A program made the position numbers and the translations under genes. Positions 1 to 64,000 of a stretch of 64,000 bases of DNA are shown one piece after another (position 1 is the first letter of the stretch; the number at the start of each line of letters is the position of its first letter). The notes below the pieces were generated by a model that was not told where the DNA came from, made no database searches, and saw only the letters and a program-made list of their open reading frames with translations. This DNA is from Citrifermentans bemidjiense Bem (GTDB taxonomy: Bacteria > Desulfobacterota > Desulfuromonadia > Geobacterales > Geobacteraceae). The DNA lies in contig NC_011146.1 in NCBI RefSeq assembly GCF_000020725.1, forward strand, positions 124,001-188,000, written 5' to 3'.

Positions 1-421
1 TGATGGTTTCTTCGCTGACCTCGACCACGACAACCTCTACCGGCTCGTCGTCGTCGCCGGTAAGCTCCAGCTCCATGCCCACTTCCGGGATGATCTCGCC
101 GGTGAGCTGCTCTCGGCTGATGGTGAAGACCTCGTCCTCGTCGTACTCGCCGAAGGCGTCCTCGGCAGGGATCACCACGGTTTTCTTCTCGCCCGGGGCC
201 ATCCCTACCAGCGCCTCTTCGATCTGCGGGAAGAAGTCCTCGTTGCCGATGGTGATTTCCAGCGGACCGGTCTCCCCGCAGCCGCAGCCGTCATCGTCGC
301 AGCCGCAGTTGTCGTCTTCGCAGCAGCCGGTTTCCTGGATGGTGGTGTCGAATACGGATCCGTCTTCCAACTTGCCGGTGTAATTGATAAGTACCTTGTC
401 GCCCTGTTTTGCAGTCGCCAT
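1..421 (-). CDS. FKBP-type peptidyl-prolyl isomerase, SlyD-like, partial (C-terminus off the window)
   Basis: The protein begins MATAKQGDKVLINYTGKLED and reads through the left edge, so its C-terminus is missing. The opening strand, GSVFDTT and the later GMAPGEKKTVVIPAEDAFGEYDED segment are typical of SlyD-type FKBPs, with an insert-in-flap arrangement after residue 80. It would catalyse prolyl isomerisation and act as a cytosolic chaperone; there is no signal peptide. Unusually, residues 33-48 carry six cysteines (33, 34, 39, 41, 46, 48) among Asp and Gly, near the N-terminus rather than in the C-terminal metal tail of E. coli SlyD. That suggests metal binding within the FKBP domain (inference). 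Confidence 0.9.
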   Translation of the reverse strand, partial: MATAKQGDKVLINYTGKLEDGSVFDTTIQETGCCEDDNCGCDDDGCGCGETGPLEITIGNEDFFPQIEEALVGMAPGEKKTVVIPAEDAFGEYDEDEVFTISREQLTGEIIPEVGMELELTGDDDEPVEVVVVEVSEETI

Positions 422-577
422 TGCTTTTATTTCCTTCTCTTTGGATATTTGAATGCTATCGGGGGATGGTACGTGTGACCGTGCCCGGTAGTCCAGTAAA
501 ATCTGTGTTTACAATGTCACTTTTTTGCTGCGGTCTGGGGAAGGGGGGGCAACATATCGGAAAAAGGAGGAAGCGCC

Positions 578-793
578 ATGGATGAAAAGCACGAGAAGAA
601 GCAGAAGGTGACCGTGGAAGAATGGACCTCCAGGTTCAGGGCCATAGGTCTGGACGACGAACAGATGGGGCACTGGCACACGCTTTTCGAACGGGAGAAT
701 CCATCGGGCCACCAGAGCTTTCTGGAATGGCTGGGGCTCCCCGAGGAGCGCATCGCCCTGGTACGCTCGAAGTCGGCTGAATCGAAGAAGTAG
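578..793 (+). CDS. small conserved-looking hypothetical protein (71 aa)
   Basis: A strong AAAGGAGG-type ribosome binding site lies about 8 bases before the ATG, and codon use matches neighbouring genes. The product is small, charged and soluble, with a Lys-rich start (MDEKHEKKQK), a Trp-containing central segment and a Lys-rich end. I see no signal peptide, membrane segment or catalytic motif. It is divergent from the SlyD-like gene and convergent with the membrane protein gene that follows. I do not recognise the family. Confidence 0.7.
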   Translation: MDEKHEKKQKVTVEEWTSRFRAIGLDDEQMGHWHTLFERENPSGHQSFLEWLGLPEERIALVRSKSAESKK

Positions 794-807
794 CGGCAAG
801 CGCCGCT

Positions 808-1287
808 TCAGGGATTCGCGACTCCCTTGCTCCGCTTCCTGGCGGCGAAGTTATAGCACTGCAGGTAGGTGACGATGGTGAGGACGAAGCTGTAGTAGAT
901 CACGCTCAGAACCAGGGTGGGGGTCGCAGGTTTCAGCGCCAGGATGAAGATGAAGAAGAATCCGAAAACGGCCATCTTGATGACGTCCGACCACCGCTTC
1001 TGCTTGGTGAAGGCCTTGAGCTCCTCCTGGTTCAGCGTCTTTCCGATCAGCGAGAAATCGCGCTCCGCTTCCTTGCCGGCAAACCGGAAGATCGGATAAA
1101 AGAGTAGCAGCTGGATCACGAATGCCGCCACGACTCCGCTCATGAACTGGTCCCCTCTCCCGAGTAGCTGGAGCCTCTGCTGGAAAAGCACGGCCATGAA
1201 AATGAGCAGTGCGATCAGCGCGCACTGCGCGACGGCAAAAATCCGGATCGTTTTTTTGATTTTCGGCAGGTCCATGATAGGGGGCAT
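808..1287 (-). CDS. hypothetical integral membrane protein (about four TM segments)
   Basis: The 159-residue product has hydrophobic stretches near residues 15-35, 48-68, 105-122 and 125-145, with a charged cytoplasmic loop (residues 70-100, EAERDFSLIGKTLNQEELKAF). The C-terminus is basic (ARKRSKG). The start may be the first Met or the Met four codons later. No catalytic motif is visible. It stands alone: an AT-rich gap and a divergent gene (yceH-like) lie upstream, and the convergent small gene at 578-793 ends 15 bases from its stop. Function unknown. Confidence 0.75.
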   Translation of the reverse strand: MPPIMDLPKIKKTIRIFAVAQCALIALLIFMAVLFQQRLQLLGRGDQFMSGVVAAFVIQLLLFYPIFRFAGKEAERDFSLIGKTLNQEELKAFTKQKRWSDVIKMAVFGFFFIFILALKPATPTLVLSVIYYSFVLTIVTYLQCYNFAARKRSKGVANP

Positions 1288-1569
1288 GTAATCTCCTGTG
1301 ATCGGTAGTCCCCTGCTGCAGGGCGAGATGGCGCTACCATAACAAATATAATGTTGTTATACAACACAAAGGTCTTCCCTCCCTCCGCCCCGGGGGACGA
1401 CACCTCTTTTCCTATTTTTAGCATTGATCCTTGCTTAAGAATCGAGTAATTTTAGCGAGCTTGCCAGAAGGACGCTTTGCGCCCATCCCTGCCGCGGTGT
1501 TTTAATAGTGGAGGTGCCGAAGCTTCCGGCAAGGCGGTATCATTCCCAGAAACAGAAGGAGTACGACTT

Positions 1570-2217
1570 ATGGAAGCGACGCTCGACGGCACCGAACTGC
1601 GGGTGCTGGGCTCTTTGGTCGAGAAAGACCTTACCACCCCCGAATATTACCCGCTCTCCCTGAACGCCCTGGTGAATGCCTGCAACCAGAAGTCGAACCG
1701 GGATCCGGTTTTGAGTCTCGACGAGTCCCAGGTGACCCGCGCGCTCGATACGCTGAGGTTCAAGCAGTACGCCCTGGTCTCGGGGAGCGGCGGACGGGTC
1801 GCCAAATACCGCCACGCCCTGGTGGAGAAGTTCCGCTTCTCCCCGGCGGAACTGGCCATCCTGTGCGAACTGATGCTGCGGGGTCCGCAGACAGTGGGAG
1901 AGCTTAGGGGGAGGGGAGAGCGGATGCACAAGTTCTCCGATCTCTCCGAGGTGGAGTCGGTGCTGGCAGACCTCGCGGAGCGCACCCCTTCCTTGGTGGC
2001 AAAGCTGCCGCTGCAGCCCGGGCGCAAGGAGCCGCGCTACTGCCAGCTCTTCAGCGGCGAGCCGGACCTCTCGGAGCTTGCGGCGCAAATGGAAGCGCGC
2101 GGTGCGGGCGCCGACGGCGAGAAGATAGCCCGGCTGGAGCAGGAGCTCTCCGAGCTGCGCGAGGAAGTGGCGTCCCTGCGGGAGACTATCGCGGAATTCA
2201 GAAAATCGTTCGAGTAG
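1570..2217 (+). CDS. YceH family protein (DUF480)
   Basis: The 215-residue product matches the YceH/DUF480 family: an N-terminal region with GTELRVLGSLVEKDLTTPEY, YPLSLNALVNACNQKSNRDP and SLDESQVTRALDTL, forming paired winged-helix domains, followed by a coiled C-terminal tail (residues 180-215, heptad-like Leu/Glu). The ATG at 1570 follows GAAGGAGTACGACTT, so it is preferred to an in-frame upstream ATG. The biochemical role of YceH proteins is not established; the winged helices suggest nucleic-acid or protein contact. It heads a string with the next two genes (11- and 13-base gaps). Confidence 0.9.
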   Translation: MEATLDGTELRVLGSLVEKDLTTPEYYPLSLNALVNACNQKSNRDPVLSLDESQVTRALDTLRFKQYALVSGSGGRVAKYRHALVEKFRFSPAELAILCELMLRGPQTVGELRGRGERMHKFSDLSEVESVLADLAERTPSLVAKLPLQPGRKEPRYCQLFSGEPDLSELAAQMEARGAGADGEKIARLEQELSELREEVASLRETIAEFRKSFE

Positions 2218-2228
2218 AGGAGCAACAG

Positions 2229-2531
2229 ATGTCTGCAATCAAGGAAGAACTCGCCACGAAGATCGACAGCACGGACTGGCTGTCGCTGAGGGCGCACCTG
2301 GAAAGAGGCGGGGTCATCATCGTCGATCCCATGCTGGACCTAGCCGAGGTCGGAGCCGCGGTGGCGAACGACGAGGTCAAAACTGTGGAGCGCTGGCTGT
2401 TGTCGGGGCTTCTCTCCAAGCCGTCAGCGGAGCAGATACAGGCCTGGGATGCCGAAAGCGGCAAGTCGTTTCTCTGCCTGATCGTCTCCCCCTACGTGCT
2501 GGCTCAGGAAGAGCGCCCCGTCAAGGGGTGA
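2229..2531 (+). CDS. DUF2288 family protein
   Basis: This 100-residue soluble protein carries the pattern I associate with DUF2288: IDSTDWLSLRAHLERGGVIIVDP, then LDLAEVGAAVANDEVKTVERWL, and a C-terminal segment ending in FLCLIVSPYVLAQE. A ribosome binding site (GAGGAGCAACAG) precedes the ATG. It starts 11 bases after the YceH stop and is followed 13 bases later by the DUF1847 gene, so the three are probably cotranscribed. No function is known for the family. Confidence 0.85.
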   Translation: MSAIKEELATKIDSTDWLSLRAHLERGGVIIVDPMLDLAEVGAAVANDEVKTVERWLLSGLLSKPSAEQIQAWDAESGKSFLCLIVSPYVLAQEERPVKG

Positions 2532-2544
2532 CAAAGGAGGCTTC

Positions 2545-3270
2545 ATGGAAAAGGAGCAAGTAGCGGAGGTATCCTGTTCACGCTGCAGCGCCGTCTGGCA
2601 GAAAAGCGGCACCACTAACTGCTGGAGCGGGGATCCCGGGACCGCTCCCCCCCGTCCCGGCAACTGCCCGGCGGGAAGCTTTCCCGGGGTCGTGGCGCAA
2701 TCCGCGGAGATGATGCAGGGAACCGGAGACGACGCGAAGATGGCCTTCGTCGCCGCCCGGGTGGAGGGGCTTTGCTACCAGCCCATACCAGGCAACGATG
2801 CGGTGAACGCCCGCTGGACCCGTGTCGAGGACACCATCGCCTTCGCAAAGTTGATGGGTTACCAGCGCATCGGCATAGCCACCTGCATCGGCCTTTTGGA
2901 AGAGAGCGACCGGCTGGCCGCGATTCTCAAGGCGCAGGGTTTCACGCCGCTGAGCGTCTGCTGCAAGGCAGGCAGCCTCGACAAGAAGGAGTTCGGGCTG
3001 GCCGAAAGCGACAAGGTACGGCCTGGCACCTTCGAGCCCGCCTGCAACCCGATCGCCCAGGCGCGCATCTGCAACGACCTCAAAACCGACATGAACATAA
3101 TCGTCGGCCTGTGCGTGGGTCACGACATGCTGTTCAACAAGCACTCCGAAGCACCGGTCACCACCTTGGTGGTGAAGGACCGGGTTACCGGCCACAACCC
3201 GGCCGCCGTTCTCTACGGTCAGAATTTCTATTACAAGCGGCTGCAAAAGGGGCCGATGGTCGTTGAATGA
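2545..3270 (+). CDS. DUF1847 domain protein, putative cysteine-rich metal-binding protein
   Basis: The 241-residue product has the features of DUF1847: an N-terminal CSRCSAVWQKSGTTNCW segment, two further conserved blocks (GIATCIGLLEESDRLAAIL and FTPLSVCCKAGSLDKKEFGL), then ACNPIAQARICNDLKTDMNI and GLCVGHDMLF. About ten cysteines in short spacing suggest a bound metal or FeS centre (inference). No signal peptide is present. The start is supported by AAAGGAGGCTTC. It is last in the YceH-DUF2288-DUF1847 string. Confidence 0.88.
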   Translation: MEKEQVAEVSCSRCSAVWQKSGTTNCWSGDPGTAPPRPGNCPAGSFPGVVAQSAEMMQGTGDDAKMAFVAARVEGLCYQPIPGNDAVNARWTRVEDTIAFAKLMGYQRIGIATCIGLLEESDRLAAILKAQGFTPLSVCCKAGSLDKKEFGLAESDKVRPGTFEPACNPIAQARICNDLKTDMNIIVGLCVGHDMLFNKHSEAPVTTLVVKDRVTGHNPAAVLYGQNFYYKRLQKGPMVVE

Positions 3271-3378
3271 TTTATTCAGAGCCGGCTGCGGTACCGCAAA
3301 GCAGAGGTCGTAGGCTCATAGACAAAGCAGAGGTAGCCCGTTGAGGTATCACACACCCGGTTAAAGACAGGAGTAGAC

Positions 3379-3813
3379 ATGAAAAGGTTTGGACTTATTG
3401 TCGTCATGATGGCTATTGCCGCTCCGGCCTTTGCTGCAGCAGCTAATGATGTCATCGCTAATGCAGCTAGAGAAAACGGGGCTATACAGACGGCATCAGG
3501 AATGGTGTACAAGTCCATAAAGGACGGAAGCGGTCCTTCGCCTAAGGCATCAAGCGTGGTGGGGGTCGATTATCGGGGCACCCTCCCAAATGGCCGAGAG
3601 TTCGATAGTTCCTATAACAGCAAGATGGTCACAAAGTTCCCGTTGTCATCGGTTATTCCATGTTGGACTGAAGGTCTACAAATGATGAAGGTCGGAGGTA
3701 AAGCCAAGCTCGTCTGTCCTCCTGAGCTCGCCTATGGAAGTCGCGGTGCGGGACAAGCCATACCGCCGAATGCCACTCTCATATTTGAGGTTGAACTGCT
3801 CAGCATAGAATAG
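3379..3813 (+). CDS. periplasmic FKBP-type peptidyl-prolyl cis-trans isomerase
   Basis: The 144-residue protein has a signal peptide (MKRFGLIVVMMAIAAPAFA, cleavage after AFA) and one FKBP domain: VGVDYRGTLPNGREFDSSY, PLSSVIPCWTEGLQMMKVGGKAKLVCPPELAYGSRG and IPPNATLIFEVELL. It should catalyse prolyl isomerisation during folding of exported proteins. It lacks the long N-terminal dimerisation region of Mip/FkpA. Its codon use is more AT-rich (gct, aat, gta) than flanking genes, which may indicate acquisition. CAGGAG lies 7 bases before the ATG, and a strong terminator follows. Confidence 0.92.
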   Translation: MKRFGLIVVMMAIAAPAFAAAANDVIANAARENGAIQTASGMVYKSIKDGSGPSPKASSVVGVDYRGTLPNGREFDSSYNSKMVTKFPLSSVIPCWTEGLQMMKVGGKAKLVCPPELAYGSRGAGQAIPPNATLIFEVELLSIE

Positions 3814-3876
3814 GCATGGGGCACCCTCCCCATCTCCTACCCGTGGCGCAATGACTCCAACAAAAGCTTCTCTTGA

Positions 3877-3909
3877 CCGCCGCTCCCAAAGGAGCGGCGG
3901 TTTTCTGTT
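3877..3909 (+). terminator. rho-independent terminator after the FKBP gene
   Basis: A perfect 10-bp stem (CCGCCGCTCC with GGAGCGGCGG) closes a CAAA loop and is followed by a T-rich run. It ends the FKBP transcript. Confidence 0.92.
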
Positions 3910-4317
3910 TTTTTGACGCGGTCGCGATGCGCCTACTCCATCGGTGACGGTATTTTGACGCTGTTTCCGAGGCTTTGTCCTAACATCCCGATTCTTTGTC
4001 GTTTGCTTATCTGCATCACCTGTATATGAGGAGCGATAATTAGAGCGGTGGTAAGCGGTGAAATAAAAAAATAAAGATCTTTTCGGTGGATCCGGCCGCG
4101 GCTGTGATATGGCTTATATTACTGTAATTGCAGGATAATTGTGAGACAGCCGTTGCTATTTGAAGATGGTGACGGCGCAGTGGAACCAGGATTTAGTTGT
4201 TAAGTAAATCGCTGTTAATTAATTGGGCACGCAAGGTGTAGAACGGATTCCCCATCGGCCGCAGTAGTAAAAAAACCGGCAAGAAGCCGGAACAAAAACC
4301 AGAAAGGGGAGAACACC
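3910..4317. other. AT-rich intergenic region upstream of the flagellin gene
   Basis: About 400 bases without a gene. The stretch is much more AT-rich than its surroundings. A small hairpin (CCGGC-AAGAA-GCCGG, 4276-4290) sits in the leader just before the ribosome binding site (AAAGGGGAG). I looked for sigma-28 (TAAA...GCCGATAA) and sigma-54 (GG-N10-GC) elements and found none that matches well. Flagellin regulation probably lies here but is not resolved. Confidence 0.5.
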
Positions 4318-5136
4318 ATGGCAACCAGTGATATTTCTTTGACCGCAGGCATGAGGACCAACCTTCTTAACCTGCAGAACACCAGCCAGCTTCTGAACAG
4401 AACGCAGCAGAGGCTGTCGTCGGGCAAGCAAGTCAACAGCGCGCTTGACAACCCGACCAACTATTTCGCAGCGCAGAACGCGAACCAGCGCGCCAGCGAC
4501 CTCGCAGACCGCAAGGACGGCATGTCCGAAGGGGTTCAGACGGTTTCGGCAGCCAACGCCGGCATCACGGCGATCACCGGTCTGATCAACGCAGCGAAAG
4601 GTATTGCACAGTCGGCACTTTCCACCAGCGACACCCTCACCAGGTCCAAGCTGGCGACCCAGTACGACACCATTCGCAGCCAGATCGACAACATTTCGTC
4701 CGACTCCGGCTATCGTGGCCTGAACCTTTTGAGCGCCAACAACACCCTCACCGTCAACTTCAACGAGAACGCCAGTTCCAGCCTCAACGTCGTCGGGTTC
4801 CTGGCCACGTCCACCGGTCTGAGCATGGGTGCGAACAGCGGCGCCTGGGCCACCGCCTCGGACATCACCACCGACACAGCGAAGATGGATACCGCCATCT
4901 CGACCTTGAGGTCGAACACCCAGACCCTGGCAGCGAACCTGAACATCATCACCACGCGCCAGAACTTCACCGACTCGATGATCAACACGCTGCAGACCGG
5001 CGCCGACAACCTGACTCTGGCCGACATGAACCAGGAAGGCGCCAACATGCTGATGCTGCAGACCCGTCAGAGCTTGGGTACCACCTCGCTCTCCATGTCC
5101 TCGCAGGCAGCGCAGTCTGTTCTCAAACTCTTCTAA
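4318..5136 (+). CDS. flagellin, short form (272 aa)
   Basis: The product has a complete N-terminal D0/D1 region (TNLLNLQNTSQLLNRTQQRL then SSGKQVNSALDNPTNYFAAQ) and a C-terminal D1/D0 helix ending SSQAAQSVLKLF. The middle is very short, so the surface-exposed hypervariable domain is almost absent. The length and sequence style resemble the 270-residue flagellins of alphaproteobacteria such as Caulobacter FljK rather than long enteric FliC. It would polymerise into the filament after type III export. No other flagellar gene lies within the window, so it is an orphan locus; a perfect 13-bp hairpin follows. Confidence 0.93.
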   Translation: MATSDISLTAGMRTNLLNLQNTSQLLNRTQQRLSSGKQVNSALDNPTNYFAAQNANQRASDLADRKDGMSEGVQTVSAANAGITAITGLINAAKGIAQSALSTSDTLTRSKLATQYDTIRSQIDNISSDSGYRGLNLLSANNTLTVNFNENASSSLNVVGFLATSTGLSMGANSGAWATASDITTDTAKMDTAISTLRSNTQTLAANLNIITTRQNFTDSMINTLQTGADNLTLADMNQEGANMLMLQTRQSLGTTSLSMSSQAAQSVLKLF

Positions 5137-5146
5137 ACCTCAACTC

Positions 5147-5175
5147 TACCTGGAGGGGGAATCCCCCTCCAGGTA
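5147..5175 (+). terminator. hairpin after the flagellin gene
   Basis: A perfect 13-bp stem (TACCTGGAGGGGG with its complement) closes a 3-base loop 10 bases after the flagellin stop. No T-run follows, so it may be an mRNA-stabilising hairpin as well as, or instead of, a classical terminator. Confidence 0.7.
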
Positions 5176-5391
5176 CGACCCTGAAGCAGCAATCGACGAT
5201 CAGGACCCCATTCCCCCCAGTAGCACCTCCCCACCTACTTTTTTCGAATTCAACGATTTTTTGACACCCCGGTTGCCCGCGGGCGTGCAACTCAAGCTCA
5301 CAAGGCCAAAACGGCCTGGCTCGGTCCTGCCGTCTTCGCGGGGAATCTCACTGGCCCTGCGCCGTTCGCGGCACGTGCGGCAGTCCCGCCT

Positions 5392-5946
5392 TCACCGTGA
5401 AGCCGCTTCTTCGCTTGAACGGAAGACCTCTTCCTTGCGGTGGATGGCGCCTTTGGGGGTGAGGACGCTGGAGTAGAGGACGTACTCGGTTGCGGGGAAA
5501 GGGGGGTAGGCGAGCCCGCGGTGCAACGACTCGAAGGCGGCGACCGCAGCAGGGGGCGTCTCTTTCAAGCGGGCGAGCGTTATGTGCGGGGAAAAAGGGC
5601 GGTCTTCCGGTGAAACACCTGCCGGTTGCAGCGCGGATTCGATCCGCTGCTGCAGGGCGATGAGCTCGGGGTGCGGTTCCAGCCCGACCCAAAGCACGCG
5701 GGGATAGCCGCGCGCAGGGAAGTGGCCGACCCCGGCTACGCGGAGGGGAAAAGAGGGGAACTGCACCGCGGATAAGGCCTTCTCTATCTTGGAAACTGTC
5801 TGAGGGTCGACGTCTCCTATGAAGCGCAAGGTGAGATGGATCTCGGAAGGAGCGACCCACCTGGCGCCTGTCACAGCGCAGGAAAGCTGTGAGAGAGAGG
5901 CTTTGATTTCCTCTGGCAGATCGATGGCAACGAAGAGTCTTGGCAA
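5392..5946 (-). CDS. thpR: RNA 2',3'-cyclic phosphodiesterase (ThpR/LigT family)
   Basis: The protein has the two HxTx motifs of the 2H phosphoesterase family (HLTL and HITL, about 80 residues apart) and the family opening RLFVAIDLPEEI. It hydrolyses 2',3'-cyclic phosphodiester ends and is historically called 2'-5' RNA ligase; it is cytosolic. I chose the TTG at 5946 because GAGGAGGCCACC precedes it directly and the family begins at this point; an ATG 45 bases upstream would add residues without homology. About 184 aa, normal for the family. It diverges from serS. Confidence 0.9.
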   Translation of the reverse strand: MPRLFVAIDLPEEIKASLSQLSCAVTGARWVAPSEIHLTLRFIGDVDPQTVSKIEKALSAVQFPSFPLRVAGVGHFPARGYPRVLWVGLEPHPELIALQQRIESALQPAGVSPEDRPFSPHITLARLKETPPAAVAAFESLHRGLAYPPFPATEYVLYSSVLTPKGAIHRKEEVFRSSEEAASR

Positions 5947-6062
5947 GGTGGCCTCCTCGTGGAAATGCAGGAAGAGTATCTGGGAGTGCAAAAAACGGTT
6001 GACTAACTGAAATTTGAGTGTTAGACAGTATAGCTTTGGTGATCTGAATGTAAAGGCGCTGA

Positions 6063-7334
<1,272 letters not shown>

Positions 7335-7339
7335 GCTTT

Positions 7340-7425
7340 GGAGGAATGGCCGAGTGGTTGAAGGCGGCGGTCTTGAAAACCGTTGAACGAAAGTTCCGTG
7401 GGTTCGAATCCTACTTCCTCCGCCA
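7340..7425 (+). tRNA. tRNA-Ser (anticodon TGA)
   Basis: The acceptor stem GGAGGAA pairs with TTCCTCC, followed by G and an encoded CCA. The anticodon loop reads CTTGAAA, giving TGA. A long variable arm, typical of class II tRNAs, precedes GGTTCGAATCC. It starts 5 bases after the serS stop. Confidence 0.97.
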
Positions 7426-7493
7426 TCGCTTTTGTAGTCAGTAAAAGTAGTCATAGCAGTCATAGCGGCAAAAAACGCAGTTCATGTTGAAAC

Positions 7494-7586
7494 GGAGAGC
7501 TGGCCGAGTAGGTCGAAGGCGCACGCCTGCTAAGCGTGTATACTGGGAAACCGGTATCGAGGGTTCGAATCCCTCGCTCTCCGCCA
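7494..7586 (+). tRNA. tRNA-Ser (anticodon GCT)
   Basis: The acceptor stem GGAGAGC pairs with GCTCTCC, followed by G and CCA. The anticodon loop is CTGCTAA. A long variable arm precedes GGTTCGAATCC. It lies 68 bases after tRNA-Ser(TGA). Confidence 0.97.
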
Positions 7587-7638
7587 TTTTTTTTGCAGCA
7601 GGCAGCAGGCTAGTAGCATCGAAGTTGCGGAGGTCTTG

Positions 7639-8118
7639 GTGAAGCGGTTGATGAAACTGCTGGTTTTGTCATCTCTAGTCGCTATTGGTTTCACAACTGG
7701 CTGCAACGAGAAGCAGAAGCAAGAGCAGGCAGCGGTTAAGCCACAACCGGCAAAGCCTCCTACTGAAGTTGTAGTCCCCGATGACGTCAAACGGAAATGG
7801 AAGGCAGTAGAGATAGCCGTTTCCGACAAGCAGCATAATCAGCAGAAGGTGTACACGATCAAACTGGGAAGCGAATTGAAGATCCCTGGGTCGAACCTGA
7901 CGCTTCGAGTGGAAAATTTCCTGCCGCATTTCGTGATGGAGGGGACCACCCTCACCTCACAGTCCAACCAGCTGGTTAATCCGGCGGCGCAGATCGTGAT
8001 CCGCGAGGACGCGAAGGAGATTTACAAGGGTTGGCTCTTCTCGCTTTACCCCACCACGCATGCGTTTCAGCATCCGCTTTATGGTTTCACATTGGTCGAT
8101 TACCTGCCGGCCAGTTGA
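7639..8118 (+). CDS. DUF2155 lipoprotein
   Basis: A short hydrophobic signal (KRLMKLLVLSSLVAIGFTTGC) ends in a lipobox-like cysteine, followed by a Lys/Gln/Pro-rich linker and a C-terminal domain with VYTIKLGSELKIPGSNLTLRVENFLP and IYKGWLFSLYPTTHAFQHPLY, the DUF2155 signature. It is probably a lipid-anchored envelope protein of unknown role. The GTG at 7639 has GCGGAGG five bases upstream; a TTG one codon earlier and an ATG at 7651 are alternatives. It lies between tRNA-Ser and tRNA-Arg genes. Confidence 0.85.
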   Translation: MKRLMKLLVLSSLVAIGFTTGCNEKQKQEQAAVKPQPAKPPTEVVVPDDVKRKWKAVEIAVSDKQHNQQKVYTIKLGSELKIPGSNLTLRVENFLPHFVMEGTTLTSQSNQLVNPAAQIVIREDAKEIYKGWLFSLYPTTHAFQHPLYGFTLVDYLPAS

Positions 8119-8126
8119 CATAGTTT

Positions 8127-8203
8127 GCGCTCGTAGCTCAGCTGGATAGAGCAACGGACTACGAATCCGTAGGTCGGGAGTTCGAATCTCTCCGAGCGCG
8201 CCA
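8127..8203 (+). tRNA. tRNA-Arg (anticodon ACG), copy 1
   Basis: The acceptor GCGCTCG pairs with CGAGCGC, followed by G and CCA. The anticodon arm is ACGGA-CTACGAA-TCCGT. A T-loop GTTCGAATC is present. Confidence 0.97.
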
Positions 8204-8249
8204 TTAATACACCAAGGGGTCTTAGGACTCCTTACCTGATCTTTAGTTT

Positions 8250-8326
8250 GCGCCCGTAGCTCAGCTGGATAGAGCACAAGACTACGAATCTTGGGGCCGG
8301 GCGTTCGAATCGCTCCGGGCGCGCCA
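8250..8326 (+). tRNA. tRNA-Arg (anticodon ACG), copy 2
   Basis: The acceptor GCGCCCG pairs with CGGGCGC, followed by G and CCA. The anticodon arm is CAAGA-CTACGAA-TCTTG. It has the same anticodon as copy 1 but different acceptor, anticodon and T stems; the D arms match. Confidence 0.97.
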
Positions 8327-8334
8327 TTTACCTG

Positions 8335-8370
8335 AAAGGGACTACAGCGGTTGCTGTATGTCCCTTTTTC
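8335..8370 (+). terminator. terminator of the tRNA-Arg transcript
   Basis: A 14-bp stem (AAAGGGACTACAGC with its complement, one bulged T) closes a GGTT loop and ends in a T-run. It lies 9 bases after the second tRNA-Arg. Confidence 0.88.
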
Positions 8371-8424
8371 TTTATGCTTTACCGGTGCAGCAATGGACCG
8401 TGAAGACCAAAGGAGGAAAGTAAA

Positions 8425-8775
8425 ATGAATGTGTCGGTTATCTACAAGGCCAATGTCACAGACGAGGTGCTCGACGCCCTGGCAGGAAAACTCCCGGCCA
8501 TCATCTCCGAGCTTTTGGAGGTGCGCGGCGCCAAGATCGCCATTTTAAAGCCCGAGCAGATCTCGCTGCAGTTCTCGCTGGCGAACGTCAGGGACGTCGG
8601 CGCTGACCTGAGGATCATCGTCCTGGCCCGCAGCGTCGGCCCGAGGACCTCGGCCGAAAACAAGCTGGCGACCGCCATCCTGGACAAGGTGCTTCCCCTG
8701 GCGGGAGATAAATTCTCCATCGCCATCCGCCTCTACCTGACCGAAATCGGGGCCGCGGAGTACGCCCCCGCCTAA
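8425..8775 (+). CDS. hypothetical protein (116 aa), possibly tautomerase-like
   Basis: A compact soluble protein with alternating beta and helix pattern (NVSVIYKANVTDEVLDAL, QISLQFSLANVRD, LRIIVLARSVGPRTSAENKL, FSIAIRLYLTEIGAAEY). This resembles the beta-alpha-beta layout of the tautomerase/4-OT superfamily, but I see no N-terminal Pro after Met, so catalysis of that kind is unlikely. An AAAGGAGGAAAG ribosome binding site precedes the ATG and a strong terminator follows, so it is a single-gene unit. Family assignment is uncertain. Confidence 0.75.
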   Translation: MNVSVIYKANVTDEVLDALAGKLPAIISELLEVRGAKIAILKPEQISLQFSLANVRDVGADLRIIVLARSVGPRTSAENKLATAILDKVLPLAGDKFSIAIRLYLTEIGAAEYAPA

Positions 8776-8806
8776 AGCAGAAGCGATTCCGTTTCCTGGA
8801 AAGCAG

Positions 8807-8837
8807 AAGGCCACCCGGCTCAAAAGGGTGGCCTTTT
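8807..8837 (+). terminator. rho-independent terminator
   Basis: A perfect 10-bp stem AAGGCCACCC / GGGTGGCCTT is followed by TT. It ends the 8425-8775 transcript. Confidence 0.9.
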
Positions 8838-9033
8838 CCGTGACCGCCCCCCCATTTGCCGGCATTCACTCCTGCCGAAAAAATCTATCCTTCCAAAATC
8901 CCCTAATTCCCAAAGAGAAGTTGCCGAAAAGGTCATCGTGATCTGTCTCAATCACAGGGGCGTCAGACTAAACGTCCGCCTCGATTGTGTGTAAGGCTTA
9001 ATGCGATCTGAACCAAAATGTAGGAATCACCGA

Positions 9034-9062
9034 TTGACAAATTGTCACGTTGCTAAGATAGT
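9034..9062 (+). promoter_or_regulatory. sigma-70-type promoter for the TonB receptor cassette
   Basis: TTGACA (9034-9039), a 17-base spacer and GATAGT (9057-9062) lie about 80 bases before the receptor start. The -35 box is a perfect match and the -10 box matches at 4 of 6. The rest of 8838-9140 shows no gene. Confidence 0.55.
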
Positions 9063-9140
9063 GATCGCCTCTTGCTAAATTGAGTCTGTCGACTTTGCTG
9101 CGGGGGGACCGGATGAAACGGTTTCTCCAGGAGGACGCTG

Positions 9141-11186
9141 ATGGGTACCTGCATCTCCCGCCTTGTTACGGGGATCTTTCTTCTGACCACGCTGGGCGCT
9201 CCCCTGGCCTTTGCGCAGCAGGAGGGGGAGGGAGCCGCCGCCCCGGCGCTGGGGGAAATGGACCTGGAACAGTTGACCAACCTCAAGGTGGAGCAGGTGT
9301 ACGGGGTCTCGAAGTTCGAACAGGCGGTAACGGAGGCTCCTGCCTCGGTCTCGGTGATCACCGCCGACGAGATCAAGCACTATGGGTGGCGTACCCTTGC
9401 CGACGTGATCAGGTCGAGCCGCGGGTTCTTCACGAGCTATGACCGCAACTACAGCTACATCGGGACGCGGGGCTTCAGCCGCCCCGGGGACTACAACACC
9501 CGCGTGCTCCTTCTGATCGACGGGCACCGGATCAACGACGCCATCTACGAGACCGCCGCGATCGGAACCGAGTTCATACTCGATCTGGCGCTCATCGACA
9601 GGATCGAGATCATCCGCGGGCCCAGTTCCTCGCTTTACGGTGCGGGCGCCTTCTTCGGGGTGATCAACGTCATCACCCGCAGCGCCAAACAGATCGAGGG
9701 GGGGGAGGCGGCGGCCTCGGGGGGAAGCCAGCGGACCGGAGCCGGGCGCCTGACCTACGGGAAGAGTTTCGACGGCGGAGAGTTCGTCGCCTCCGGGTCG
9801 GCCTACAAAAGCCGCGGCAACGACTCGCTCTTCTACCCCGAGTTCAACGACCCCGCCACCAACAACGGCATCGCAAGCAACATGGACCGGGACCGGAATT
9901 ATTCCCTGTTCGCTTCCGGGCGCCTGCACGACTTCACCCTGACCGGGGCGCTGATTTCCCGGGATAAACGGATCCCCACCGCTTCGTTCAACACCATCTT
10001 CAACGACCCACGGACCCATTCCGTCGACCGGCGCAGCTACCTCGACCTCAAGTACGACAAGGCGTTGGAAGGGGGGACCGGCGTCACCGCCAGGCTCTTC
10101 TACGACGAGTACCGCTACCAGGGGAATTTCGCCTACGAAAAAGGCCTGGACGACCCCGGTTTCTACCCGCCCACCTACCTGAACCGGGACGATCATCTGG
10201 CGCGCTGGTGGGGGGGGGAGGCCCAGGCGAGCCGCCAGGTCCTGCCGCGCCTGCAGCTTACCGCCGGCGCCAGCTTCCGGGACAGCTTCCTAAAGCTTCC
10301 CAACTACGACGCAGTGCCACAGGGGCGCAGAGTGGAGAACGACCACAGCGACCTCTTCTTGGCCCTGTTCGGGCAGGGGGAGCTGCGCCTTTTCGAGCAC
10401 CTGATCGTCAACGTCGGGGTCCGCCACGACCACTACCAGACCTTCGGCGGCGCGACCAGCCCGCGCCTGGCGGTCATCTACACGCCGGTCGAAGGGACCG
10501 TCTTCAAGTACATCGAGGGAAAGGCGTTTCGCGCCCCCAACGCCTACGAGCTCTACTACAACGACGTCTTCGACACCAACGTCGCCAATCCGCGCCTGGC
10601 GCCCGAGACGGTCAGGACCAGGGAGCTGATCTACGAGCAGTACCTGGGCGAGGTGCTTAGAACCAGCCTGAGCCTGTTCCAGAACAAGATAGAGAACCTG
10701 ATCAGTTACCAGAACCTTCCTTCAGGAGAGGTATCCTTCGGCAACGCCGGCCGGGTGAAGGCGGTGGGAGGGGAGTTCGAGGTAGAGGGGCAGTGGGCAA
10801 GCGGCTTCGCGGCGAGGACCAGCTACAGCTTCGTCTCGGCCCGCGACGAGGGGCAGGACCAGCGGCTGGACTACTCGCCGCGTCAACTGGCCAAGCTGAA
10901 CCTGACCGCGCCGCTTTACCGCAAGAAGCTTTTCGCTGGGGTGGAACTGCAGGGGACGGCCCGCCGCGACTTCTCCCATAACGGCGTGCAGACCGCGGCG
11001 CCGGGATACCTGATCGCCAACGCCACCCTGTTCTCCACCGGGATACTCCCGTCGCTGGACCTCTCTTTATCCGTCTACAACTTCCTGGACCGGCGCTACC
11101 AGGACCCGGCCACGACCGACCACAGGCAGAGCCTGATTGCGCAGGACGGCCGGACCTTCAGGGTCCAGGCCACCTACGGTTTCTGA
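9141..11186 (+). CDS. TonB-dependent outer membrane receptor
   Basis: The 681-residue protein has a signal peptide (cleavage near LAFAQ), a plug domain (residues 50-180; ASVSVITADEIKHYGWRTLA, YIGTRGFSRPGDYNTRVLLL, IDRIEIIRGPSSSLYGAGAF) and a beta-barrel ending in an aromatic terminal strand (FRVQATYGF). It would import a ligand across the outer membrane using TonB. A clear TonB box was not identified. The ligand is unknown; there is no siderophore or B12 gene nearby. AGGAGG precedes the start. Downstream genes encode a YfiR-like protein and a cyclic-di-GMP enzyme, so it may sense rather than only transport. Confidence 0.93.
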   Translation: MGTCISRLVTGIFLLTTLGAPLAFAQQEGEGAAAPALGEMDLEQLTNLKVEQVYGVSKFEQAVTEAPASVSVITADEIKHYGWRTLADVIRSSRGFFTSYDRNYSYIGTRGFSRPGDYNTRVLLLIDGHRINDAIYETAAIGTEFILDLALIDRIEIIRGPSSSLYGAGAFFGVINVITRSAKQIEGGEAAASGGSQRTGAGRLTYGKSFDGGEFVASGSAYKSRGNDSLFYPEFNDPATNNGIASNMDRDRNYSLFASGRLHDFTLTGALISRDKRIPTASFNTIFNDPRTHSVDRRSYLDLKYDKALEGGTGVTARLFYDEYRYQGNFAYEKGLDDPGFYPPTYLNRDDHLARWWGGEAQASRQVLPRLQLTAGASFRDSFLKLPNYDAVPQGRRVENDHSDLFLALFGQGELRLFEHLIVNVGVRHDHYQTFGGATSPRLAVIYTPVEGTVFKYIEGKAFRAPNAYELYYNDVFDTNVANPRLAPETVRTRELIYEQYLGEVLRTSLSLFQNKIENLISYQNLPSGEVSFGNAGRVKAVGGEFEVEGQWASGFAARTSYSFVSARDEGQDQRLDYSPRQLAKLNLTAPLYRKKLFAGVELQGTARRDFSHNGVQTAAPGYLIANATLFSTGILPSLDLSLSVYNFLDRRYQDPATTDHRQSLIAQDGRTFRVQATYGF

Positions 11187-11199
11187 AAGGAGGAGAGCC

Positions 11200-11772
11200 C
11201 TGATTCGACGCCACTGTCCCATACCGGCTGCAGCCGGACTACGCTGTCTGCCGATACTGCTGGCTCTTCTTTTCCTGCACGCCTTTGAGCCGAGGGCCGA
11301 GGGAGCCCAGGAATACCAGGTGAAGGCGGCGATGGTTGTCAACCTGTCGAAGTACATCGAGTGGCCGGCGGAGGCCTTTCCCCGCACCGGCGCCCCCCTG
11401 CAGATCTGCAGCGTGGGACGCGGCCCCTTCTCGGCGGCCCTGGAGCAGTACCAGGGGAAGACGGTGCTGGGGCACCCGCTGTCGCTGCGGCGCCTGGCCA
11501 CGGGGGACGAACCGTCGGAATGCAACGTCCTGGTGGTGAGCGGGATCGAGAAGAGGTACCTCGCCGGGGTCCTGGACCTGGCGCGCCGGCGCGGCGTGCT
11601 GACCGTTGGGGACATCCCGGACTTCGCCCGCTTCGGCGGCGTCATAGGCCTTGTGGAAAACGACGGGCGGGTGCGTTTCGAGATCAACCTGAAAGCGGCC
11701 CAGCAGTCCAGGGTCAAGATCAGTTCGCAGCTGCTCAAGCTGGCCAAGCTGATAAGAGAGGGTGACCAATGA
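11200..11772 (+). CDS. YfiR family periplasmic protein (DUF4154)
   Basis: The mature part begins EYQVKAAMVVNLSKYIEWPA, the hallmark of YfiR-type proteins, and continues with LQICSVGRGPF, VLVVSGIEK, GVLTVGDIPDFARFGGVIGL and VRFEINLKAAQQSRVKISSQ. A signal peptide precedes it. In Pseudomonas, YfiR binds and inhibits the periplasmic domain of the diguanylate cyclase YfiN. The start is odd: AAAGGAGG (11186-11193) is followed by CTG (11200) and ATT (11203), with no ATG/GTG/TTG at the right spacing; a TTG at 11137 would overlap the receptor gene by 50 bases. The stop overlaps the next start (ATGA). Confidence 0.85.
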   Translation: MIRRHCPIPAAAGLRCLPILLALLFLHAFEPRAEGAQEYQVKAAMVVNLSKYIEWPAEAFPRTGAPLQICSVGRGPFSAALEQYQGKTVLGHPLSLRRLATGDEPSECNVLVVSGIEKRYLAGVLDLARRRGVLTVGDIPDFARFGGVIGLVENDGRVRFEINLKAAQQSRVKISSQLLKLAKLIREGDQ

Positions 11773-13934
11773 GCCCCTTGCGCCTGAGTTTCGTGAGGAA
11801 CCTGCCGCTGAAGCGCAAGCTGATGCTGATCATCATGCTCTGCTGCTGCGCCTCCCTTTTGGCGGCGTCCATATTCTTTCTCACCAGGGATGCCAAGGGG
11901 CTGTACCAGGTGCAGCGGGAAGACCTGGTCTCGCTGGCGGAAATCATCGGAGCCAACTCCGCCTCGGCCCTGGTCTTCGACGACCCGGAATCCGCGCAGC
12001 GGACCATCGCCCCGCTGGCGAGCAAGCGCTCCATCCTGGCCGTTTACGTATTGACCAGCGAAGGGCAGATCATGGCGCGCCACGTGGCGCCGGAGGCGGG
12101 AAACGCGGAGCTCCCGCTGGAGCGGCTGGGGTCCTCCCCCTCGCCGGCTGCCGTGCTCGCGGCCGTGGAGACCATCAGGAAAACGGCCGAAAAGAACAGC
12201 GCCGTCTCCGGTTTCGACTGCCTGGTGCAGCCGGTCTACTTCGACTACGAGCGGGTCGGCACCGTCGTCATCCATGCCGACACCGAGCTGTTCCGGAAAA
12301 ACCTGCGCTGGACCGCGACGGTCACCCTGCTTTTCATGCTGGTCACCGTCATCGCGGCCTATTTCTTCTCGGCCAAGCTGCAACAGATGATCTCCAGGCC
12401 GCTACTGGATCTTCTCTCCTCCATGAAGGACGTCTCCGCCAGCAAGAACTACGCGATAAGGGTGGCGAAGCCCTCGGACGACGAGATCGGGCTTCTCTAC
12501 GACGGCTTCAACGAGATGCTCTCCGAGATCGAGGAGCGCAACCAGATCCTCAGGCAGCGCCAGGCGCACCTGCAGCAGCTGGCGCACTACGATCCGCTGA
12601 CCCGGCTCCCCAACCGCACCCTGTTCTACGACCGGCTGGCCCAGGCGCTGTACCAGGCCGAGCGGAGCAGGCAGGCCCTGAGCGTGATCTTCATCGACCT
12701 GGACCATTTCAAGGACATCAACGACACCCTCGGGCACCGCACCGGGGATCTGTTGCTGATCGAGGTGGCCAGCCGGCTCTCCACCGTGGTGCGCAGCTGC
12801 GACACCGTGGCGCGGCTCGGGGGGGACGAGTTCACCATATTCACCCAGAACGTGGTGAACGCCGAGAACGCGGCCATCGTGGCGGCGAAGCTGAACGGGC
12901 TCTTCGCCAAGCCCTTCCATCTGGGCGAAAGCGAGATCTACGTCACGGCCAGCATCGGGGTGACCCTGTTCCCGCACGACGGCAAGACGGTGGACGAGCT
13001 GCTGATGAACGCGGACATCGCCATGTACCACGCGAAAGCCTGCGGCAAGAACGTCTACAAGATGTTCGACAGGAAGATGAACGAGCACGCGACCGAGAGG
13101 GTGACGCTGCTGTCGGACTTAAGGCTTGCGCTGGAGCGCGACGAATTCGTGCTGCACTACCAGCCCAAGGTGGACCTCCTCACCGGCAACGTGACCTCGG
13201 TGGAGGCCCTGGTGCGCTGGATGCACCCGAGGCTGGGGATGCTGGCGCCGGACAAGTTCATCCGGCTGAGCGAGGAGAGCGGGTTCATCGTGGAATTGAC
13301 CGACTGGGTGCTGCGCACCGCCTGCAGCCAGGCCAAGAAGTGGCAGGAGCAAAACCTGGGCTCGGTGCGGGTGGCGGTGAACCTCTCGCCCTACCATTTC
13401 CAGCGCCAGGACGTGAAGGAGGCGATCTTGTCGGTGCTGGAAGCGACGGGCCTTGAGCCGGCGCTCCTTGAGATAGAGATCACCGAGTCGGCGCTGATGC
13501 AAAACGACGAGTACACCTGTGCGCTGTTCCGGGAGCTGAGGGAACTCGGCATGACCATCTCGGTGGACGATTTCGGCACCGGCTATTCCTCCCTGAGCTA
13601 CCTGCACCGGTTCCCCATCAACACGCTGAAGATCGACCGGACCTTCATCCTGAACATGATGAAGAGCACCGAGGACCAGGCCATCGTCACGGCCATCATC
13701 GCCATGGCCAAGAGCCTCAACATGCAGATCGTAGCGGAGGGGGTGGAGACGGTGGACCAGTTGGAGAAGCTAAAGGATCAGGGTTGCCACGAGATCCAGG
13801 GCTTCCTGGTGTCGCGCCCGGTGGCCGCGGACGCGGTCACCGAGTTCTTCACGCCGGAAAACCACCTGCACCAGCACACCGACCCTGCGCAGCCGGAGCC
13901 TCCTCAAGGGGCATCGCCGGCAACACGCCCTTAG
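11769..13934 (+). CDS. membrane-bound GGDEF/EAL cyclic-di-GMP enzyme, YfiN-like sensor
   Basis: Domains in order: TM1 (residues 17-37), a periplasmic CHASE8-like region (40-175), TM2 (178-198), HAMP, GGDEF (about 275-440) and EAL (about 455-700). The GGDEF motif is intact with an inhibitory I-site (RSCD) five residues upstream. The EAL domain keeps EALVRW, NLSPYHF, ITES, DDFGTGYSS and AEGVET, so both synthesis and breakdown look possible. The front half matches YfiN, which ends after GGDEF; here an EAL domain is added. It overlaps the yfiR-like stop by 4 bases, so the two are coupled. Its 3' end overlaps the convergent ATPase gene by 86 bases. Confidence 0.95.
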   Translation: MSPLRLSFVRNLPLKRKLMLIIMLCCCASLLAASIFFLTRDAKGLYQVQREDLVSLAEIIGANSASALVFDDPESAQRTIAPLASKRSILAVYVLTSEGQIMARHVAPEAGNAELPLERLGSSPSPAAVLAAVETIRKTAEKNSAVSGFDCLVQPVYFDYERVGTVVIHADTELFRKNLRWTATVTLLFMLVTVIAAYFFSAKLQQMISRPLLDLLSSMKDVSASKNYAIRVAKPSDDEIGLLYDGFNEMLSEIEERNQILRQRQAHLQQLAHYDPLTRLPNRTLFYDRLAQALYQAERSRQALSVIFIDLDHFKDINDTLGHRTGDLLLIEVASRLSTVVRSCDTVARLGGDEFTIFTQNVVNAENAAIVAAKLNGLFAKPFHLGESEIYVTASIGVTLFPHDGKTVDELLMNADIAMYHAKACGKNVYKMFDRKMNEHATERVTLLSDLRLALERDEFVLHYQPKVDLLTGNVTSVEALVRWMHPRLGMLAPDKFIRLSEESGFIVELTDWVLRTACSQAKKWQEQNLGSVRVAVNLSPYHFQRQDVKEAILSVLEATGLEPALLEIEITESALMQNDEYTCALFRELRELGMTISVDDFGTGYSSLSYLHRFPINTLKIDRTFILNMMKSTEDQAIVTAIIAMAKSLNMQIVAEGVETVDQLEKLKDQGCHEIQGFLVSRPVAADAVTEFFTPENHLHQHTDPAQPEPPQGASPATRP

Positions 13935-16056
13935 GCTGCGGCGACGCCGTCTCCCGGCTTCGTGCCGGGAGGGCGGAGGGGGCGGGAAAGGCGCCGATGC
14001 GCAGGGAGTTTCCCAGCACGGTGAGGCTGGAGACCACCATGGCGACCGCGGCCAGAAGCGGATGGAGCAGGCCTGCAGCCGCCGCGGCCAGCGCCACCGC
14101 GTTGTAGGCGAAGCTTAAGGCGAGATTCCCGCGGATGATGTTCCCGGCGCGCCGGCTGAGCGCGATCAGCCAGGGAATTTGCGACAGCCGCCCCGACAGG
14201 ATCACCACGTTCCCCGCCACCTGGGCGAGCTCCATCCCGGTTCCGAGCGCGATCCCGGTCTGGGCCGCGGCGAGGGCGGGCGCGTCGTTTACCCCGTCCC
14301 CCACCATGGCCACCTTCCGCCCCTTGGCGATGTAGCCGGCGATGAGCTCCAGCTTGCGGTCCGGAGGGGAGGGGGCCTCGACCCGGCGGATCCCCAGCCG
14401 CTTGGCCGCCACCTGGGCCGAGGAAAAGCGGTCGCCCGAGAGGAGCACGCTCGTCAAACCCAACCGGTGCAGCGCGTCCAGGGAGCTTGCCGCATCGTCT
14501 TTGAGCGGATCGGCGAAATGAAGCCTCGCCCTGAGCCTCCCATCCCACCCCGCGAACACCACCGCACCCTCCCCCGGCAGATCCTCGCACCCCACATCGC
14601 CGTCGGCGCATGAGGCGTTTCCTGCCCACATCCTCGTCGCCACCCCTTTCCAGGTCACCGTGCCGCTGATGCCGCACCCAGCCGAGAGCTCGACCTGCGT
14701 TGCGGTGCCGGGGGCTGCGCCGCAGGCAGCCGCCGCGGCCTTGACCGCCGCCGCCAGCGGGTGCTCGCTTGCCGATTCCAGGGCGGCCAGCCTCCCCAGC
14801 AGTTCGGCGCGGGTCGTGAGCGGATCCAGCAGCTCCATCTCGCTCAGCACCGGGGTGCCGGAGGTGACGGTGCCGGTCTTGTCGAAGAAGACTGTACCAG
14901 TGCCGGCTATCCCCTCCATGACGCTGCCGCCGCGCACGACGATGCCGGCGCGCGCGGCACGGGCTACGGCCAGCGAGGTGGCAAGGGGGGTGGCTATCCC
15001 CATGGTGCAGGGGCAGGCGACCACCAGCACGGAAAGCGCACTCAGGAGCGCCTGGTCGGGAAGGCCCTTGAATGACCAGCAGATGAGCGCGCCGACGGAG
15101 ACCAGGAGCACCGCCGGCAGAAAAAGCATGGCCGCCTTCTGCGCCAGCCGCTCGCTCTGCGAAGGGGCGCGCCAGGCCTGCTGCACCATGTCGGCGATAC
15201 TGTGCAATAAAAGCTGCGACCCGGTCCGGTCGGCGCGCAACAGCAGGGTCCCCTGGCCGTTCACCGTGCCGGCTGTGACCGCGTCCCCTTTGCGGCAGAG
15301 CCTGGGGAGGAACTCGCCGGTGAAGGGTGCCTCCTCGATGCTGCTCGTCCCTTCCACCACGGTGCCGTCCACCGCCACTCGCTCGCCCGGCCGCACCCGC
15401 ACCAGGTCGCCCGGCTGCAGCGCGTCCAGCGCCACCTCGTCGGTCCCCTCCCCGGTCACCCGGAGCGCGGTCCGCGGCAGCAGCGTCTCCAGTGTTTCCA
15501 GGAGCTCGCTCGCCTTCCTTTTCACCGACGCCTCGATGAATTTTCCCAGGGTAACCAGCACCGGAAGCATGGTGGCGGTGTCGAAATAGACCTCTCCGGA
15601 GCCGACGACCGCGTTCACCGCGCTCAGGGAGAAGGCGGAGAGGGATCCGAGCGCGATGAGGAAGTCGAGGCAAAAGCGCCGCGACGAGATCTCGCGTAGC
15701 GCGCCGGAAAGAAACGGGGGGATCAGGATCAGCATGGCGGGGATGGAAAGCACGAGGAGTATGCGGCGGAACAGGGGGATCAGCTGCGTCTCCACGCTCC
15801 CGGCGTAGAGGAGCAGGGAAATCATCATCACGTTCATGGCCAGGAGCGCGCCGATGCCGAGCCGGAACAGGTGCCACCCCTGCTCCCCCTGCCGGTTTCC
15901 GACGATGGCGGAGACCAGCCTGCAGGCGTGGCAGCAGAAGATCTCCTGCCGGTCGAGAGTAGAGGGGGCTTTCCCAAGCGAGGGGGTTGCCACCGGGAGT
16001 CCGCAGTGCGCGCAAGAATAGTGCTCCATGGTGCTAGCGGCCGCTGTCGTAGGCAT
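13849..16056 (-). CDS. ccoI: copper-translocating P-type ATPase of the CcoI/FixI type
   Basis: The 735-residue protein has an N-terminal metal-binding region with CAHC (residues 15-18) and CCHAC (41-45), membrane helices, an ion-site CPC (VVACPCTMGIATPLA), the phosphorylation motif DKTGT, SEHPLA and the hinge GDGVNDAPALA. This is a P1B ATPase; the short N-terminus and its place in a cbb3 operon point to CcoI, which exports copper needed to assemble the oxidase. The ATG at 16056 follows GGAGGGGCG and overlaps the preceding gene by 23 bases. It is last in the operon. The Pro/Ala-rich C-terminal tail is encoded where the convergent GGDEF/EAL gene overlaps. Confidence 0.9.
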   Translation of the reverse strand: MPTTAAASTMEHYSCAHCGLPVATPSLGKAPSTLDRQEIFCCHACRLVSAIVGNRQGEQGWHLFRLGIGALLAMNVMMISLLLYAGSVETQLIPLFRRILLVLSIPAMLILIPPFLSGALREISSRRFCLDFLIALGSLSAFSLSAVNAVVGSGEVYFDTATMLPVLVTLGKFIEASVKRKASELLETLETLLPRTALRVTGEGTDEVALDALQPGDLVRVRPGERVAVDGTVVEGTSSIEEAPFTGEFLPRLCRKGDAVTAGTVNGQGTLLLRADRTGSQLLLHSIADMVQQAWRAPSQSERLAQKAAMLFLPAVLLVSVGALICWSFKGLPDQALLSALSVLVVACPCTMGIATPLATSLAVARAARAGIVVRGGSVMEGIAGTGTVFFDKTGTVTSGTPVLSEMELLDPLTTRAELLGRLAALESASEHPLAAAVKAAAAACGAAPGTATQVELSAGCGISGTVTWKGVATRMWAGNASCADGDVGCEDLPGEGAVVFAGWDGRLRARLHFADPLKDDAASSLDALHRLGLTSVLLSGDRFSSAQVAAKRLGIRRVEAPSPPDRKLELIAGYIAKGRKVAMVGDGVNDAPALAAAQTGIALGTGMELAQVAGNVVILSGRLSQIPWLIALSRRAGNIIRGNLALSFAYNAVALAAAAAGLLHPLLAAVAMVVSSLTVLGNSLRIGAFPAPSALPARSRETASPQPKGVLPAMPLEEAPAAQGRCAGAGGFPA

Positions 16057-16813
16057 CGCCCCTCCAGGCGCCGGTCGCGGAATGAGCGCTGGCGCTGATT
16101 ATCTGCGGCCCGGGGGTGGGGGGGCAGCCGAGGAGCCTGTGGTAGAAGGCGGATCCCCGGAGGGCGGTTCCCAGGGCGAAGAGGAGCAGGACGGCGCCGC
16201 CGGCCCGTGCCCCCCAGGCGCGCAGGTGCCATCGGGTGAGCCGCGCCGCGCTCCCCAGTACGAGAAGCGGCAGCGAGGTCCCGGCCGCCAGTGCGGCCAT
16301 GGTGGCGAGGCCGGAGAGGACGGAGCCGGTCTGCAGGGAATAGGCGAGGAAAGCGACGACGATGGGGCAGGGAAGAAAGCCGGTGACGATCCCCATGGTG
16401 AGGGCGGAGCCGGGAGAGGAATCGGTGCAAAGCCTGGCCGCCAGCGCGGAAAGAGTCGAGGAAAACATCCCCCGGTTCGCCTCCCCCCGCAAGGGAAGCA
16501 GGCCCAGAAGGCTCGCCCCCATGAGGAACATGACTGCCGCCGCCGCGTAGCTCAACAGGTTTTGCCACAGGCCGTGGCGCAGCAGCAGGAGCTGGAAATA
16601 GCCGCCGGTGAAACCGGCGACCGCGCCCAGGAAGAGATAGCTGCTGAGCCTGCCGGCCTGCCACAGGAACTGCCCTGTCAGCATGTCCTGGCGCTCCTTT
16701 TCCCGTGACAGGTGCAGCACGAACCCGCCGCACATGCCGACGCAGTGGGCGCAGGCGACGAGCCCGCCGGCGAATCCGATCCAGAGATGGTGAGTGAGGC
16801 CTTCAATTTCCAA
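16034..16813 (-). CDS. SafE/UreH-like (DsbD_2) membrane protein, probable oxidase assembly factor
   Basis: A polytopic membrane protein of about 259 residues with six or so TM segments and the motif ACAHCVGMCGGF in the first helix, typical of the sulfite exporter TauE/SafE-UreH-like family that often lies beside ccoI. The cysteines may take part in copper or thiol handling (inference). I chose TTG at 16813 because GGGGAGGAGG precedes it by five bases; a TTG 33 bases upstream lacks such a site. The gene sits between a cytochrome c gene and ccoI. Confidence 0.85.
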   Translation of the reverse strand: MEIEGLTHHLWIGFAGGLVACAHCVGMCGGFVLHLSREKERQDMLTGQFLWQAGRLSSYLFLGAVAGFTGGYFQLLLLRHGLWQNLLSYAAAAVMFLMGASLLGLLPLRGEANRGMFSSTLSALAARLCTDSSPGSALTMGIVTGFLPCPIVVAFLAYSLQTGSVLSGLATMAALAAGTSLPLLVLGSAARLTRWHLRAWGARAGGAVLLLFALGTALRGSAFYHRLLGCPPTPGPQIISASAHSATGAWRGDAYDSGR

Positions 16814-16900
16814 GATTCCCTCCTCCCCTAGCAGGGGAAAAATCAACTCGCCGCACGGGCGAGGGTGGCCAAAGGCCGGGTGAACGGTTGTGCAGAAGAG

Positions 16901-17401
16901 CTAACGGGCTCGGGCGAGGGAGCGAACGAAAAGGGCCAGGTGAAAGCGCTGCTCCGGGGGAACCACCCGCTCCAGCACCGGCTCGTGCCCCGCCCCGGTG
17001 AGCATGGCCCGAAGCAGCTCCCCGTCGCTGTATCCCACTACTTTCGCTCTCCTCAGGTCGGCGGGTGCCGGGATGTAGCTGTGCCCGACCGGCCCGTCTC
17101 CAGCGCCCCCCTCCCCATGGCAGAAGAGGCAGTAGTAGCCGTAGTAGATCCCGCCGCGTTCCAGGTTCTGCGGATTGGCGGGGAGCGGGTTTTTTACCAG
17201 CGCCAAAGCGGCGCCGGCGGGAATGCGTGAGGCGTCCGGTTGCGCGCTCACGGTGCCGGGAGGCGGCGGCGGGAGAACCGTCTGGAACTCGCGGAAGTGG
17301 TGCTGCACGGTCATCCTGGGCCCCTTGACCAGGAGATAGCCGAAGACGACGGTGAAGATGAGCGGGGGGACCACGATTATCAGCGCGATCAACTTCTTCA
17401 T
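16901..17401 (-). CDS. membrane-anchored monoheme cytochrome c, possible ActE counterpart
   Basis: An N-terminal TM segment (residues 4-24) leads into a Pro-rich linker and a periplasmic cytochrome c domain with one CxxCH (CLFCH) in GGIYYGYYCLFCHGEGGAGDG; a possible distal Met is in RAMLTG. At 166 aa it could pass electrons from alternative complex III to the oxidase. No other ActE-like monoheme subunit is present in the act genes, so it may fill that role (inference). Its ATG overlaps the upstream stop by 4 bases (ATGA). Confidence 0.88.
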   Translation of the reverse strand: MKKLIALIIVVPPLIFTVVFGYLLVKGPRMTVQHHFREFQTVLPPPPPGTVSAQPDASRIPAGAALALVKNPLPANPQNLERGGIYYGYYCLFCHGEGGAGDGPVGHSYIPAPADLRRAKVVGYSDGELLRAMLTGAGHEPVLERVVPPEQRFHLALFVRSLARAR

Positions 17402-17682
17402 TTGCGCGCCCCCTTGGGGACGACGACCGGCAGCGGCATCGCCTCAGGGAGCGGCGCTATCTGCCGCCTGGGCAGCCGCTGCTTCTCGGGGGTAGTGCTG
17501 GAATAGATCGATTCAGCCGGCGCGTCCGGGAGCTGCCCGAAGTCCCAGAACCGCGGTGCATCGGCGACAAGCAGGTAGACAATCCAGCCGAAGACCATGA
17601 TCGTGGCGCTGAAGACCGTGAGGATGATCCATTCCCACGGGGAGGGTAGTTCCTGCTTCTCGTCGTATCGGGGAGTTTCCAT
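17398..17682 (-). CDS. single-TM small membrane protein of the oxidase operon
   Basis: The product (about 94 aa) starts METPRYDEKQELPSPWEWII, has one TM segment (residues 17-40) and a Pro-rich periplasmic tail with RFWDFGQLPDAPAESIYSS. No heme motif or catalytic residue is visible. Its position between CcoS/membrane genes and a cytochrome c suggests a structural or assembly role. The ATG at 17682 is preceded by GGTGAGG; a GTG at 17694 that overlaps the upstream stop is an alternative. Family not recognised. Confidence 0.75.
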   Translation of the reverse strand: METPRYDEKQELPSPWEWIILTVFSATIMVFGWIVYLLVADAPRFWDFGQLPDAPAESIYSSTTPEKQRLPRRQIAPLPEAMPLPVVVPKGARK

Positions 17683-17690
17683 GAGTCGCC

Positions 17691-17969
17691 TCACCAGTTG
17701 GGCGGAATCGCGTGGTTTCGGGTTATTTCTAATATGGTGAAGGCCAGGCTCGCCAGGATGAGCAGAATGACGGTCCAGGGGACGAAGCTTTTAATCCAGG
17801 CGATAAAGCTGCGCAGGTCCTTGACCTTGATCCTTTCGCTCTCCGTCTCCGTGCCGCGCGGGACCCAAAGTGCCTGGTAGGTGAGGCACATAAGGAGCGT
17901 GAGGATGGCGCCTCCCAAAAGGGACAAGACGATCCACTGGTTCTGCAGCACGTACAGGTAGAGCATCAT
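17691..17969 (-). CDS. two-TM small membrane protein of the oxidase operon
   Basis: A 92-residue protein with TM segments at about residues 10-32 and 63-83, joined by a charged loop (VPRGTETESERIKVKDLRSF). It has no cysteines that could bind heme. GGAGGGAACTGCC precedes the first ATG. The gene is tightly packed between ccoS and the single-TM gene. It may be an accessory subunit of the oxidase; I do not recognise the family. Confidence 0.75.
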   Translation of the reverse strand: MMLYLYVLQNQWIVLSLLGGAILTLLMCLTYQALWVPRGTETESERIKVKDLRSFIAWIKSFVPWTVILLILASLAFTILEITRNHAIPPNW

Positions 17970-17986
17970 GGCAGTTCCCTCCGCCT

Positions 17987-18214
17987 TTACCCCTCTTCCG
18001 GCCTTGTCTGCTTCCCTTTTGCCTGCGGCGCGGTTTCAGTTGGCGGCTCCAGGTCAGGGATCGCCGCATCCAATGCCAGGTAACGCGCGCGCTCCTGGTT
18101 GGAGAACTGCCCGGCGCGTATGGCCCAGAGGAAAAGTGTGCCGAGTGCGGTGCTCATCAGCAGCAGAAAGCCGATCCACAAAAACAGGAATGCGTTTCCT
18201 TCCATCGGGTTCAC
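17987..18214 (-). CDS. ccoS: cbb3-type cytochrome oxidase assembly protein CcoS
   Basis: A 75-residue protein with one TM segment followed by LFLWAIRAGQFSNQERARYL, the CcoS signature (W-A-x-x-x-G-Q-F). CcoS is needed for cofactor insertion into the cbb3 oxidase. The start is GTG at 18214, seven bases after AAAGGAG; an in-frame ATG lies three codons later. A GC-rich hairpin repeat separates it from the upstream ccoO-like gene. Confidence 0.88.
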   Translation of the reverse strand: MNPMEGNAFLFLWIGFLLLMSTALGTLFLWAIRAGQFSNQERARYLALDAAIPDLEPPTETAPQAKGKQTRPEEG

Positions 18215-18238
18215 TTGCAGCTCCTTTCCCCAAGGTTT

Positions 18239-18263
18239 CCCCCTCCCCTTGCGGGAGGGGGGG
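18239..18263. repeat. GC-rich hairpin repeat, copy in the oxidase operon
   Basis: CCCCCTCCC (18239-18247) pairs with GGGAGGGGG (18253-18261). Nearly the same sequence (CCCCCTCC-N-CTTGC-GGGAGGGGG) occurs at 42051-42073. It occupies the only sizeable gap (about 110 bases) inside the operon, between ccoO and ccoS. Confidence 0.65.
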
Positions 18264-18328
18264 CTTCGATCTCTCGCCCTTCACGGAGAGAAGACTTGCG
18301 GTGATTTCACAATCGGGCTCCCCCGCAA

Positions 18329-19348
18329 TCACGGCACCGGCGCCGGAGGCGCCACGGGCAGTTCCGGCCGTTCCCTTCCCGGAGGGGGATAGCTGTTCTC
18401 CCACGCCCCCTCGAAGGAGGCGTCGATGCCGCGGGGTTCGGTGTTGGCGTCGGTGTACCCCACGAAGGAGACGCCCAAATAGTTCGCCAGATCCCAGATC
18501 TTCTCGCTCTCCAGGTGCTTCTTGAAGTAGGGCATGGCGGTCCCGGTAATCCCGTTCATGATCTGGTAGTAGAAGATCCCCCCGATGTACCTGTTCTCGA
18601 CCACGTGCCGGCGCAGGGTGGTGAAGTTCAGCGGCGGCGGGCTCAGAAAGGGCATCGCCGGGCCGTTGCCGTCGCCGACCGGCGAGTGGCAGTTGACGCA
18701 GAGCTGCTGGTAGATCCGCTTCCCCCGCTGCAGCGCGGCTTCCGTTGCCGGGTAGGGGTTAGGCATGCGTCGCCAGACCTCGGGGACCTGCGCGTGCAGC
18801 CACTCGATGTTGCGGTCGAACCCGCCGCTGTAGGCCTCCACCGCCTGCTTTTTCCACTCCCTCTGCCGCGCCTGGCGCAGGTCCGCATGCTTTCCCCCCT
18901 GCGATTGGACGTAGGCGGTCAAGGCCGTTATCTCGCCCTCGGTCAGAAAATCCCACGAGGGCATGAGCGAAATGGGACTGGTGAAGCGGGGGTTGGTGAA
19001 ATGGGCGATGTTCCAGTCGTCGCTGTGCTCCCCCCCCTCCTGCGAGAGGTCCGGGCCGGTTCTCTCTGAGCCAAGGATGGCGGGCTCGACGCCGACATAG
19101 TCGCCCGCCTTGGCGATCCGCTCGGCGCCTATGTCCCAGTCGTTCACCCTGATGAAGAGGGAATGGCAGTAGCTGCAGCCGTTTTTGACGTAGAGCCTGT
19201 GGCCGGCCTTTTCCAGCGGGGTGAGCGGGCGCCAGATCTCGGAAGGGGTTTCCTTCATGGTGAGGGAAGGTATCCCGACGATGATGAAGGCGGAGGCCCA
19301 GAAGACCATCAGCGCACCGACGATGAGGACGGCAGGGGTCATCTTCAT
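18329..19348 (-). CDS. CcoO-like diheme cytochrome c subunit of a cbb3-type oxidase
   Basis: The N-terminal TM segment (residues 5-27) is followed by a CcoO-type domain (PLTPLEKAGHRLYVKNGCSY with CxxCH; later LMPSWDFLTEGEITALTAYV) and a second cytochrome c domain (ALQRGKRIYQQLCVNCHSPV, CxxCH; TAMPYFKKHL). Classical CcoO is monoheme and about 200 residues, so this 339-residue protein looks like a CcoO with an extra CcoP-like heme domain fused on. No separate ccoP is present. The ATG overlaps the ccoN stop (ATGA). It should feed electrons to CcoN. Confidence 0.9.
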   Translation of the reverse strand: MKMTPAVLIVGALMVFWASAFIIVGIPSLTMKETPSEIWRPLTPLEKAGHRLYVKNGCSYCHSLFIRVNDWDIGAERIAKAGDYVGVEPAILGSERTGPDLSQEGGEHSDDWNIAHFTNPRFTSPISLMPSWDFLTEGEITALTAYVQSQGGKHADLRQARQREWKKQAVEAYSGGFDRNIEWLHAQVPEVWRRMPNPYPATEAALQRGKRIYQQLCVNCHSPVGDGNGPAMPFLSPPPLNFTTLRRHVVENRYIGGIFYYQIMNGITGTAMPYFKKHLESEKIWDLANYLGVSFVGYTDANTEPRGIDASFEGAWENSYPPPGRERPELPVAPPAPVP

Positions 19349-20736
19349 GCCGCATCCTCCGCGCGCTGAAGCTGCGCCCCCTCTTGCTCCTCGCCGCGGC
19401 GTAAGGACATGAGCAGGTTGTAGAGCCCGACCAGCGAGGCGGTGAAAATGAAGACCCCGAGGGCTGCGCGCGACGCCATGAAGGGGACCAGTTGGGGTAG
19501 CACCCGGAGCACGGTCTCCCCGTTGTGCCAGGCGGTCCCCTGCACCAGCCCCGCCGCGGTCAGCACCAGGAAAAACCCGGTGAGGCCGAAGGTGACCAGG
19601 CCGAACTGCAGCGAGACCAGCTTCTTCGAGTAGAGCTCGCGCCCGGTGATGAGGGGGACGATGTGCCACATCGCCCCGAGAGCTATGTAGCCGCCGAAGC
19701 CGAGCATGGCGATGTGGGCGTGCCCTACGGTCCAGTTGTTGAAGTGGGTCACCCGCTGCAGGAAGGGGAGCGACTGCAAGGGCCCCTGGATGCAGGTGAC
19801 GATGTACCAGACGACACCCCCCATGACGAGCCTGGCCGCCGGGTCTCCCCAGATGCGCCGCCCGAAGTTGCGGGCCGTCATCCAGAGGTTGATGACGACG
19901 ATGGAGACGGGGAGGACCATGGCGATGGAGTCCACAACGGAGACGGTCTTAAGCCAGTTGGGGATGGGGGACTGCAGCACGTGGTGCCCCCCAATGTGCG
20001 AGTAGAGCGCGATCAAGAGCCAGAAGCCCAATAGCGACAGGGTGTGCGAGTTGAGCGGGGTCCTCGCCACCCGGGGAATGACGAAGTAGGCGGCCCCGGT
20101 GGCAAGCGGGGTGATCAGGAGCCCGGGGAGGTTGTGCCCCCAGAACCAGAGGAAGATGGAGTCGATCAGCCCCGGCATGGCCCCGGTCGCCGGGTGCCAC
20201 ATCACGTTCCCCAGAGGGTAGTTGCTGGCGGTCCAGAGGAAGGTGGCCATGAAGTACCAGATCGAGACGTAGATCTGATCTTCCTGGCGGTTGGCGATGG
20301 TGAGCGCGCTGTTGACGATGAGGCAGACCACGGCGATCACCAGCGAGACGTCGGCGAGCCAGACGTACTCGTTGTACTCGCGCCCCTGGGTGATCCCGAA
20401 GGCGAACCCCACGGGGCCGCTCAGGACGGTCAGGTTCCAGAAGAAGAAGGCGGCCCAGGCGAGCGGCTCGGACCAAAGCCGGGTCCGCAACAGGGCCGGG
20501 AGGTAGTACAGGCCGCTCCCCACCAGCATGGGCCCGACGAAGCCGTAGAGCATGGTGTTGACGTGGACCGGCCGCTCGCGCCCGAAGACCAGCGCGCCCA
20601 CGTGCGGCAGGAACTCGGGGGCGACCAGGTGTATGGCGGACATGAAGCCGTAGACGGCGCCGACGACGAACCAGACCGAACCGGCCACCATGAAGGCGAG
20701 AGCTGCGCTTTGCGGTTTGGATGCGAATTTGAACAT
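19345..20736 (-). CDS. ccoN: cbb3-type cytochrome c oxidase subunit I
   Basis: The 463-residue, about 12-TM protein is a heme-copper oxidase catalytic subunit. PVHVNTMLYGFVGPMLVGSG holds an early heme-binding His, YSHIGGHHVLQSPIPNWLK holds the copper-site histidines, and HFNNWTVGHAHIAMLGFGGY holds the C-terminal histidines. It reduces oxygen to water at the binuclear centre with high affinity (family property). AGAGGAGCC precedes the start. It follows actA directly and overlaps the ccoO-like gene, so oxidase and alternative complex III are made together. Confidence 0.95.
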   Translation of the reverse strand: MFKFASKPQSAALAFMVAGSVWFVVGAVYGFMSAIHLVAPEFLPHVGALVFGRERPVHVNTMLYGFVGPMLVGSGLYYLPALLRTRLWSEPLAWAAFFFWNLTVLSGPVGFAFGITQGREYNEYVWLADVSLVIAVVCLIVNSALTIANRQEDQIYVSIWYFMATFLWTASNYPLGNVMWHPATGAMPGLIDSIFLWFWGHNLPGLLITPLATGAAYFVIPRVARTPLNSHTLSLLGFWLLIALYSHIGGHHVLQSPIPNWLKTVSVVDSIAMVLPVSIVVINLWMTARNFGRRIWGDPAARLVMGGVVWYIVTCIQGPLQSLPFLQRVTHFNNWTVGHAHIAMLGFGGYIALGAMWHIVPLITGRELYSKKLVSLQFGLVTFGLTGFFLVLTAAGLVQGTAWHNGETVLRVLPQLVPFMASRAALGVFIFTASLVGLYNLLMSLRRGEEQEGAQLQRAEDAA

Positions 20737-20769
20737 GCTTTGCCTGGCTCCTCTCTTCCCGAGATGGGA

Positions 20770-21321
20770 CTACCTGTGGCAAGTGAAGCAGTCGTGCGTC
20801 GCGCGGTTGTAGCGGTGGCACTGGATGCAGAAACCCATCTGGAATTTGCGCGCTTTCGAGACCCGGTCCATCCGGGAGACGTCCCCGTGGCAGTGGCCGC
20901 AGTCGATGCCGCGCTGGATGTGCATGGAGTGGTCGAAGTAGACGAACTCGGGGAGCCAGTTCACCCGCGCCCAGATCACCGGCTGGTTCGACGCCGCCAG
21001 AGCCCGCAGCTTGGCGATGTAGGGGTAGGTCCTGATGATGCGCGAGTGGCAGAGGAGGCAGGTCTGAAGCGGCGGTATCCCCGCGCGCGACGAGCGGTGA
21101 GCCTCGCTGTGGCACATGAAGCAGCTGATCTTTTTCACCCCGGCGTGCACCCGGTGGCTGAAGGGGATCGGCTGGCGCGGCCCCAGCCCGACCGGGTAGA
21201 GCTGGTCCAGGTAGACGAGGGTCGCGAGGAAGGAGAGGAGCACCACGCAAGCCGCGGCCACCGCCGCCCAAAGGGGCGTCTTCCATTTCTTCATGTTCTT
21301 GTCTTCGGAGGCCGGGCTCAT
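20770..21321 (-). CDS. actA: pentaheme cytochrome c subunit of alternative complex III (ActA)
   Basis: The 183-residue protein has an N-terminal membrane anchor (residues 15-37) and five CxxCH motifs (CFMCH, CLLCH, CGHCH, CIQCH, CFTCH), with extra histidines such as FDHSMH as axial ligands. This is the heme layout of ActA, which receives electrons from the FeS clusters of ActB on the periplasmic side. In known act operons actA is usually first; here it comes after actF and before ccoN. Its ATG overlaps the actF stop. Confidence 0.9.
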   Translation of the reverse strand: MSPASEDKNMKKWKTPLWAAVAAACVVLLSFLATLVYLDQLYPVGLGPRQPIPFSHRVHAGVKKISCFMCHSEAHRSSRAGIPPLQTCLLCHSRIIRTYPYIAKLRALAASNQPVIWARVNWLPEFVYFDHSMHIQRGIDCGHCHGDVSRMDRVSKARKFQMGFCIQCHRYNRATHDCFTCHR

Positions 21322-22394
21322 GGCTTATCCCCGTCCGCCGCATCCGGCGGCAGGTGGCGAGGGCTGATCAGCATCCCCAGCCCGAGGAGCCCGGTGCACC
21401 CGAGGGCGAGCGAGAGCTCGCTCAGGCCGAGCCTTGCCAGCGGATCGAAGGTCGGCGCCACCAGCCACCAGCGCTCCAGCCACATCCCGGCCACGACCAG
21501 GAGGGCTACCGCGCCCAGCGTCCAGCGGTTTTCCTTGAAGCGGGCGGGAAGGAGCAGCACCAGCGGCCCGAAATAGACGGTGCAAAGGAGCGCGACGCTC
21601 ACCGGGGACCAGTTTTCGTTGTGCATGCGCGGCACCAGGAACCGGATCTCCGGGGGGAGGTTCTCGTACCAGAAGGGGAGCAGATGCGCATACATGAGGT
21701 AGGTGGTCATCAGGCTGAAGGCGAGCACCAGGTTTCCCAGGTCGTGCAGCTGCTTGGGCTTCGCCCCCCCCTTCAGGCAGGCGATGAGGGCCCAGGCGCT
21801 GATGCCGATGTAGAGCCCGGACATGAAGAAGTAGCCGCCGGCCAGGTTGCTGCGAAAGTGTGGGTCGAGCGCCATCACCAGGTCGAAGCCTAAGAGGGAG
21901 AAGACCAGGGAGTAGACCACCAGCAGGATGCTTCCCGAGCGCCTACCGCTTCCCCGGCGCCGCCTGGCCAGATGAAAGGCGGCCCAGCCCCAGAACAACA
22001 GGAGCGCCGCCAGGTCCCGCCCGAAGAGGAAGCTGTTGTTCAGCCACATCCCCTGGTGGAAGTTCACCCGGTACCAGGGCGCCCAGGCGCCGCTCCCCCC
22101 CCAGAGGAGGGCGAGGGCGAGGAGGGAGGGGAGGGCGAAGGCTATGGCGGCGCTGGCGTAGCGCTCCACTCCCTGCTGCCATTTTCCGTTGCAGGTCCTT
22201 ACCAGCGCCGGCCAGACCACGAGCCCGGCGGAAAGCGAGCTGAAGAAGAGGAAGTTGACCAGGAGCGAGCGCCAGGCCCGCGCGGGGTCCTCCCCCCTAA
22301 GCAGGACCGCCCAGAGCGCGATCCCGGCGACGGCGGCCACCCCCCAGGCGACGCCCCAGCTCTTCGAGCTATGTCCGCGGTCACTTGTGGACAT
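21318..22394 (-). CDS. actF: alternative complex III membrane subunit ActF
   Basis: A 358-residue protein with about ten TM helices. Features include NFLFFSSLSAGLVVWPAL, WYRVNFHQGMWLNNSFLFGR, SLLGFDLVMALDPHFRSN, GGYFFMSGLYIGISAWALIA and YLMYAHLLPFWYENLPPE, matching the ActF membrane subunit of quinol:cytochrome c oxidoreductases. It is a structural membrane partner of ActC. Its start overlaps the end of the ActCD fusion gene by 14 bases and its stop overlaps actA. Confidence 0.9.
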   Translation of the reverse strand: MSTSDRGHSSKSWGVAWGVAAVAGIALWAVLLRGEDPARAWRSLLVNFLFFSSLSAGLVVWPALVRTCNGKWQQGVERYASAAIAFALPSLLALALLWGGSGAWAPWYRVNFHQGMWLNNSFLFGRDLAALLLFWGWAAFHLARRRRGSGRRSGSILLVVYSLVFSLLGFDLVMALDPHFRSNLAGGYFFMSGLYIGISAWALIACLKGGAKPKQLHDLGNLVLAFSLMTTYLMYAHLLPFWYENLPPEIRFLVPRMHNENWSPVSVALLCTVYFGPLVLLLPARFKENRWTLGAVALLVVAGMWLERWWLVAPTFDPLARLGLSELSLALGCTGLLGLGMLISPRHLPPDAADGDKP

Positions 22395-24255
22395 GGATTT
22401 CCTCCGGGAGGGACGGGGCCAGCAGCTCTTTCAGCCGGTCCACCTCGCCCGCCTTGCAGCTCACCAGAAGGCCGAAGCGGTCGCGGCTGAAGCGGGGGTC
22501 GTAATAGGGGGCGGTCTCGAACCGGAACAGGCGGGAAAAAAGGGCGAGCCCCAGGAGATTGGCGAGGCATCCCAGGAGGATGGTCCCTTCGAAGGCGACC
22601 ACGCAGAAGGGGACCCAGGAGAGGGGCGGCTTACCACCCACTATGAGCCGGTTCACCAGCGCGGTACCGCCGGCGAGCCAGAAGCCGCCGACAAGGCCGC
22701 TCACGGCGCCCCCCAGGGTGAAGAGGCGGACCGGGCTATGGCGCTTTTTGAGCACGTGGTCGAGCGCTTCGATCTTCACCGGCGAGAAGCTCTCCATCAC
22801 CTGGAACCCTCCGTCGCAGGAAAGCTTCGCCGCCTCCACCAGGCGCCCGGCATTGGAGAAGAGCGCCAAGACGCTCGGCCTTTGGGTGGCGATCCTCTCC
22901 CGCACCCGGCTGTCGCAGCTCCCCACCGGCTTGATCTCCTCGTCGGCCACCTTCTCCTTCAGCTCGCTCAGAGGGACCGTGGGGAGCGTCTTGGTGAAGC
23001 CCAGGAAGAAGAGTAAGAAGAAGCCGAAGGAGCTGGCGGTGATCATGAGTTCGACCCAACTGGGCGCATAGCCGCCGAAGTTGTGCGGCAGGAAGTCGTG
23101 CGCCTGCGAGGTGTAGATGATCATCAGCCTCTCGAACCACATCCCCAGGTTGATGAGGAGCGAGATGACGAAGAGGGGGACGAGGCTTGTGCGCATCTTC
23201 TTGAAGAGGAAGAGCCAGGGGACGAAGACGTTGCAGACGACGCAGAGCCAGTACATCCATGCCGGGGGGCCGAAGGCGCGCCAGAGGTGGTTCTGCCACT
23301 CGATGGGGTCCTCGCCGTACCAGGCGATGAAGGCCTCGACGGCGTAGGCGTAGCCGACGATGGTCGCGGTGAGGATGATGGTCTTCGCCAGCATCTCGAA
23401 GTGGCGCATTTCGATCAGGCGCTCCAGGCGCAGGTATCTGCGCATCGGGATCAGCAGGGTGATCACCATGGCGAGCCCCGAGTGGATGGCGCCAGCGACG
23501 AAGTAGGGGGGGAAGATGGCGCTGTGCCACCCGGGGAGGAGGCCCATGGCGAAGTCCCAGGAAACGACCGAGTGCACCGAGACCACGAGCGGCGTGGCAA
23601 AGGCGGCGAAGAAGAGGTAGGAGCGCCCGTAATGGTGCCACTGGCTCCCGGTGCCGGACCAGCCCAGCGACAGCGCGCGGTAGAGCCGGGTGCGCCAGTG
23701 CCTGGGGCCCAGCTGTTCCTGGTGCAGGTCGCGCGCCGCGGCAAGGTCGGGGATCATGCCGACGAACCAGAATATGGAGCTCACCGTGAGGTAGGTGGTG
23801 ACGGCAAGGACGTCCCAGACCAGGGGGCTCACGAAGTTGGGCCAGATCTGGCGCTGCGAGGGGTAGGGGACGATGTAGTAGGCGGCCCAAAGCCTCCCCA
23901 GGTGGATGAGCGGGAAGAGCCCCGCGGTCAGGACCGCGAAGATGGTCATCGCCTCGGCGGAGCGCGAGACGGCGTCGCGCCAGTCGGCGCGCATCAGGTA
24001 GAGGATGGCGGAGATCAGGGTCCCGGAGTGGGCGATCCCGACCCAGAAGACGAAGTTGGTGATGTAGACGGCCCAGCCGACGGGGCGGTTCAGCCCGGTC
24101 ACCCCCATCCCCGCCTGGGTCTGGTACATGAAGGTGAGCGCCGCGAGCCCGACCACCCCCGCGAGCGCGGCGGCGGTGAGGAAATAGGGGAGCGTCGGCT
24201 TCTTCAGCGCGCGCAGGACGTCGTCGTTTATCTCGCCGTAGCCTAAGTCAGCCAA
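22381..24255 (-). CDS. ActC-ActD fusion: NrfD/PsrC-type quinol-binding subunit joined to a DUF3341 subunit
   Basis: Residues 1 to about 435 are an NrfD/PsrC-like protein with about ten TM helices (PVGWAVYITNFVFWVGIAHS, PYPSQRQIWPNFVSPLVWDV, WYGEDPIEWQNHLWRAFGPP), the quinol-oxidising subunit ActC. Residues about 450-624 form an ActD/DUF3341 unit with a soluble start (LVEAAKLSCDGGFQVMESFS), two TM segments and the closing APYYDPRFSRDRFGLLVSCK. The two are separate genes in Rhodothermus and Chloroflexus; here they are one frame with no stop. The start overlaps actB by 8 bases. Confidence 0.92.
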   Translation of the reverse strand: MADLGYGEINDDVLRALKKPTLPYFLTAAALAGVVGLAALTFMYQTQAGMGVTGLNRPVGWAVYITNFVFWVGIAHSGTLISAILYLMRADWRDAVSRSAEAMTIFAVLTAGLFPLIHLGRLWAAYYIVPYPSQRQIWPNFVSPLVWDVLAVTTYLTVSSIFWFVGMIPDLAAARDLHQEQLGPRHWRTRLYRALSLGWSGTGSQWHHYGRSYLFFAAFATPLVVSVHSVVSWDFAMGLLPGWHSAIFPPYFVAGAIHSGLAMVITLLIPMRRYLRLERLIEMRHFEMLAKTIILTATIVGYAYAVEAFIAWYGEDPIEWQNHLWRAFGPPAWMYWLCVVCNVFVPWLFLFKKMRTSLVPLFVISLLINLGMWFERLMIIYTSQAHDFLPHNFGGYAPSWVELMITASSFGFFLLFFLGFTKTLPTVPLSELKEKVADEEIKPVGSCDSRVRERIATQRPSVLALFSNAGRLVEAAKLSCDGGFQVMESFSPVKIEALDHVLKKRHSPVRLFTLGGAVSGLVGGFWLAGGTALVNRLIVGGKPPLSWVPFCVVAFEGTILLGCLANLLGLALFSRLFRFETAPYYDPRFSRDRFGLLVSCKAGEVDRLKELLAPSLPEEIHVHK

Positions 24256-27148
24256 GCTCCACCTCCACCCTGCGCAGGAAGGTCACTGCAGGTTTGGTGT
24301 GCAGCTCGTGCAGCAGCTGGTAGCGCCGCGGCTCGGTCGCGGCGAGCCTGGAGACGCGCGAGTTGGGGTCCAGCAGGTCGCCGAAGGTGAAGACGCCGGT
24401 AGGGCAGGTCTGGGCGCAGGCGGGGACGACCTCCCCATCCTGAAGCTGCCGCCTCTCCCGCGAGGCGCGGTACTCCGCCTGGCGGATGCGCTGCACGCAG
24501 AAGGTGCATTTCTCCATGACGCCGCGCGTCCTGACCGTGACCTCGGGGTTCAGCTGCAGGTCGAGAGGCTTGCGCCATTCCACGTTGAGCCAGTTGAAGC
24601 GGCGCACCTTATAGGGGCAGTTGTTGGAACAGTAGCGGGTGCCGATGCAGCGGTTGTAGATCTGGGCGTTCAGCCCTTCTTCGTTGTGGACCGCGGCGAA
24701 GACCGGGCAGACCGGCTCGCAGGGGGCGGCGTCGCAGTGCTGGCAGTGCAGTGGGAGCCAGGCGTAACGAAGCCGGTCCCCGGGCATCCGGTAGGGGGGG
24801 ACCCTGAGCCAGGCCATCTCGCGCCCACCCCTGACCAGCTCCTTGCCGATCACCGGGATGTTGTTCTCGGCGTAGCAGGCGACGGCGCAGGCCCCGCAGC
24901 CGATGCAGCGCTGCAGGTCGATAGCCATCCCCCAACGGTGCTTCTTGTGCTCGTGCGCCGGGTACATGTCTTCCTCCGGGCGGTGCCCCTTGGAGAGGGG
25001 AAGGTCGAGGCGGTCCCCCTCCCCCGGCTTCATGACTCGCAGCTCCGACACCGGCACCGCCTGCAGCAGCTCGCGATGCAGCTGGTTGCGGGTCGGGGCG
25101 GTGGCGGTCATGCGGTCGCCGGCGCCGCCGGGGACCTTGGCGATGCGGCAGGGGGCGAAGGTCGAGCCACTGTTCACCCCCCCAAGGAGCAAGAAGGCGT
25201 TGGCCCCGATTCCCTTGGCGTTTTTTCCCAGCGCCGTGTGCCCCTGTCCCAGCCCTACGGCCACCGTCTGCAGGCCGACCTCCTCGGTGATCCGGGCGGG
25301 GGCGCGCAGGGAGCCGGTGGCAGTGGAGATCTGGACCATCTCCCCCTCCTCTATGCCGAGTGCTTCGGCCTGGCGGGGGTTCATGTCCACCCAGTTCCCC
25401 CAGACCACAAAGGAGACCGGGTCGGGCGCTTCCTGGAGCCAGCCGCGGTTGGCGAGGCGGCCGTCGTAGAGCATGATGGAAGGCCAGGCCCAGAGCTCGG
25501 CCTGGTCGGGCTTGGGAAGTGGCGTCACCCCCGCCGCCGCGAAGCGGAGCCCGCCCTTTGCCTGCAGCGCGGGTTGCGCAGCCGGGGACTTCGGGCGGGT
25601 ACTCCAGTCCCCCCCCGTTCTGAGGGCCCCGGCCCAGGCTGCTTCCCCCCCCGGAGCGCTCCACCCGGCTTTGAGCCAGGAGGCGAAGTCGGCGGGGGGC
25701 TCGGCGCTCCCCTTGCGGGAAAGGGGGCGCCGAGCCAGACCGGCCATCTTGAGGAAGAGATCCCCCGCGCTGCGGGTGTCGTGGATGCGTCCCATTCCGG
25801 GTTGCATCAGGCCGCGGACCCCCGGTTCGGGTTCATATTCCCCCCACGACTCCAGCGGGGAATCGATGGGGAGGACCCAGTCGGCCATTTGCGCCGTCTC
25901 GTCCGGCATGGTTCCCAGGTAGACCACGGTCCCGGCGCGGCGCAGTTGCGCGGCCGCTCCGTTTCGGCTGTAGGCGGGATTGGTGTCGTGCACGAACAGG
26001 ACGTCGTTGGCTCCGAGCGATCCGAGCAGGGCGGCAAGTTCCGCTTCGCGCGCGGTGCGGCTCAAGGCGTGCGGGCGGGAAAAATCCACGGTCTTCCCGA
26101 CGGCTCCGACGGCGTAGTTTAAAAGCGCTACGCAAAGCGCCGTGTCGGACGCCACAGCTCCCTTGGCAGCCGAGGGGCCGGCGAGCGCCAGCGGGGCACG
26201 GGCGTTGGCGAACGCCTGCGCCACCTGCAAGAGCGTCGCCTCGGGTATGGCGGGAACCTGACCCGCTCCCTTCAGCATGCCGTCGAGCGCCCCCCTGAAC
26301 GGGGTGAGGTCGTTTTTCTGCCAGCCGCGCTCGATGACGAGCTTCAATAGCGTCGCGGCCACCAGCCGTTCCTGCCCGGGAGGGACCTGGATGAAGCTGT
26401 CGGCGTTGGAGGCGGTCATGGAAAGCCTGGGCCCGACGTAGACCATGCGGTTCTGCGCCTCGTCCTGCCGGAAGCCGTGCATGTCGGCGAACTGGCGCGC
26501 GTAGGAAACCGGCGACACCCAGGTTTCCAGGAAGTCGGCGGCGAAGCTCAGGATGTAGTCGCTATTTTCCAGGTCGTGGTGCGGCACCACCGGCAGGCCG
26601 AAGAGCTCTTGGTGCGCGGCCCGCATCGGTTCGTAGTTGAACGCTTCGTGGAAGAGGAGTTTTCCGCGGAAAGCGGAGGCGAAGCCGGTCATCACCTCGG
26701 CCAGCGCGCCAGTCTGGAGGCTGGAAAGGATGACGGCGCGCCCGCCGGAGATAAGGCGCGTGGAGATGGCGGAGAGGGCGTCCTGCCAGTTGCTCGGCCT
26801 GGAGGCGCCGCCGCTGCGGTAAAGGACTTGCCGGAGGCGGTCCGGGTCGTAGAGCCCTTGCGGCGCCGACTGCCCCCGCGGGCAGAGGGCGCCCCGGTTC
26901 ACCGGATGCGCCGGATTCCCCTCCGCCTTGGTCACCCTCCCGTCGCGGTGGGAGAGGTGCATGCCGCACCCCGCCGGGCATTCGCGGCAGGTTGTGGCGA
27001 AGACGGTCCAGGAACCCGGACGGATGTTCTCCGGGGGAATCACCTTGGGGATCAGCTTGTTGACCAGCTTTCGCGGCGGCTCGGTGACCAGCGCGATGCT
27101 GCTCCCTCCGGTCACCCACAAAAAGGTCCGTCTAGACATATCTGACAT
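24248..27148 (-). CDS. actB: alternative complex III FeS/molybdopterin-like subunit ActB
   Basis: The protein (about 966 aa) starts with a twin-arginine signal (SRRTFLWV). An N-terminal molybdopterin oxidoreductase-like domain follows, with CRECPAGCGMHL and CPRGQS, then a C-terminal ferredoxin-like domain with CIGCGACAVACYAENN, CQHCDAAPCEPVCPV, CIGTRYCSNNCPYK and CTFCVQR...CAQTCPTG. This is the ActB fusion that carries several FeS clusters but in characterised complexes no molybdenum. It relays electrons from the quinol site to ActA. I prefer the ATG at 27148 because it places the RR motif at residues 6-7; an in-frame start 30 bases upstream is possible. First gene of the operon. Confidence 0.93.
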   Translation of the reverse strand: MSDMSRRTFLWVTGGSSIALVTEPPRKLVNKLIPKVIPPENIRPGSWTVFATTCRECPAGCGMHLSHRDGRVTKAEGNPAHPVNRGALCPRGQSAPQGLYDPDRLRQVLYRSGGASRPSNWQDALSAISTRLISGGRAVILSSLQTGALAEVMTGFASAFRGKLLFHEAFNYEPMRAAHQELFGLPVVPHHDLENSDYILSFAADFLETWVSPVSYARQFADMHGFRQDEAQNRMVYVGPRLSMTASNADSFIQVPPGQERLVAATLLKLVIERGWQKNDLTPFRGALDGMLKGAGQVPAIPEATLLQVAQAFANARAPLALAGPSAAKGAVASDTALCVALLNYAVGAVGKTVDFSRPHALSRTAREAELAALLGSLGANDVLFVHDTNPAYSRNGAAAQLRRAGTVVYLGTMPDETAQMADWVLPIDSPLESWGEYEPEPGVRGLMQPGMGRIHDTRSAGDLFLKMAGLARRPLSRKGSAEPPADFASWLKAGWSAPGGEAAWAGALRTGGDWSTRPKSPAAQPALQAKGGLRFAAAGVTPLPKPDQAELWAWPSIMLYDGRLANRGWLQEAPDPVSFVVWGNWVDMNPRQAEALGIEEGEMVQISTATGSLRAPARITEEVGLQTVAVGLGQGHTALGKNAKGIGANAFLLLGGVNSGSTFAPCRIAKVPGGAGDRMTATAPTRNQLHRELLQAVPVSELRVMKPGEGDRLDLPLSKGHRPEEDMYPAHEHKKHRWGMAIDLQRCIGCGACAVACYAENNIPVIGKELVRGGREMAWLRVPPYRMPGDRLRYAWLPLHCQHCDAAPCEPVCPVFAAVHNEEGLNAQIYNRCIGTRYCSNNCPYKVRRFNWLNVEWRKPLDLQLNPEVTVRTRGVMEKCTFCVQRIRQAEYRASRERRQLQDGEVVPACAQTCPTGVFTFGDLLDPNSRVSRLAATEPRRYQLLHELHTKPAVTFLRRVEVELG

Positions 27149-27214
27149 GGTGCAACCCCGTGATCCAAACAAATCCATAGCAGCAGCTTCAATAAAAGAG
27201 ATATTAAGTAAAAG

Positions 27215-27236
27215 CTAATTTGATTTATCAGATTAG
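27215..27236. promoter_or_regulatory. near-perfect palindromic operator upstream of actB
   Basis: The 10-base arms CTAATTTGAT and ATCAGATTAG, separated by TT, form an inverted repeat with one mismatch. It overlaps the predicted -10 box of the actB promoter, so a dimeric repressor binding here would block transcription. The TGAT-N2-ATCA spacing differs from the FNR box (TTGAT-N4-ATCAA). Confidence 0.65.
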
Positions 27237-27250
27237 AGATCGTTAGTCAA
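27222..27250 (-). promoter_or_regulatory. predicted sigma-70-type promoter of the act-cco operon
   Basis: On the minus strand TTGACT (27250-27245) is separated by 17 bases from TAAATC (27227-27222), about 75 bases before the chosen actB start. The -35 box is strong and the -10 box weak, consistent with a regulated promoter. Confidence 0.45.
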
Positions 27251-27340
27251 GAACGTGAAACTCACCAGACGAGACCGCTCACGTTGACGCAGCCATAAAT
27301 TGCGCTAGCCTGAAGCTCTATGAGTGGAAAGGAGCGAGCT

Positions 27341-28213
27341 ATGAAGATAGACGTGGAGCAGTTCCAGGTTAAGGCAAAGGAGAAGGTGTCACTGAAGAGG
27401 CGGCCGACCGATGTGGCCCCTTTTTATCACTCAAAGGAACAGTACCAGGAGTGTCTCACCGAACAGATCGAGAGGCTGAGCGCCCTGCAGGGGCTTCTCT
27501 ATGCCAATAACAACTATGCCGTGCTCTTGATCTTCCAGGCCATGGACGCCGCAGGCAAGGATGGTGTCATCAAGCATGTGCTTTCGGGGATCAACCCGCA
27601 GGGGTGCGAGGTCTACTCCTTCAAGCATCCCAGCGCCGAAGAACTGGACCACGACTTCCTGTGGCGCAGCGGGCGCCGGCTCCCGGAACGGGGGCGCATC
27701 GGGATCTTCAACCGCTCCTATTACGAGGAGGTGCTGATAGTTCGGGTGCACCCGGAGATCCTGGCGGGGGAAGGGCTTCCGGGGCAGTTGGTCAACGGCC
27801 ATGTATGGCGGGACCGCTTCGAGTCCATCGTGAACCTGGAGGAGCATCTGCACAGAAACGGCACCCGCATCGCCAAGTTCTTCCTGCACATCTCCAAGGA
27901 AGAGCAGCGCAAGCGCTTCATCGAGCGGATCGACAACCCGGAGAAGAATTGGAAGTTCGACAAGGCAGACGTGGAAGAGCGAAAGCTCTGGAAGCAGTAC
28001 ATGGAGGCGTACCAGGATTGCCTGGAGGCAACCAGCCGCAAAAACGCCCCGTGGTACATCGTCCCTGCGGACGACAAGAAGAACGCGCGCCTGATCGTCG
28101 CCCAGGTACTGCTGAACCTGCTGGAGGAATTGAAGATGGAATATCCGGATACCTCGGAGGAGCGCCGCAAGGAACTGCAGGAGATACGGAAGGAATTGGC
28201 TAAGCCGGAATAG
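27341..28213 (+). CDS. polyphosphate kinase 2 family protein (polyphosphate:nucleotide phosphotransferase)
   Basis: The 290-residue protein has the PPK2 layout: a P-loop-like block ([20 protein letters not shown], Walker A as DAAGKDG), the lid segment ([20 protein letters not shown]), [19 protein letters not shown] (Walker B region) and [20 protein letters not shown]. Such enzymes move phosphate between polyphosphate and nucleotides (AMP, ADP or GDP). The ATG at 27341 follows AAAGGAGCGAGCT; an ATG 21 bases upstream is less likely. It diverges from actB and marks the start of the stress and reserve region. Confidence 0.93.
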
Positions 28214-28225
28214 CGGAAAGCAGGC

Positions 28226-28250
28226 ATGAAAAAGGCGGCTTGCGCCGCCT
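28226..28250 (-). terminator. rho-independent terminator of the DUF1328 gene
   Basis: AGGCGGC / GCCGCCT pair around a short loop. On the minus strand the hairpin is followed by a T-run (AAAAA on the plus strand at 28229-28233). It lies between the convergent ppk2 and DUF1328 genes. Confidence 0.75.
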
Positions 28251-28277
28251 GATTCGAAAGCTGCATGGCAACTGTAC

Positions 28278-28454
28278 CTAACGTGTGATGTTCCGGCCCG
28301 CGAGTAGAGCCGATACCAGCATGACGACTGCGACCACCAGGAAGAGATAGAACAGGATCTTGGCTATCCCGGCCGCTGCTGTGGCGATACCGCCGAATCC
28401 GAATACTGCGGCGATAATTGCGATAATGAAGAAAATGAGGGCCCAACGTAACAT
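28278..28454 (-). CDS. DUF1328 (YtjA-like) small membrane protein (58 aa)
   Basis: The 58-residue product reads [20 protein letters not shown], then [20 protein letters not shown] and a third hydrophobic stretch ending LLAGRNITR. The FGFGGIA...AGIAKILF pattern is the DUF1328 signature. These two-helix membrane peptides are commonly induced by stress and stationary phase, but their function is unknown. AGGTGAG precedes the ATG and a terminator follows. Confidence 0.9.
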
Positions 28455-28611
28455 GACATCTCACCTCCCTGCACTTTCATTAACTTCTCTAAATAAAGTA
28501 TAGCATGGGCAGAAAACGGTTTAACAGCTTGTAATTTTCCAATTTTTGGAGGTTGGAAAGCGGCAGGGCGCGGACACATGAGCGCTGTCTGCTCCCCGTT
28601 TTCAGCCAAAG

Positions 28612-31227
28612 CTACCCGTTTTGCAGCCGCTCCAGGCAGCGCTCCATGTCGATACCGGGACCGAGGACGCCTTGGAACAGGTCGCCGACCTGCTCCAGCC
28701 GCTTCCCGATGGTGTTGATGGTGAACTGGCGCGGGTCGAGACCCGGCTTCACTTCCTCCCAGCGAAGCGGCGCCGAAACGGTCGCCCCGGGGCGGGGGCG
28801 GATGCTGTAGGGGGCGGCGAGGGTCTGGCCCGGCTTGTTCTGCAGGAAGTCGAGGTACACCTTTTTCTGGCGCTGCCTGGGGCTGCGCAAGAGGCTGGTG
28901 AAGCCGGGGACCTTGTGGTGCGCGAGGGTCGCCACCAGCTTCGCGAATACCCCTGCCGTGTCGTAGTCGTAGCGTGCTCCCAGCGGGACGTAGATGTGGA
29001 TGCCGGTGGCGCCGGAGGTCTTCGGGAAACTGGCCGCGCCCGCGCTTTCCAGGACTTCGTGCACGGCGAGCGCGGTCTCGATCACCTTCTCGAAGGAGAT
29101 GTCCTCGGGGTCCAGGTCGATCACCAGGTAATCGGGGTAGTCGAGCTGCTGCAGCCGCGACAGCCATGGGTTGATCTCGATGCAGCCCAGGTTGGCCATG
29201 TAGATGAGCGTCGCCTCGTCCTGGCAGACGAGGAACTTGATGTTCTTGTCGACGTGTTTGGAATAGATCTCCCGGGCGGTGATCCAGGGGGGGATCAGGT
29301 CGGCCGTCTCCTTCTGGTAGAAACCTCCTTCGGCGATGCCGTGCGGCGTACGGTACATCGACTCCGGGCGGTCCATGAGGTACGGGAGTATCACCCGTGC
29401 CATCTTGCGGTAGTAGTCGATGACGTCCCCCTTGGTATATCCCTCCTCCGGCCAGAAGACCTTGTCCAGGTTGGTCAGGGTGAGCCGCTGCCCGTCGATG
29501 ACGAGGTTTACCTCCCCTTTCTTCGCGCCCCCCTTCTTCACGAAAGGCTTGGCTGTGGCAACCGTCTCCTCTGCAGGCACCTTTTCCCCTGCCGCAGGCT
29601 CGCCAACATCCTCCTCTTGATCCGTCTGCGCATGGTGCACCGGGGGCTGGACCTCCGCGGGAAAGATCTCCCGCTGCACGGACCTGGGGTCCTTGTCCTC
29701 ACGAAGCCCCAGGAAAATGGGCAGGCGCATGACGTTCTCGTCGGTCCACTCGGCGAATTCGACCTCGCAGACCAGCACTGGTTTGGTCCAGGTAACCGGC
29801 ATGCTGGTCTTCACCTGCTGCCGGAAAGGGGACTCCGGCTGGATCAGCGGTTGCAGCGCAGCGTACATCTCCTTCAACCCCACATCGTCGAACCCCCCTC
29901 CGGTAAGCCCGATGTAGACCAGCTCGCCATTTTCGTAGACCCCCAGCACGAGAGAGCCCAATCCTTTCCTGCTCCCTCGGGGCTGGGTGAACCCGCAGAT
30001 CACCGCCTCCTGCTGCAGCCGTATCTTAATCTTCAGCCAGTCGCCGCTTCTTCTTCCCGCAAAATACCGGCTGTCGGCCCTTTTGGCGAGGATTCCCTCC
30101 AGGTTGTTCTCGCGGGCAAGCTCGAAGAACTGCCTGCCGTACTCCCTGATATGGTCGCTGAAGCGGACCCAGGGGAGTTCGGGGAGCAGGTTGCGAAGCC
30201 TCTCCTTGCGTGCCTGGAGCGGTTCGGCGCGCAGGTCCTCGCCGTCGAGGTAGAGGAGGTCGAAGGCGTAGTAGTAGATGTTCTTCTCCCCGGTGCGCAG
30301 GCTGTTCTGCAAGAGCTGGAAGGAAGACCTCCCCTTGGCGTCGAGGGCTACCACCTCACCGTCCAGCACTGCCGTGACCGGCAGGGAAGCAAGTGACTGG
30401 ACGATGGCGGGGAAGCGCTTGTTGAAGGAGAGGTTGTTGCGCGAGTAGAGCTGCACCTCGCCGCCCTCTATCTCGGCGATGGCGCGGTAGCCGTCGAGTT
30501 TTATCTCGAAGAGCCAGTCGGGATCGTCGAAGGGCTCGGCCGCGGAGTTGGCCAGCATCGGAGTGAGTCGGTGCGGCATCGGAGCGGCAGGTCTGACAGG
30601 TCCGACTGGTTCCGCCGCCTCTGCGGCGGCTAGGGGCAACGCCTGTGGCTTCCTCCCCGTCTTTAGCTCCTCGATGGTGACGTCACTGACCACCGAACGG
30701 TCCTGCAACGTCACGTCCTCGGTCGAGGCGAACCGGTCGTTTTTCTTGATCAAAAGCCAGGTGTTCTCCTTGTCCCCCTTGATGCGAACTAGGGCATATT
30801 CCCCGTTCAATTTCCGGCCGACGAGGATGAATTTCAGGTCTCCCTTTTTCAGCCCCTCGCGCAGCAGCCTCACGCCCTGTTCCGGATCGGCCGCCCCCGG
30901 GGCCTCATAGCTCCCGGTGTCCCAGACGATCACCTCGCCTGCCCCGTAATTCCCCTTGGGAATCACCCCCTCGAAGTCGCCGTAGTCGTAGGGGTGGTCC
31001 TCCACCATCATGGCGAGCCTTTTTACCGAGGGATCCAGCGAGGGGCCCTTGGGGATGGCCCAGCTTTTCAGAACTCCGTCGAGCTCGAGCCTAAAGTCGT
31101 AATGCAGATGAGAGGCCGCGTGCTTATGCACCACGAACCGTAAAGATCTCTCCGACTTCCCCTCGCTGGCCGGCGGCTCCGGCGTCCTCCCCGGATTCCT
31201 TTTGCGCTGATACTCTTCCAGTCCCAT
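28612..31227 (-). CDS. ligD: multifunctional ATP-dependent DNA ligase LigD (NHEJ)
   Basis: The 871-residue protein carries three domains in the order phosphoesterase, ligase, polymerase. The PE domain (residues about 30-170) includes HKHAASHLHYDFRLELDG; the ligase domain (about 215-530) has the catalytic lysine in FEIKLDGYRAIAE; the polymerase/primase domain (about 570-860) has VDKNIKFLVCQDEATLIYMA, YLVIDLDPED and TSGATGIHIYVPL. It seals double-strand breaks together with Ku, whose gene lies 18.5 kb away on the same strand. GGGGAGG precedes the ATG. Confidence 0.96.
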   Translation of the reverse strand: MGLEEYQRKRNPGRTPEPPASEGKSERSLRFVVHKHAASHLHYDFRLELDGVLKSWAIPKGPSLDPSVKRLAMMVEDHPYDYGDFEGVIPKGNYGAGEVIVWDTGSYEAPGAADPEQGVRLLREGLKKGDLKFILVGRKLNGEYALVRIKGDKENTWLLIKKNDRFASTEDVTLQDRSVVSDVTIEELKTGRKPQALPLAAAEAAEPVGPVRPAAPMPHRLTPMLANSAAEPFDDPDWLFEIKLDGYRAIAEIEGGEVQLYSRNNLSFNKRFPAIVQSLASLPVTAVLDGEVVALDAKGRSSFQLLQNSLRTGEKNIYYYAFDLLYLDGEDLRAEPLQARKERLRNLLPELPWVRFSDHIREYGRQFFELARENNLEGILAKRADSRYFAGRRSGDWLKIKIRLQQEAVICGFTQPRGSRKGLGSLVLGVYENGELVYIGLTGGGFDDVGLKEMYAALQPLIQPESPFRQQVKTSMPVTWTKPVLVCEVEFAEWTDENVMRLPIFLGLREDKDPRSVQREIFPAEVQPPVHHAQTDQEEDVGEPAAGEKVPAEETVATAKPFVKKGGAKKGEVNLVIDGQRLTLTNLDKVFWPEEGYTKGDVIDYYRKMARVILPYLMDRPESMYRTPHGIAEGGFYQKETADLIPPWITAREIYSKHVDKNIKFLVCQDEATLIYMANLGCIEINPWLSRLQQLDYPDYLVIDLDPEDISFEKVIETALAVHEVLESAGAASFPKTSGATGIHIYVPLGARYDYDTAGVFAKLVATLAHHKVPGFTSLLRSPRQRQKKVYLDFLQNKPGQTLAAPYSIRPRPGATVSAPLRWEEVKPGLDPRQFTINTIGKRLEQVGDLFQGVLGPGIDMERCLERLQNG

Positions 31228-31462
31228 GAGAACCTCCCCTTTTCAAGGTCATGAGTTTATCACATCGCCAGATCGGCTTTAGATGGGCTTGTCTGAATTG
31301 ACAAAGCAAGGACCGCGGCTAGATTATTAGACGTTGCAAATCATGGGCCCTGTTTCCCCTCTGCCGACCCAACGAGGAGGAGGCGCTGGAACCGGATTCG
31401 GAACACGGCTTAAAGCCGAAAAAACAAAGCCCCCGAGCGGGCGCAGGAAAGGAGAAAGAGGC

Positions 31463-31642
31463 ATGAGAGTCCAGGATATCCGGGAGATAGCCCAGAGGAT
31501 GGCGATCCCCACATCAAAACTGAAGAAAGGCGAACTGATCAGGGTGATACAAAGAACCGAGGGGAATCGGCAGTGTTTCGATTCGGGGCAGTCGGGGCAA
31601 TGCGGCCAGCGGGAATGCCTGTGGGCCGATGACTGTAACTAG
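31463..31642 (+). CDS. small SAP-like (Rho N-terminal-like) protein (59 aa)
   Basis: The product begins MRVQDIREIAQRMAIPTSKL and continues KKGELIRVIQRTEGN, the helix-extended-helix pattern of SAP/Rho-N DNA- or RNA-binding motifs. The C-terminus is short and cysteine-containing (CFDSGQSGQCGQRECLWADDC), which may bind a metal. AAAGGAGAAAGAGGC precedes the ATG. The pairing with ligD upstream and stress genes downstream suggests a nucleic-acid stress role (inference). Confidence 0.8.
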   Translation: MRVQDIREIAQRMAIPTSKLKKGELIRVIQRTEGNRQCFDSGQSGQCGQRECLWADDCN

Positions 31643-31708
31643 GGCGACCGCCGCGGCAAACGCCGCCGGCGGCAGTGATGACGCGAGGCAGATGGAGGAG
31701 GCGCCGAG

Positions 31709-31891
31709 ATGGACTTTGACTACACGGAGTACGAATACCTTCCAGAGTGCAAGGACGGATGCGGCGCCATCACCGACTGGCTGAACAGCAGGGAAATGGC
31801 ACGCGAGGTAGGTGAGAACCATGGCAGGCAGACCGGCCACGAGTGGATCGTGCTGGAGAAGATGAGAGAGGAGCAGCCGCTCCGAAAATGA
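31709..31891 (+). CDS. small hypothetical protein (60 aa)
   Basis: An acidic product, MDFDYTEYEYLPECKDGCGA onwards, with two close cysteines and a Gly/His/Glu-rich second half. GGAGGCGCCGAG precedes the ATG. It lies 66 bases after the SAP-like gene and 62 bases before the ferritin-like gene, in the same direction. I do not recognise the family. Confidence 0.65.
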   Translation: MDFDYTEYEYLPECKDGCGAITDWLNSREMAREVGENHGRQTGHEWIVLEKMREEQPLRK

Positions 31892-31953
31892 AACGTCCTA
31901 CCCGGCGCCATCGGTGCCGGGAATAACAGGGAGAACCAACCCGGAGGTACCGA

Positions 31954-32391
31954 ATGAACAGAGACGACATACTCAACCACTTGGGAAAACTGATACAGCT
32001 CGACGTGGATGCCACCCATGCCTACGACCAGGCGATCAGGAACGTGAACGAGGTGGTCATCAAGGACAAGCTGATCCAGTTCCAGGCCGACCACAGAAAG
32101 CACATCGACTTACTCTCAGCGAAAATGCTGGAGTTGGGTGGCACCCCGCCTGAACTCACCTCCGACTTCAAAGGCTTCCTGATCTCGGGCTTCACCGCCC
32201 TGCGCAGCCTCACCGGTTCGAAAGGAGCCCTTGAAGCTATGGAGACCAACGAGCGCCTGACCACCAGCCGCTACGAGGAAGCCTCAAAGCTCGACTTCCC
32301 GGTGGACATCTCCGCCATCGTCCGTTCCAACTACGCCGACGAACAGCGCCACCTCTCGTTCATCCGCGAGGCGATACCGACGCTTAAATAG
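31954..32391 (+). CDS. ferritin-like four-helix protein, PA2169/DUF2383 family
   Basis: The 145-residue helical protein has LIQLDVDATHAYDQAIRNV, FQADHRKHIDLLSAKMLELG and IVRSNYADEQRHLSFIREAI, matching the PA2169/DUF2383 ferritin-like family. D/E and H pairs in these helices could form a di-metal site. In Pseudomonas the homologue lies in an RpoS-regulated stress region. A terminator follows, so it is the end of this small transcript. GGAGGTACCGA precedes the start. Confidence 0.88.
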   Translation: MNRDDILNHLGKLIQLDVDATHAYDQAIRNVNEVVIKDKLIQFQADHRKHIDLLSAKMLELGGTPPELTSDFKGFLISGFTALRSLTGSKGALEAMETNERLTTSRYEEASKLDFPVDISAIVRSNYADEQRHLSFIREAIPTLK

Positions 32392-32441
32392 TCAGAGGGA
32401 ATTGACCAACCCAGGCAGGCTTGGCGCTTGCCTCGAAGAGG

Positions 32442-32474
32442 GCCCGGATCAGCTACGATTCCGGGTTCTTTTTG
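32442..32474 (+). terminator. rho-independent terminator after the ferritin-like gene
   Basis: CCCGGATC pairs imperfectly with GATTCCGGG (one bulge), followed by TTCTTTTTG. Confidence 0.8.
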
Positions 32475-32532
32475 TTAATGAGAGAGCTGCGCCGCGTTTT
32501 CTACTAAAACGCAACCCCGCCATTGACGGGCA

Positions 32533-32560
32533 TTGACACGAGAGATGTCTAAAGTATCTT
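32533..32560 (+). promoter_or_regulatory. promoter of the trehalose/alpha-glucan operon
   Basis: TTGACA (32533-32538), a 16-base spacer and TATCTT (32555-32560) lie 62 bases before treZ. The -35 box is perfect and the -10 box matches at 5 of 6. Confidence 0.7.
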
Positions 32561-32621
32561 TAATAAACCATTTTTATTGTTTGTCATTAATGATAACAAC
32601 GACGCGTGCAGGAGACGTCTT

Positions 32622-34511
32622 ATGGTAGCTGCTGCCTGGAAATTCGATCTGGGTGCCACCGTGCTTAAAGAGGGAGGAACCCGCTTTCGGGTCTGGGCTC
32701 CGAAGTCGCAGACGGTGAACCTTCTCATCCTTTCCGGCAAGGCGGCCGGCGCGGTCCTCATGCAGCAGGAGGAAATGGGTTACTACTCCGCCACGGTAGC
32801 CGGGGTGGCCGACGGCGACCGCTATCTCTACCAGCTCGACAACGGCAAGACCTTCCCCGATCCCGTTTCGCGCTACCAGCCGGATGGGGTGCACGAGCCT
32901 TCCCAGGTGGTGGACCCAGATCTGTTCGAATGGTCGGACGAAGGGTGGACCGGCATCCCGCTGGAGCAGTACCGGATCTACGAGATCCACACTGGGACCT
33001 TCACCAAGGAGGGGACCTTCGAGGCGGCGATATCTTTTCTCGACTACCTGGTTGACTTGGGGATCACCGCGGTCGAGATCATGCCGGTGTCGCAGTGCCC
33101 CGGCAAGCGCAACTGGGGTTACGACGGCGTTTTTCACTTCGCGCCGCAGAGCAGTTTCGGCGGCCCGGACGGATTGAAAAGGCTGGTGAACGCCTGCCAC
33201 AAGAAGGGGCTCGCGGTGCTCCTGGACGTGGTCTACAACCACTTCGGCCCGGAAGGGAACTACCTCTGGGATTTCGGCCACTACTTCACCGACAAGTACC
33301 GCACCCCGTGGGGGCGGGCCATGAACCTGGACGGGGCCTACAGCGACTCGGTCCTCGAGTTCTTCTTGCTGAACGCTGGGTACTGGATCAACGAGTTCCG
33401 CTTCGATGGCCTCAGGCTGGACGCGGTGGACTGGATCTTCGATCAGACGCCGAAGCCGCTTTTGCAGCGGCTGGCCGAGGAGGTGCACCTGCACCGGGGA
33501 CGGCTGGGGAGGGAGATCTTCCTCTTCGCGGAGAACGACACCAACGACGCGCGACTGATCAAGCCGCCGGAGTTGTGCGGCTTCGGCTTGGACGCCCAGT
33601 GGTGCGACAATTTCCACCACGCGCTGCGCACCCTGCTCACTAGAGAGACTACCGGCTACTACGAGGACTTCGGCCAGTTCAGCCAGATGGTGAAGACTTA
33701 CGAGGAGGCCTTCGTCTTCACCGGCGAATACTCCCAATACCGCAAGCGCCGCCAGGGAGGACCGGCAAAGGACCTCCCCACCTCGCAGTTCGTGGTCTTC
33801 TCGCAGAACCACGACCAGGTTGGAAACAGAAAATGCGGGGACCGGCTGAGCGGGAGCCTCCCGGTGGGACAGCTCCTTTTGGTCGCCGGGGTAGTGATCC
33901 TTTCCCCCTACATCCCGATGCTGTTCATGGGAGAGGAGTACGGGGAAAAGGCGCCGTTCCACTACTTCATCGACCATGGCAACCCGGAGCTGGTCGAGCT
34001 GGTCAGGAAGGGGAAACACGAGGAGCATGCCTCGGGCATCTGCGAGGGGGAGATCCCAGACCCGGCGGCGGAGGAGACCTTCCTGGAGTCGAAGATAGAT
34101 CTCGTCAGCGAAAAGGTGGGGGAGCAGGCGGTCATCCTTGAGTTCTACAAGAAACTCTTCTCGCTGCGCAGCACCTTGCCCGCGCTCCAGGTGTTCCAGC
34201 GCGAGCAGATGGAGGTGTCCGGGATGCCTCAGCAAAAGGTCCTCTGCTTCAGAAGGTGGTCCGGCCAGAATTCGGTCCTTTGCCTCTTCAGCTTCAACAA
34301 CATGCAGCAGGAGATCTCCCTGCCTCTTGCCGAAGGGACTTGGGAAAAGCTGCTCGACTCCTCGGCCCAGCACTGGCTCGGGCCGGGTGAAGAGGCACCG
34401 GTGAAGGTCGAGGTGACAGGAGAGCCGGGAGAGATTCCGGTATCGATCAACCCATACAGCGTGGTGGTTTACGCCGCCGACCTGACAGGAGGAGCACATG
34501 GAGCAAGCTAA
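32622..34511 (+). CDS. treZ: malto-oligosyltrehalose trehalohydrolase
   Basis: A GH13 enzyme of about 629 residues that releases trehalose from maltooligosyl-trehalose made by TreY. An N-terminal CBM48-like domain (FDLGATVLKEGGTRFRVWAP) precedes the catalytic barrel with FDGLRLDAVDWIFD (nucleophile Asp), IFLFAENDTNDARL (acid/base Glu) and VFSQNHDQVGNRKCGDRLSG (third Asp). The ATG at 32622 follows AGGAGACGTCTT. It is first in a five-gene operon and overlaps the next gene by 14 bases. Confidence 0.93.
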   Translation: MVAAAWKFDLGATVLKEGGTRFRVWAPKSQTVNLLILSGKAAGAVLMQQEEMGYYSATVAGVADGDRYLYQLDNGKTFPDPVSRYQPDGVHEPSQVVDPDLFEWSDEGWTGIPLEQYRIYEIHTGTFTKEGTFEAAISFLDYLVDLGITAVEIMPVSQCPGKRNWGYDGVFHFAPQSSFGGPDGLKRLVNACHKKGLAVLLDVVYNHFGPEGNYLWDFGHYFTDKYRTPWGRAMNLDGAYSDSVLEFFLLNAGYWINEFRFDGLRLDAVDWIFDQTPKPLLQRLAEEVHLHRGRLGREIFLFAENDTNDARLIKPPELCGFGLDAQWCDNFHHALRTLLTRETTGYYEDFGQFSQMVKTYEEAFVFTGEYSQYRKRRQGGPAKDLPTSQFVVFSQNHDQVGNRKCGDRLSGSLPVGQLLLVAGVVILSPYIPMLFMGEEYGEKAPFHYFIDHGNPELVELVRKGKHEEHASGICEGEIPDPAAEETFLESKIDLVSEKVGEQAVILEFYKKLFSLRSTLPALQVFQREQMEVSGMPQQKVLCFRRWSGQNSVLCLFSFNNMQQEISLPLAEGTWEKLLDSSAQHWLGPGEEAPVKVEVTGEPGEIPVSINPYSVVVYAADLTGGAHGAS

Positions 34512-36942
34512 CGAGCGGTTTGTCTGCATTCACGGCCATTTTTACCAGCCGCCGCGCGAGAACCCCTGGCTCGAAGCGGTCGAGATCCAGGATTCCGCCT
34601 TCCCCTACCATGACTGGAACGAGAGGATCACCGCCGAGTGTTACGCCTCCAACTCCGCGTCGCGGATATTGGACGGCGAACAGCGGGTCATGGATATCAC
34701 CAGCAACTACGCCAAGATCAATTTCAACTTCGGCCCTACCGTTCTCTCCTGGATGCAATTCGCCGCCCCGAAGATCTACCAGGCAATCCTGGAGGCGGAC
34801 AAGCTGAGCATGGAGTGGCGCTCCGGGCACGGCTCGGCCATCGCCCAGGTCTTCAACCACATGATCATGCCGCTGGCCAATTCCCGGGACAAGCGGACCC
34901 AGATCATCTGGGGGATCAAGGACTTCGAGCAGAGGTTCCAGCGCTTCCCCGAAGGGATGTGGCTCGCCGAGACCGCCGTGGACCTGGAGAGCTTGGACCT
35001 CCTGGCGGAATACGGGATCAAGTACACCATCCTCGCCCCGCACCAGGCGGCGGGGTACCGCGAGCTGGGCGACGAGGAGTGGACCGAGACGGAGATCGAT
35101 CCGACCCGGGCCTACCTTTGCAAGCTTCCCTCCGGGCGCGAGATCAGCCTCTTCTTTTACGACGGTCCCATCTCCCGCGCGGTCGCCTTCGAGAACCTTC
35201 TGGACAGCGGCGAGGCGCTCGCCAACCGGCTGGTGGGTGGATTCACCGAGGACCGCGACTGGTCCCAGCTCATGCACATCGCCACCGACGGCGAGACCTA
35301 CGGACACCACCAGAAGTTCGGCGACATGGCGCTCGCCGCCGCCTTGAACCACATCGAGCTGAACAACCTGGCGCGTCTCACCAACTACGGCGAGTACCTG
35401 GAACTCTGCCCCCCAACGATGGAGGCGAAGATCCACGAGCGGACCTCCTGGAGCTGCGCCCACGGCGTGGAGCGCTGGAACAGCGACTGCGGATGCTCCG
35501 GCGGGGTGCCGGGATGGAACCAGCAGTGGCGCGGTCCCTTGCGCGCCTCGCTCGACTGGCTGCGGGACCGCCTGGCGCAGGGCTTCTCGCGGAAGGGGGC
35601 GGAACTCTTCAAGGACCCTTGGCAGGCGCGAGACGCTTACATCGAGGTGATCCTGAACCGGGAAATGGAGCGGGCGGAAAGCTTCCTGGCCCAGCACGCG
35701 AAGAAGGACCTCGACGCCTCGGAAAAGATCACCGCGCTGAAGCTTTTGGAGATGCAGCGTCATGCCATGCTGATGTACACGAGCTGCGGCTGGTTCTTCG
35801 ACGAGCTCTCGGGGCTGGAGACGGTGCAGGTGATCGATTACGCCAGCCGCGCGCTGCAGCTCTCCGAGGGGATCGCGGAACACGGTGTGGAGAAGGCCTT
35901 TCTGGACCGCCTGAAGGAGGCGAAGAGCAACATTCCCGCGCACCAGGACGGGCTCTGGATCTACCAGAACTTCGTGCTCCCCATCCGGCTGGACCTGGTC
36001 AAGGTCGGCGCCCACTACGCCTTCAGCTCGCTCTACGAGGAGTACGAGGACCATTCTCAGATCTACTGCTACGCCATCGCCAAGGAGGAGTACAGCAAGG
36101 TCTCCACCCCCGACGCGGTGATAGCAATGGGGCGCATCCACGTCGCCAGCGAGATCACCGAGGAGAACGCCTGCCTCACCTTCTGCGTCATGCGCCTGGG
36201 GAGCCACGACTTCAAGGGGGGGGTGATCGAAAGCTGCGACCCGCAGGCGTATGCAGCCATGCGGGAGGAGATGAGCGCCAGCTTCGACAAGGGGCTTTAC
36301 ACCGAGCTGGTCACCCTGATGGACAAGCACTTCGGCACCCACAGCTTCTCCCTTTTGAACCTTTTCTCCGACGAGCAGCGCAAGATCATCAACATCATCA
36401 TCAACCAGAACATGGAGGAGAGCATCTCCAGCTACCAGGAGATGTTCGAGCGCAGCCGCCCGCTGATGGAGTTCGTCAAGGAGACCCGGGTCCCGGTGCC
36501 GCACATATTCCTGGCGGCGGCCGAGCCGGCTTTGAACCAGTCGCTGAAAAAAGCGATGAGCGAGGAGGAGATCGACGACGACGCGGTGCACCGCATCATC
36601 GGCCAGATCAAGAAGTGGCAGGTGGGGATCGACGGCGGGGACACCGAGTATTTCATGCGCCGGCACATGGAGAGCATGTCCTCGCAACTGATGGAGCATC
36701 CGGATGACGTGAAGCTGATGGGAAGGATGCTGAAGTACATGAACCTCCTGAACGAGATCCCCATCAACCTGGTGCTCTGGCAGATGCAAAACGACTACTA
36801 CATCCTGGCCAAGAGCGTGTACTCCGATTTCGCCGCAAAGGCAGCCAAGGGGGAGGAGGGGACGGCCGCATGGATAGAGGCGTTCCGGAAGTTGGGGGAA
36901 ACCTTCCGCTTCAATCTCGGCGCAGTGCTGCCGCAGGGGTAG
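34498..36942 (+). CDS. glycoside hydrolase family 57 protein with DUF3536
   Basis: The 814-residue protein starts with the GH57 opening FVCIHGHFYQPPRENPWLEA and contains GMWLAETAVDLESLDLLAEYGI (nucleophile Glu region) and IATDGETYGHHQKFGD (acid/base Asp). A long C-terminal DUF3536 region follows. GH57 enzymes act on alpha-1,4/1,6 glucans as amylases or branching enzymes; the exact activity is not evident. Its place between treZ and treY suggests it trims or remodels the glucan feeding trehalose synthesis. It overlaps treZ by 14 bases and ends 12 bases before treY. Confidence 0.9.
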   Translation: MEQANERFVCIHGHFYQPPRENPWLEAVEIQDSAFPYHDWNERITAECYASNSASRILDGEQRVMDITSNYAKINFNFGPTVLSWMQFAAPKIYQAILEADKLSMEWRSGHGSAIAQVFNHMIMPLANSRDKRTQIIWGIKDFEQRFQRFPEGMWLAETAVDLESLDLLAEYGIKYTILAPHQAAGYRELGDEEWTETEIDPTRAYLCKLPSGREISLFFYDGPISRAVAFENLLDSGEALANRLVGGFTEDRDWSQLMHIATDGETYGHHQKFGDMALAAALNHIELNNLARLTNYGEYLELCPPTMEAKIHERTSWSCAHGVERWNSDCGCSGGVPGWNQQWRGPLRASLDWLRDRLAQGFSRKGAELFKDPWQARDAYIEVILNREMERAESFLAQHAKKDLDASEKITALKLLEMQRHAMLMYTSCGWFFDELSGLETVQVIDYASRALQLSEGIAEHGVEKAFLDRLKEAKSNIPAHQDGLWIYQNFVLPIRLDLVKVGAHYAFSSLYEEYEDHSQIYCYAIAKEEYSKVSTPDAVIAMGRIHVASEITEENACLTFCVMRLGSHDFKGGVIESCDPQAYAAMREEMSASFDKGLYTELVTLMDKHFGTHSFSLLNLFSDEQRKIINIIINQNMEESISSYQEMFERSRPLMEFVKETRVPVPHIFLAAAEPALNQSLKKAMSEEEIDDDAVHRIIGQIKKWQVGIDGGDTEYFMRRHMESMSSQLMEHPDDVKLMGRMLKYMNLLNEIPINLVLWQMQNDYYILAKSVYSDFAAKAAKGEEGTAAWIEAFRKLGETFRFNLGAVLPQG

Positions 36943-36954
36943 CCAGGGGGGAGC

Positions 36955-39939
36955 ATGGCAGAGAATTATAAGCCGGCTGCGAGAATCCCGACGGCCACCT
37001 ACCGGCTGCAGTTCAACGCCGGGTTCACCTTCGCGGACGCCACCAGGATCATCGGATACCTGAACGATCTTGGGATTAGCGACGTCTACGCCTCCTCGTA
37101 CCTGGCTGCCAAGGAAGGAAGCGTTCACGGCTACGACGTGGTGAACCAGACCGTGCTGAACAAGGAAGTTGGGGACGAGCAGAGCCACCTCGCCATGGTG
37201 GAGGAGCTCAAGCGGCACGGGATGGGGCATATCCTGGACTTCGTACCCAACCACATGTGCATCGAGAGTGGTGAGAACCTCTGGTGGATGGACGTCCTCG
37301 AAAACGGGATGAGCTCCCCCTACGCGCACTTCTTCGATATCGATTGGGAGCCGGTAAAAAAGGAGCTGACCGGGAAGGTGCTGCTGCCGCTTCTGGGGGA
37401 TCAGTACGGCAAGGTGTTGGAAAGCGGCGGATTGCAGCTCATTTTCAAGGAGGGTGCCTTCTTCGTCCAGGTCTACGCGCTGCAGATCCCGCTGGAGCCT
37501 AGGAGCTACCTGCAGATCCTCCAGTACCGGCTGGACGCGTTGAAGGAGAAGTTCCCGGCCGAGGCGGCGCCGGTCGAGGAACTTTTGAGCATCGAGACGG
37601 CGCTGCAGCACCTGCCGCTGGCGACCGAGCAGGACCCGGAGAAGATGGGCGAGCGGCACCGCGAGAAGGAGATCATCAAAAAGAGGCTCTGGCAGCTTTG
37701 CCATGAGTCGCCGGAGGTGGCCGCCTTCATCGCGGACAACGTGAAGAGCTTCAATGGCAGCAAGGGGGACCCGCGCAGCTTCGATCTTATGGACAAACTC
37801 TTGCGGGACCAGGCGTACCGCCTCTCCTACTGGCGGGTGGCTACGGAGGAGATCAACTACCGGCGCTTCTTCGACATCAACGGCCTTGCCGCCATCAGGA
37901 TGGAAGACCAGGCGGTGTACGACCTGACCCACACGCTCTTGTTCCGGCTGATCCGGGAGGGGAAGGTCACCGGCGTCCGCATCGACCACGTGGACGGGCT
38001 CTACGATCCCGTTTCCTATCTGCAGAACCTCCAGAAAAGCAGTTACTTCCAGTTGCGGCAGGCAGGCTCCACGTTTCCCGCGGATAACGGGGAGGAGAAG
38101 AAAGAGGCGCTCGAGAAGGAATATAACGCGCTCCTGGAGACGGACCCCTGCTACAAGCCTTTCTACGCAGTGGTGGAGAAGATCCTGATGAAGGGGGAAC
38201 TGCTCCCCGACCAGTGGCCGGTCTTCGGGACCACGGGGTACGACTTTTTGAACAGCTTGAACGGCATCTTCGTGGCCACCGAGAAGGCGAAGCAGATGGA
38301 CCGACTCTACGACCGGTTCGTGAAGTGGGGGGGAGATTTCCCTGATCTCGTCTACGAAAAGAAGAAGCTGGTGATGCAGGTATCGCTCTCCGGCGAGAGG
38401 AACATGCTGGCGCACCAGTTGAACAACATCGCCGAGCAGGATCGGCTCACCCGCGACTTCACCCTGAACAGCCTGGCCCGCGCCATCAGCGAGGTCATCG
38501 CCTGTTTCCCGGTGTACCGCACCTACGCCAACTCGGCCTCCGTGCGCGACAAGGACGTGCAGTACATCGAGGCGGCCGTATATAAGGCCAAGCGGCGCAA
38601 CCCGGCCATCAGCGGCTCCGTGTTTGACTTCGTGAGGGACGTGCTCTTGTTGAAATCGCCGGAGCGTGCGACCGAGAACGACCGCCGCGCCTGGCTCTAC
38701 TTCGCCATGCGTTTCCAACAGATAACCGGGCCGGTGATGGCCAAAGGGCTCGAGGACACAGCCTTCTACGTCTATAACCGGCTGGTTTCGTTGAACGACG
38801 TCGGGGGGATGCCCGGGAAGTTCGGCACCACCCTCGAGGCGTTCCACGGCCAGAATCTCGACCGTAACAAGACCTTTCCCCACGCCATGATCGCCACCGC
38901 TACCCACGACTCCAAGCGCGGCGAGGACGTACGCACCAGGATCGATGCGCTATCCGAGATCCCGGAGCTCTGGCAGAAGTCCGTGGTCAGGTGGAGCCGG
39001 TTCAACAAGGGGAAGAGCACCTCCATTGAGAACCAGCCGGTGCCCGACCGCAACGAGGAGTACCTCCTGTACCAGATCCTTCTGGGGGTCTGGCCGGCAG
39101 GCGAGATGGACCAGGAAGAGTACAAGAGCCTCAAGGGGAGGGTCCGGGACTACATGGTCAAGGCGCTCCGGGAGGCCAAGGTCAACACCAGTTGGGTGAG
39201 CCCGAACACCGCCTACGAGGAAGGGGTGACCTCGTTCGTGGACCGGATCCTGGAGCCGGGGCCGGAAAACGTGTTTCTGCGCGAGTTCCTGCCGCTGCAA
39301 AGGCGGTTGGCGCGCTGCGGCATCTTCAGCTCGCTTTCGCAGACCTTCCTGAAGATGGTCTCCCCCGGGGTTCCGGACTTCTACCAGGGGACCGAGCTCT
39401 TCGAGTTCACCCTGGTCGACCCGGACAACCGCCGCCAGGTCGATTACGGCAAGAGGGTTGAGCTGCTCGCCGACCTCAAGGCGCGCGAGGCTGAAACGGG
39501 TCCGGAAGCGCTCTGCCGCGAACTGATGGGGAAGGCGAAAGACGGCAGGATCAAGCTCTATCTCATCTACCGGGTCTTGAACTACCGCAGGAGCAACCGC
39601 GGCCCCTTCGAAGGGGGGGAGTACCTGCCGCTGGAGGCAAAGGGGACGCGGGAGCGGCACATCTGCGCCTTCGCCCGCAAGGGGAAGGAAAAGACCGTGA
39701 TAGCCGCCGCCGCGCGGCTGGTGGCGACCCTGATGCCGGCGGAGGGAAGCCTCCCCTTGGGGGAGGAGGCCTGGCAGGACACGGTCCTGGTACTGCCGGA
39801 AGGGTGCGGCGGCAGGTTCAGGAACATCGTCAACGGCGAGGAACTGGAGGCGCAGGAACAGGGAGGGGAGCAGGTGATCCCGCTGGCGCGGCTCTTCGGG
39901 CAGGTGAGCGTGGCGCTCTTGGAGTCCGCCTCCGCGTAA
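36955..39939 (+). CDS. treY: malto-oligosyltrehalose synthase
   Basis: The 994-residue GH13 enzyme turns the reducing end of a malto-oligosaccharide into trehalose. Signature blocks include IPTATYRLQFNAGFTFADA, GISDVYASSYLAAKEGSVHG, ILDFVPNHM, VTGVRIDHVDGLYDP (nucleophile Asp), VVEKILMKGELLP (acid/base Glu) and TATHDSKRGEDVRTRI. The length is at the upper end for TreY. It works in sequence with TreZ, encoded two genes upstream. Confidence 0.95.
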   Translation: MAENYKPAARIPTATYRLQFNAGFTFADATRIIGYLNDLGISDVYASSYLAAKEGSVHGYDVVNQTVLNKEVGDEQSHLAMVEELKRHGMGHILDFVPNHMCIESGENLWWMDVLENGMSSPYAHFFDIDWEPVKKELTGKVLLPLLGDQYGKVLESGGLQLIFKEGAFFVQVYALQIPLEPRSYLQILQYRLDALKEKFPAEAAPVEELLSIETALQHLPLATEQDPEKMGERHREKEIIKKRLWQLCHESPEVAAFIADNVKSFNGSKGDPRSFDLMDKLLRDQAYRLSYWRVATEEINYRRFFDINGLAAIRMEDQAVYDLTHTLLFRLIREGKVTGVRIDHVDGLYDPVSYLQNLQKSSYFQLRQAGSTFPADNGEEKKEALEKEYNALLETDPCYKPFYAVVEKILMKGELLPDQWPVFGTTGYDFLNSLNGIFVATEKAKQMDRLYDRFVKWGGDFPDLVYEKKKLVMQVSLSGERNMLAHQLNNIAEQDRLTRDFTLNSLARAISEVIACFPVYRTYANSASVRDKDVQYIEAAVYKAKRRNPAISGSVFDFVRDVLLLKSPERATENDRRAWLYFAMRFQQITGPVMAKGLEDTAFYVYNRLVSLNDVGGMPGKFGTTLEAFHGQNLDRNKTFPHAMIATATHDSKRGEDVRTRIDALSEIPELWQKSVVRWSRFNKGKSTSIENQPVPDRNEEYLLYQILLGVWPAGEMDQEEYKSLKGRVRDYMVKALREAKVNTSWVSPNTAYEEGVTSFVDRILEPGPENVFLREFLPLQRRLARCGIFSSLSQTFLKMVSPGVPDFYQGTELFEFTLVDPDNRRQVDYGKRVELLADLKAREAETGPEALCRELMGKAKDGRIKLYLIYRVLNYRRSNRGPFEGGEYLPLEAKGTRERHICAFARKGKEKTVIAAAARLVATLMPAEGSLPLGEEAWQDTVLVLPEGCGGRFRNIVNGEELEAQEQGGEQVIPLARLFGQVSVALLESASA

Positions 39940-39979
39940 AGCTACGGCGGACAAGCCCGCTCCGCATAAGGGAGAAGCT

Positions 39980-41962
39980 ATGGAAGGCAGAGCGCGGATA
40001 GCGATAGAGGGGGTCCACCCGCAGATCGATTGTGGCCGGTTCGCCGTGCAGCGGGTAACGGGCGACGAGATGGCGGTGCAGGCGGACATCTTCAGCGACG
40101 GCCACGAAGAGGTGGTGGCCATGCTGCTCTACCGCCGCCAGGGGGATGAAGTGTGGCAGGAGACCCAGATGCAGCGCCTGGAGAACGACCGCTGGCAGGG
40201 GAGCTTCAAGCTCGGGGAACCGGGGTTCTACGAGTACAGCCTCCTCGGCTGGGTGGACCATTTCCGCACCTGGCAGCGCGACCTGCAGAAAAGGTTCGAG
40301 GCGGGGCAGGATGTCTCGGTCGACTTGAAGATCGGCAGCAGCATCCTGTCGCAGGCGGCCAAGGAGGCGAAGGAGCCGGACGACGCGAAGCTGCGCCAGG
40401 CGGTGGAAGCGCTGAACCAGGAACCGGAGCTGGAAGGGGCGGTGGCGCTCGGACTCGACAGCCGGCTTGCCGATCTGGTCAGCACCTGCTGCGCCCGCGG
40501 CCTCGCCACCCGCTACCACAAGGATCTTGTGGTCCGGGTGGACCGGAAAAAGGCGCTCTTCAGCAGCTGGTACGAACTCTTCCCGCGCTCCCTGGGGGGA
40601 GCGGAAGGGAGGCACGGCACGCTGAAGGACTGCATCGCGATCCTCCCAGACATCGCTGAGCTTGGCTTCGACGTGCTCTATCTCCCCCCCATTCACCCCA
40701 TCGGCACCAGCAAGAGAAAGGGGAAGGCGAACCAGGTCGAGGCGGAGCCCGGGGACCCGGGGAGCCCCTGGGCCATCGGCTCGCCTGAGGGTGGGCACAA
40801 GTCTATACATCCCGAACTGGGAACACTGGAGGATTTCCAGGCCCTGGTCCTCGAAGCGGATCGGCACGGCATCGAGATCGCCCTCGACATCGCCTTCCAG
40901 TGCTCGCCGGACCACCCCTACCTGAAGGAGCATCCCGAATGGTTTCTCTGGAGGCCGGACGGCACGGTCCAGTACGCGGAGAACCCTCCCAAGAAATACC
41001 AGGACATCGTCCCGTTCAACTTCGAGACGCCGCAGTGGCAGGAGCTTTGGGAGGAGCTGAAGAGCATCTTCTTCTTCTGGATGGACCGGGGGGTGCGCAT
41101 CTTCCGGGTGGACAACCCGCACACGAAGCCCTTTCCCATGTGGGAATGGATCATCGCCAAGGCGAGGGAGAAGGATCCAAACGTCATCTTCCTCGCCGAG
41201 GCGTTCACCAGGCAAAAGATCATGTACCGGCTGGCGAAGCTCGGCTTCTCGCAGTCCTACAGCTATTTCGCCTGGCGCAACAGCAAGCGGGAGCTGACCG
41301 AGTACCTGACGGAGTTGACCCGAAGCGACGCGAAGGAGTTCATGCGCCCCAACTTCTGGCCCAACACCCCGGACATCCTGACCGAGTACCTGCAGTACGG
41401 GGGCCGTGCCGCTTTCATGATCCGGGTGACGCTGGCGGCGACGCTTTCCTCCAACTTCGGCATATACGGCCCGGCGTTCGAGCTCTGCATCCCGACGGCG
41501 GAGGCCGCCGGATCCGAGGAATACAAGGACGCCGAGAAGTACGAGATCCGCCCATGGGACCGCAAGGGGCCCGGGAACATCAGGGAGCTGATCTCCAAGC
41601 TGAACCGGATCCGGCGCGAGTATTCGGCGCTGCAGGAGACCTGCAACGTGCAGTTCCTGGAGTCCGACAGCGACAGCGTGCTCTTTTTCGTGAAGACCTC
41701 CGGTAAGCCGGGCGCCTCGCTCCTGGTCGCCGTGAACCTCGACCCTTTCCGGGTCCGCAGCGCGAAACTGCGCCTGCCGCTGGGGCTTCTCGGTGTCCTG
41801 TCCGGACAGTCGTACCTGTTGCACGACCTCTTGAACGGCGAGCGCTCCATCTGGCAGGGGGAGTGGGCCAGCGTAACCCTCGACCCGCAGCTGGCGCCGG
41901 CAGGGATCTTCCGCCTCAGCACCTGGCTCCGCAAGGAATCCGACTTCGATTACTACTTATAG
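39980..41962 (+). CDS. glgE: alpha-1,4-glucan:maltose-1-phosphate maltosyltransferase GlgE
   Basis: The 660-residue protein has the GlgE layout: an N-terminal DUF3416 domain (residues 1-200; PQIDCGRFAVQRVTGDEMAV), then a GH13_3 barrel with FDVLYLPPIHPIGTSKRKGK, GVRIFRVDNPHTKPFPMWEW (nucleophile Asp) and VIFLAEAFTRQKIMYRLAKL (acid/base Glu). It extends alpha-1,4-glucan with maltose-1-phosphate, which the downstream TreS-maltokinase can supply from trehalose. The spacer after treY is 40 bases. Confidence 0.95.
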   Translation: MEGRARIAIEGVHPQIDCGRFAVQRVTGDEMAVQADIFSDGHEEVVAMLLYRRQGDEVWQETQMQRLENDRWQGSFKLGEPGFYEYSLLGWVDHFRTWQRDLQKRFEAGQDVSVDLKIGSSILSQAAKEAKEPDDAKLRQAVEALNQEPELEGAVALGLDSRLADLVSTCCARGLATRYHKDLVVRVDRKKALFSSWYELFPRSLGGAEGRHGTLKDCIAILPDIAELGFDVLYLPPIHPIGTSKRKGKANQVEAEPGDPGSPWAIGSPEGGHKSIHPELGTLEDFQALVLEADRHGIEIALDIAFQCSPDHPYLKEHPEWFLWRPDGTVQYAENPPKKYQDIVPFNFETPQWQELWEELKSIFFFWMDRGVRIFRVDNPHTKPFPMWEWIIAKAREKDPNVIFLAEAFTRQKIMYRLAKLGFSQSYSYFAWRNSKRELTEYLTELTRSDAKEFMRPNFWPNTPDILTEYLQYGGRAAFMIRVTLAATLSSNFGIYGPAFELCIPTAEAAGSEEYKDAEKYEIRPWDRKGPGNIRELISKLNRIRREYSALQETCNVQFLESDSDSVLFFVKTSGKPGASLLVAVNLDPFRVRSAKLRLPLGLLGVLSGQSYLLHDLLNGERSIWQGEWASVTLDPQLAPAGIFRLSTWLRKESDFDYYL

Positions 41963-42050
41963 CAGGCGGCGATTCTGTCCCGCTAACATCGAGTCCCCCT
42001 TGCCCTGTGGAAGCGGCAGGGCGGATCACTCACCTACCTATCAACGACTC

Positions 42051-42073
42051 CCCCCTCCACTTGCGGGAGGGGG
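42051..42073. repeat. GC-rich hairpin repeat, copy between glgE and treS
   Basis: CCCCCTCC...CTTGC...GGGAGGGGG, nearly the same as at 18239-18263. It lies in a 190-base gap inside an otherwise compact operon and could alter mRNA stability. Confidence 0.6.
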
Positions 42074-42155
42074 CGCGGGGGTGGGGGAAGGTGCCACGTC
42101 ATAGGCTGGTGGCTTCACCGCCGGTCCCTCCGAAGTAACTAAAAGGGGTAAAGCC

Positions 42156-45100
42156 ATGCCACAGCGCAGCGACAAAAACCCGCTCTGGTTCAAGGACGCC
42201 ATCGTCTACGAGGTGCACATCAGGAGTTTTTGCGACAGCAACGGGGACGGCATCGGAGACTTCCGGGGGCTGTTGCAAAAACTCCCCTACCTGCGCGACC
42301 TGGGGATCACCGCCATCTGGGTGCTCCCCTTCTATCCCTCTCCCCTGAAGGACGACGGCTACGACATCGCCGACTACCGCAGCGTTCACCCGGACTACGG
42401 CACCCTGCGCGATTTTCAGGACTTCCTGAAGGGTGCCCACGCCCTCGGCATGCGGGTCATCACCGAGCTGGTCTTAAACCACACCTCGGACCAGCACCCC
42501 TGGTTCCAGAAATCCCGCACCTCGAAGCCGGGCTCCCCCTGGCGCGACTTTTACGTCTGGTCCGACACCCCCGACAAGTACCTGGACGCCCGCATCATCT
42601 TCAAGGATTTCGAGGTCTCCAACTGGACCCGCGATCCCGTCGCCAAGAGCTACTTCTGGCACCGGTTCTATTCGCACCAGCCCGACCTCAACTACGACAA
42701 TCCCCGGGTGCACGAGGCGATGTTCCGGGTCATCGACTTCTGGCTGGGGATGGGGGTGGACGGCCTCAGGCTCGACGCCGTCCCCTACCTCTACGAGCGT
42801 GAGGGGACCAACTGCGAGAACCTGCCGGAAACCTACGAGTTCCTGAAGAAGCTGCGCGCCTACATCGACGCCAAGTACCCGGACCGGATGCTCCTGGCCG
42901 AGGCCAACCAATGGCCGGAGGACGCAGCCTCCTATTTCGGGGGGGGAGCCGCCTGCCAGATGTGCTTCCATTTCCCGCTCATGCCCCGCATGTTCATGGC
43001 GCTGCAGATGGAGGATTCCTTCCCCATCATCAACATCCTGCAGCAGACCCCGGTCATACCGCAGCAGTGCCAGTGGGCGCTCTTCCTAAGAAACCACGAC
43101 GAGCTCACCCTGGAGATGGTGACCGACGAGGAGCGGGACTACATGTACCGGATCTACGCACGCGACCCGAGGGCGCGCATCAACCTGGGGATCCGGCGCC
43201 GGCTGGCGCCGCTCATGGGGGACGACCGGCGCAAGATAGAGCTGATGAACGTCCTTCTTTTCTGCCTTCCCGGCACCCCCATCATCTACTACGGCGACGA
43301 GATCGGCATGGGGGACAACTATTATCTCGGCGACCGCAACGGGGTGCGCACGCCGATGCAATGGAGCCCGGACCGAAACGCCGGCTTCTCCCCGGTGAAC
43401 CCGCAAAAGCTCTACCTCCCCGCCATCATCGACCCGGAGTACCACTACGAGGCGCGCAACGTCGAGAACCAGGCGAAGAACCCCTCTTCGCTTCTTTGGT
43501 GGATGAAGCGGATGATCGATCTGAGGAAGCGGTTCAAGGCCTTCGGCTGGGGGAGCGTCGAGTTCATGCCGATTGAGAACTCCAAGGTGCTGGCCATGGT
43601 CAGGAAATATGAGGATCAGTCCATCGTGGTGCTGATCAACCTATCCCGTTCCACGCAGTTCGTGCAGGTGAACCAGCCGCGCTTCGCCGGCTTTTATCCC
43701 GAGGAGATGTTCAGCCGCAACCGGTTCCCGGTCATCAAGGACTCCCCTTATGGCGTCATCCTGGGAGCTTACGATTACCACCTTCTGCTCATGAAGGACG
43801 GAAGCGAAGAGGTCAAGCCTCGGGAGGAGGGGGTGCTGGAAGAGGTTCCGGTCACCGGCAGCTGGGAAAACGTGCTGAGGTCGGCGGGGCTCAGGCAGCT
43901 GGAACAGTCGGTCCTTCCCGAATACCTGAAGAGGTCCCGCTGGTTCCAGGGGAAGAGCCGGATCATGGTCCGCTTTTCGGTGATGGAGAAGGTACCCGTC
44001 CCGGTCAACAGCTCCTCGGTCATCCTCACGCTTTTGGAGGTGAGCTACAGCGAGGGGGCGCCGGAGACCTACCTGCTGCCGCTGCATTTCGTCCCCATGG
44101 ACGGCGGAGGCGAAGGGATCCTTACCGAGACGCCGGCCGCCGTCGTCTGCAAGCTGCGCATCGGCGACAAGGTCGGAGTCCTCTACGACGGCACCTACAA
44201 CTCTCACTTCCGCTGGTCGCTTTTCGAGATGATCTGGCGCCGCAAGGCGATCCGCACCGACGGGGGGAGGCTCTCCGGGCGCCCGGCCGGCGGGATGGGC
44301 GCGCTCATGGAAGGGAAGGAGCCTCCGTTCGTCTCCCAGGTGGGGAAATCGGAGCAGAGCAACACCTCGATGCTCTTCGACAAGCACTTCTTCCTGAAGC
44401 TGTACCGGCGCCTGGAGGAGGGGGCGCATCCGGAAGTGGAGATCGGGAGGTTCCTCTCGGACCGGATCCATTTCCAGCACGTGGCGCCCCTGGCCGGGAC
44501 CATCGAGTACCGGCGACCCGGGCTGGAGCCGGTGGCTATCGGGATGCTGCAGGCCTTCGTCCCCAACCAGGGGGATGCCTGGGCCTTCACCCTCGGGGAA
44601 GCGGGGCAGTTCATCGATCGTGTGCTGGCCCATCGCGAGGAGGCGAAGGAATCTGGGACTCCCGCCGTCGCCCAACCGGACACCGCGGCCACCGGCTTCT
44701 CCACCGTGCTGCATGATCTGATCCAGGGGTTGTACCCGGAGATGGTGGCCCTGATCGGAAAGCGCACGGCGGAGCTGCACCTGGCCCTTTCCTCCCGCAG
44801 CGACGACCCCTCCTTCGCGCCCGAACCCTTTGCGCTTCTTTACCAGCGCTCGGTGTACCAGTCGATGCGCAGCCGCACCAGGAAGGTCTTCGACCTCTTA
44901 CGCCGGAACCTGGGCCGGCTTCCCCAAGAACTAGTGCCGGAGGCCGAGGCGCTTCTGGGGATGGAACCGGAGGTGCAGGGAGCCCTGCAGAAGTTCACCG
45001 CCAGCAAGTTTTCGGCGATGAAGACGCGGGTGCATGGCGACTACCATCTGGGGCAACTCCTCTACACCGGAGACGATTTCCTGATCATGGACTTCGAAGG

Positions 45101-45506
45101 GGAACCGGTGAAATCCCTGGGAGAGCGCCGGATCAAGCAGTCGCCGCTCAGGGACGTGGCGGGGATGATGCGCTCCTTCGAGTATGCCGCCCACGCCGTG
45201 CTCATGCAGAGGCCCCAGGTCCGGGAAGAGGACGTAGCCTTCCTGCTCCCCTGGATCCAGGCTTGGTGCCGGTACAACTCCGCCCTTTTCCTCGCCTCCT
45301 ACCAAAAGGGGGTGGAAGGTTGCAACTTCATGCCGGACCACCCGCAGGACGTGGAGACGATGCTGCGCTGCTTCATGCTGGACAAGGCAATCTACGAACT
45401 GGGGTACGAACTGAACAACCGCCCGCACTGGGTCTCGATACCGCTGCGGGGCATTGTGAACCTGCTGGCGTCGGAAAAGAGCGGTCCCAAGCTGGGGGGG
45501 CAATGA
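42156..45506 (+). CDS. treS: maltose alpha-D-glucosyltransferase/trehalose synthase fused to maltokinase (TreS-Mak)
   Basis: Residues 1 to about 560 are TreS, a GH13 enzyme that interconverts trehalose and maltose (NPLWFKDAIVYEVHIRSFCD, GVDGLRLDAVPYLYEREGTN nucleophile, RMLLAEANQWPED, LFLRNHDELTLEMVTDEERD). Residues about 590-1116 are maltokinase, with VHGDYHLGQLLYTGDDFLIM and DFEGEPVKSLGERRIKQSP as phosphotransferase catalytic and metal-binding motifs. The fusion makes maltose-1-phosphate for GlgE from trehalose plus ATP, and is a known arrangement. Last gene of the operon; a palindromic repeat follows. Confidence 0.96.
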   Translation: MPQRSDKNPLWFKDAIVYEVHIRSFCDSNGDGIGDFRGLLQKLPYLRDLGITAIWVLPFYPSPLKDDGYDIADYRSVHPDYGTLRDFQDFLKGAHALGMRVITELVLNHTSDQHPWFQKSRTSKPGSPWRDFYVWSDTPDKYLDARIIFKDFEVSNWTRDPVAKSYFWHRFYSHQPDLNYDNPRVHEAMFRVIDFWLGMGVDGLRLDAVPYLYEREGTNCENLPETYEFLKKLRAYIDAKYPDRMLLAEANQWPEDAASYFGGGAACQMCFHFPLMPRMFMALQMEDSFPIINILQQTPVIPQQCQWALFLRNHDELTLEMVTDEERDYMYRIYARDPRARINLGIRRRLAPLMGDDRRKIELMNVLLFCLPGTPIIYYGDEIGMGDNYYLGDRNGVRTPMQWSPDRNAGFSPVNPQKLYLPAIIDPEYHYEARNVENQAKNPSSLLWWMKRMIDLRKRFKAFGWGSVEFMPIENSKVLAMVRKYEDQSIVVLINLSRSTQFVQVNQPRFAGFYPEEMFSRNRFPVIKDSPYGVILGAYDYHLLLMKDGSEEVKPREEGVLEEVPVTGSWENVLRSAGLRQLEQSVLPEYLKRSRWFQGKSRIMVRFSVMEKVPVPVNSSSVILTLLEVSYSEGAPETYLLPLHFVPMDGGGEGILTETPAAVVCKLRIGDKVGVLYDGTYNSHFRWSLFEMIWRRKAIRTDGGRLSGRPAGGMGALMEGKEPPFVSQVGKSEQSNTSMLFDKHFFLKLYRRLEEGAHPEVEIGRFLSDRIHFQHVAPLAGTIEYRRPGLEPVAIGMLQAFVPNQGDAWAFTLGEAGQFIDRVLAHREEAKESGTPAVAQPDTAATGFSTVLHDLIQGLYPEMVALIGKRTAELHLALSSRSDDPSFAPEPFALLYQRSVYQSMRSRTRKVFDLLRRNLGRLPQELVPEAEALLGMEPEVQGALQKFTASKFSAMKTRVHGDYHLGQLLYTGDDFLIMDFEGEPVKSLGERRIKQSPLRDVAGMMRSFEYAAHAVLMQRPQVREEDVAFLLPWIQAWCRYNSALFLASYQKGVEGCNFMPDHPQDVETMLRCFMLDKAIYELGYELNNRPHWVSIPLRGIVNLLASEKSGPKLGGQ

Positions 45507-45543
45507 TGTTCGCCCCGCCCCCTCCAGGGGGAGGAGCCGCAGC

Positions 45544-45593
45544 AAAAGGGGACAGGCTACTTTTTCAATCAAAAAGCAGCCTGTCCCCTTTTT
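45544..45593. repeat. dispersed palindrome (GGGGACAGGCTAC element), copy 1; terminator of treS
   Basis: 22-base arms starting AAAAGGGGACAGGCT pair with one mismatch around a 5-base loop and end in a T-run, so it probably serves as terminator for treS. The same core recurs at 49661-49709. Confidence 0.85.
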
Positions 45594-45629
45594 ACAGTGC
45601 GCCGTGCGCTGGGCTTATTCACCGCGGTG

Positions 45630-46580
45630 CTAGCGCTTCTGGTCCTTTTCTTCCTTCATCTCTTCGTTCACGTCCTCGCGCGGATCGCTCACCTCTCCCG
45701 CCACCTTCTCACCCGGTTTCTTCCCTTCCGCAGAGCTGTGCTCGATCACCGAATTGACCACGGCGCCCGCCAGGATGATGAGCCCGGTCAGGTAAAGCCA
45801 GAGCAGCAGCACGATCACCGCGCCGATACTGCCGTAGGTCTTGTCGTAGGAGCCGAAGTTGTTGATGTAATACGAAAACGCCAGGGACATCAGGATCCAG
45901 CTCGGGATGGCGATCACGGCGCCGGGGCTGATCCAGACCCATTGGTGCTCGACGTCGGGGGTGAAGTAGTAAATGACCGCGACGGCGAGGACGAGGACGA
46001 ACAGGGTGACCGGCACCAGGGCGGCGAACCATGCCACCTTGAACGCCCCGCCGAAGTTGATCAGGCCGGCTACGTAGTCGCCGATCTGGTTGCCGAACAT
46101 GAGCGCCGCCATGGCAACGAGGAACAGCACCGACAGCCCGATCACCAGCCCGATGGCGATCAGGCGCACCTTCCAGAAGGGGCGCCCTTCCTTGACGTCG
46201 TAGAGGTTGTTCATGGCGTCCATGACGGAAACGATAGCGTTGGAGGAGGCCCAGAGTGCAAGGACGATCCCCATGGAGAGGAGCCCTTGCTTCTTGTTGG
46301 TGAACAGCGCCTGGATGTTGTCCTCGATCAGCGTGAAAGTTTCGCCGGGAAGAACCCTGGAGGCGTTGTCCAGCACGTAATCCAGTAGGTGCGGGATCGG
46401 CAGGTAGGCGATCAGCGTGGTCAGGAAGAGGAGGAATGGAAAGGAGGCGAACAGGAAGTAGTACGCCATGGCGGCGGCGTGCTCCGGGCAGTCCTCTTCC
46501 GAGAATTTCTTGAAGGCCCGTTTGGCCAGTTCCTTGTAGCTCGTGTCGCCCAGCTTGAAGTATCTGCGCAGTGAGAACAT
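45630..46580 (-). CDS. YihY/BrkB family membrane protein
   Basis: A 316-residue protein with six TM helices. PEHAAAMAYYFLFASFPFLL (residues 29-48), LLSMGIVLALWASSNAIVSV, MDAMNNLYDVKEGRPFWKVR and YGSIGAVIVLLLWLYLTGLI match the YihY/BrkB family of inner membrane proteins, which have no settled function (RNase BN was an early misassignment). The C-terminus is charged (EEMKEEKDQKR). AAGGAGCC precedes the ATG. It is the last of a run of minus-strand genes. Confidence 0.92.
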   Translation of the reverse strand: MFSLRRYFKLGDTSYKELAKRAFKKFSEEDCPEHAAAMAYYFLFASFPFLLFLTTLIAYLPIPHLLDYVLDNASRVLPGETFTLIEDNIQALFTNKKQGLLSMGIVLALWASSNAIVSVMDAMNNLYDVKEGRPFWKVRLIAIGLVIGLSVLFLVAMAALMFGNQIGDYVAGLINFGGAFKVAWFAALVPVTLFVLVLAVAVIYYFTPDVEHQWVWISPGAVIAIPSWILMSLAFSYYINNFGSYDKTYGSIGAVIVLLLWLYLTGLIILAGAVVNSVIEHSSAEGKKPGEKVAGEVSDPREDVNEEMKEEKDQKR

Positions 46581-46630
46581 GGTCGGCTCCTTGACGTGGT
46601 CACCCTGCCACCTTGCGAGGCAAGGGTTAG

Positions 46631-47491
46631 CTACCCTCCTACGATGGTTCCGCCGTTTGGGTGCAGCACCTGCCCGGTCATGTAGGAGCCCCCTTCGGAG
46701 GCGAGGAAGACGTAGCTGTGGGCCACTTCCACCGGCTGTCCCGCCCTCTTCAAAAGCACGTTCCCGCCGAACTGCTCGGTCTTCTCCTCCGGAAAGGTTC
46801 CGGGGATGAGCGGGGTCCAGATCGGACCTGGGGCGACGGCGTTCACCAGGATCCCCTTTCCAGCGAGCGAGAGGGCAAGGGAGCGGGTGAAGGCAACGAT
46901 GGCCCCCTTAGTGGAGGAGTAGTCGAGGAGGTTGGGGTTTCCCTTGTAGGCGGTTACCGAGGTGGTGTTGATGATCCGCGATCCTTCTTGCAAATGCTTG
47001 AGAGCGGCCTTCACCAGGTAGAAATAGGAAAAGATGTTGGTCCTGAAGGTCCGCTCCAACTGCTCAGAGGAGATCTCTTCTATGCTCTCGCGGTAATGTT
47101 GCTCGGCCGCGTTGTTCACCACTATGTCCAGCCGGCCAAATGCCTCCAACGTCTTTTTCACGATGTCGAGGCAGAACTGCTCCTGACCCACGTCGCCCCG
47201 GAAGGCGAGGCAGCGCACCCCCTCCCGCTCCACGATGTCCCGGGTCTCTTTCGCGTCCTGGTCTTCCTCCAGGTATCCGAAAGCGATGTTGGCACCCTCG
47301 CGGGCAAAGGCGATGGCGACGGCCCGGCCGATGCCGCTGTCGCCGCCGGTGATGAGGGCGGTTTTTCCCTGCAGCTTTCCGGCCCCGCGGTACTCGAACT
47401 CGCCGCTTTGCGGCCGGGGCGTCATCTCGGCTTCTTTTCCCGGCTGCGCCTGGCGCTGCGGCGGGAACTGTTTCCCTTCTTCGGTCGGCAT
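46631..47491 (-). CDS. short-chain dehydrogenase/reductase (YghA/YdaD-type)
   Basis: The 286-residue protein has the NAD(P)-binding motif TGGDSGIGRA (residues about 48-57), NNAAEQ, and the catalytic YxxxK in YSSTKGA with SVTA upstream. The long N-terminal extension (residues 1-40, Pro/Gln-rich) is typical of the stress-linked SDR group such as general stress protein 39. The substrate cannot be read from sequence. AAAGGAG precedes the ATG, and it lies between the BrkB-like gene and a zinc alcohol dehydrogenase. Confidence 0.92.
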   Translation of the reverse strand: MPTEEGKQFPPQRQAQPGKEAEMTPRPQSGEFEYRGAGKLQGKTALITGGDSGIGRAVAIAFAREGANIAFGYLEEDQDAKETRDIVEREGVRCLAFRGDVGQEQFCLDIVKKTLEAFGRLDIVVNNAAEQHYRESIEEISSEQLERTFRTNIFSYFYLVKAALKHLQEGSRIINTTSVTAYKGNPNLLDYSSTKGAIVAFTRSLALSLAGKGILVNAVAPGPIWTPLIPGTFPEEKTEQFGGNVLLKRAGQPVEVAHSYVFLASEGGSYMTGQVLHPNGGTIVGG

Positions 47492-47527
47492 CTGGTATCT
47501 CCTTTGACGGCGTGCTGCGCGGCCGGG

Positions 47528-48733
47528 TTACGGGGAGGCTGGTTCTGTCTTCGGGGCGGCGTGCTCCGGTGTGAGCGCGATCTTGATGCAGGAATCCTGC
47601 TTCTTCAGGAAGGTGCGGTAGCCGGCGGGCGCGTCCTCCAGCGACATCCTGTGGGTGATGATGGAGGAGGGATCGATCTGCTGCTCCGCGACCAGCTTCA
47701 CCAGGTGAGGGAGGTACTTGTGCACGTGGGCCTGCCCTCCGCGCACGGTGAGCCCTTTGGCGAAGATGGCCCCCATGGGGAACTTGTCGATGAATCCGCT
47801 GTAGACACCGGAGATAGAAAGGGTGCCTCCTTTGCGGCACGCCCGAACCAGCTGGCGCAGCGCAGAGGCACGGTCGGTCTCCAGACGCAGTGTCTGTTTC
47901 ACCAGGTCGTAGACATCCTCTATGCCTGTGCCGCGGGCCTCGAGGCCGACCGCGTCGATGCAGGAGTCGGGGCCGCGGCCGCCGGTCATGTTCTGCAACT
48001 GCTCGGCTACGTCCACCTCCTCGTAGTTGAGCACCTCGGCCTGGCACTGGCTGTGCGCCATCTGCAGGCGGTCGGGGAACCGGTCGATGCCGATCACCCG
48101 CTCGGCTCCGAGAAGCTTCGCCGATTTCATGGCCAGAAGCCCCACCGGTCCGCATCCCCAGACGGCGACGGTATCCCCCGGGTTGATATTGCAGTAGACG
48201 GCGGCCTGGTAGCCGGTCGGCATTATGTCGGTTAGGAGCACCACTTGCTCGTACGGTATCCCGTCCGGTATCTTCTCGAGCCCCACGTCGGCGAAGGGAA
48301 CGCGGACGTATTCAGCCTGGCCGCCCGCATACCCCCCGTAGAGATGGGAGTAACCGAAGATCCCGCCGCCGGTGTCGCCGTAGATGTGTTCCATCATCCA
48401 GGAGTTCGGGTTGGTGTTGTCGCAAAGCGACCAGAGCTCGTGCTTGCAGTACCAGCACGCGCCGCAACTGATGGGAAACGGCACGATGACGCGGTCGCCG
48501 ACCCTGAAGTGGGTGACGCCGGGGCAGGCCGCGACGATCTCACCGACGAACTCGTGCCCCAGGATGTCCCCCTTTTTCATGGTGGGGACGTAGCCGTTGT
48601 AAAGGTGCAGGTCGGAACCGCAGATGCAGGTGAGGGCGACCTTAACGATGACGTCCCCCTTCTGTACGATCTCCGGGTCGGGCACGGTGTCCACCCGCAC
48701 GTCCTGTTTGCCATGCCAGCATACTGCCCTCAT
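47528..48733 (-). CDS. zinc-dependent alcohol dehydrogenase, formaldehyde dehydrogenase-like
   Basis: The product (401 aa) starts MRAVCWHGKQDVRVDTVPDP and has CGSDLHLYNG, GHEFVGEIV and a four-cysteine structural zinc lobe (CGACWYCKHELWSLC), plus the cofactor fold VWGCGPVGLLAMKSAKLLGA. It belongs to the medium-chain family, close to glutathione-independent formaldehyde dehydrogenases. AAGGAGGAGAT precedes the ATG at 48733; the open frame further upstream is spurious. Pseudomonas PA2158, in the stress region I recall, is a similar gene. Confidence 0.92.
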   Translation of the reverse strand: MRAVCWHGKQDVRVDTVPDPEIVQKGDVIVKVALTCICGSDLHLYNGYVPTMKKGDILGHEFVGEIVAACPGVTHFRVGDRVIVPFPISCGACWYCKHELWSLCDNTNPNSWMMEHIYGDTGGGIFGYSHLYGGYAGGQAEYVRVPFADVGLEKIPDGIPYEQVVLLTDIMPTGYQAAVYCNINPGDTVAVWGCGPVGLLAMKSAKLLGAERVIGIDRFPDRLQMAHSQCQAEVLNYEEVDVAEQLQNMTGGRGPDSCIDAVGLEARGTGIEDVYDLVKQTLRLETDRASALRQLVRACRKGGTLSISGVYSGFIDKFPMGAIFAKGLTVRGGQAHVHKYLPHLVKLVAEQQIDPSSIITHRMSLEDAPAGYRTFLKKQDSCIKIALTPEHAAPKTEPASP

Positions 48734-48780
48734 ATCTCCTCCTTGTCGCGTCCCGGTTCCGGGCGCTCGGCTCGGTTTTA

Positions 48781-49509
48781 TTAGGCGGTCCGCCTCGCGG
48801 TCGTCTCCTCGCCCACTTCGAGGATCTGCTTCAAGCGCTTGAGATCCTCTTCCAGCTGCTGGGCGTTCAGTCCGTGAGCGATCTTCATTGCGGCCCTTCC
48901 GGCGGTGCCGCCGGGGGGGTAGTAGTCGATGCTTACCCGCACCTCGGTGCCGCGGTTGCCGGGGGCCTCCTTGAACTCCACCGTTCCCTTGTTGGGAATG
49001 TCGGCGCTTCCCACCGAGTGCCAGCTGATCTGCTGCCCCGGGGTGTCCTCCATCATCTCTGCGTCCCATTCCGTAGAGAGCCCGCCGGGTCCGACCGCTT
49101 TCCAGTGCGAGGTACGCTCGCCGGTGACCTGCACCGATTCCAGATGCTTCATGAAACGGGGCAGGTTGTCCAGGTGGCGCCAGAACTCGTAGACCTGGTG
49201 CGGCGGCAGGCCGATGGTCACCACCTTCTCTATGCGCAGTCCCGATCCCTGTGTGTGCACGGTGTCCACCCCCATCGCCTCATACATGCCGCAGTGTCCG
49301 GTCTGTCCCCGGTAAAGGAGCATCCCTCCGCTGGCAATCATGGCCAGGCCGGAGAGGTAGTTCCGCCTGCCGATGCTCCAGAGCCCGGAGAGGGCCAGGG
49401 CCGCTCCGCCTGCCATGGATGCCTTCCGCTCTCCCGGCCCCACGTTCACCCGCTTTTGTCTGCTTTGCCCCCGGTACGCGCGGCTCTGCTCGGTTGCGCT
49501 GGTTTCCAT
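48781..49509 (-). CDS. SRPBCC (START-like) protein with DUF2892-type membrane N-terminus
   Basis: Residues 1-35 are basic and soluble, 36-75 hold two short hydrophobic segments (MAGGAALALSGLW, YLSGLAMIASGGMLLYRG) like DUF2892, and 90-240 form an SRPBCC/cyclase-like domain (IEKVVTIGLPPHQVYEFWRH, LPRFMKHLESVQV, TEVRVSIDYYPPGG). It could bind a lipid or other hydrophobic ligand at the membrane (inference). The ATG at 49509 follows AAGGAGGATAAGC. It lies just upstream of the alcohol dehydrogenase on the same strand. Confidence 0.88.
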   Translation of the reverse strand: METSATEQSRAYRGQSRQKRVNVGPGERKASMAGGAALALSGLWSIGRRNYLSGLAMIASGGMLLYRGQTGHCGMYEAMGVDTVHTQGSGLRIEKVVTIGLPPHQVYEFWRHLDNLPRFMKHLESVQVTGERTSHWKAVGPGGLSTEWDAEMMEDTPGQQISWHSVGSADIPNKGTVEFKEAPGNRGTEVRVSIDYYPPGGTAGRAAMKIAHGLNAQQLEEDLKRLKQILEVGEETTARRTA

Positions 49510-49660
49510 GCTTATCCTCCTTAGAACCATCGATGCTGTTTTTTATTAGTATCTTTTAAGAATTGAAATAAACTAACACAGCGACTTTGGATTGCAACAG
49601 ACGTGGGGGGATTTTGGATGGTCAAAAATCAGGTGAGGATGAGCCGGTCGGATGGGGGGG

Positions 49661-49709
49661 AAGGGGACAGGCTACTTATTTGTTCGGAAAAGTAGCCTGT
49701 CCCCTTTTC
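49661..49709. repeat. dispersed palindrome (GGGGACAGGCTAC element), copy 2
   Basis: Perfect 17-base arms AAGGGGACAGGCTACTT and complement, with a 12-base loop and a T-run on the plus strand. It lies 7 bases after the Ku gene stop (minus strand) and shares its core with the copy at 45544-45593. Confidence 0.85.
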
Positions 49710-49715
49710 GTTGCT

Positions 49716-50495
49716 TCAGGCAGCCTCTTTTCTTTTCTGCTTAATGCTCTCCTTCAAAAGCGCCATCATGTCGGCGACTCTCGGTGGAGGAGGCTGTTTG
49801 GCCTGGGGGGCGGGCATTCTTCCCTGGGCCTTTTCCTCTATGATCCGCTTCAGGTCGTCTACGTACTGGTCCTTGTATTTCTCTGGGTCGAACTTCACCG
49901 TCAATTGGTCGATCAGGGAAAGCGCCAGCGTCACCTCCTGCTCGCGCAGGTTCTCGTCCCCCGGAAGTTTCAGGTCCGAGGCGTCCCGCACCTCCTCGGC
50001 ATACCTGATCTGGTTCAGCACCAGCACCTGGTCCAGCGGTCTTAAGATGCCGATGCTCCCCCTGTTCCTGAGCACGTAATGTGCTACTCCCACCTTTCCC
50101 GAACGCTTCAGCGCCTCCCTCAAGAGCGCGTACGCTTTGGGCCCGGTCTTCTCCGGTTCCAGGTAGTACGGCTTCTCGAAGAACCTGGTGTCGATCTCCC
50201 GCTCGTCTATGAAATCGACGATATCGATGAGGTGGGTTTTTTCCAGGCTCGCGTTCTCGAAGTCCTGGTCGGTCAGCACGATGTATTCGCCGTCGCTGTA
50301 CTCATACCCTTTCACGATCTCCTCATAGGGGACCTCCTGATTGTCATTTTTGCAGACCCTCAGGTATTTGATGGGGCAGAGATCGCTCTTGCGCAGCATG
50401 TCCAAGTCAAGCGTGTTGCTTTGGGAACCGCTGTAAAGCTTCACCGGGATATTCACCAGGCCAAAGCTGATCGAACCGGACCACATCGCCCTCAT
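49716..50495 (-). CDS. ku: Ku protein, double-strand break end-binding (NHEJ)
   Basis: The 259-residue protein opens with MRAMWSGSISFGLVNIPVKL, the bacterial Ku signature, continues with LRVCKNDNQEVPYEEIVKGY and LVLNQIRYAEEVRDAS, and ends in a Lys-rich tail (KESIKQKRKEAA). The ring-shaped homodimer binds DNA ends and recruits LigD, encoded 18.5 kb to the left. GAGGTGAGAC precedes the start. Located between an SRPBCC gene and a divergent DUF748 gene. Confidence 0.96.
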   Translation of the reverse strand: MRAMWSGSISFGLVNIPVKLYSGSQSNTLDLDMLRKSDLCPIKYLRVCKNDNQEVPYEEIVKGYEYSDGEYIVLTDQDFENASLEKTHLIDIVDFIDEREIDTRFFEKPYYLEPEKTGPKAYALLREALKRSGKVGVAHYVLRNRGSIGILRPLDQVLVLNQIRYAEEVRDASDLKLPGDENLREQEVTLALSLIDQLTVKFDPEKYKDQYVDDLKRIIEEKAQGRMPAPQAKQPPPPRVADMMALLKESIKQKRKEAA

Positions 50496-50725
50496 GTCTC
50501 ACCTCCTCACCTTGCCGTACCTTGTTCGACGAGGCACGGCGCGGTTTACACTGCTGAATTTGTCGATGCAGGTGGATTTTACCATCAATGGAGCACCGCG
50601 CCCTCCCGCTTCTCTGCCTGTGCGCTGCCGCGCTGATGCAGAAGCGGCGCAGGCTTGCTGCACAAAGTGCCATACCGGCGCAGTTTTCTGCCGCAAAGAC
50701 GGCGCGCTAAAAGCGGCTGCCGCGA

Positions 50726-50753
50726 TTGACAAAGCAAAGCGAGTGCATACATT
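50726..50753 (+). promoter_or_regulatory. sigma-70-type promoter of the DUF748 gene string
   Basis: TTGACA (50726-50731), a 16-base spacer and TACATT (50748-50753) lie about 60 bases before the start at 50812. Confidence 0.55.
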
Positions 50754-50811
50754 TGTTAACGGAATTTAATCATTGGCGAGGGCAGGGAGCACACAACCCC
50801 CTGGAGAAGAT

Positions 50812-52437
50812 ATGGTTGAAGAAAGCGGACAACATGCGCACGGCGCAGGTAAGAAATTGCTGAGCACGAAGCTGCTGCTCTGGATAGTGGGAATCGTCGT
50901 CGCCCTGGTCCTGATCGTGTTCATCGCCAGTTTCTTCATCGACGAACCTTTGCGGCGCGCGACTGAAAAGAAGATGAACCAGAGCCTCAAGGGGTACTCG
51001 GTCCGCCTTCCCAAGCTGCATTTCAGCCTGATCGGGCTTTCCATCACGCTGAAAGGGCTCACCGTTTCGCAGCAGGCGCATCCTGAGCCGCCGGTGGCGG
51101 AGTTCCCGTACCTGCGGGCCAGCGTTCATTGGCGCGAGATCCTCTCGGGAAAGCTGGTCGGAGAGATGAGGCTGGACGACCCGAAGATCCACATAAACCT
51201 GACACAGCTAAAGAGCGAGGCCAAGAGCAAGGTCCCCATGAAGGAAAAGGGGTGGCAGCAGGCGGTGGAGGCCATTTACCCCTTGAAGATCAACCACCTG
51301 AAGATCAACGACGCGAGCATTACCTACATCGACGAGGATGCCAAGCGCCCCCTCGTGCTCAGCAACCTGGACCTGGAGGCGAACAACATCCGCAACATCC
51401 ACCTGCCGGACAAGGTCTATCCCTCATCCTTCCACCTGGAAACGGACATATTCAAGACCGGCCACGGGACCGTCGACGGCAAGGCCAATTTCCTGGCCGA
51501 GCCGACACCCGCGGTGAAGGCGGACCTGAAGCTGGAAAAGGTCCCCATCGACTATTTCCAGCCGGTTTTGGCCCGCTACAACATGTCCGTCCAAGGCGGG
51601 GCGCTGAGCGGCAACGGCGACATCGAGTACGGACGAAAGGTGCAGACGGCACGCCTGAAAAAACTGGTGATCAGCGGGGTCACTATGACCTACTTCCATT
51701 CGGAAAAGACCGCGGCGGTGGAGAAAAGAAGGGCGGAAAAGGTGAAGGCGGCGGCGAAAGAGGTGAGCAACAAGCCGAACCTGGTGCTGAGCATCGAACA
51801 GTTCGACCTGGTCCGCTCCAACCTCGGGATGATGTACAACGCAGGCGGGAAAAAGTTCCGCATCTTTGTCGCCGACACCGATTTCAGCCTGAGCAACTTT
51901 TCCAACCAGTTCTCCCGGGGGGCGGCGAAGGCGAAGCTAAGCGGCAAGTTCATGGGCAGCGGCATGACCAGCGCATCGGGAGACTTTCGTCCCGAGAAGA
52001 ACGGCCCCGACTTCGATCTCTACCTGAAGATCACCAACACCCAGCTTACCTCCCTCAACGACCTGCTCCGCTCCTATGGGGATTTCGACGTCACGGCGGG
52101 GACGTTTTCGCTGGTGACCGAGCTGCATGTGAAGAACGAGAGAGTAGACGGCTACATCAAACCGTTTTTCCGCGACATGAAGGTCTACGACCGTCGCCAG
52201 GACAAGAACAAAGGGTTCTTTAAGCAGGTGAAGGAAATTCTGATCGGAGGCATCGCCAAGATCCTGGAAAACAAGCAGCGGGACCAGGTTGCGACCAAGG
52301 CGGACATCTCGGGTCCTTTGAAGAACCCGCAGACCAGCACTTGGCAGATTGTGGTGCAACTGGTGCGCAACGCCTTCTTCAAGGCCATTGTTCCCACCTT
52401 CGAGAGGGATGTGACGGCGCTGGGGAAAAAGCGCTAG
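50812..52437 (+). CDS. DUF748 (AsmA-like) envelope protein
   Basis: The 541-residue product has an N-terminal TM segment (about 18-40, LLLWIVGIVVALVLIVFIAS), then a long periplasmic beta-rich region with EPLRRATEKKMNQSLKGYSV and LSITLKGLTV, the DUF748/AsmA pattern. Such proteins are large bridge-like envelope factors thought to handle lipids; this is inferred from relatives. GGAGAAGAT precedes the ATG; a TTG 39 bases upstream is an alternative. It heads a same-direction run of small stress-type genes. Confidence 0.88.
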   Translation: MVEESGQHAHGAGKKLLSTKLLLWIVGIVVALVLIVFIASFFIDEPLRRATEKKMNQSLKGYSVRLPKLHFSLIGLSITLKGLTVSQQAHPEPPVAEFPYLRASVHWREILSGKLVGEMRLDDPKIHINLTQLKSEAKSKVPMKEKGWQQAVEAIYPLKINHLKINDASITYIDEDAKRPLVLSNLDLEANNIRNIHLPDKVYPSSFHLETDIFKTGHGTVDGKANFLAEPTPAVKADLKLEKVPIDYFQPVLARYNMSVQGGALSGNGDIEYGRKVQTARLKKLVISGVTMTYFHSEKTAAVEKRRAEKVKAAAKEVSNKPNLVLSIEQFDLVRSNLGMMYNAGGKKFRIFVADTDFSLSNFSNQFSRGAAKAKLSGKFMGSGMTSASGDFRPEKNGPDFDLYLKITNTQLTSLNDLLRSYGDFDVTAGTFSLVTELHVKNERVDGYIKPFFRDMKVYDRRQDKNKGFFKQVKEILIGGIAKILENKQRDQVATKADISGPLKNPQTSTWQIVVQLVRNAFFKAIVPTFERDVTALGKKR

Positions 52438-52471
52438 AGAAGGACCCGCCGCAAAGGCAAAGGAGGTGGCT

Positions 52472-52624
52472 ATGAGAAACGTCGTGCTGCTGATTTTAAT
52501 CCTGCTGGTCATCGCGGTGCTACCGACCTGGCCCTACAGCGCGGGATGGGGTTACTTCCCGAGCGGCGGGTTGGGGGTGGTGCTGGTGGTCCTGCTGTTG
52601 CTGGTCATCATGGAACGCATCTAG
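52472..52624 (+). CDS. DUF3309 small membrane protein (50 aa)
   Basis: The 50-residue product has a first hydrophobic helix (VVLLILILLVIAVLPTWPYS), a short GWGYFPSGG loop and a second helix (LGVVLVVLLLLVIMERI). The PTWPYS..WGYFPSGG centre is the DUF3309 signature. AAAGGAGGTGGCT precedes the ATG. Function unknown; common in soil proteobacteria. Confidence 0.9.
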   Translation: MRNVVLLILILLVIAVLPTWPYSAGWGYFPSGGLGVVLVVLLLLVIMERI

Positions 52625-52669
52625 CGGCGACCGGCGGGTGTGGGAACGACGGGTAACAAGGAGGCGAAC

Positions 52670-52852
52670 ATGCCGAAGTATGGGAAGAAAGCGCAGGAAA
52701 CGGTGCATGAAGTCATGGACAAGTTCAAAAAGGGTGATTTGAAAAGCGGCAGCGGCAAGAAGGTGACAGACCGCAAGCAGGCCGTTGCCATCGGTCTTTC
52801 GGAGGCGCGCGAAAAAGGGGCCAAGGTGCCTGAACCTCCGAAGAAGAAGTAA
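52670..52852 (+). CDS. DUF6496-type small basic protein (60 aa)
   Basis: The basic peptide starts MPKYGKKAQETVHEVMDKFK and continues KGDLKSGSGKKVTDRKQAVA and IGLSEAREKGAKVPEPPKKK. The KYGKKAQETV...GSGKKVTDRKQAVAIGLSEAR pattern is a known small conserved family. AAGGAGGCGAAC precedes the ATG; an in-frame start 30 bases upstream lacks one. Lys-rich ends suggest nucleic-acid contact, not proven. Confidence 0.85.
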   Translation: MPKYGKKAQETVHEVMDKFKKGDLKSGSGKKVTDRKQAVAIGLSEAREKGAKVPEPPKKK

Positions 52853-52894
52853 CCAGGCACCATAACCAGCAAGGGAAATTAAAAGGAGGCTGTC

Positions 52895-53458
52895 ATGGCA
52901 AAAAACATCGCGGTATTCGGCATCTATCACAGCAGGGAGAGCGTAGAGAACGCAGTCGACGCACTGAGGGCAGCGGATTTCCGCAACACCGACATCTCCG
53001 TGCTCTTCTCCGAGAACGTCGGCACCAAGGACTTCGCCCATGAAAAGCACACCAAGGTCCCTGAGGGGTCGAGTGCGGGCGCTGGGACTGGCGCGGTGAT
53101 CGGCGGGGCGTTGGGCTGGCTCACCGGCATCGGCGCCCTCGCAATCCCCGGCGTCGGCCCGTTCATCGCGGCGGGACCGATCGTGGCAGCCTTGGCGGGT
53201 GTCGGAGCAGGCGGGGTTATCGGCGGCATAGCCGGCGCGCTGGTGGGGATGGGGATCCCCGAATACGAGGCGAAGCGGTACGAAGGGCGGGTCAAGGAAG
53301 GGGGGATTCTCCTCTCGGTCCATTGCGACAACGCCGACTGGAAAAAACGAGGGATGGACGTCCTGAGGCAGACCGGCGCAGCAGACATCGGGTCCGAAGG
53401 CGAATCCAAGGCCGACTTCGCCAGCTCGGACAAACCCAAGCCGCGGGGGAGCGCATAA
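52895..53458 (+). CDS. YflT/GSP17M-like general stress protein with glycine-rich hydrophobic centre
   Basis: The 187-residue product has an N-terminal ferredoxin-like fold (IAVFGIYHSRESVENAVDAL, FRNTDISVLFSEN), a long Gly/Ala-rich hydrophobic block (residues 64-120, GGALGWLTGIGALAIPGVGP and AALAGVGAGGVIGGIAGALV), then AKRYEGRVKEGGILLSVHCD. This is the general-stress protein 17M-like pattern often annotated YflT or DUF3341-like. AAAAGGAGGCTGTC precedes the ATG. Part of the stress string between DUF6496 and hemerythrin. Confidence 0.85.
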   Translation: MAKNIAVFGIYHSRESVENAVDALRAADFRNTDISVLFSENVGTKDFAHEKHTKVPEGSSAGAGTGAVIGGALGWLTGIGALAIPGVGPFIAAGPIVAALAGVGAGGVIGGIAGALVGMGIPEYEAKRYEGRVKEGGILLSVHCDNADWKKRGMDVLRQTGAADIGSEGESKADFASSDKPKPRGSA

Positions 53459-53571
53459 AAACGGCGTCCCCCCTTTCGTCCTCAACTCCACCCTGCATGG
53501 CACGAACTGCCTGAGGAGGAGGGAGGACAAAGCGGAGAGGGCTAACGGCAAAACGTCAATAGGAGGACCGA

Positions 53572-54087
53572 ATGCCGACCACCAAATCAAGCAGCGAATC
53601 GCACGCCAAGTCGTCTGAGCTCACCATCTTCGACGTGCTAAAGCAGGATCACGAGAAGGCCCGCTACCTGTTCGACAAGGCCCAAAAAGCGGGCCGCAAG
53701 GAGATCTCCACGCTGCAGAAGTTGTTCGCCCAGCTGGAAGAGGAGCTGGAAATTCACATGGAAGGCGAGGAGCGTTTCTTCTACAGTGTCCTGGAGCAAA
53801 ACGAGGAGATGCGCGACAAAGTGCTGCAGTCCTTTGAGGAGCACCAGGTGGCGAGGACCATGCTGGGCACCTTCCAGGCGCTCGCCGTCGACGACGAGCG
53901 CTGGATGGCGAAGATGCAGGTCCTGAACGAGATCGTCGAGCATCACATGCAGGAAGAAGAGCGCGAGGTCTTCAAGCTTGCCAGGAAGGCGCTGGGCAAG
54001 GAGCAGCAGCACGAGATCGCGCTGCAGTTCCAAAGAAACAAGCGTGAGGGCCGCAAATCTTCCCGGGGAGCCCCGGTAGAGGGGTAG
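53572..54087 (+). CDS. hemerythrin HHE-domain protein
   Basis: The 171-residue helical protein has the HHE motifs (FDVLKQDHEKARYLFDKAQ; LEEELEIHMEGEERFFYSVL; EEHQVARTMLG; NEIVEHHMQEEEREVF) that bind a di-iron centre. It may sense or hold oxygen, NO or iron. The N-terminus is Ser/Lys-rich. TAGGAGGACCG precedes the ATG and a terminator follows, ending the stress string. Confidence 0.93.
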   Translation: MPTTKSSSESHAKSSELTIFDVLKQDHEKARYLFDKAQKAGRKEISTLQKLFAQLEEELEIHMEGEERFFYSVLEQNEEMRDKVLQSFEEHQVARTMLGTFQALAVDDERWMAKMQVLNEIVEHHMQEEEREVFKLARKALGKEQQHEIALQFQRNKREGRKSSRGAPVEG

Positions 54088-54106
54088 GGAACCACACAGC
54101 AAGGGG

Positions 54107-54161
54107 AAAAGGCGGCGCCGCATCCGGAAAGAGGTACTCCGGTCCTGTGCCGCCTTTTTTT
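54107..54161 (+). terminator. terminator after the hemerythrin gene
   Basis: A long hairpin starting AAAAGGCGGC and ending GCCGCC with an inner stem (TCCGGA...TCCGG) is followed by a run of seven T. Confidence 0.85.
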
Positions 54162-54181
54162 GTGACAGTCAAAAAGAATGC

Positions 54182-54209
54182 TTGTGTATCTGTTAATGTA
54201 TGTTATAAA
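54182..54209 (+). promoter_or_regulatory. predicted promoter of the first CheY-like gene
   Basis: TTGTGT, a 16-base spacer and TATAAA (54204-54209). The leader before the start at 54470 would be about 250 bases, and 54300-54420 looks able to fold (GGGG/CCCC and AGAGG-rich segments). Confidence 0.45.
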
Positions 54210-54469
54210 ATTATTCGGCATTCAGGAGAACGCTGCCGATAAGTTATAAAAGAAATTCTGAAAGTAAGATATCACTAAAAAGAAGCAAGCAGATACTCAC
54301 AAGGTTTGAACACGCGGGGGCTTTTGAAGCGATAACCGTGGGCCGGTAGAGAGGCGGCTAGCTCTATGACAGAGGTCCCCAGGCTCCTGAGTAAAAAGGA
54401 CATTTCTGAAGGACAAAGAGACTACCGATGCAGATCTATTCACCGAGAACCGCAGTTTGTGGAGGCGCT

Positions 54470-54880
54470 ATGCAAGACGCTGAGATTTTGCTTGTAGAGG
54501 ATAACAGCAATTGCGAAGAGCTTGCCTTGCGTGCCTTGAGGAAAGCCGGGTACAGCAATGTGGCAGTTGCGCGCGACGGTGCGGAGGCGCTTGGTATGCT
54601 GCTGGGGGAGGCGGCGGAGGGAAGGGGGCACAACGAGCCTGACTTTGTGCTCCTCGACATGAAGCTCCCAAAGATCGACGGTGTCGGGGTGCTGCAGAAG
54701 ATCCGCAGCGACGAACGTACCAAGAGACTGAAGGTATTCGCCCTCTCCTCCTCCGAGGACCCGAAGGACCTGGAGGAGTGCCGGAATCTGGGGGTGCTGG
54801 CGGTGCTCTCCAAACCGTTGAACCCGGAAGTTCTGAGATTCTGGCTTTCGGAAGAGCCGGTGGGTACCCCCCGCCAATAG
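54470..54880 (+). CDS. CheY-like single-domain response regulator
   Basis: The 136-residue product is only a receiver domain: EILLVEDNSNCEEL (acidic pocket), FVLLDMKLPKIDGVGVL (phosphorylated Asp in LLDMKLP), FALSSSEDPKDLEEC and VLAVLSKPLNPEVL (conserved Lys). It likely passes phosphate from an unseen histidine kinase. GGAGGCGCT precedes the ATG at 54470; an ATG 42 bases upstream is less likely. No output domain. Confidence 0.92.
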   Translation: MQDAEILLVEDNSNCEELALRALRKAGYSNVAVARDGAEALGMLLGEAAEGRGHNEPDFVLLDMKLPKIDGVGVLQKIRSDERTKRLKVFALSSSEDPKDLEECRNLGVLAVLSKPLNPEVLRFWLSEEPVGTPRQ

Positions 54881-55197
54881 GATCTCGGGCGCCATCGGTA
54901 TTTGCAACGCATCCCCACCTTTAGCCCAAGGATTTGTTCCTCGGCAATCTGCAACTGCACCGTGAGCTGGTGCCCCTGCTCCACGTGCAGTGTGGTCAGC
55001 ACATCTCCCTCAGCGCGGCGTGGTTGGTGCTCCCCTTGAGCTGCTTCCCCAGGTCGTGCAGCAACCCTCCCCGGATGCCTCCTAGGCCTGCGCCCCGAAC
55101 CCCGCCTTTTGTGCCCTACAACCTTGGCCGCCCGAACCGGCGCGGGAATCCTCCTTGTCGCTGATTTTATTCATATGCATTATTCGTAAATGAAATA
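54881..55197. other. intergenic region between CheY-like gene and tatA
   Basis: About 320 bases without a convincing gene. On the minus strand short protein-like stretches appear in different frames (for example LLHDLGKQLKGSTNHAALRE, then TTLHVEQGHQLTVQLQIAEE), which could be a decayed gene, but no frame has a start with a ribosome binding site. Confidence 0.35.
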
Positions 55198-55231
55198 GAA
55201 AAAGGCCCCCCCTCTGCTGCGGGGGACCTTC
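55198..55231 (-). terminator. rho-independent terminator of tatA
   Basis: On the minus strand AAGGTCCCCC pairs with GGGGGGCCTT (one G-U pair), followed by a T-run. Confidence 0.8.
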
Positions 55232-55253
55232 GAAACGGCTATAGGTAGTCAAC

Positions 55254-55445
55254 TCAGTTACTCTTCTTGTCGTCCTCGGGGCGTCCGGGTTTAATCTCGA
55301 TCTCCTCCTTGCCGCTGGAGGCCTTCTTGAAGTTCCTGATGCTCTTGCCCAGCGCGCCGCCTATTTCCGGGAGTCGGCCGGCACCGAAAACCACAAGCAC
55401 GATCACCATTATTATTATGAGCTCCGGCATGCCGAATCCAAACAT
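55254..55445 (-). CDS. tatA: TatA/TatE family twin-arginine translocase subunit
   Basis: The 63-residue product starts [20 protein letters not shown], then [20 protein letters not shown], the TatA signature with one TM helix, a hinge and an amphipathic helix, then a Glu/Lys tail. TatA forms the pore for folded proteins with RR signals; ActB in this window has such a signal. The ATG at 55445 is in the family position; upstream codons are ignored. AAGGGAGGGAACCT precedes it. tatB and tatC are not nearby. Confidence 0.92.
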
Positions 55446-55480
55446 AGGTTCCCTCCCTTTCAGGTAGCTGAAGATGCTGC

Positions 55481-55509
55481 AGTATGGCATCGCTGGTGCA
55501 AAAAATCAA
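55481..55509 (-). promoter_or_regulatory. predicted promoter of tatA
   Basis: On the minus strand TTGATT (55509-55504), a 17-base spacer and CATACT (55486-55481), about 36 bases before the start. Confidence 0.35.
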
Positions 55510-55551
55510 GGCAGGATTAAAACTAAATTTAGAGGACAATTATTAAAACTA

Positions 55552-55580
55552 TTGCGTTAAAATTTTTAACTTGATATAGA
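55552..55580 (+). promoter_or_regulatory. predicted promoter of the second CheY-like gene
   Basis: TTGCGT (55552-55557), a 17-base spacer and TATAGA (55575-55580), about 52 bases before the GTG start. Confidence 0.5.
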
Positions 55581-55631
55581 TCCGGTGCGACTATTCTCTC
55601 TGGACTATCTCTTTAAGTAAGGAGAACTGCG

Positions 55632-56081
55632 GTGAATAAGACGATTCTGCTGGTCGAGGACAACCCTGACGACGAGGCTCTTACCCTTCGGGCGGTACGC
55701 AAGCACATGCCTTACGGCATCGTGGTCGCGCGCGACGGCGCCGAGGCGTTGGACTACCTCTTCGGCACCGGGAACCACTCCGAAAGGGACTCCCTGGCGA
55801 ATCCGCTGCTTGTGCTCCTCGATCTCAAGCTCCCGAAAGTCAACGGCCTCGAGGTGCTCAGGCGCATGCGGGAAAACTGTAAGACCCGCTCCATCCCCGT
55901 CATCGTCTTCACCTCCTCCACCGAAGAACAGGACATATTGGACAGCTACCGCCTGGGGGCCAACAGCTACATCCGCAAGCCCGTGGACTACGGCCAGTTC
56001 TGCGACAACATGAAGCAAGTCATGACCTATTGGCTGAGTGTCAACCAGCTCCCCCCCCAGAGAAATTGCGCGGCGGCCTGA
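55632..56081 (+). CDS. CheY-like response regulator, Rcp1 type
   Basis: The 149-residue receiver domain has ILLVEDNPDDEALTLRAV, the long loop GTGNHSERDSLANPLLVLLD typical of Rcp1-like regulators, LDLKLPKVNGLEVL (phosphorylated Asp), VIVFTSSTEEQDI and YIRKPVDYGQF. Rcp1-like proteins usually partner phytochrome-type or hybrid kinases; none is nearby. The start is GTG with AAGGAGAACTGCG upstream. It runs into uvrB with a 45-base gap. Confidence 0.92.
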   Translation: MNKTILLVEDNPDDEALTLRAVRKHMPYGIVVARDGAEALDYLFGTGNHSERDSLANPLLVLLDLKLPKVNGLEVLRRMRENCKTRSIPVIVFTSSTEEQDILDSYRLGANSYIRKPVDYGQFCDNMKQVMTYWLSVNQLPPQRNCAAA

Positions 56082-56126
56082 TCACCCTGTTGCCAAGGCG
56101 CGCCGAGGCCTGCTAATATCCCCGGC

Positions 56127-58115
56127 ATGGACAAATTCGAACTGGTAACAAGTTTCGAGCCCCGCGGCGACCAACCCAGGGCCATCGCAGAACTGGCGGA
56201 CGGAGTGCTGCGGGGCGATCCGCACCAGGTGCTCCTCGGGGTCACCGGGTCGGGCAAGACCTTCACCATGGCCCAGGTGATCGCACGCTGCAACTGCCCC
56301 ACCCTGGTCCTTGCGCCCAACAAGACGCTGGCCGCCCAGCTCTACGGCGAGTTCAAGGAACTGTTCCCCAACAACGCCGTCGAGTATTTCGTTTCCTACT
56401 ACGACTATTACCAGCCTGAAGCCTACATCCCCTCCTCCGATACCTTCATCGAGAAGGACTCCTCGATAAACGACGAGATCGACAAGTTCAGGCACTCCGC
56501 CACCAGGAGCCTTTTGACCCGCCGCGACGTCATCATCGTCGCCTCGGTTTCCTGCATTTACGGCATAGGCTCCCCCGAGTCGTACCAGGAGATGCAGATC
56601 CGCTTCCGGGAAGGGGACGAGGTAGGGCGCGACGAAATGCTGCAGCGTCTGGTGGCGATCCAGTATCAGAGAAACGACGTCGATTTCCACCGCGGCTCCT
56701 TCCGGGTCCGTGGGGACACGGTCGAGGTCTTCCCCGCCCACGACGACGAGCGGGCGCTCAGGATCGAGTTCTTCGGGGACACGGTGGATGCCATCTCCGA
56801 GATAGACCCTTTGCGCGGGGTGCAGCTGCAGAAGCTTTCCCGCTGCGCCATCTACCCTGCCTCCCATTACGTCGCCAGCCGCCAGACCCTGGAGCGGGCC
56901 GTGGAGCAGATCCGACTCGAACTGGAGGAACGGCTCCGCTACTTCAACTCGCAGAACATGCTGCTTGAGGCGCAGCGCATTGAGCAGAGGACCTTTTTCG
57001 ACATCGAGATGATGGAGGAGATGGGTTTTTGCCAGGGGATCGAAAACTACTCGCGCCACTTCGACGGCCGCGCCGCCGGCGAGCCCCCTTATACGCTGAT
57101 CGACTATTTCCCCAAGGACTTCCTGCTGGTGATCGACGAGTCCCACATCACCGTTTCGCAGGTGGGGGGGATGTACCGCGGCGACCGCAGCCGGAAAGAG
57201 ACCCTGGTGAACTACGGTTTCAGGCTCCCCTCCGCCCTGGACAACCGCCCGCTCACCTTCCAGGAGTTCCAGAAGAAGCTGCACCAGACCATCTACGTTT
57301 CCGCGACACCGGCGGACTACGAGCTGAAGCTGGCGGAAGGGGTCGTGGTCGAGCAGCTGATCCGCCCCACCGGTCTTATCGACCCGGCCATCGAGGTGCG
57401 CCCGGCCGCCGGGCAGGTGGACGACCTGCTGCACGAGGCGCGCGAGACGGCGGCCAGGGGAGAACGGGTGCTGGTCACGACCCTTACCAAGCGCATGGCC
57501 GAGGAGCTCACCGACTACTACCGCGAGCTTGGGATCCGCGTCCGTTACCTCCACTCCGACATCGACACCTTCCAGCGCATGGAGATCCTCAGGGACTTAA
57601 GGCTCGGCGAGTTCGACCTGCTGGTCGGGATCAACCTGCTCAGGGAAGGGCTCGACCTCCCCGAGGTCTCGCTGGTGGCGATCCTCGATGCGGACAAGGA
57701 AGGGTTCCTCCGCTCCACGAGGTCGCTGATCCAGACCTGCGGCCGCGCGGCGAGGAACGTGTCGGGGCGTGTCCTCATGTATGCGGACAAGGTGACCGGT
57801 TCCATGCAGGCCGCCATCGACGAAACCCTCAGGAGGCGCGCTTTGCAGACGGCCTACAACGAGGAGCACGGCATCACACCGGAGAGCGTGCGGAGGATGA
57901 TCGGGAACGTGCTTCAGGCGCCTGAGGAGAAGGACTGGGTCACGGTGCCGGCATCGGCCGAGGAGTTCTTGAGCGTCAAGGAGCTGGAGAAGACGCTGAA
58001 GAGGCTGCGAAAGGAGATGCTGGCGGCGGCCAAGGCTCAGGAATTCGAAAGGGCCGCGGAGCTGAGGGACAAGATCAAGCGGCTGGAGGTTGCGGAAATC
58101 ACCAGGGGAAGCTGA
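56127..58115 (+). CDS. uvrB: excinuclease ABC subunit B
   Basis: The 662-residue protein has [17 protein letters not shown] (Walker A), the beta-hairpin region [40 protein letters not shown] (Walker B), [30 protein letters not shown] and a C-terminal UVR domain ([17 protein letters not shown]) that contacts UvrC. It verifies DNA damage in nucleotide excision repair. Length is normal. No strong ribosome binding site precedes the ATG. Confidence 0.98.
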
Positions 58116-58120
58116 GAAGC

Positions 58121-58148
58121 AATTGACAATTGACGATTGACGATTGAC
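58121..58148. repeat. four tandem copies of a 7-base unit (RATTGAC)
   Basis: AATTGAC, AATTGAC, GATTGAC, GATTGAC follow each other directly after the uvrB stop. Confidence 0.8.
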
Positions 58149-58153
58149 AACGA

Positions 58154-58188
58154 AACCCCCTCGGGCTTGGTGCGCGAGGGGGTTCTTG
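58154..58188. terminator. bidirectional terminator between uvrB and pcnB
   Basis: AACCCCCTCG pairs with CGAGGGGGTT around an 11-base loop. T-rich bases follow on both strands. It separates the convergent uvrB and pcnB genes. Confidence 0.75.
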
Positions 58189-58198
58189 TTTGGATCCA

Positions 58199-59644
58199 CT
58201 AGCTCGGCATGGGGGCGGGCTTTCTCCGCCTCCGCCTCCTGCGCTTCTTCGCGGGGGCTTTCTCCGCCTCGCCTGGAACCTCGGCGGCTGCAGTCGGCTG
58301 CCCCGCAGCTTGCTGGACCGCGTAGCGCTCCCACCAGTCGGCAAGCGATTTCTTCGGCGGGGTGAGCTTTCCCATGAAGCGCAGGTACTGCAGCGCGTCC
58401 AAAAAGGACGGCCTGCCGATCACGCCGCGCCCGTTTCTTCCCGGAGTCTTCTGGAAGCGCAGCTGCAGAGAAAGTATGTCCCTCACGGCAACCAGCACCC
58501 GGTTGGGGACGGCTACAGTCGGGGTCAGTTCGGCGGCAAAAGCGGCCACGGCGGCATCGGCCGCCTGCTGCGGCGGCAGTCCGCCATCCCTGAACTCGGC
58601 AATCTTCTCCTCGAGGTACTCGCCGAACACCAGCGCGATGAGCAGTGGAGGGGAAACCGGCTCGTCCTGCCCGATCAACTCATCCACCCATTCCAGCCCC
58701 TTGCTCACCCGGGCATGGGGATACCCTTCGGATTCCCGCTCCAGCCAGGCGTCGAAGTGGGGGAAGAGCGGCGCGAAAAGCCCGCTGTGGCGCATCATCT
58801 GGTAGGTCCGCTCGCCGGCTCCCAGCAGGAGGAGTTTCAGCACTTCTTCGTAGAGCCGCGGCGGGGTCGCCTTGTTGATGGTGCCGCAGAGCTCCTCGAT
58901 GGCGGCTTCGGTCCGTTCCTCGATATTGAAGCCCAGCATGGAGGCGAAACGGATGGCCCGGATCATGCGGACTGGGTCCTCGGTGAAACGGACCAACGGA
59001 TCGCCGATGGTCCGAATCAGTCCCTGCTTCAGGTCTTCCATCCCGCCCACATGGTCGATGATGGAGAAGTCGGCGATGTTGTAGAAAAGGGCGTTGACGG
59101 TGAAGTCGCGGCGAACTGCATCCTCCTCCGGCGTGCCGAAGACGTTGTCCCTGAGCACCATGCCGTCTTCGCTCTTCAGCATGCTTGGACCGTGATGGCC
59201 GCGACGGCGACGCCCCTCGCGCTCTTCCTCCAGGAGTTTGGCTTCAACGACGGTTTCCTGGGGGAGTTCCTGAGCCGCTTCGGAGGGGGCTTCAGCAGTT
59301 TCCTCGGCAGGGGCTTCGGCGGAAGGATCGACGGTGGAGCGGAAGGTGGCTACCTCTATGATCTCATCGTGAAAATGAAGGTGCGCCAGCCGGAAACGGC
59401 GGCCGATCAGGCGGCAGTTGCGGAACATCTTCTTGAGCTGGGCCGGGGTGGCGTCGGTCACCACGTCAAAATCTTTGGGTTCGCGCCCCAGCAGCAGGTC
59501 GCGTACGCCGCCTCCCACCAGGTAGGCGGTGAAGCCTTGTTCTTTGAGCTTGTAAAGCGTTTTTACCGCATTTGGGCTCAATTCTGAGCGGGAAACGCTG
59601 TGCTCGGCGCGAGGGATGATGACTTTTTCCATATTAGTATTCAT
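58199..59644 (-). CDS. pcnB: poly(A) polymerase / tRNA nucleotidyltransferase family protein
   Basis: The protein (about 481 aa) has the class II nucleotidyltransferase head: YLVGGGVRDLLLGREPKDFD (GGxVRD and DxD), HFHDEIIEVATF, DAVRRDFTVNALFYNI and EDPVRMIRAIRFASML. This fits PcnB, which adds poly(A) tails to RNA. Odd features are an Ala/Glu/Arg-rich insert between residues 110 and 155 (ending EEEREGRRRRGHHG) and a C-terminal run of arginines (KKRRRRRRRKPAP). Two starts are possible (59644 and 59632), neither with a clear ribosome binding site. Confidence 0.88.
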   Translation of the reverse strand: MNTNMEKVIIPRAEHSVSRSELSPNAVKTLYKLKEQGFTAYLVGGGVRDLLLGREPKDFDVVTDATPAQLKKMFRNCRLIGRRFRLAHLHFHDEIIEVATFRSTVDPSAEAPAEETAEAPSEAAQELPQETVVEAKLLEEEREGRRRRGHHGPSMLKSEDGMVLRDNVFGTPEEDAVRRDFTVNALFYNIADFSIIDHVGGMEDLKQGLIRTIGDPLVRFTEDPVRMIRAIRFASMLGFNIEERTEAAIEELCGTINKATPPRLYEEVLKLLLLGAGERTYQMMRHSGLFAPLFPHFDAWLERESEGYPHARVSKGLEWVDELIGQDEPVSPPLLIALVFGEYLEEKIAEFRDGGLPPQQAADAAVAAFAAELTPTVAVPNRVLVAVRDILSLQLRFQKTPGRNGRGVIGRPSFLDALQYLRFMGKLTPPKKSLADWWERYAVQQAAGQPTAAAEVPGEAEKAPAKKRRRRRRRKPAPMPS

Positions 59645-59737
59645 TCGATGGAAAATAGCATAAAGAAACGGCAAAGGCAAAGGGTGCAATGTTTATTCTC
59701 TTGACTTTGGTCATGAGGAAATCCACCTTCCTTTGCT

Positions 59738-60052
59738 ATGGTGACAGTCATGGAAAACAAGCATAAGCAAGAAAAAGACATCAGGATTCTCGAGACCTTC
59801 ATCAGCTGTTACTGCCGCAGCAAGCACAACGGCGAAAAGGGGAAACTCTGCCCTGAATGCGACGAGCTGTTGAGCTACGCGAAGCAAAAGAGAGAGAAAT
59901 GCCCGCTCGACCCCAAGCCCACTTGCAAGCATTGTCACGTGCACTGCTACGGCAAGGTGCAAAGGGCAAAGATCAAAGAGATCATGGCCTATTCCGGTAA
60001 GCATCTCATGCTGCGCGGCAGGCTCGATCTCCTGTGGCACTACTTCTTCTGA
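59738..60052 (+). CDS. YgbA-type nitrous-oxide-stimulated promoter family protein
   Basis: The 104-residue cysteine-rich protein has DIRILETFISCYCRSKHN, LCPECDELLSYAKQKREKCP and KPTCKHCHVHCYGKVQRAKI, then MAYSGKHLMLRGRLDLLWHY, matching the YgbA family whose members are induced by nitric oxide. Nine cysteines in short spacing suggest a metal or FeS site. The start is ATG at 59738 or 59750. A ferredoxin gene follows 39 bases later. Confidence 0.88.
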   Translation: MVTVMENKHKQEKDIRILETFISCYCRSKHNGEKGKLCPECDELLSYAKQKREKCPLDPKPTCKHCHVHCYGKVQRAKIKEIMAYSGKHLMLRGRLDLLWHYFF

Positions 60053-60091
60053 CACTATTTTTTAGAACAATTGAAACATTGGAGGCAAAGG

Positions 60092-60910
60092 ATGATCAGG
60101 AAAATAGTAAACATCGACCAGGACAAGTGTGACGGCTGCGGCCTCTGTGTCCCTTCCTGCGCGGAAGGCGCAATCAAGATCGTGGACGGTAAGGCGCAGA
60201 TCTCTGCAGACAACCTCTGCGACGGGCTCGGAGCCTGCCTGGGCGACTGCCCGCGGAACGCCATCACCATCATCGAGCGTGACGCGGACGAGTTCGATGA
60301 AGAGGCGGTTGAGAAACACCTGCAGGCACAGGGCGTGACGCCCAAGCCGCAGGCACACGGCCATGGGCACGGGCACGGCCACGGGAATGGCAATGGGCTA
60401 GGTCACGGCCACGGCGCTCATGGCCACGGCACAGGCCATGGTCACGGCGCAGGTCACGGCGGAGGCTGCCCGGGATCGAGGGTGCAAAGCTTCGCCCCTG
60501 CCCCCGCCCAGGCCGGTTCCCCCGCGGCAGGCGCGGTGCAGAGCCAACTGGCACAATGGCCGGTGCAGCTACACCTGGTGCCGGTTACTGCGCCTTACTT
60601 CAAGGACGCCGAGCTCCTCATTACCGCTGACTGCGTTCCATTCGCCTACGGCAACTACCACCAGGACTTCTTGGCAGGCAAGGCGGTCGTCGTCGGTTGC
60701 CCGAAACTGGACGACAACAACGCCTACCTCAACAAGCTGACCGAGCTCTTCAAGGTCTCCGGTATCAAGGGGATCACGGTTCTGAGGATGGAGGTTCCCT
60801 GCTGCGGCGGCATCGTGATGGCGGCCCGCCAGGCCCTCGCGGCGTCGGAGATGGAAATACCCTTCAGGGAAGTAACTATCAGTATTCGCGGTGAAATCGT
60901 CGAGCGTTAG
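60092..60910 (+). CDS. ferredoxin with His-Gly repeat tract and a C-terminal cysteine domain
   Basis: Residues 1-65 hold two [4Fe-4S] motifs (CDGCGLCVPSC and CDGLGACLGDC...). Residues about 88-128 are nearly all His and Gly (HGHGHGHG-type repeats), which should bind several metal ions. Residues 140-272 form a soluble domain with ADCVPFAYGNYHQDFLAGKA, VVGCPKLDDN and MEVPCCGGIVMAARQAL. GGAGGCAAAGG precedes the ATG at 60092. It lies just after the YgbA-like gene. The His-Gly tract is the unusual part. Confidence 0.92.
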   Translation: MIRKIVNIDQDKCDGCGLCVPSCAEGAIKIVDGKAQISADNLCDGLGACLGDCPRNAITIIERDADEFDEEAVEKHLQAQGVTPKPQAHGHGHGHGHGNGNGLGHGHGAHGHGTGHGHGAGHGGGCPGSRVQSFAPAPAQAGSPAAGAVQSQLAQWPVQLHLVPVTAPYFKDAELLITADCVPFAYGNYHQDFLAGKAVVVGCPKLDDNNAYLNKLTELFKVSGIKGITVLRMEVPCCGGIVMAARQALAASEMEIPFREVTISIRGEIVER

Positions 60911-60950
60911 TGCCGGTGAGACAAATAAGATGCTTTTAGTCCTTTTTTGA

Positions 60951-60979
60951 TTGACACCCAATGTGGCTGCTGGTACAGT
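60951..60979 (+). promoter_or_regulatory. promoter of the peroxiredoxin gene
   Basis: TTGACA (60951-60956), a 17-base spacer and TACAGT (60974-60979), about 48 bases before the ATG. Confidence 0.6.
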
Positions 60980-61026
60980 TGCCCACATTAGATTTCCCAA
61001 TCAGCACTCAAAGGAGAACAGCACTT

Positions 61027-61629
61027 ATGAGTCTTACAACCTTGGTTACTAAGGAAGCCCCCGATTTTACAGCGCAGGCTGTGCTGCCTGACAACTCGTT
61101 CGCCGAACTCACTCTGTCGAAATACCGTGGCAAGTACGTCGTGCTCTTTTTCTACCCGCTCGATTTCACCTTCGTCTGCCCCTCCGAGATCCTCGCTTTC
61201 GACAAGCGGGTGGAGGATTTCAAGGCGAAGAATTGCGAGGTGATCGGCGTATCGGTCGATTCCAGGTTCACCCACCTCGCTTGGAAGAACACCTCGGTGG
61301 AAAACGGCGGCATCGGCAACGTCCAGTATCCGCTGGTCGAGGACCTGGACAAGTCGATCGCGAGGTCCTACGGGATCCTGCTAAACGAATCGGTCGCCCT
61401 GCGCGGGCTGTTCCTGATCGACACCAAAGGGGTGATCCGCCACTCCGTCATTAACGACCTCCCCTTGGGCAGAAGCGTCGGGGAGGCGCTCAGGATGCTG
61501 GATGCGCTGCAGTTCGTGGAAACCCACGGCGGCGAGGTCTGCCCGGCAAACTGGCAGGAAGGCGAGGAGTCGATGAAGGCTTCCACCGAGGGTGTTGCCG
61601 AGTATCTCAAGAAGAAGCACGGCAAGTAA
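61027..61629 (+). CDS. 2-Cys peroxiredoxin (AhpC/Prx1 type)
   Basis: The 200-residue protein has the peroxidatic cysteine in DFTFVCPSEILAF and the resolving cysteine in GGEVCPANWQEGE, with GVSVDSRFTHLAW between. It reduces hydrogen and organic peroxides in the cytosol using thioredoxin or a similar donor. AAAGGAGAACAGCAC precedes the ATG. It follows the ferredoxin gene but has its own promoter. Confidence 0.97.
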   Translation: MSLTTLVTKEAPDFTAQAVLPDNSFAELTLSKYRGKYVVLFFYPLDFTFVCPSEILAFDKRVEDFKAKNCEVIGVSVDSRFTHLAWKNTSVENGGIGNVQYPLVEDLDKSIARSYGILLNESVALRGLFLIDTKGVIRHSVINDLPLGRSVGEALRMLDALQFVETHGGEVCPANWQEGEESMKASTEGVAEYLKKKHGK

Positions 61630-61854
61630 CAGCCACAAGATGATCGACATGGGAAAGGCGCGGCTCACATGAGAACCGCGCCTTTTCATTTTGTCCTGCT
61701 TTCATTGGAAACCCCTTCTGCGCCTCAGCTCCCGATCAGGCGCCATCCGCGGCCGGGGCGAGTAGCGGTAGTGATGCCGTTCTTGCCAATGAAAACCATC
61801 TATGTTAAAAGAACATGAGTTTTTTACCAACCCGTAGCCCGAAGAGGAGCCAAA

Positions 61855-62283
61855 ATGCGCACCAAGGCAACCATGTTATCCCTGTTGCTGGTCATGCTCT
61901 TTGCCACGTCTTCCTTCGCGATCGAGGGGCAGCAACCCGAAGCGATAGCCGAGAAGATGGCGTTCAAGCTGGTCCGGGGAGTCACGAACGTGGCAACATC
62001 GATTGTCGAGATCCCCAAACAGTCGTACCTCACGGTGCGGGACCGCGGCGCAGTAGGGTATGTAGTCGGGCCGCTCAAGGGTTTCGGGATGGGCGTTTAC
62101 CGTCTCTTCACCGGTCTGACCGAGACCGTATTCTTTGCAGTGCCCCAGCCGGGCTATTACGATCCCATGATCCAGCCGGAATTCGTCTGGGAGGGGTGGG
62201 ACGCAAAGAGGGTCGAGCCGAGAGCGCAAACCGTCGCCGTGCCGGCCGAACCCGCCGAACCCGCAGAGAAAAAGGGGGATTAG
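61855..62283 (+). CDS. TIGR04073-type exosortase-associated secreted protein, first copy
   Basis: A signal peptide (cleaved after FATSSFA) leads to a protein with MAFKLVRGVTNVATSIVEIP, KQSYLTVRDRG, VVGPLKGFGMGVYRLFTGLT and a GYYDPMIQPEFVW end, the TIGR04073 pattern. The C-terminal tail is Pro/Ala/Glu repeats (PAEPAEPAEKKGD). The function is unknown; the family is often linked with exosortase systems, but none is seen here. The downstream paralog begins 5 bases after its stop. Confidence 0.9.
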   Translation: MRTKATMLSLLLVMLFATSSFAIEGQQPEAIAEKMAFKLVRGVTNVATSIVEIPKQSYLTVRDRGAVGYVVGPLKGFGMGVYRLFTGLTETVFFAVPQPGYYDPMIQPEFVWEGWDAKRVEPRAQTVAVPAEPAEPAEKKGD

Positions 62284-62288
62284 AGCTA

Positions 62289-62657
62289 ATGCGCAAGTAT
62301 GTCGTGGTGATGGCTTTGCTGGTTCTGGCCCTGGCAGGTGCGGTTGACATGGCGCAAGCCGACGATCGCAACGTCGACAGCGCTGCCCCGCAGGATGTCG
62401 TCGACGGGATGGCCAACAAGCTGGTGCGCGGTGTGGCCAACATCGGCACCGGGTGGATGGAGTTCCCCAAGCAGATCTACCTGACCTGCAGGGACGACGG
62501 GTTTGCCAAGGGGCTCACCGTGGGACCGCTTAAAGGAATCGGCATGACAGTCGTGCGCACCGTCGCCGGCGCCGGGGAAACCGCGACCTTCTTCCTCGCC
62601 TATCCCGGCTTTTACGATCCGTATTTCGACCCGGCCTATGTCTGGCAGAAAGAGTAA
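62289..62657 (+). CDS. TIGR04073-type exosortase-associated secreted protein, second copy
   Basis: A signal peptide (MRKYVVVMALLVLALAGAVD, cleavage near AQA) leads to MANKLVRGVANIGTGWMEFP, KQIYLTCRDDG, TVGPLKGIGMTVVRTVAGAG and a FYDPYFDPAYVW end. It is clearly paralogous to the gene just upstream (about 45% by eye over the core), without the Pro-rich tail. It starts 5 bases after that gene's stop, so the two are cotranscribed. A terminator follows. Confidence 0.9.
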   Translation: MRKYVVVMALLVLALAGAVDMAQADDRNVDSAAPQDVVDGMANKLVRGVANIGTGWMEFPKQIYLTCRDDGFAKGLTVGPLKGIGMTVVRTVAGAGETATFFLAYPGFYDPYFDPAYVWQKE

Positions 62658-62701
62658 ACTGCAGGTGGCCGCTTAGCCGGTCGCGGCAGTAAAGCAAGAA
62701 A

Positions 62702-62744
62702 AGAAAAGGGGCAGCCGGATGAAACCGGCGCCCCTTTTCTTTTA
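62702..62744 (+). terminator. terminator after the TIGR04073 pair
   Basis: AGAAAAGGGGC pairs with GCCCCTTTTCT with an inner CCGG/CCGG stem, followed by TTTT. Confidence 0.85.
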
Positions 62745-62780
62745 CCGAAGCAACAATCTTCCGCGAACGATCGTGTTCCT

Positions 62781-62893
62781 GGTTCCCAAGCTCCAGCTTG
62801 GGAACCCAATGCGTCGCAAAGCTCCAGCTTTGCATTCGGTAGAAGCTGGAGCTTCGGGATGGCCTTGCGTTCCCAAGGTGGACCTTGGGAACG
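62781..62893. repeat. cluster of four related palindromes
   Basis: Perfect palindromes at 62781-62806 (12-bp arms), 62816-62833 (8), 62842-62855 (6) and 62868-62893 (12) share the plan X-CC-X' or X-GG-X'. The outer two both carry GTTCCCAAG/CTTGGGAAC. The centre bases are CC in the first two and GG in the last two, so the whole cluster could fold on itself. Confidence 0.85.
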
Positions 62894-62980
62894 AGAGCAA
62901 AACGAGAACAAACGAGATCGGTCAAAGAAACCGGCACCTCTTCTGTTTAGGGCAGCTTCCTGCCGAGGCTCGCGAGGGGC

Positions 62981-63013
62981 ACAAAAAAAGGCCGCATCTT
63001 GCGATGCGGCCTT
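62981..63013 (-). terminator. terminator of the Lys/Ala/Pro-rich protein gene
   Basis: On the minus strand AAGGCCGCATC pairs perfectly with GATGCGGCCTT around a 4-base loop, followed by a run of seven T. Confidence 0.92.
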
Positions 63014-63035
63014 CTGAATTCCCTTTAAAAGGAAA

Positions 63036-63269
63036 TTACTTTGCAGCCGGAGCAGCAGCCGGAGCTTCTTCTTTCTTCACTTCTTTTTTAGCAGCAGCTT
63101 TCTTAGCAGCTTTTTTCTTCTTCGGAGCTGCTTTCTTAGCCGGAGCTTTTTCTTCTTTTTTCACTTCTGCAGCCGGAGCAGCAGCCGGTGCTGCGTCAGC
63201 AGCGAAAACAACGCCAGCGAAAGCAACAGCAACGAGAGCAGCAACGATGGAAGACATAACTTTTTTCAT
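63036..63269 (-). CDS. secreted Lys/Ala/Pro-rich small protein
   Basis: The 77-residue product has a signal peptide (MKKVMSSIVAALVAVAFAGV, cleaved near VFAADA) and then only Ala, Lys, Pro, Glu and Val in repeats (APAAAPAAEVKKEEK, KKAAPKKKKAAKKAAAKKEV). It resembles a polybasic, disordered periplasmic peptide; a role in binding polyanions is possible but unproven. AAAAAGGAG precedes the ATG, a sigma-54-like promoter lies 43 bases upstream, and a strong terminator follows. The AT-rich codon use is distinct. Confidence 0.8.
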   Translation of the reverse strand: MKKVMSSIVAALVAVAFAGVVFAADAAPAAAPAAEVKKEEKAPAKKAAPKKKKAAKKAAAKKEVKKEEAPAAAPAAK

Positions 63270-63311
63270 GGTGAATCTCCTTTTTGAAAAGTAAGTAACT
63301 CTCCAACCTAT

Positions 63312-63327
63312 AGCAGGTACTATGCCA
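63312..63327 (-). promoter_or_regulatory. candidate sigma-54 (-24/-12) promoter
   Basis: On the minus strand TGGCATAGTACCTGCT matches TGGCAC-N5-TTGCW except at two positions, with the essential GG-N10-GC kept. It lies 43 bases before the ATG of the Lys/Ala/Pro-rich gene. Confidence 0.55.
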
Positions 63328-63555
63328 GTCTCTCATTATAAGGTAAGTGTCCGGTTTAAATGAAAACCCGATCCGGTACCATTGGCAGGCACATTAAAAT
63401 CGCACCGCATTTGCTCCAATGAGTACCGCAAATGAGGTAGTGTCTGAGCGAAATCTCCCATGTTGCGGCAGCGCTGGGGCATATTACCTTGCCAGTGCGG
63501 AAGAATTTTTGTTATTATGGCCGGTCTTAGCTGAAAAGCGGTATCCGGGGGTTTT

Positions 63556-64000
63556 TTGAGCAATAACATACTTTTGTCAGTGGAAAAGCCCGCCCGTTAC
63601 ATGGGCGGGGAGATGGGAACGGTTTCCGGCAGGGAGGGGGCGCTCGAGTTCGTGCTCGCTTTCCCTGACGTTTATGAAATTGGGATGAGCCACCTGGGGC
63701 TGCAGGTCCTTTACGGAGTGCTGAAAGAGGTCCCCTGGATCATGCCGGAGCGCGCCTATGCGCCTTGGCCGGACCTCGAGGAGTCGCTCAGGACCCAGGG
63801 GAAGCCGCTGGTGACGCTGGAGCGCAGCCTGCCTCTGATCGAGGCGGACGTAGTGGGTTTCACGCTGCAGTACGAACTCTCCTACACCAACATATTGAAC
63901 ATGCTTGATCTGTCTGGAATTCCGCTGCTTGCCTCGGAGCGGAACGAGGGTTATCCCCTGATCCTGGGGGGCGGTCCCTGCGCCTACAACCCGGAGCCCT
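63556..64000 (+). CDS. TIGR03960 family B12-binding radical SAM protein, partial
   Basis: The frame opens at TTG (63556) after a GGGGG tract and reads SNNILLSVEKPARYMGGEMG, then FPDVYEIGMSHLGLQVLYGV, APWPDLEESLRT, DVVGFTLQYELSYTNILNML and ILGGGPCAYNPEP before the window ends. This is the B12-binding-like N-terminus of the TIGR03960 radical SAM family, often next to ribonuclease E/G and DUF2344 genes. The radical SAM domain lies outside the window. A GTG 24 bases later is an alternative start. Confidence 0.88.
   Translation, partial: MSNNILLSVEKPARYMGGEMGTVSGREGALEFVLAFPDVYEIGMSHLGLQVLYGVLKEVPWIMPERAYAPWPDLEESLRTQGKPLVTLERSLPLIEADVVGFTLQYELSYTNILNMLDLSGIPLLASERNEGYPLILGGGPCAYNPEP

Follow-up and report, generated by a model that had tools for sequence, protein, structure and literature searches.

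The genome of Citrifermentans bemidjiense Bem (formerly Geobacter bemidjiensis), a bacterium generally regarded as avoiding oxygen, carries, within a 64,000-nucleotide stretch of contig NC_011146.1 (hereafter the window), genes resembling those of alternative complex III (ACIII) together with genes resembling those of a cbb3-type oxidase. The locus raises the question of whether the two sets specify a single machine that moves electrons from quinol to oxygen, or two that are neighbours on the genome only. We consider it probable (roughly 0.7), from comparisons of sequences, that the cluster would encode one functional menaquinol:O2 oxidoreductase, in which an ACIII-like complex is combined with a divergent heme-copper oxidase of the C-family.

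Organization of the cluster

The cluster consists of 12 tightly packed genes, all on the minus strand of window positions 13849-27148, and extends from the actB ATG at 27148 to the end of ccoI at 13849 (Table 1). The initial annotation had described a quinol-to-O2 gene set on this strand, with the maturation factors CcoS and CcoI, and we found this gene set to be present with its coordinates exact. The ATGA-type overlaps that it had reported for actF-actA, ccoN-ccoO and the monoheme cytochrome gene with its neighbour were likewise all present: 4-base overlaps join actF to actA, ccoN to ccoO, tm1 to tm2 and tm2 to cytE. Longer overlaps occur between actB and the fused actC-actD gene (8 bases), between this gene and actF (14 bases) and between safE and ccoI (23 bases), and the widest gap in the cluster, between ccoO and ccoS, is 114 bases. 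A divergent polyphosphate kinase 2 gene lies upstream of the cluster, and a convergent GGDEF/EAL gene downstream overlaps the end of ccoI.

Table 1. Genes of the act-cco cluster, listed in cluster order (window coordinates)
Gene	Coordinates	Strand	Features
actB	24248..27148	-	molybdopterin-like B1 domain, then ferredoxin-like B2 domain
actC-actD (fused)	22381..24255	-	NrfD-type menaquinol-binding subunit joined to ActD; TTG start
actF	21318..22394	-	short divergent membrane subunit
actA	20770..21321	-	membrane-anchored cytochrome, five CxxCH
ccoN-like	19345..20736	-	catalytic subunit, C-family heme-copper oxidase
ccoO-like	18329..19348	-	FixO domain fused to second cytochrome c domain; 2 CxxCH, M129, M272
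ccoS	17987..18214	-	oxidase assembly protein; GTG start
tm1	17691..17969	-	92 aa, two predicted membrane segments, no heme motif
tm2	17398..17694	-	98 aa, single span, conserved WxFGxxPDxPxxSxYS-like motif
cytE	16901..17401	-	membrane-anchored monoheme cytochrome c, ActE-like, beyond cco genes
safE	16034..16846	-	DsbD_2-type membrane protein; TTG start; hairpin precedes
ccoI	13849..16056	-	Cu-transporting P-type ATPase for oxidase maturation

The ACIII-like part

The act set A, B, C, D and F, to which E is a variable addition, is complete, by homology to solved ACIII chains (E values of 2.5e-119 for ActB, 3.9e-125 for ActC, 7e-35 for ActA and 7.9e-14 for ActF) or, for ActD, by a Pfam ActD match (E 6.2e-39). 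The predicted model of ActB had a mean pLDDT of 80, with much of the 802-883 segment of B2 below 50. In a Foldseek search with this model, the top five matches were all ActB chains of solved ACIII, and arsenate reductase Arr came next. ActC residues H118 and D148 align with H139 and D169 of Rhodothermus marinus ActC, the former of which we take to be a quinol-site residue. With the window included in each count, H118 is kept in 68 of 68 ungapped rows and D148 in 68 of 69, the remaining row having an X at this position. Asp169 of the R. marinus protein is named as a quinol-site residue in the accessible part of PMC5928083. The number of CxxCH motifs in ActA was less constant, with five, as in the window, in 31 of 73 full-length relatives and four in the other 42. 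In the Geobacterales loci inspected, actC and actD form a single fused gene; elsewhere they usually appeared as two separate matches, a comparison made at the level of matches.

ActB, the N-terminus of which we take from its motif to be Tat-like, contains the cysteine motif for the FS0 [4Fe-4S] cluster (C54, C57, C61 and C89), and there is no Cys at positions 171-175, presumably the place of the Mo ligand. The FS0 motif was found in 57 of 57 cco-linked ActB proteins of at least 850 aa, a count from which 7 of 64 rows were left out as short. As a control we used 38 stretches around other ActD matches, a choice from those matches. A B1 domain was present in 34 of the 38, and 30 of these 34 ActB proteins carry the FS0 motif, including one (L246) whose ActC falls with the cco clade. 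The motif is therefore not special to the act-cco cluster, and the idea that it is unique to this clade was discarded. The 4 control ActB proteins without the motif (L236-L239) belong to the loci with the highest ActD scores and adjoin an aa3-type oxidase gene, and it is present in 5 other controls that adjoin an A-family oxidase gene of another kind, these oxidase labels being assigned by similarity to the window genome's own CoxA. In solved ACIII, however, the B1 domain is without a prosthetic group and has no FS0 motif, and the solved ActB chains of C. aurantiacus and R. castenholzii, unlike the window protein, are without the FS0 cysteines. The corresponding domain of R. marinus ActB is described as empty (PMC5928083, in part). 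Because of the FS0 motif, we call the present complex ACIII-like, a sister of the solved form. That ActB proteins of ACIII-like complexes beyond the solved ones carry this motif is relevant to the evolution of ACIII from molybdoenzymes.

The oxidase part

The CcoN-like protein matched cbb3 chains with E values of 1.5e-53 (6xkw_n) and 4e-53 (3mk7_A), and is about 29% identical to the canonical CcoN of the same genome. Its C-family signature, comprising the low-spin heme His pair, the CuB His triad, the b3 His and the helix-VII Tyr, is complete. We observed no variation at H58, H201, Y245 (helix VII), H251, H252, H339 and H341 in the 78 rows compared, of which the window is one; all of these except H58 also passed a stricter filter against 13 canonical rows, and at H58 each of the 12 rows listed has a His. 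CcoO gave a FixO match (E 2.7e-30), and its ligands are kept in 80 of 80 rows, window included. The initial annotation had named loss of quinol or heme ligands on alignment as what would count against it; the quinol, heme and CuB ligands are kept, and a degraded or non-catalytic oxidase was set aside on this ground. The identity of CcoS is supported, though with scores below the curated cut-offs (PF03597, 1.4e-4; TIGR00847, 1.6e-4), and CcoI exceeded the cut-off set in the model for copper P-type ATPases. A second heme in CcoO as a feature unique to the cluster was rejected, since the canonical CcoO of the same genome also carries two CxxCH motifs.

No heme-bearing CcoP is present in the cluster, and no CcoQ, CcoG or CcoH was found among the genes read. 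Elsewhere in the genome, the canonical cluster has ORFs that we interpret as ccoN, O, Q, P, G, H, I and S. The window oxidase shares with canonical cbb3 (CcoNOQP; P. stutzeri 3mk7) the CcoN ligands, the helix-VII Tyr, the CcoO fold, CcoS and CcoI, but its CcoN falls into a separate clade, and tm1 and tm2 are found instead of a heme-bearing CcoP. Thus, the cbb3 oxidase of the initial annotation stands as a cbb3-like member of the C-family with its ligands kept, but, on these sequence features, it is not a canonical cbb3.

The genes tm1 and tm2 occupy the place of CcoP in the cluster. Matches to FixP_N, the membrane anchor of CcoP, were obtained for 4 of 11 members of the tm1 family (best, 4.9e-8), although the window's own tm1 gave no such match by itself; tm1 would be a remnant of CcoP, namely its membrane anchor. 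No known family was matched by tm2. CytE matched solved ActE chains (6f0k_E, E 5.1e-9; 6lod_E, 6.3e-8), but soluble c552 cytochromes scored better. The position of cytE beyond the cco genes means that the act and cco gene sets are interleaved. The DsbD_2-type protein, which we presume to be SafE-like and name accordingly, is a probable assembly factor.

Distribution and linkage

Among the 58 near relatives sampled, CcoN homologues of at least 73% identity were present in 18 of 19 genomes of the genus, the window's own included (the exception was G009), as well as in six more genomes from the order. Among 395 genomes of the phylum, homologues of 45-50% identity were found in 20 besides the window's own, and all 20 have act genes adjoining as far as the contigs reach. 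The next homologue in the phylum, a single one of 39% (G147), has no act genes in 19 kb, and canonical CcoN proteins of the phylum are at most 32% identical to the window CcoN.

For a wider view, genome contigs were searched with the CcoO alignment, and the best 80 of 183 relatives were kept. By record title, these 80 include 15 from Geobacterales, 45 from other deltaproteobacteria, 7 from Armatimonadota, 4 from Planctomycetota, 4 from Bacteroidota, and one each from Ignavibacteriae, Hydrogenedentes and SAR324. Many are contigs of metagenome-assembled genomes (MAGs), the taxon names of which may be wrong; the deltaproteobacterial records include the isolates Desulfosarcina widdelii, Desulforhabdus sp. 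TSK and Desulfoferrobacter suflitae. The initial annotation had proposed a search for act-cco co-occurrence in related genomes, and such co-occurrence was indeed found: a complete act set, counted as non-overlapping matches, lies upstream in 56 of the 59 relatives among these best 80 that have at least 8.3 kb of upstream sequence. The three exceptions are L119, which has a deletion; L143, an armatimonadote in which the stretch from actD to actA contains no actF; and L179, which has a run of N at 5256-5356, immediately before actC. At least one act gene was found in 76 of the best 80 loci, and in the other 4 the ccoN match starts at most 146 bases from a contig end. On the downstream side, ccoS, tm2 and cytE were present together in 67 of the 68 of these loci that have at least 2.4 kb of sequence, while ccoI and safE were found in 43 and 22 of the 80, respectively.

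Given the upstream act set in 56 of 59 relatives, a chance neighbourhood was set aside, and the recurrence of so unusual a gene set in many bacteria makes it look like one inherited machine. By these sequence comparisons, the act-cco linkage is old and widespread. The initial annotation had considered the Geobacter-type setting worthy of remark, but the cluster spans several phyla and is not a Geobacter peculiarity. In Geomonas propionica (L119/L030), actB, actD, actF and actA are gone from the locus and ccoN, ccoO, ccoS and cytE are kept, the deletion reading ActC in frame into CcoN; either the oxidase part is able to last in the absence of ACIII, or this locus is decaying.

Phylogeny and parallel divergence

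In a quick CcoN tree of 27 chosen loci, the window and 21 other rows (L005, a qNOR, gave no row), the 28 act-cco rows grouped as a single clade (SH-aLRT 99), separate from the 13 canonical cbb3 rows (100). A quick ActC tree of 36 chosen loci, the window and 36 control rows placed the 37 cco-linked rows in one group (SH-aLRT 87) that holds one outsider, L246, the contig of which ends inside actA. Mantel comparisons, made with the 55 of 80 loci in which five genes are full length, gave r of 0.91 for ActC-CcoN and 0.92 for ActB-CcoN, and r of 0.77-0.92 over six Act/Cco protein pairs, with 0 of 999 permutations as high; agreement of this kind also arises from plain vertical descent. In both trees, the Bacteroidota loci L135 and L136 and those of Hydrogenedentes and Planctomycetota were nearer to Geobacterales than the Desulfosarcina-type rows were, positions that fit a transfer of the whole unit between phyla, subject to the caveat about MAG names.

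Proposed pathway and alternative explanations

We propose that menaquinol would be oxidised at the ActC site (H118/D148), and that electrons would pass through the FeS clusters of ActB to the hemes of ActA, and from these to the monoheme ActE-like cytochrome, to the cytochrome domain fused to CcoO, or to both. From the CcoO heme they would go on to the low-spin heme b, and then to the heme b3-CuB site (H201/H251/H252, Y245), where O2 would be reduced to water. As the heme part of CcoP is absent, electrons would enter from ActA, ActE or CcoO and not from a diffusible cytochrome by way of CcoP, and a cluster with no heme-bearing CcoP is most simply read as one in which the ACIII-like part hands over its electrons directly. 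The interleaved position of cytE fits such a hand-over. A tight ACIII-oxidase assembly appears to be the most likely form, and its role is likely to be high-affinity respiration and removal of O2 at oxic-anoxic borders. Two features of the genome speak against the reading as one oxidoreductase: other heme-copper oxidases are encoded elsewhere, and there is a cytochrome b/multiheme cytochrome locus that might take the part of complex III. The hairpin ahead of safE-ccoI, the patchy occurrence of ccoI and safE, the Geomonas propionica locus, the actF missing from L143, the window's own tm1 with no FixP_N match and the closeness of cytE to soluble c552 cytochromes weigh on the same side. Also, co-inheritance alone is no proof of a physical complex.

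The ACIII-like complex and the oxidase might instead be functional neighbours only, co-expressed yet separate, and joined, as in an ordinary respiratory chain, by diffusible periplasmic cytochromes. Geobacteraceae are rich in such cytochromes, one strain retains the oxidase part after the loss of most act genes, and cytE resembles soluble c552 proteins. We nevertheless regard this arrangement as unlikely, given that the cluster offers no heme-bearing CcoP to accept a diffusible cytochrome, that cytE is interleaved past the cco genes, that the linkage holds in nearly all of the loci with sufficient upstream sequence, and that the Act and Cco proteins diverge in parallel. We attach much less weight to the possibility that the oxidase is mainly an NO reductase, with the cluster serving NO detoxification or denitrification. 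C-family enzymes are the oxidases nearest to NO reductases and are able to reduce NO, and many host groups are known as anaerobes. However, NO reductases of the heme-copper superfamily have lost the helix-VII Tyr, whereas Y245 and the three CuB histidines are invariant in the present proteins, and this NO-reductase reading was set aside for that reason. The copper ATPase and CcoS within the cluster also argue against it, as does the separate quinol-oxidising norZ reported for the genome (PMC2996986, in part).

The notion that the act part works in reverse, as a menaquinone reductase like Qrc of the sulfate reducers, and lies beside the oxidase by accident seems to us very unlikely. It would account for the best NCBIfam matches of ActB and ActA, which were to Qrc models, but these matches are below the cut-offs, and among solved chains those of ACIII are by far the better matches to ActB and ActC. 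In addition, ActD and ActF are present here and, to our knowledge, Qrc is without both; we also know of no oxidase linkage for Qrc, and that of the act-cco cluster is wide and old. We thus retain the single menaquinol:O2 oxidoreductase as the preferred reading.

A broader proposal, to which we give about even odds, is that the window protein belongs to an unnamed subfamily of C-family oxidases that would almost always be the terminal part of an ACIII-like complex, forming an obligate menaquinol:O2 'respirasome'. CcoP would have been stripped of its hemes and reduced to an anchor alone because ActA and ActE would feed CcoO directly, and the whole would have spread as one unit, also by horizontal transfer, across several phyla, with many hosts from anaerobic groups.

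Relation to known systems

The ACIII-caa3/aa3 supercomplexes of R. marinus and Flavobacterium johnsoniae have in common with the window the ActA, ActB, ActC, ActD and ActF homologues and the quinol-site residues of ActC. Their oxidases are of the A-family, whereas that of the window is of the C-family, and the window differs further in its fused actC-actD gene and in the displacement of the ActE-like gene past the oxidase genes. In R. marinus, the oxidase genes likewise follow the act cluster (PMC5928083, in part). The act genes of Melioribacter roseus and of proteobacterial a-I operons are clustered with A2 oxidases (PMC5492636 and PMC6431628, both in part); these are again A-family enzymes, unlike the present one. 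By the accessible parts of these three reports, then, ACIII has been described with A-family oxidases. A conserved pairing of an ACIII-like complex with a C-family enzyme would mean that the quinol-oxidising module is also compatible with the oxidase type known for high O2 affinity, and offers a possible account of the way in which certain iron and sulfate reducers respire traces of O2 or remove them. The cluster is also a compact system for asking how ACIII passes electrons to an oxidase.

For this species, a genome report of 2010 records one caa3 and two bd oxidases, norZ, and two cbb3 operons, one of which, Gbem_0121-Gbem_0120, consists of two genes (PMC2996986, in part). From position and gene number, Gbem_0121-Gbem_0120 is most likely the ccoN-ccoO pair of the window, so that the oxygen respiration genes of the species, most likely with this pair among them, have been on record since then. 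The terms 'complex III' and 'molybdopterin' are absent from the main text of that report. The ACIII cluster of Geobacter sp. M21 has been described as being without ActE (PMC8552683, in part, citing an earlier survey); the present gene order suggests, by analogy, that the missing ActE may sit beyond the cco genes there. ACIII-like clusters and ActB evolution are treated in PMC9386147 and PMC10100899 (both in part), and NrfD/actD clusters in MAGs of Planctomycetota and KSB1 have been assigned another role (PMC10732223, in part). We found no description of the ACIII-like/C-family pairing in the literature searched, a search to which Refojo's original ACIII surveys were external. The pairing is real and conserved, and is partly in print already, as separate pieces.

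Transcription signals

A single transcript over all twelve genes is likely. A terminator scan gave a terminator-like hairpin at 16863-16847, between cytE and safE, and safE-ccoI may for this reason be a separate transcription unit; in all, 13 terminator-like sites were counted in 13500-27600, against a shuffled mean of 7.3. A promoter scan gave no sigma-70-like site in 13500-27600, and no FNR-type box was present upstream of actB in 27149-27319 (the window as a whole has 23 matches at two or fewer mismatches). By eye, we spotted a TTGACA...TTGATA-like element in the upstream regions from several Geobacterales.

Rearranged and divergent relatives of the act-cco genes

At the Geomonas propionica Red259 locus (stretches L119 and L030), a natural deletion joins ActC, at about residue 413, to residue 4 of CcoN in a single frame of 883 residues. 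The genes actB, actD, actF and actA are missing from this locus, and ccoO, ccoS, tm1, tm2 and cytE are retained. A frame that combines CcoN- and CcoO-like parts was found in sampled genome G147; it is 39% identical to CcoN of the window, and act genes are absent within 19 kb of it. Possibly, this frame is a relative of the ancestor of the act-linked CcoN clade, its placement being unsure because of a long branch.

We also observed a further ACIII-like cluster type in genomes of the genus and family (L268-L272), in which actB is divided into two parts, B1 and B2. This type retains the FS0 motif; no oxidase gene was found with the profiles used within the stretches taken. Near other ACIII-like clusters (L252, L254, L261, L263 and L264), a divergent heme-copper protein is encoded a few kb away. 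This protein is distant from CcoN and clusters with the COX1 homologue at 1.44 Mb in the window's genome.

Features at the related loci and in the window
Feature	Stretch	Position	Strand	Remark
Region of the ActC-CcoN joining	L119; L030, same place	about 7446-10001		G. propionica Red259
CcoN- plus CcoO-like frame	L112 (G147)	7564-10362	-	932 residues
Imperfect palindrome, 22 bases	window	about 27215-27236		upstream of actB
PPK2 gene	window	27320-28213	+	
LigD-type multidomain DNA ligase/primase gene	window	28612-31227	-	
Glycine-rich protein, stand-alone	window	52895-53458	+	Pfam ActD (PF11821)

Other features of the window

The LigD-type and PPK2 genes adjoin the act-cco cluster. The palindrome is common to the window and Citrifermentans bremense (L117), and was seen in none of the remaining loci printed. 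The glycine-rich protein is a second PF11821 match, with a score just above the cut-off; its neighbouring genes include no act genes, and counterparts are present in the majority of sampled genomes of the genus.
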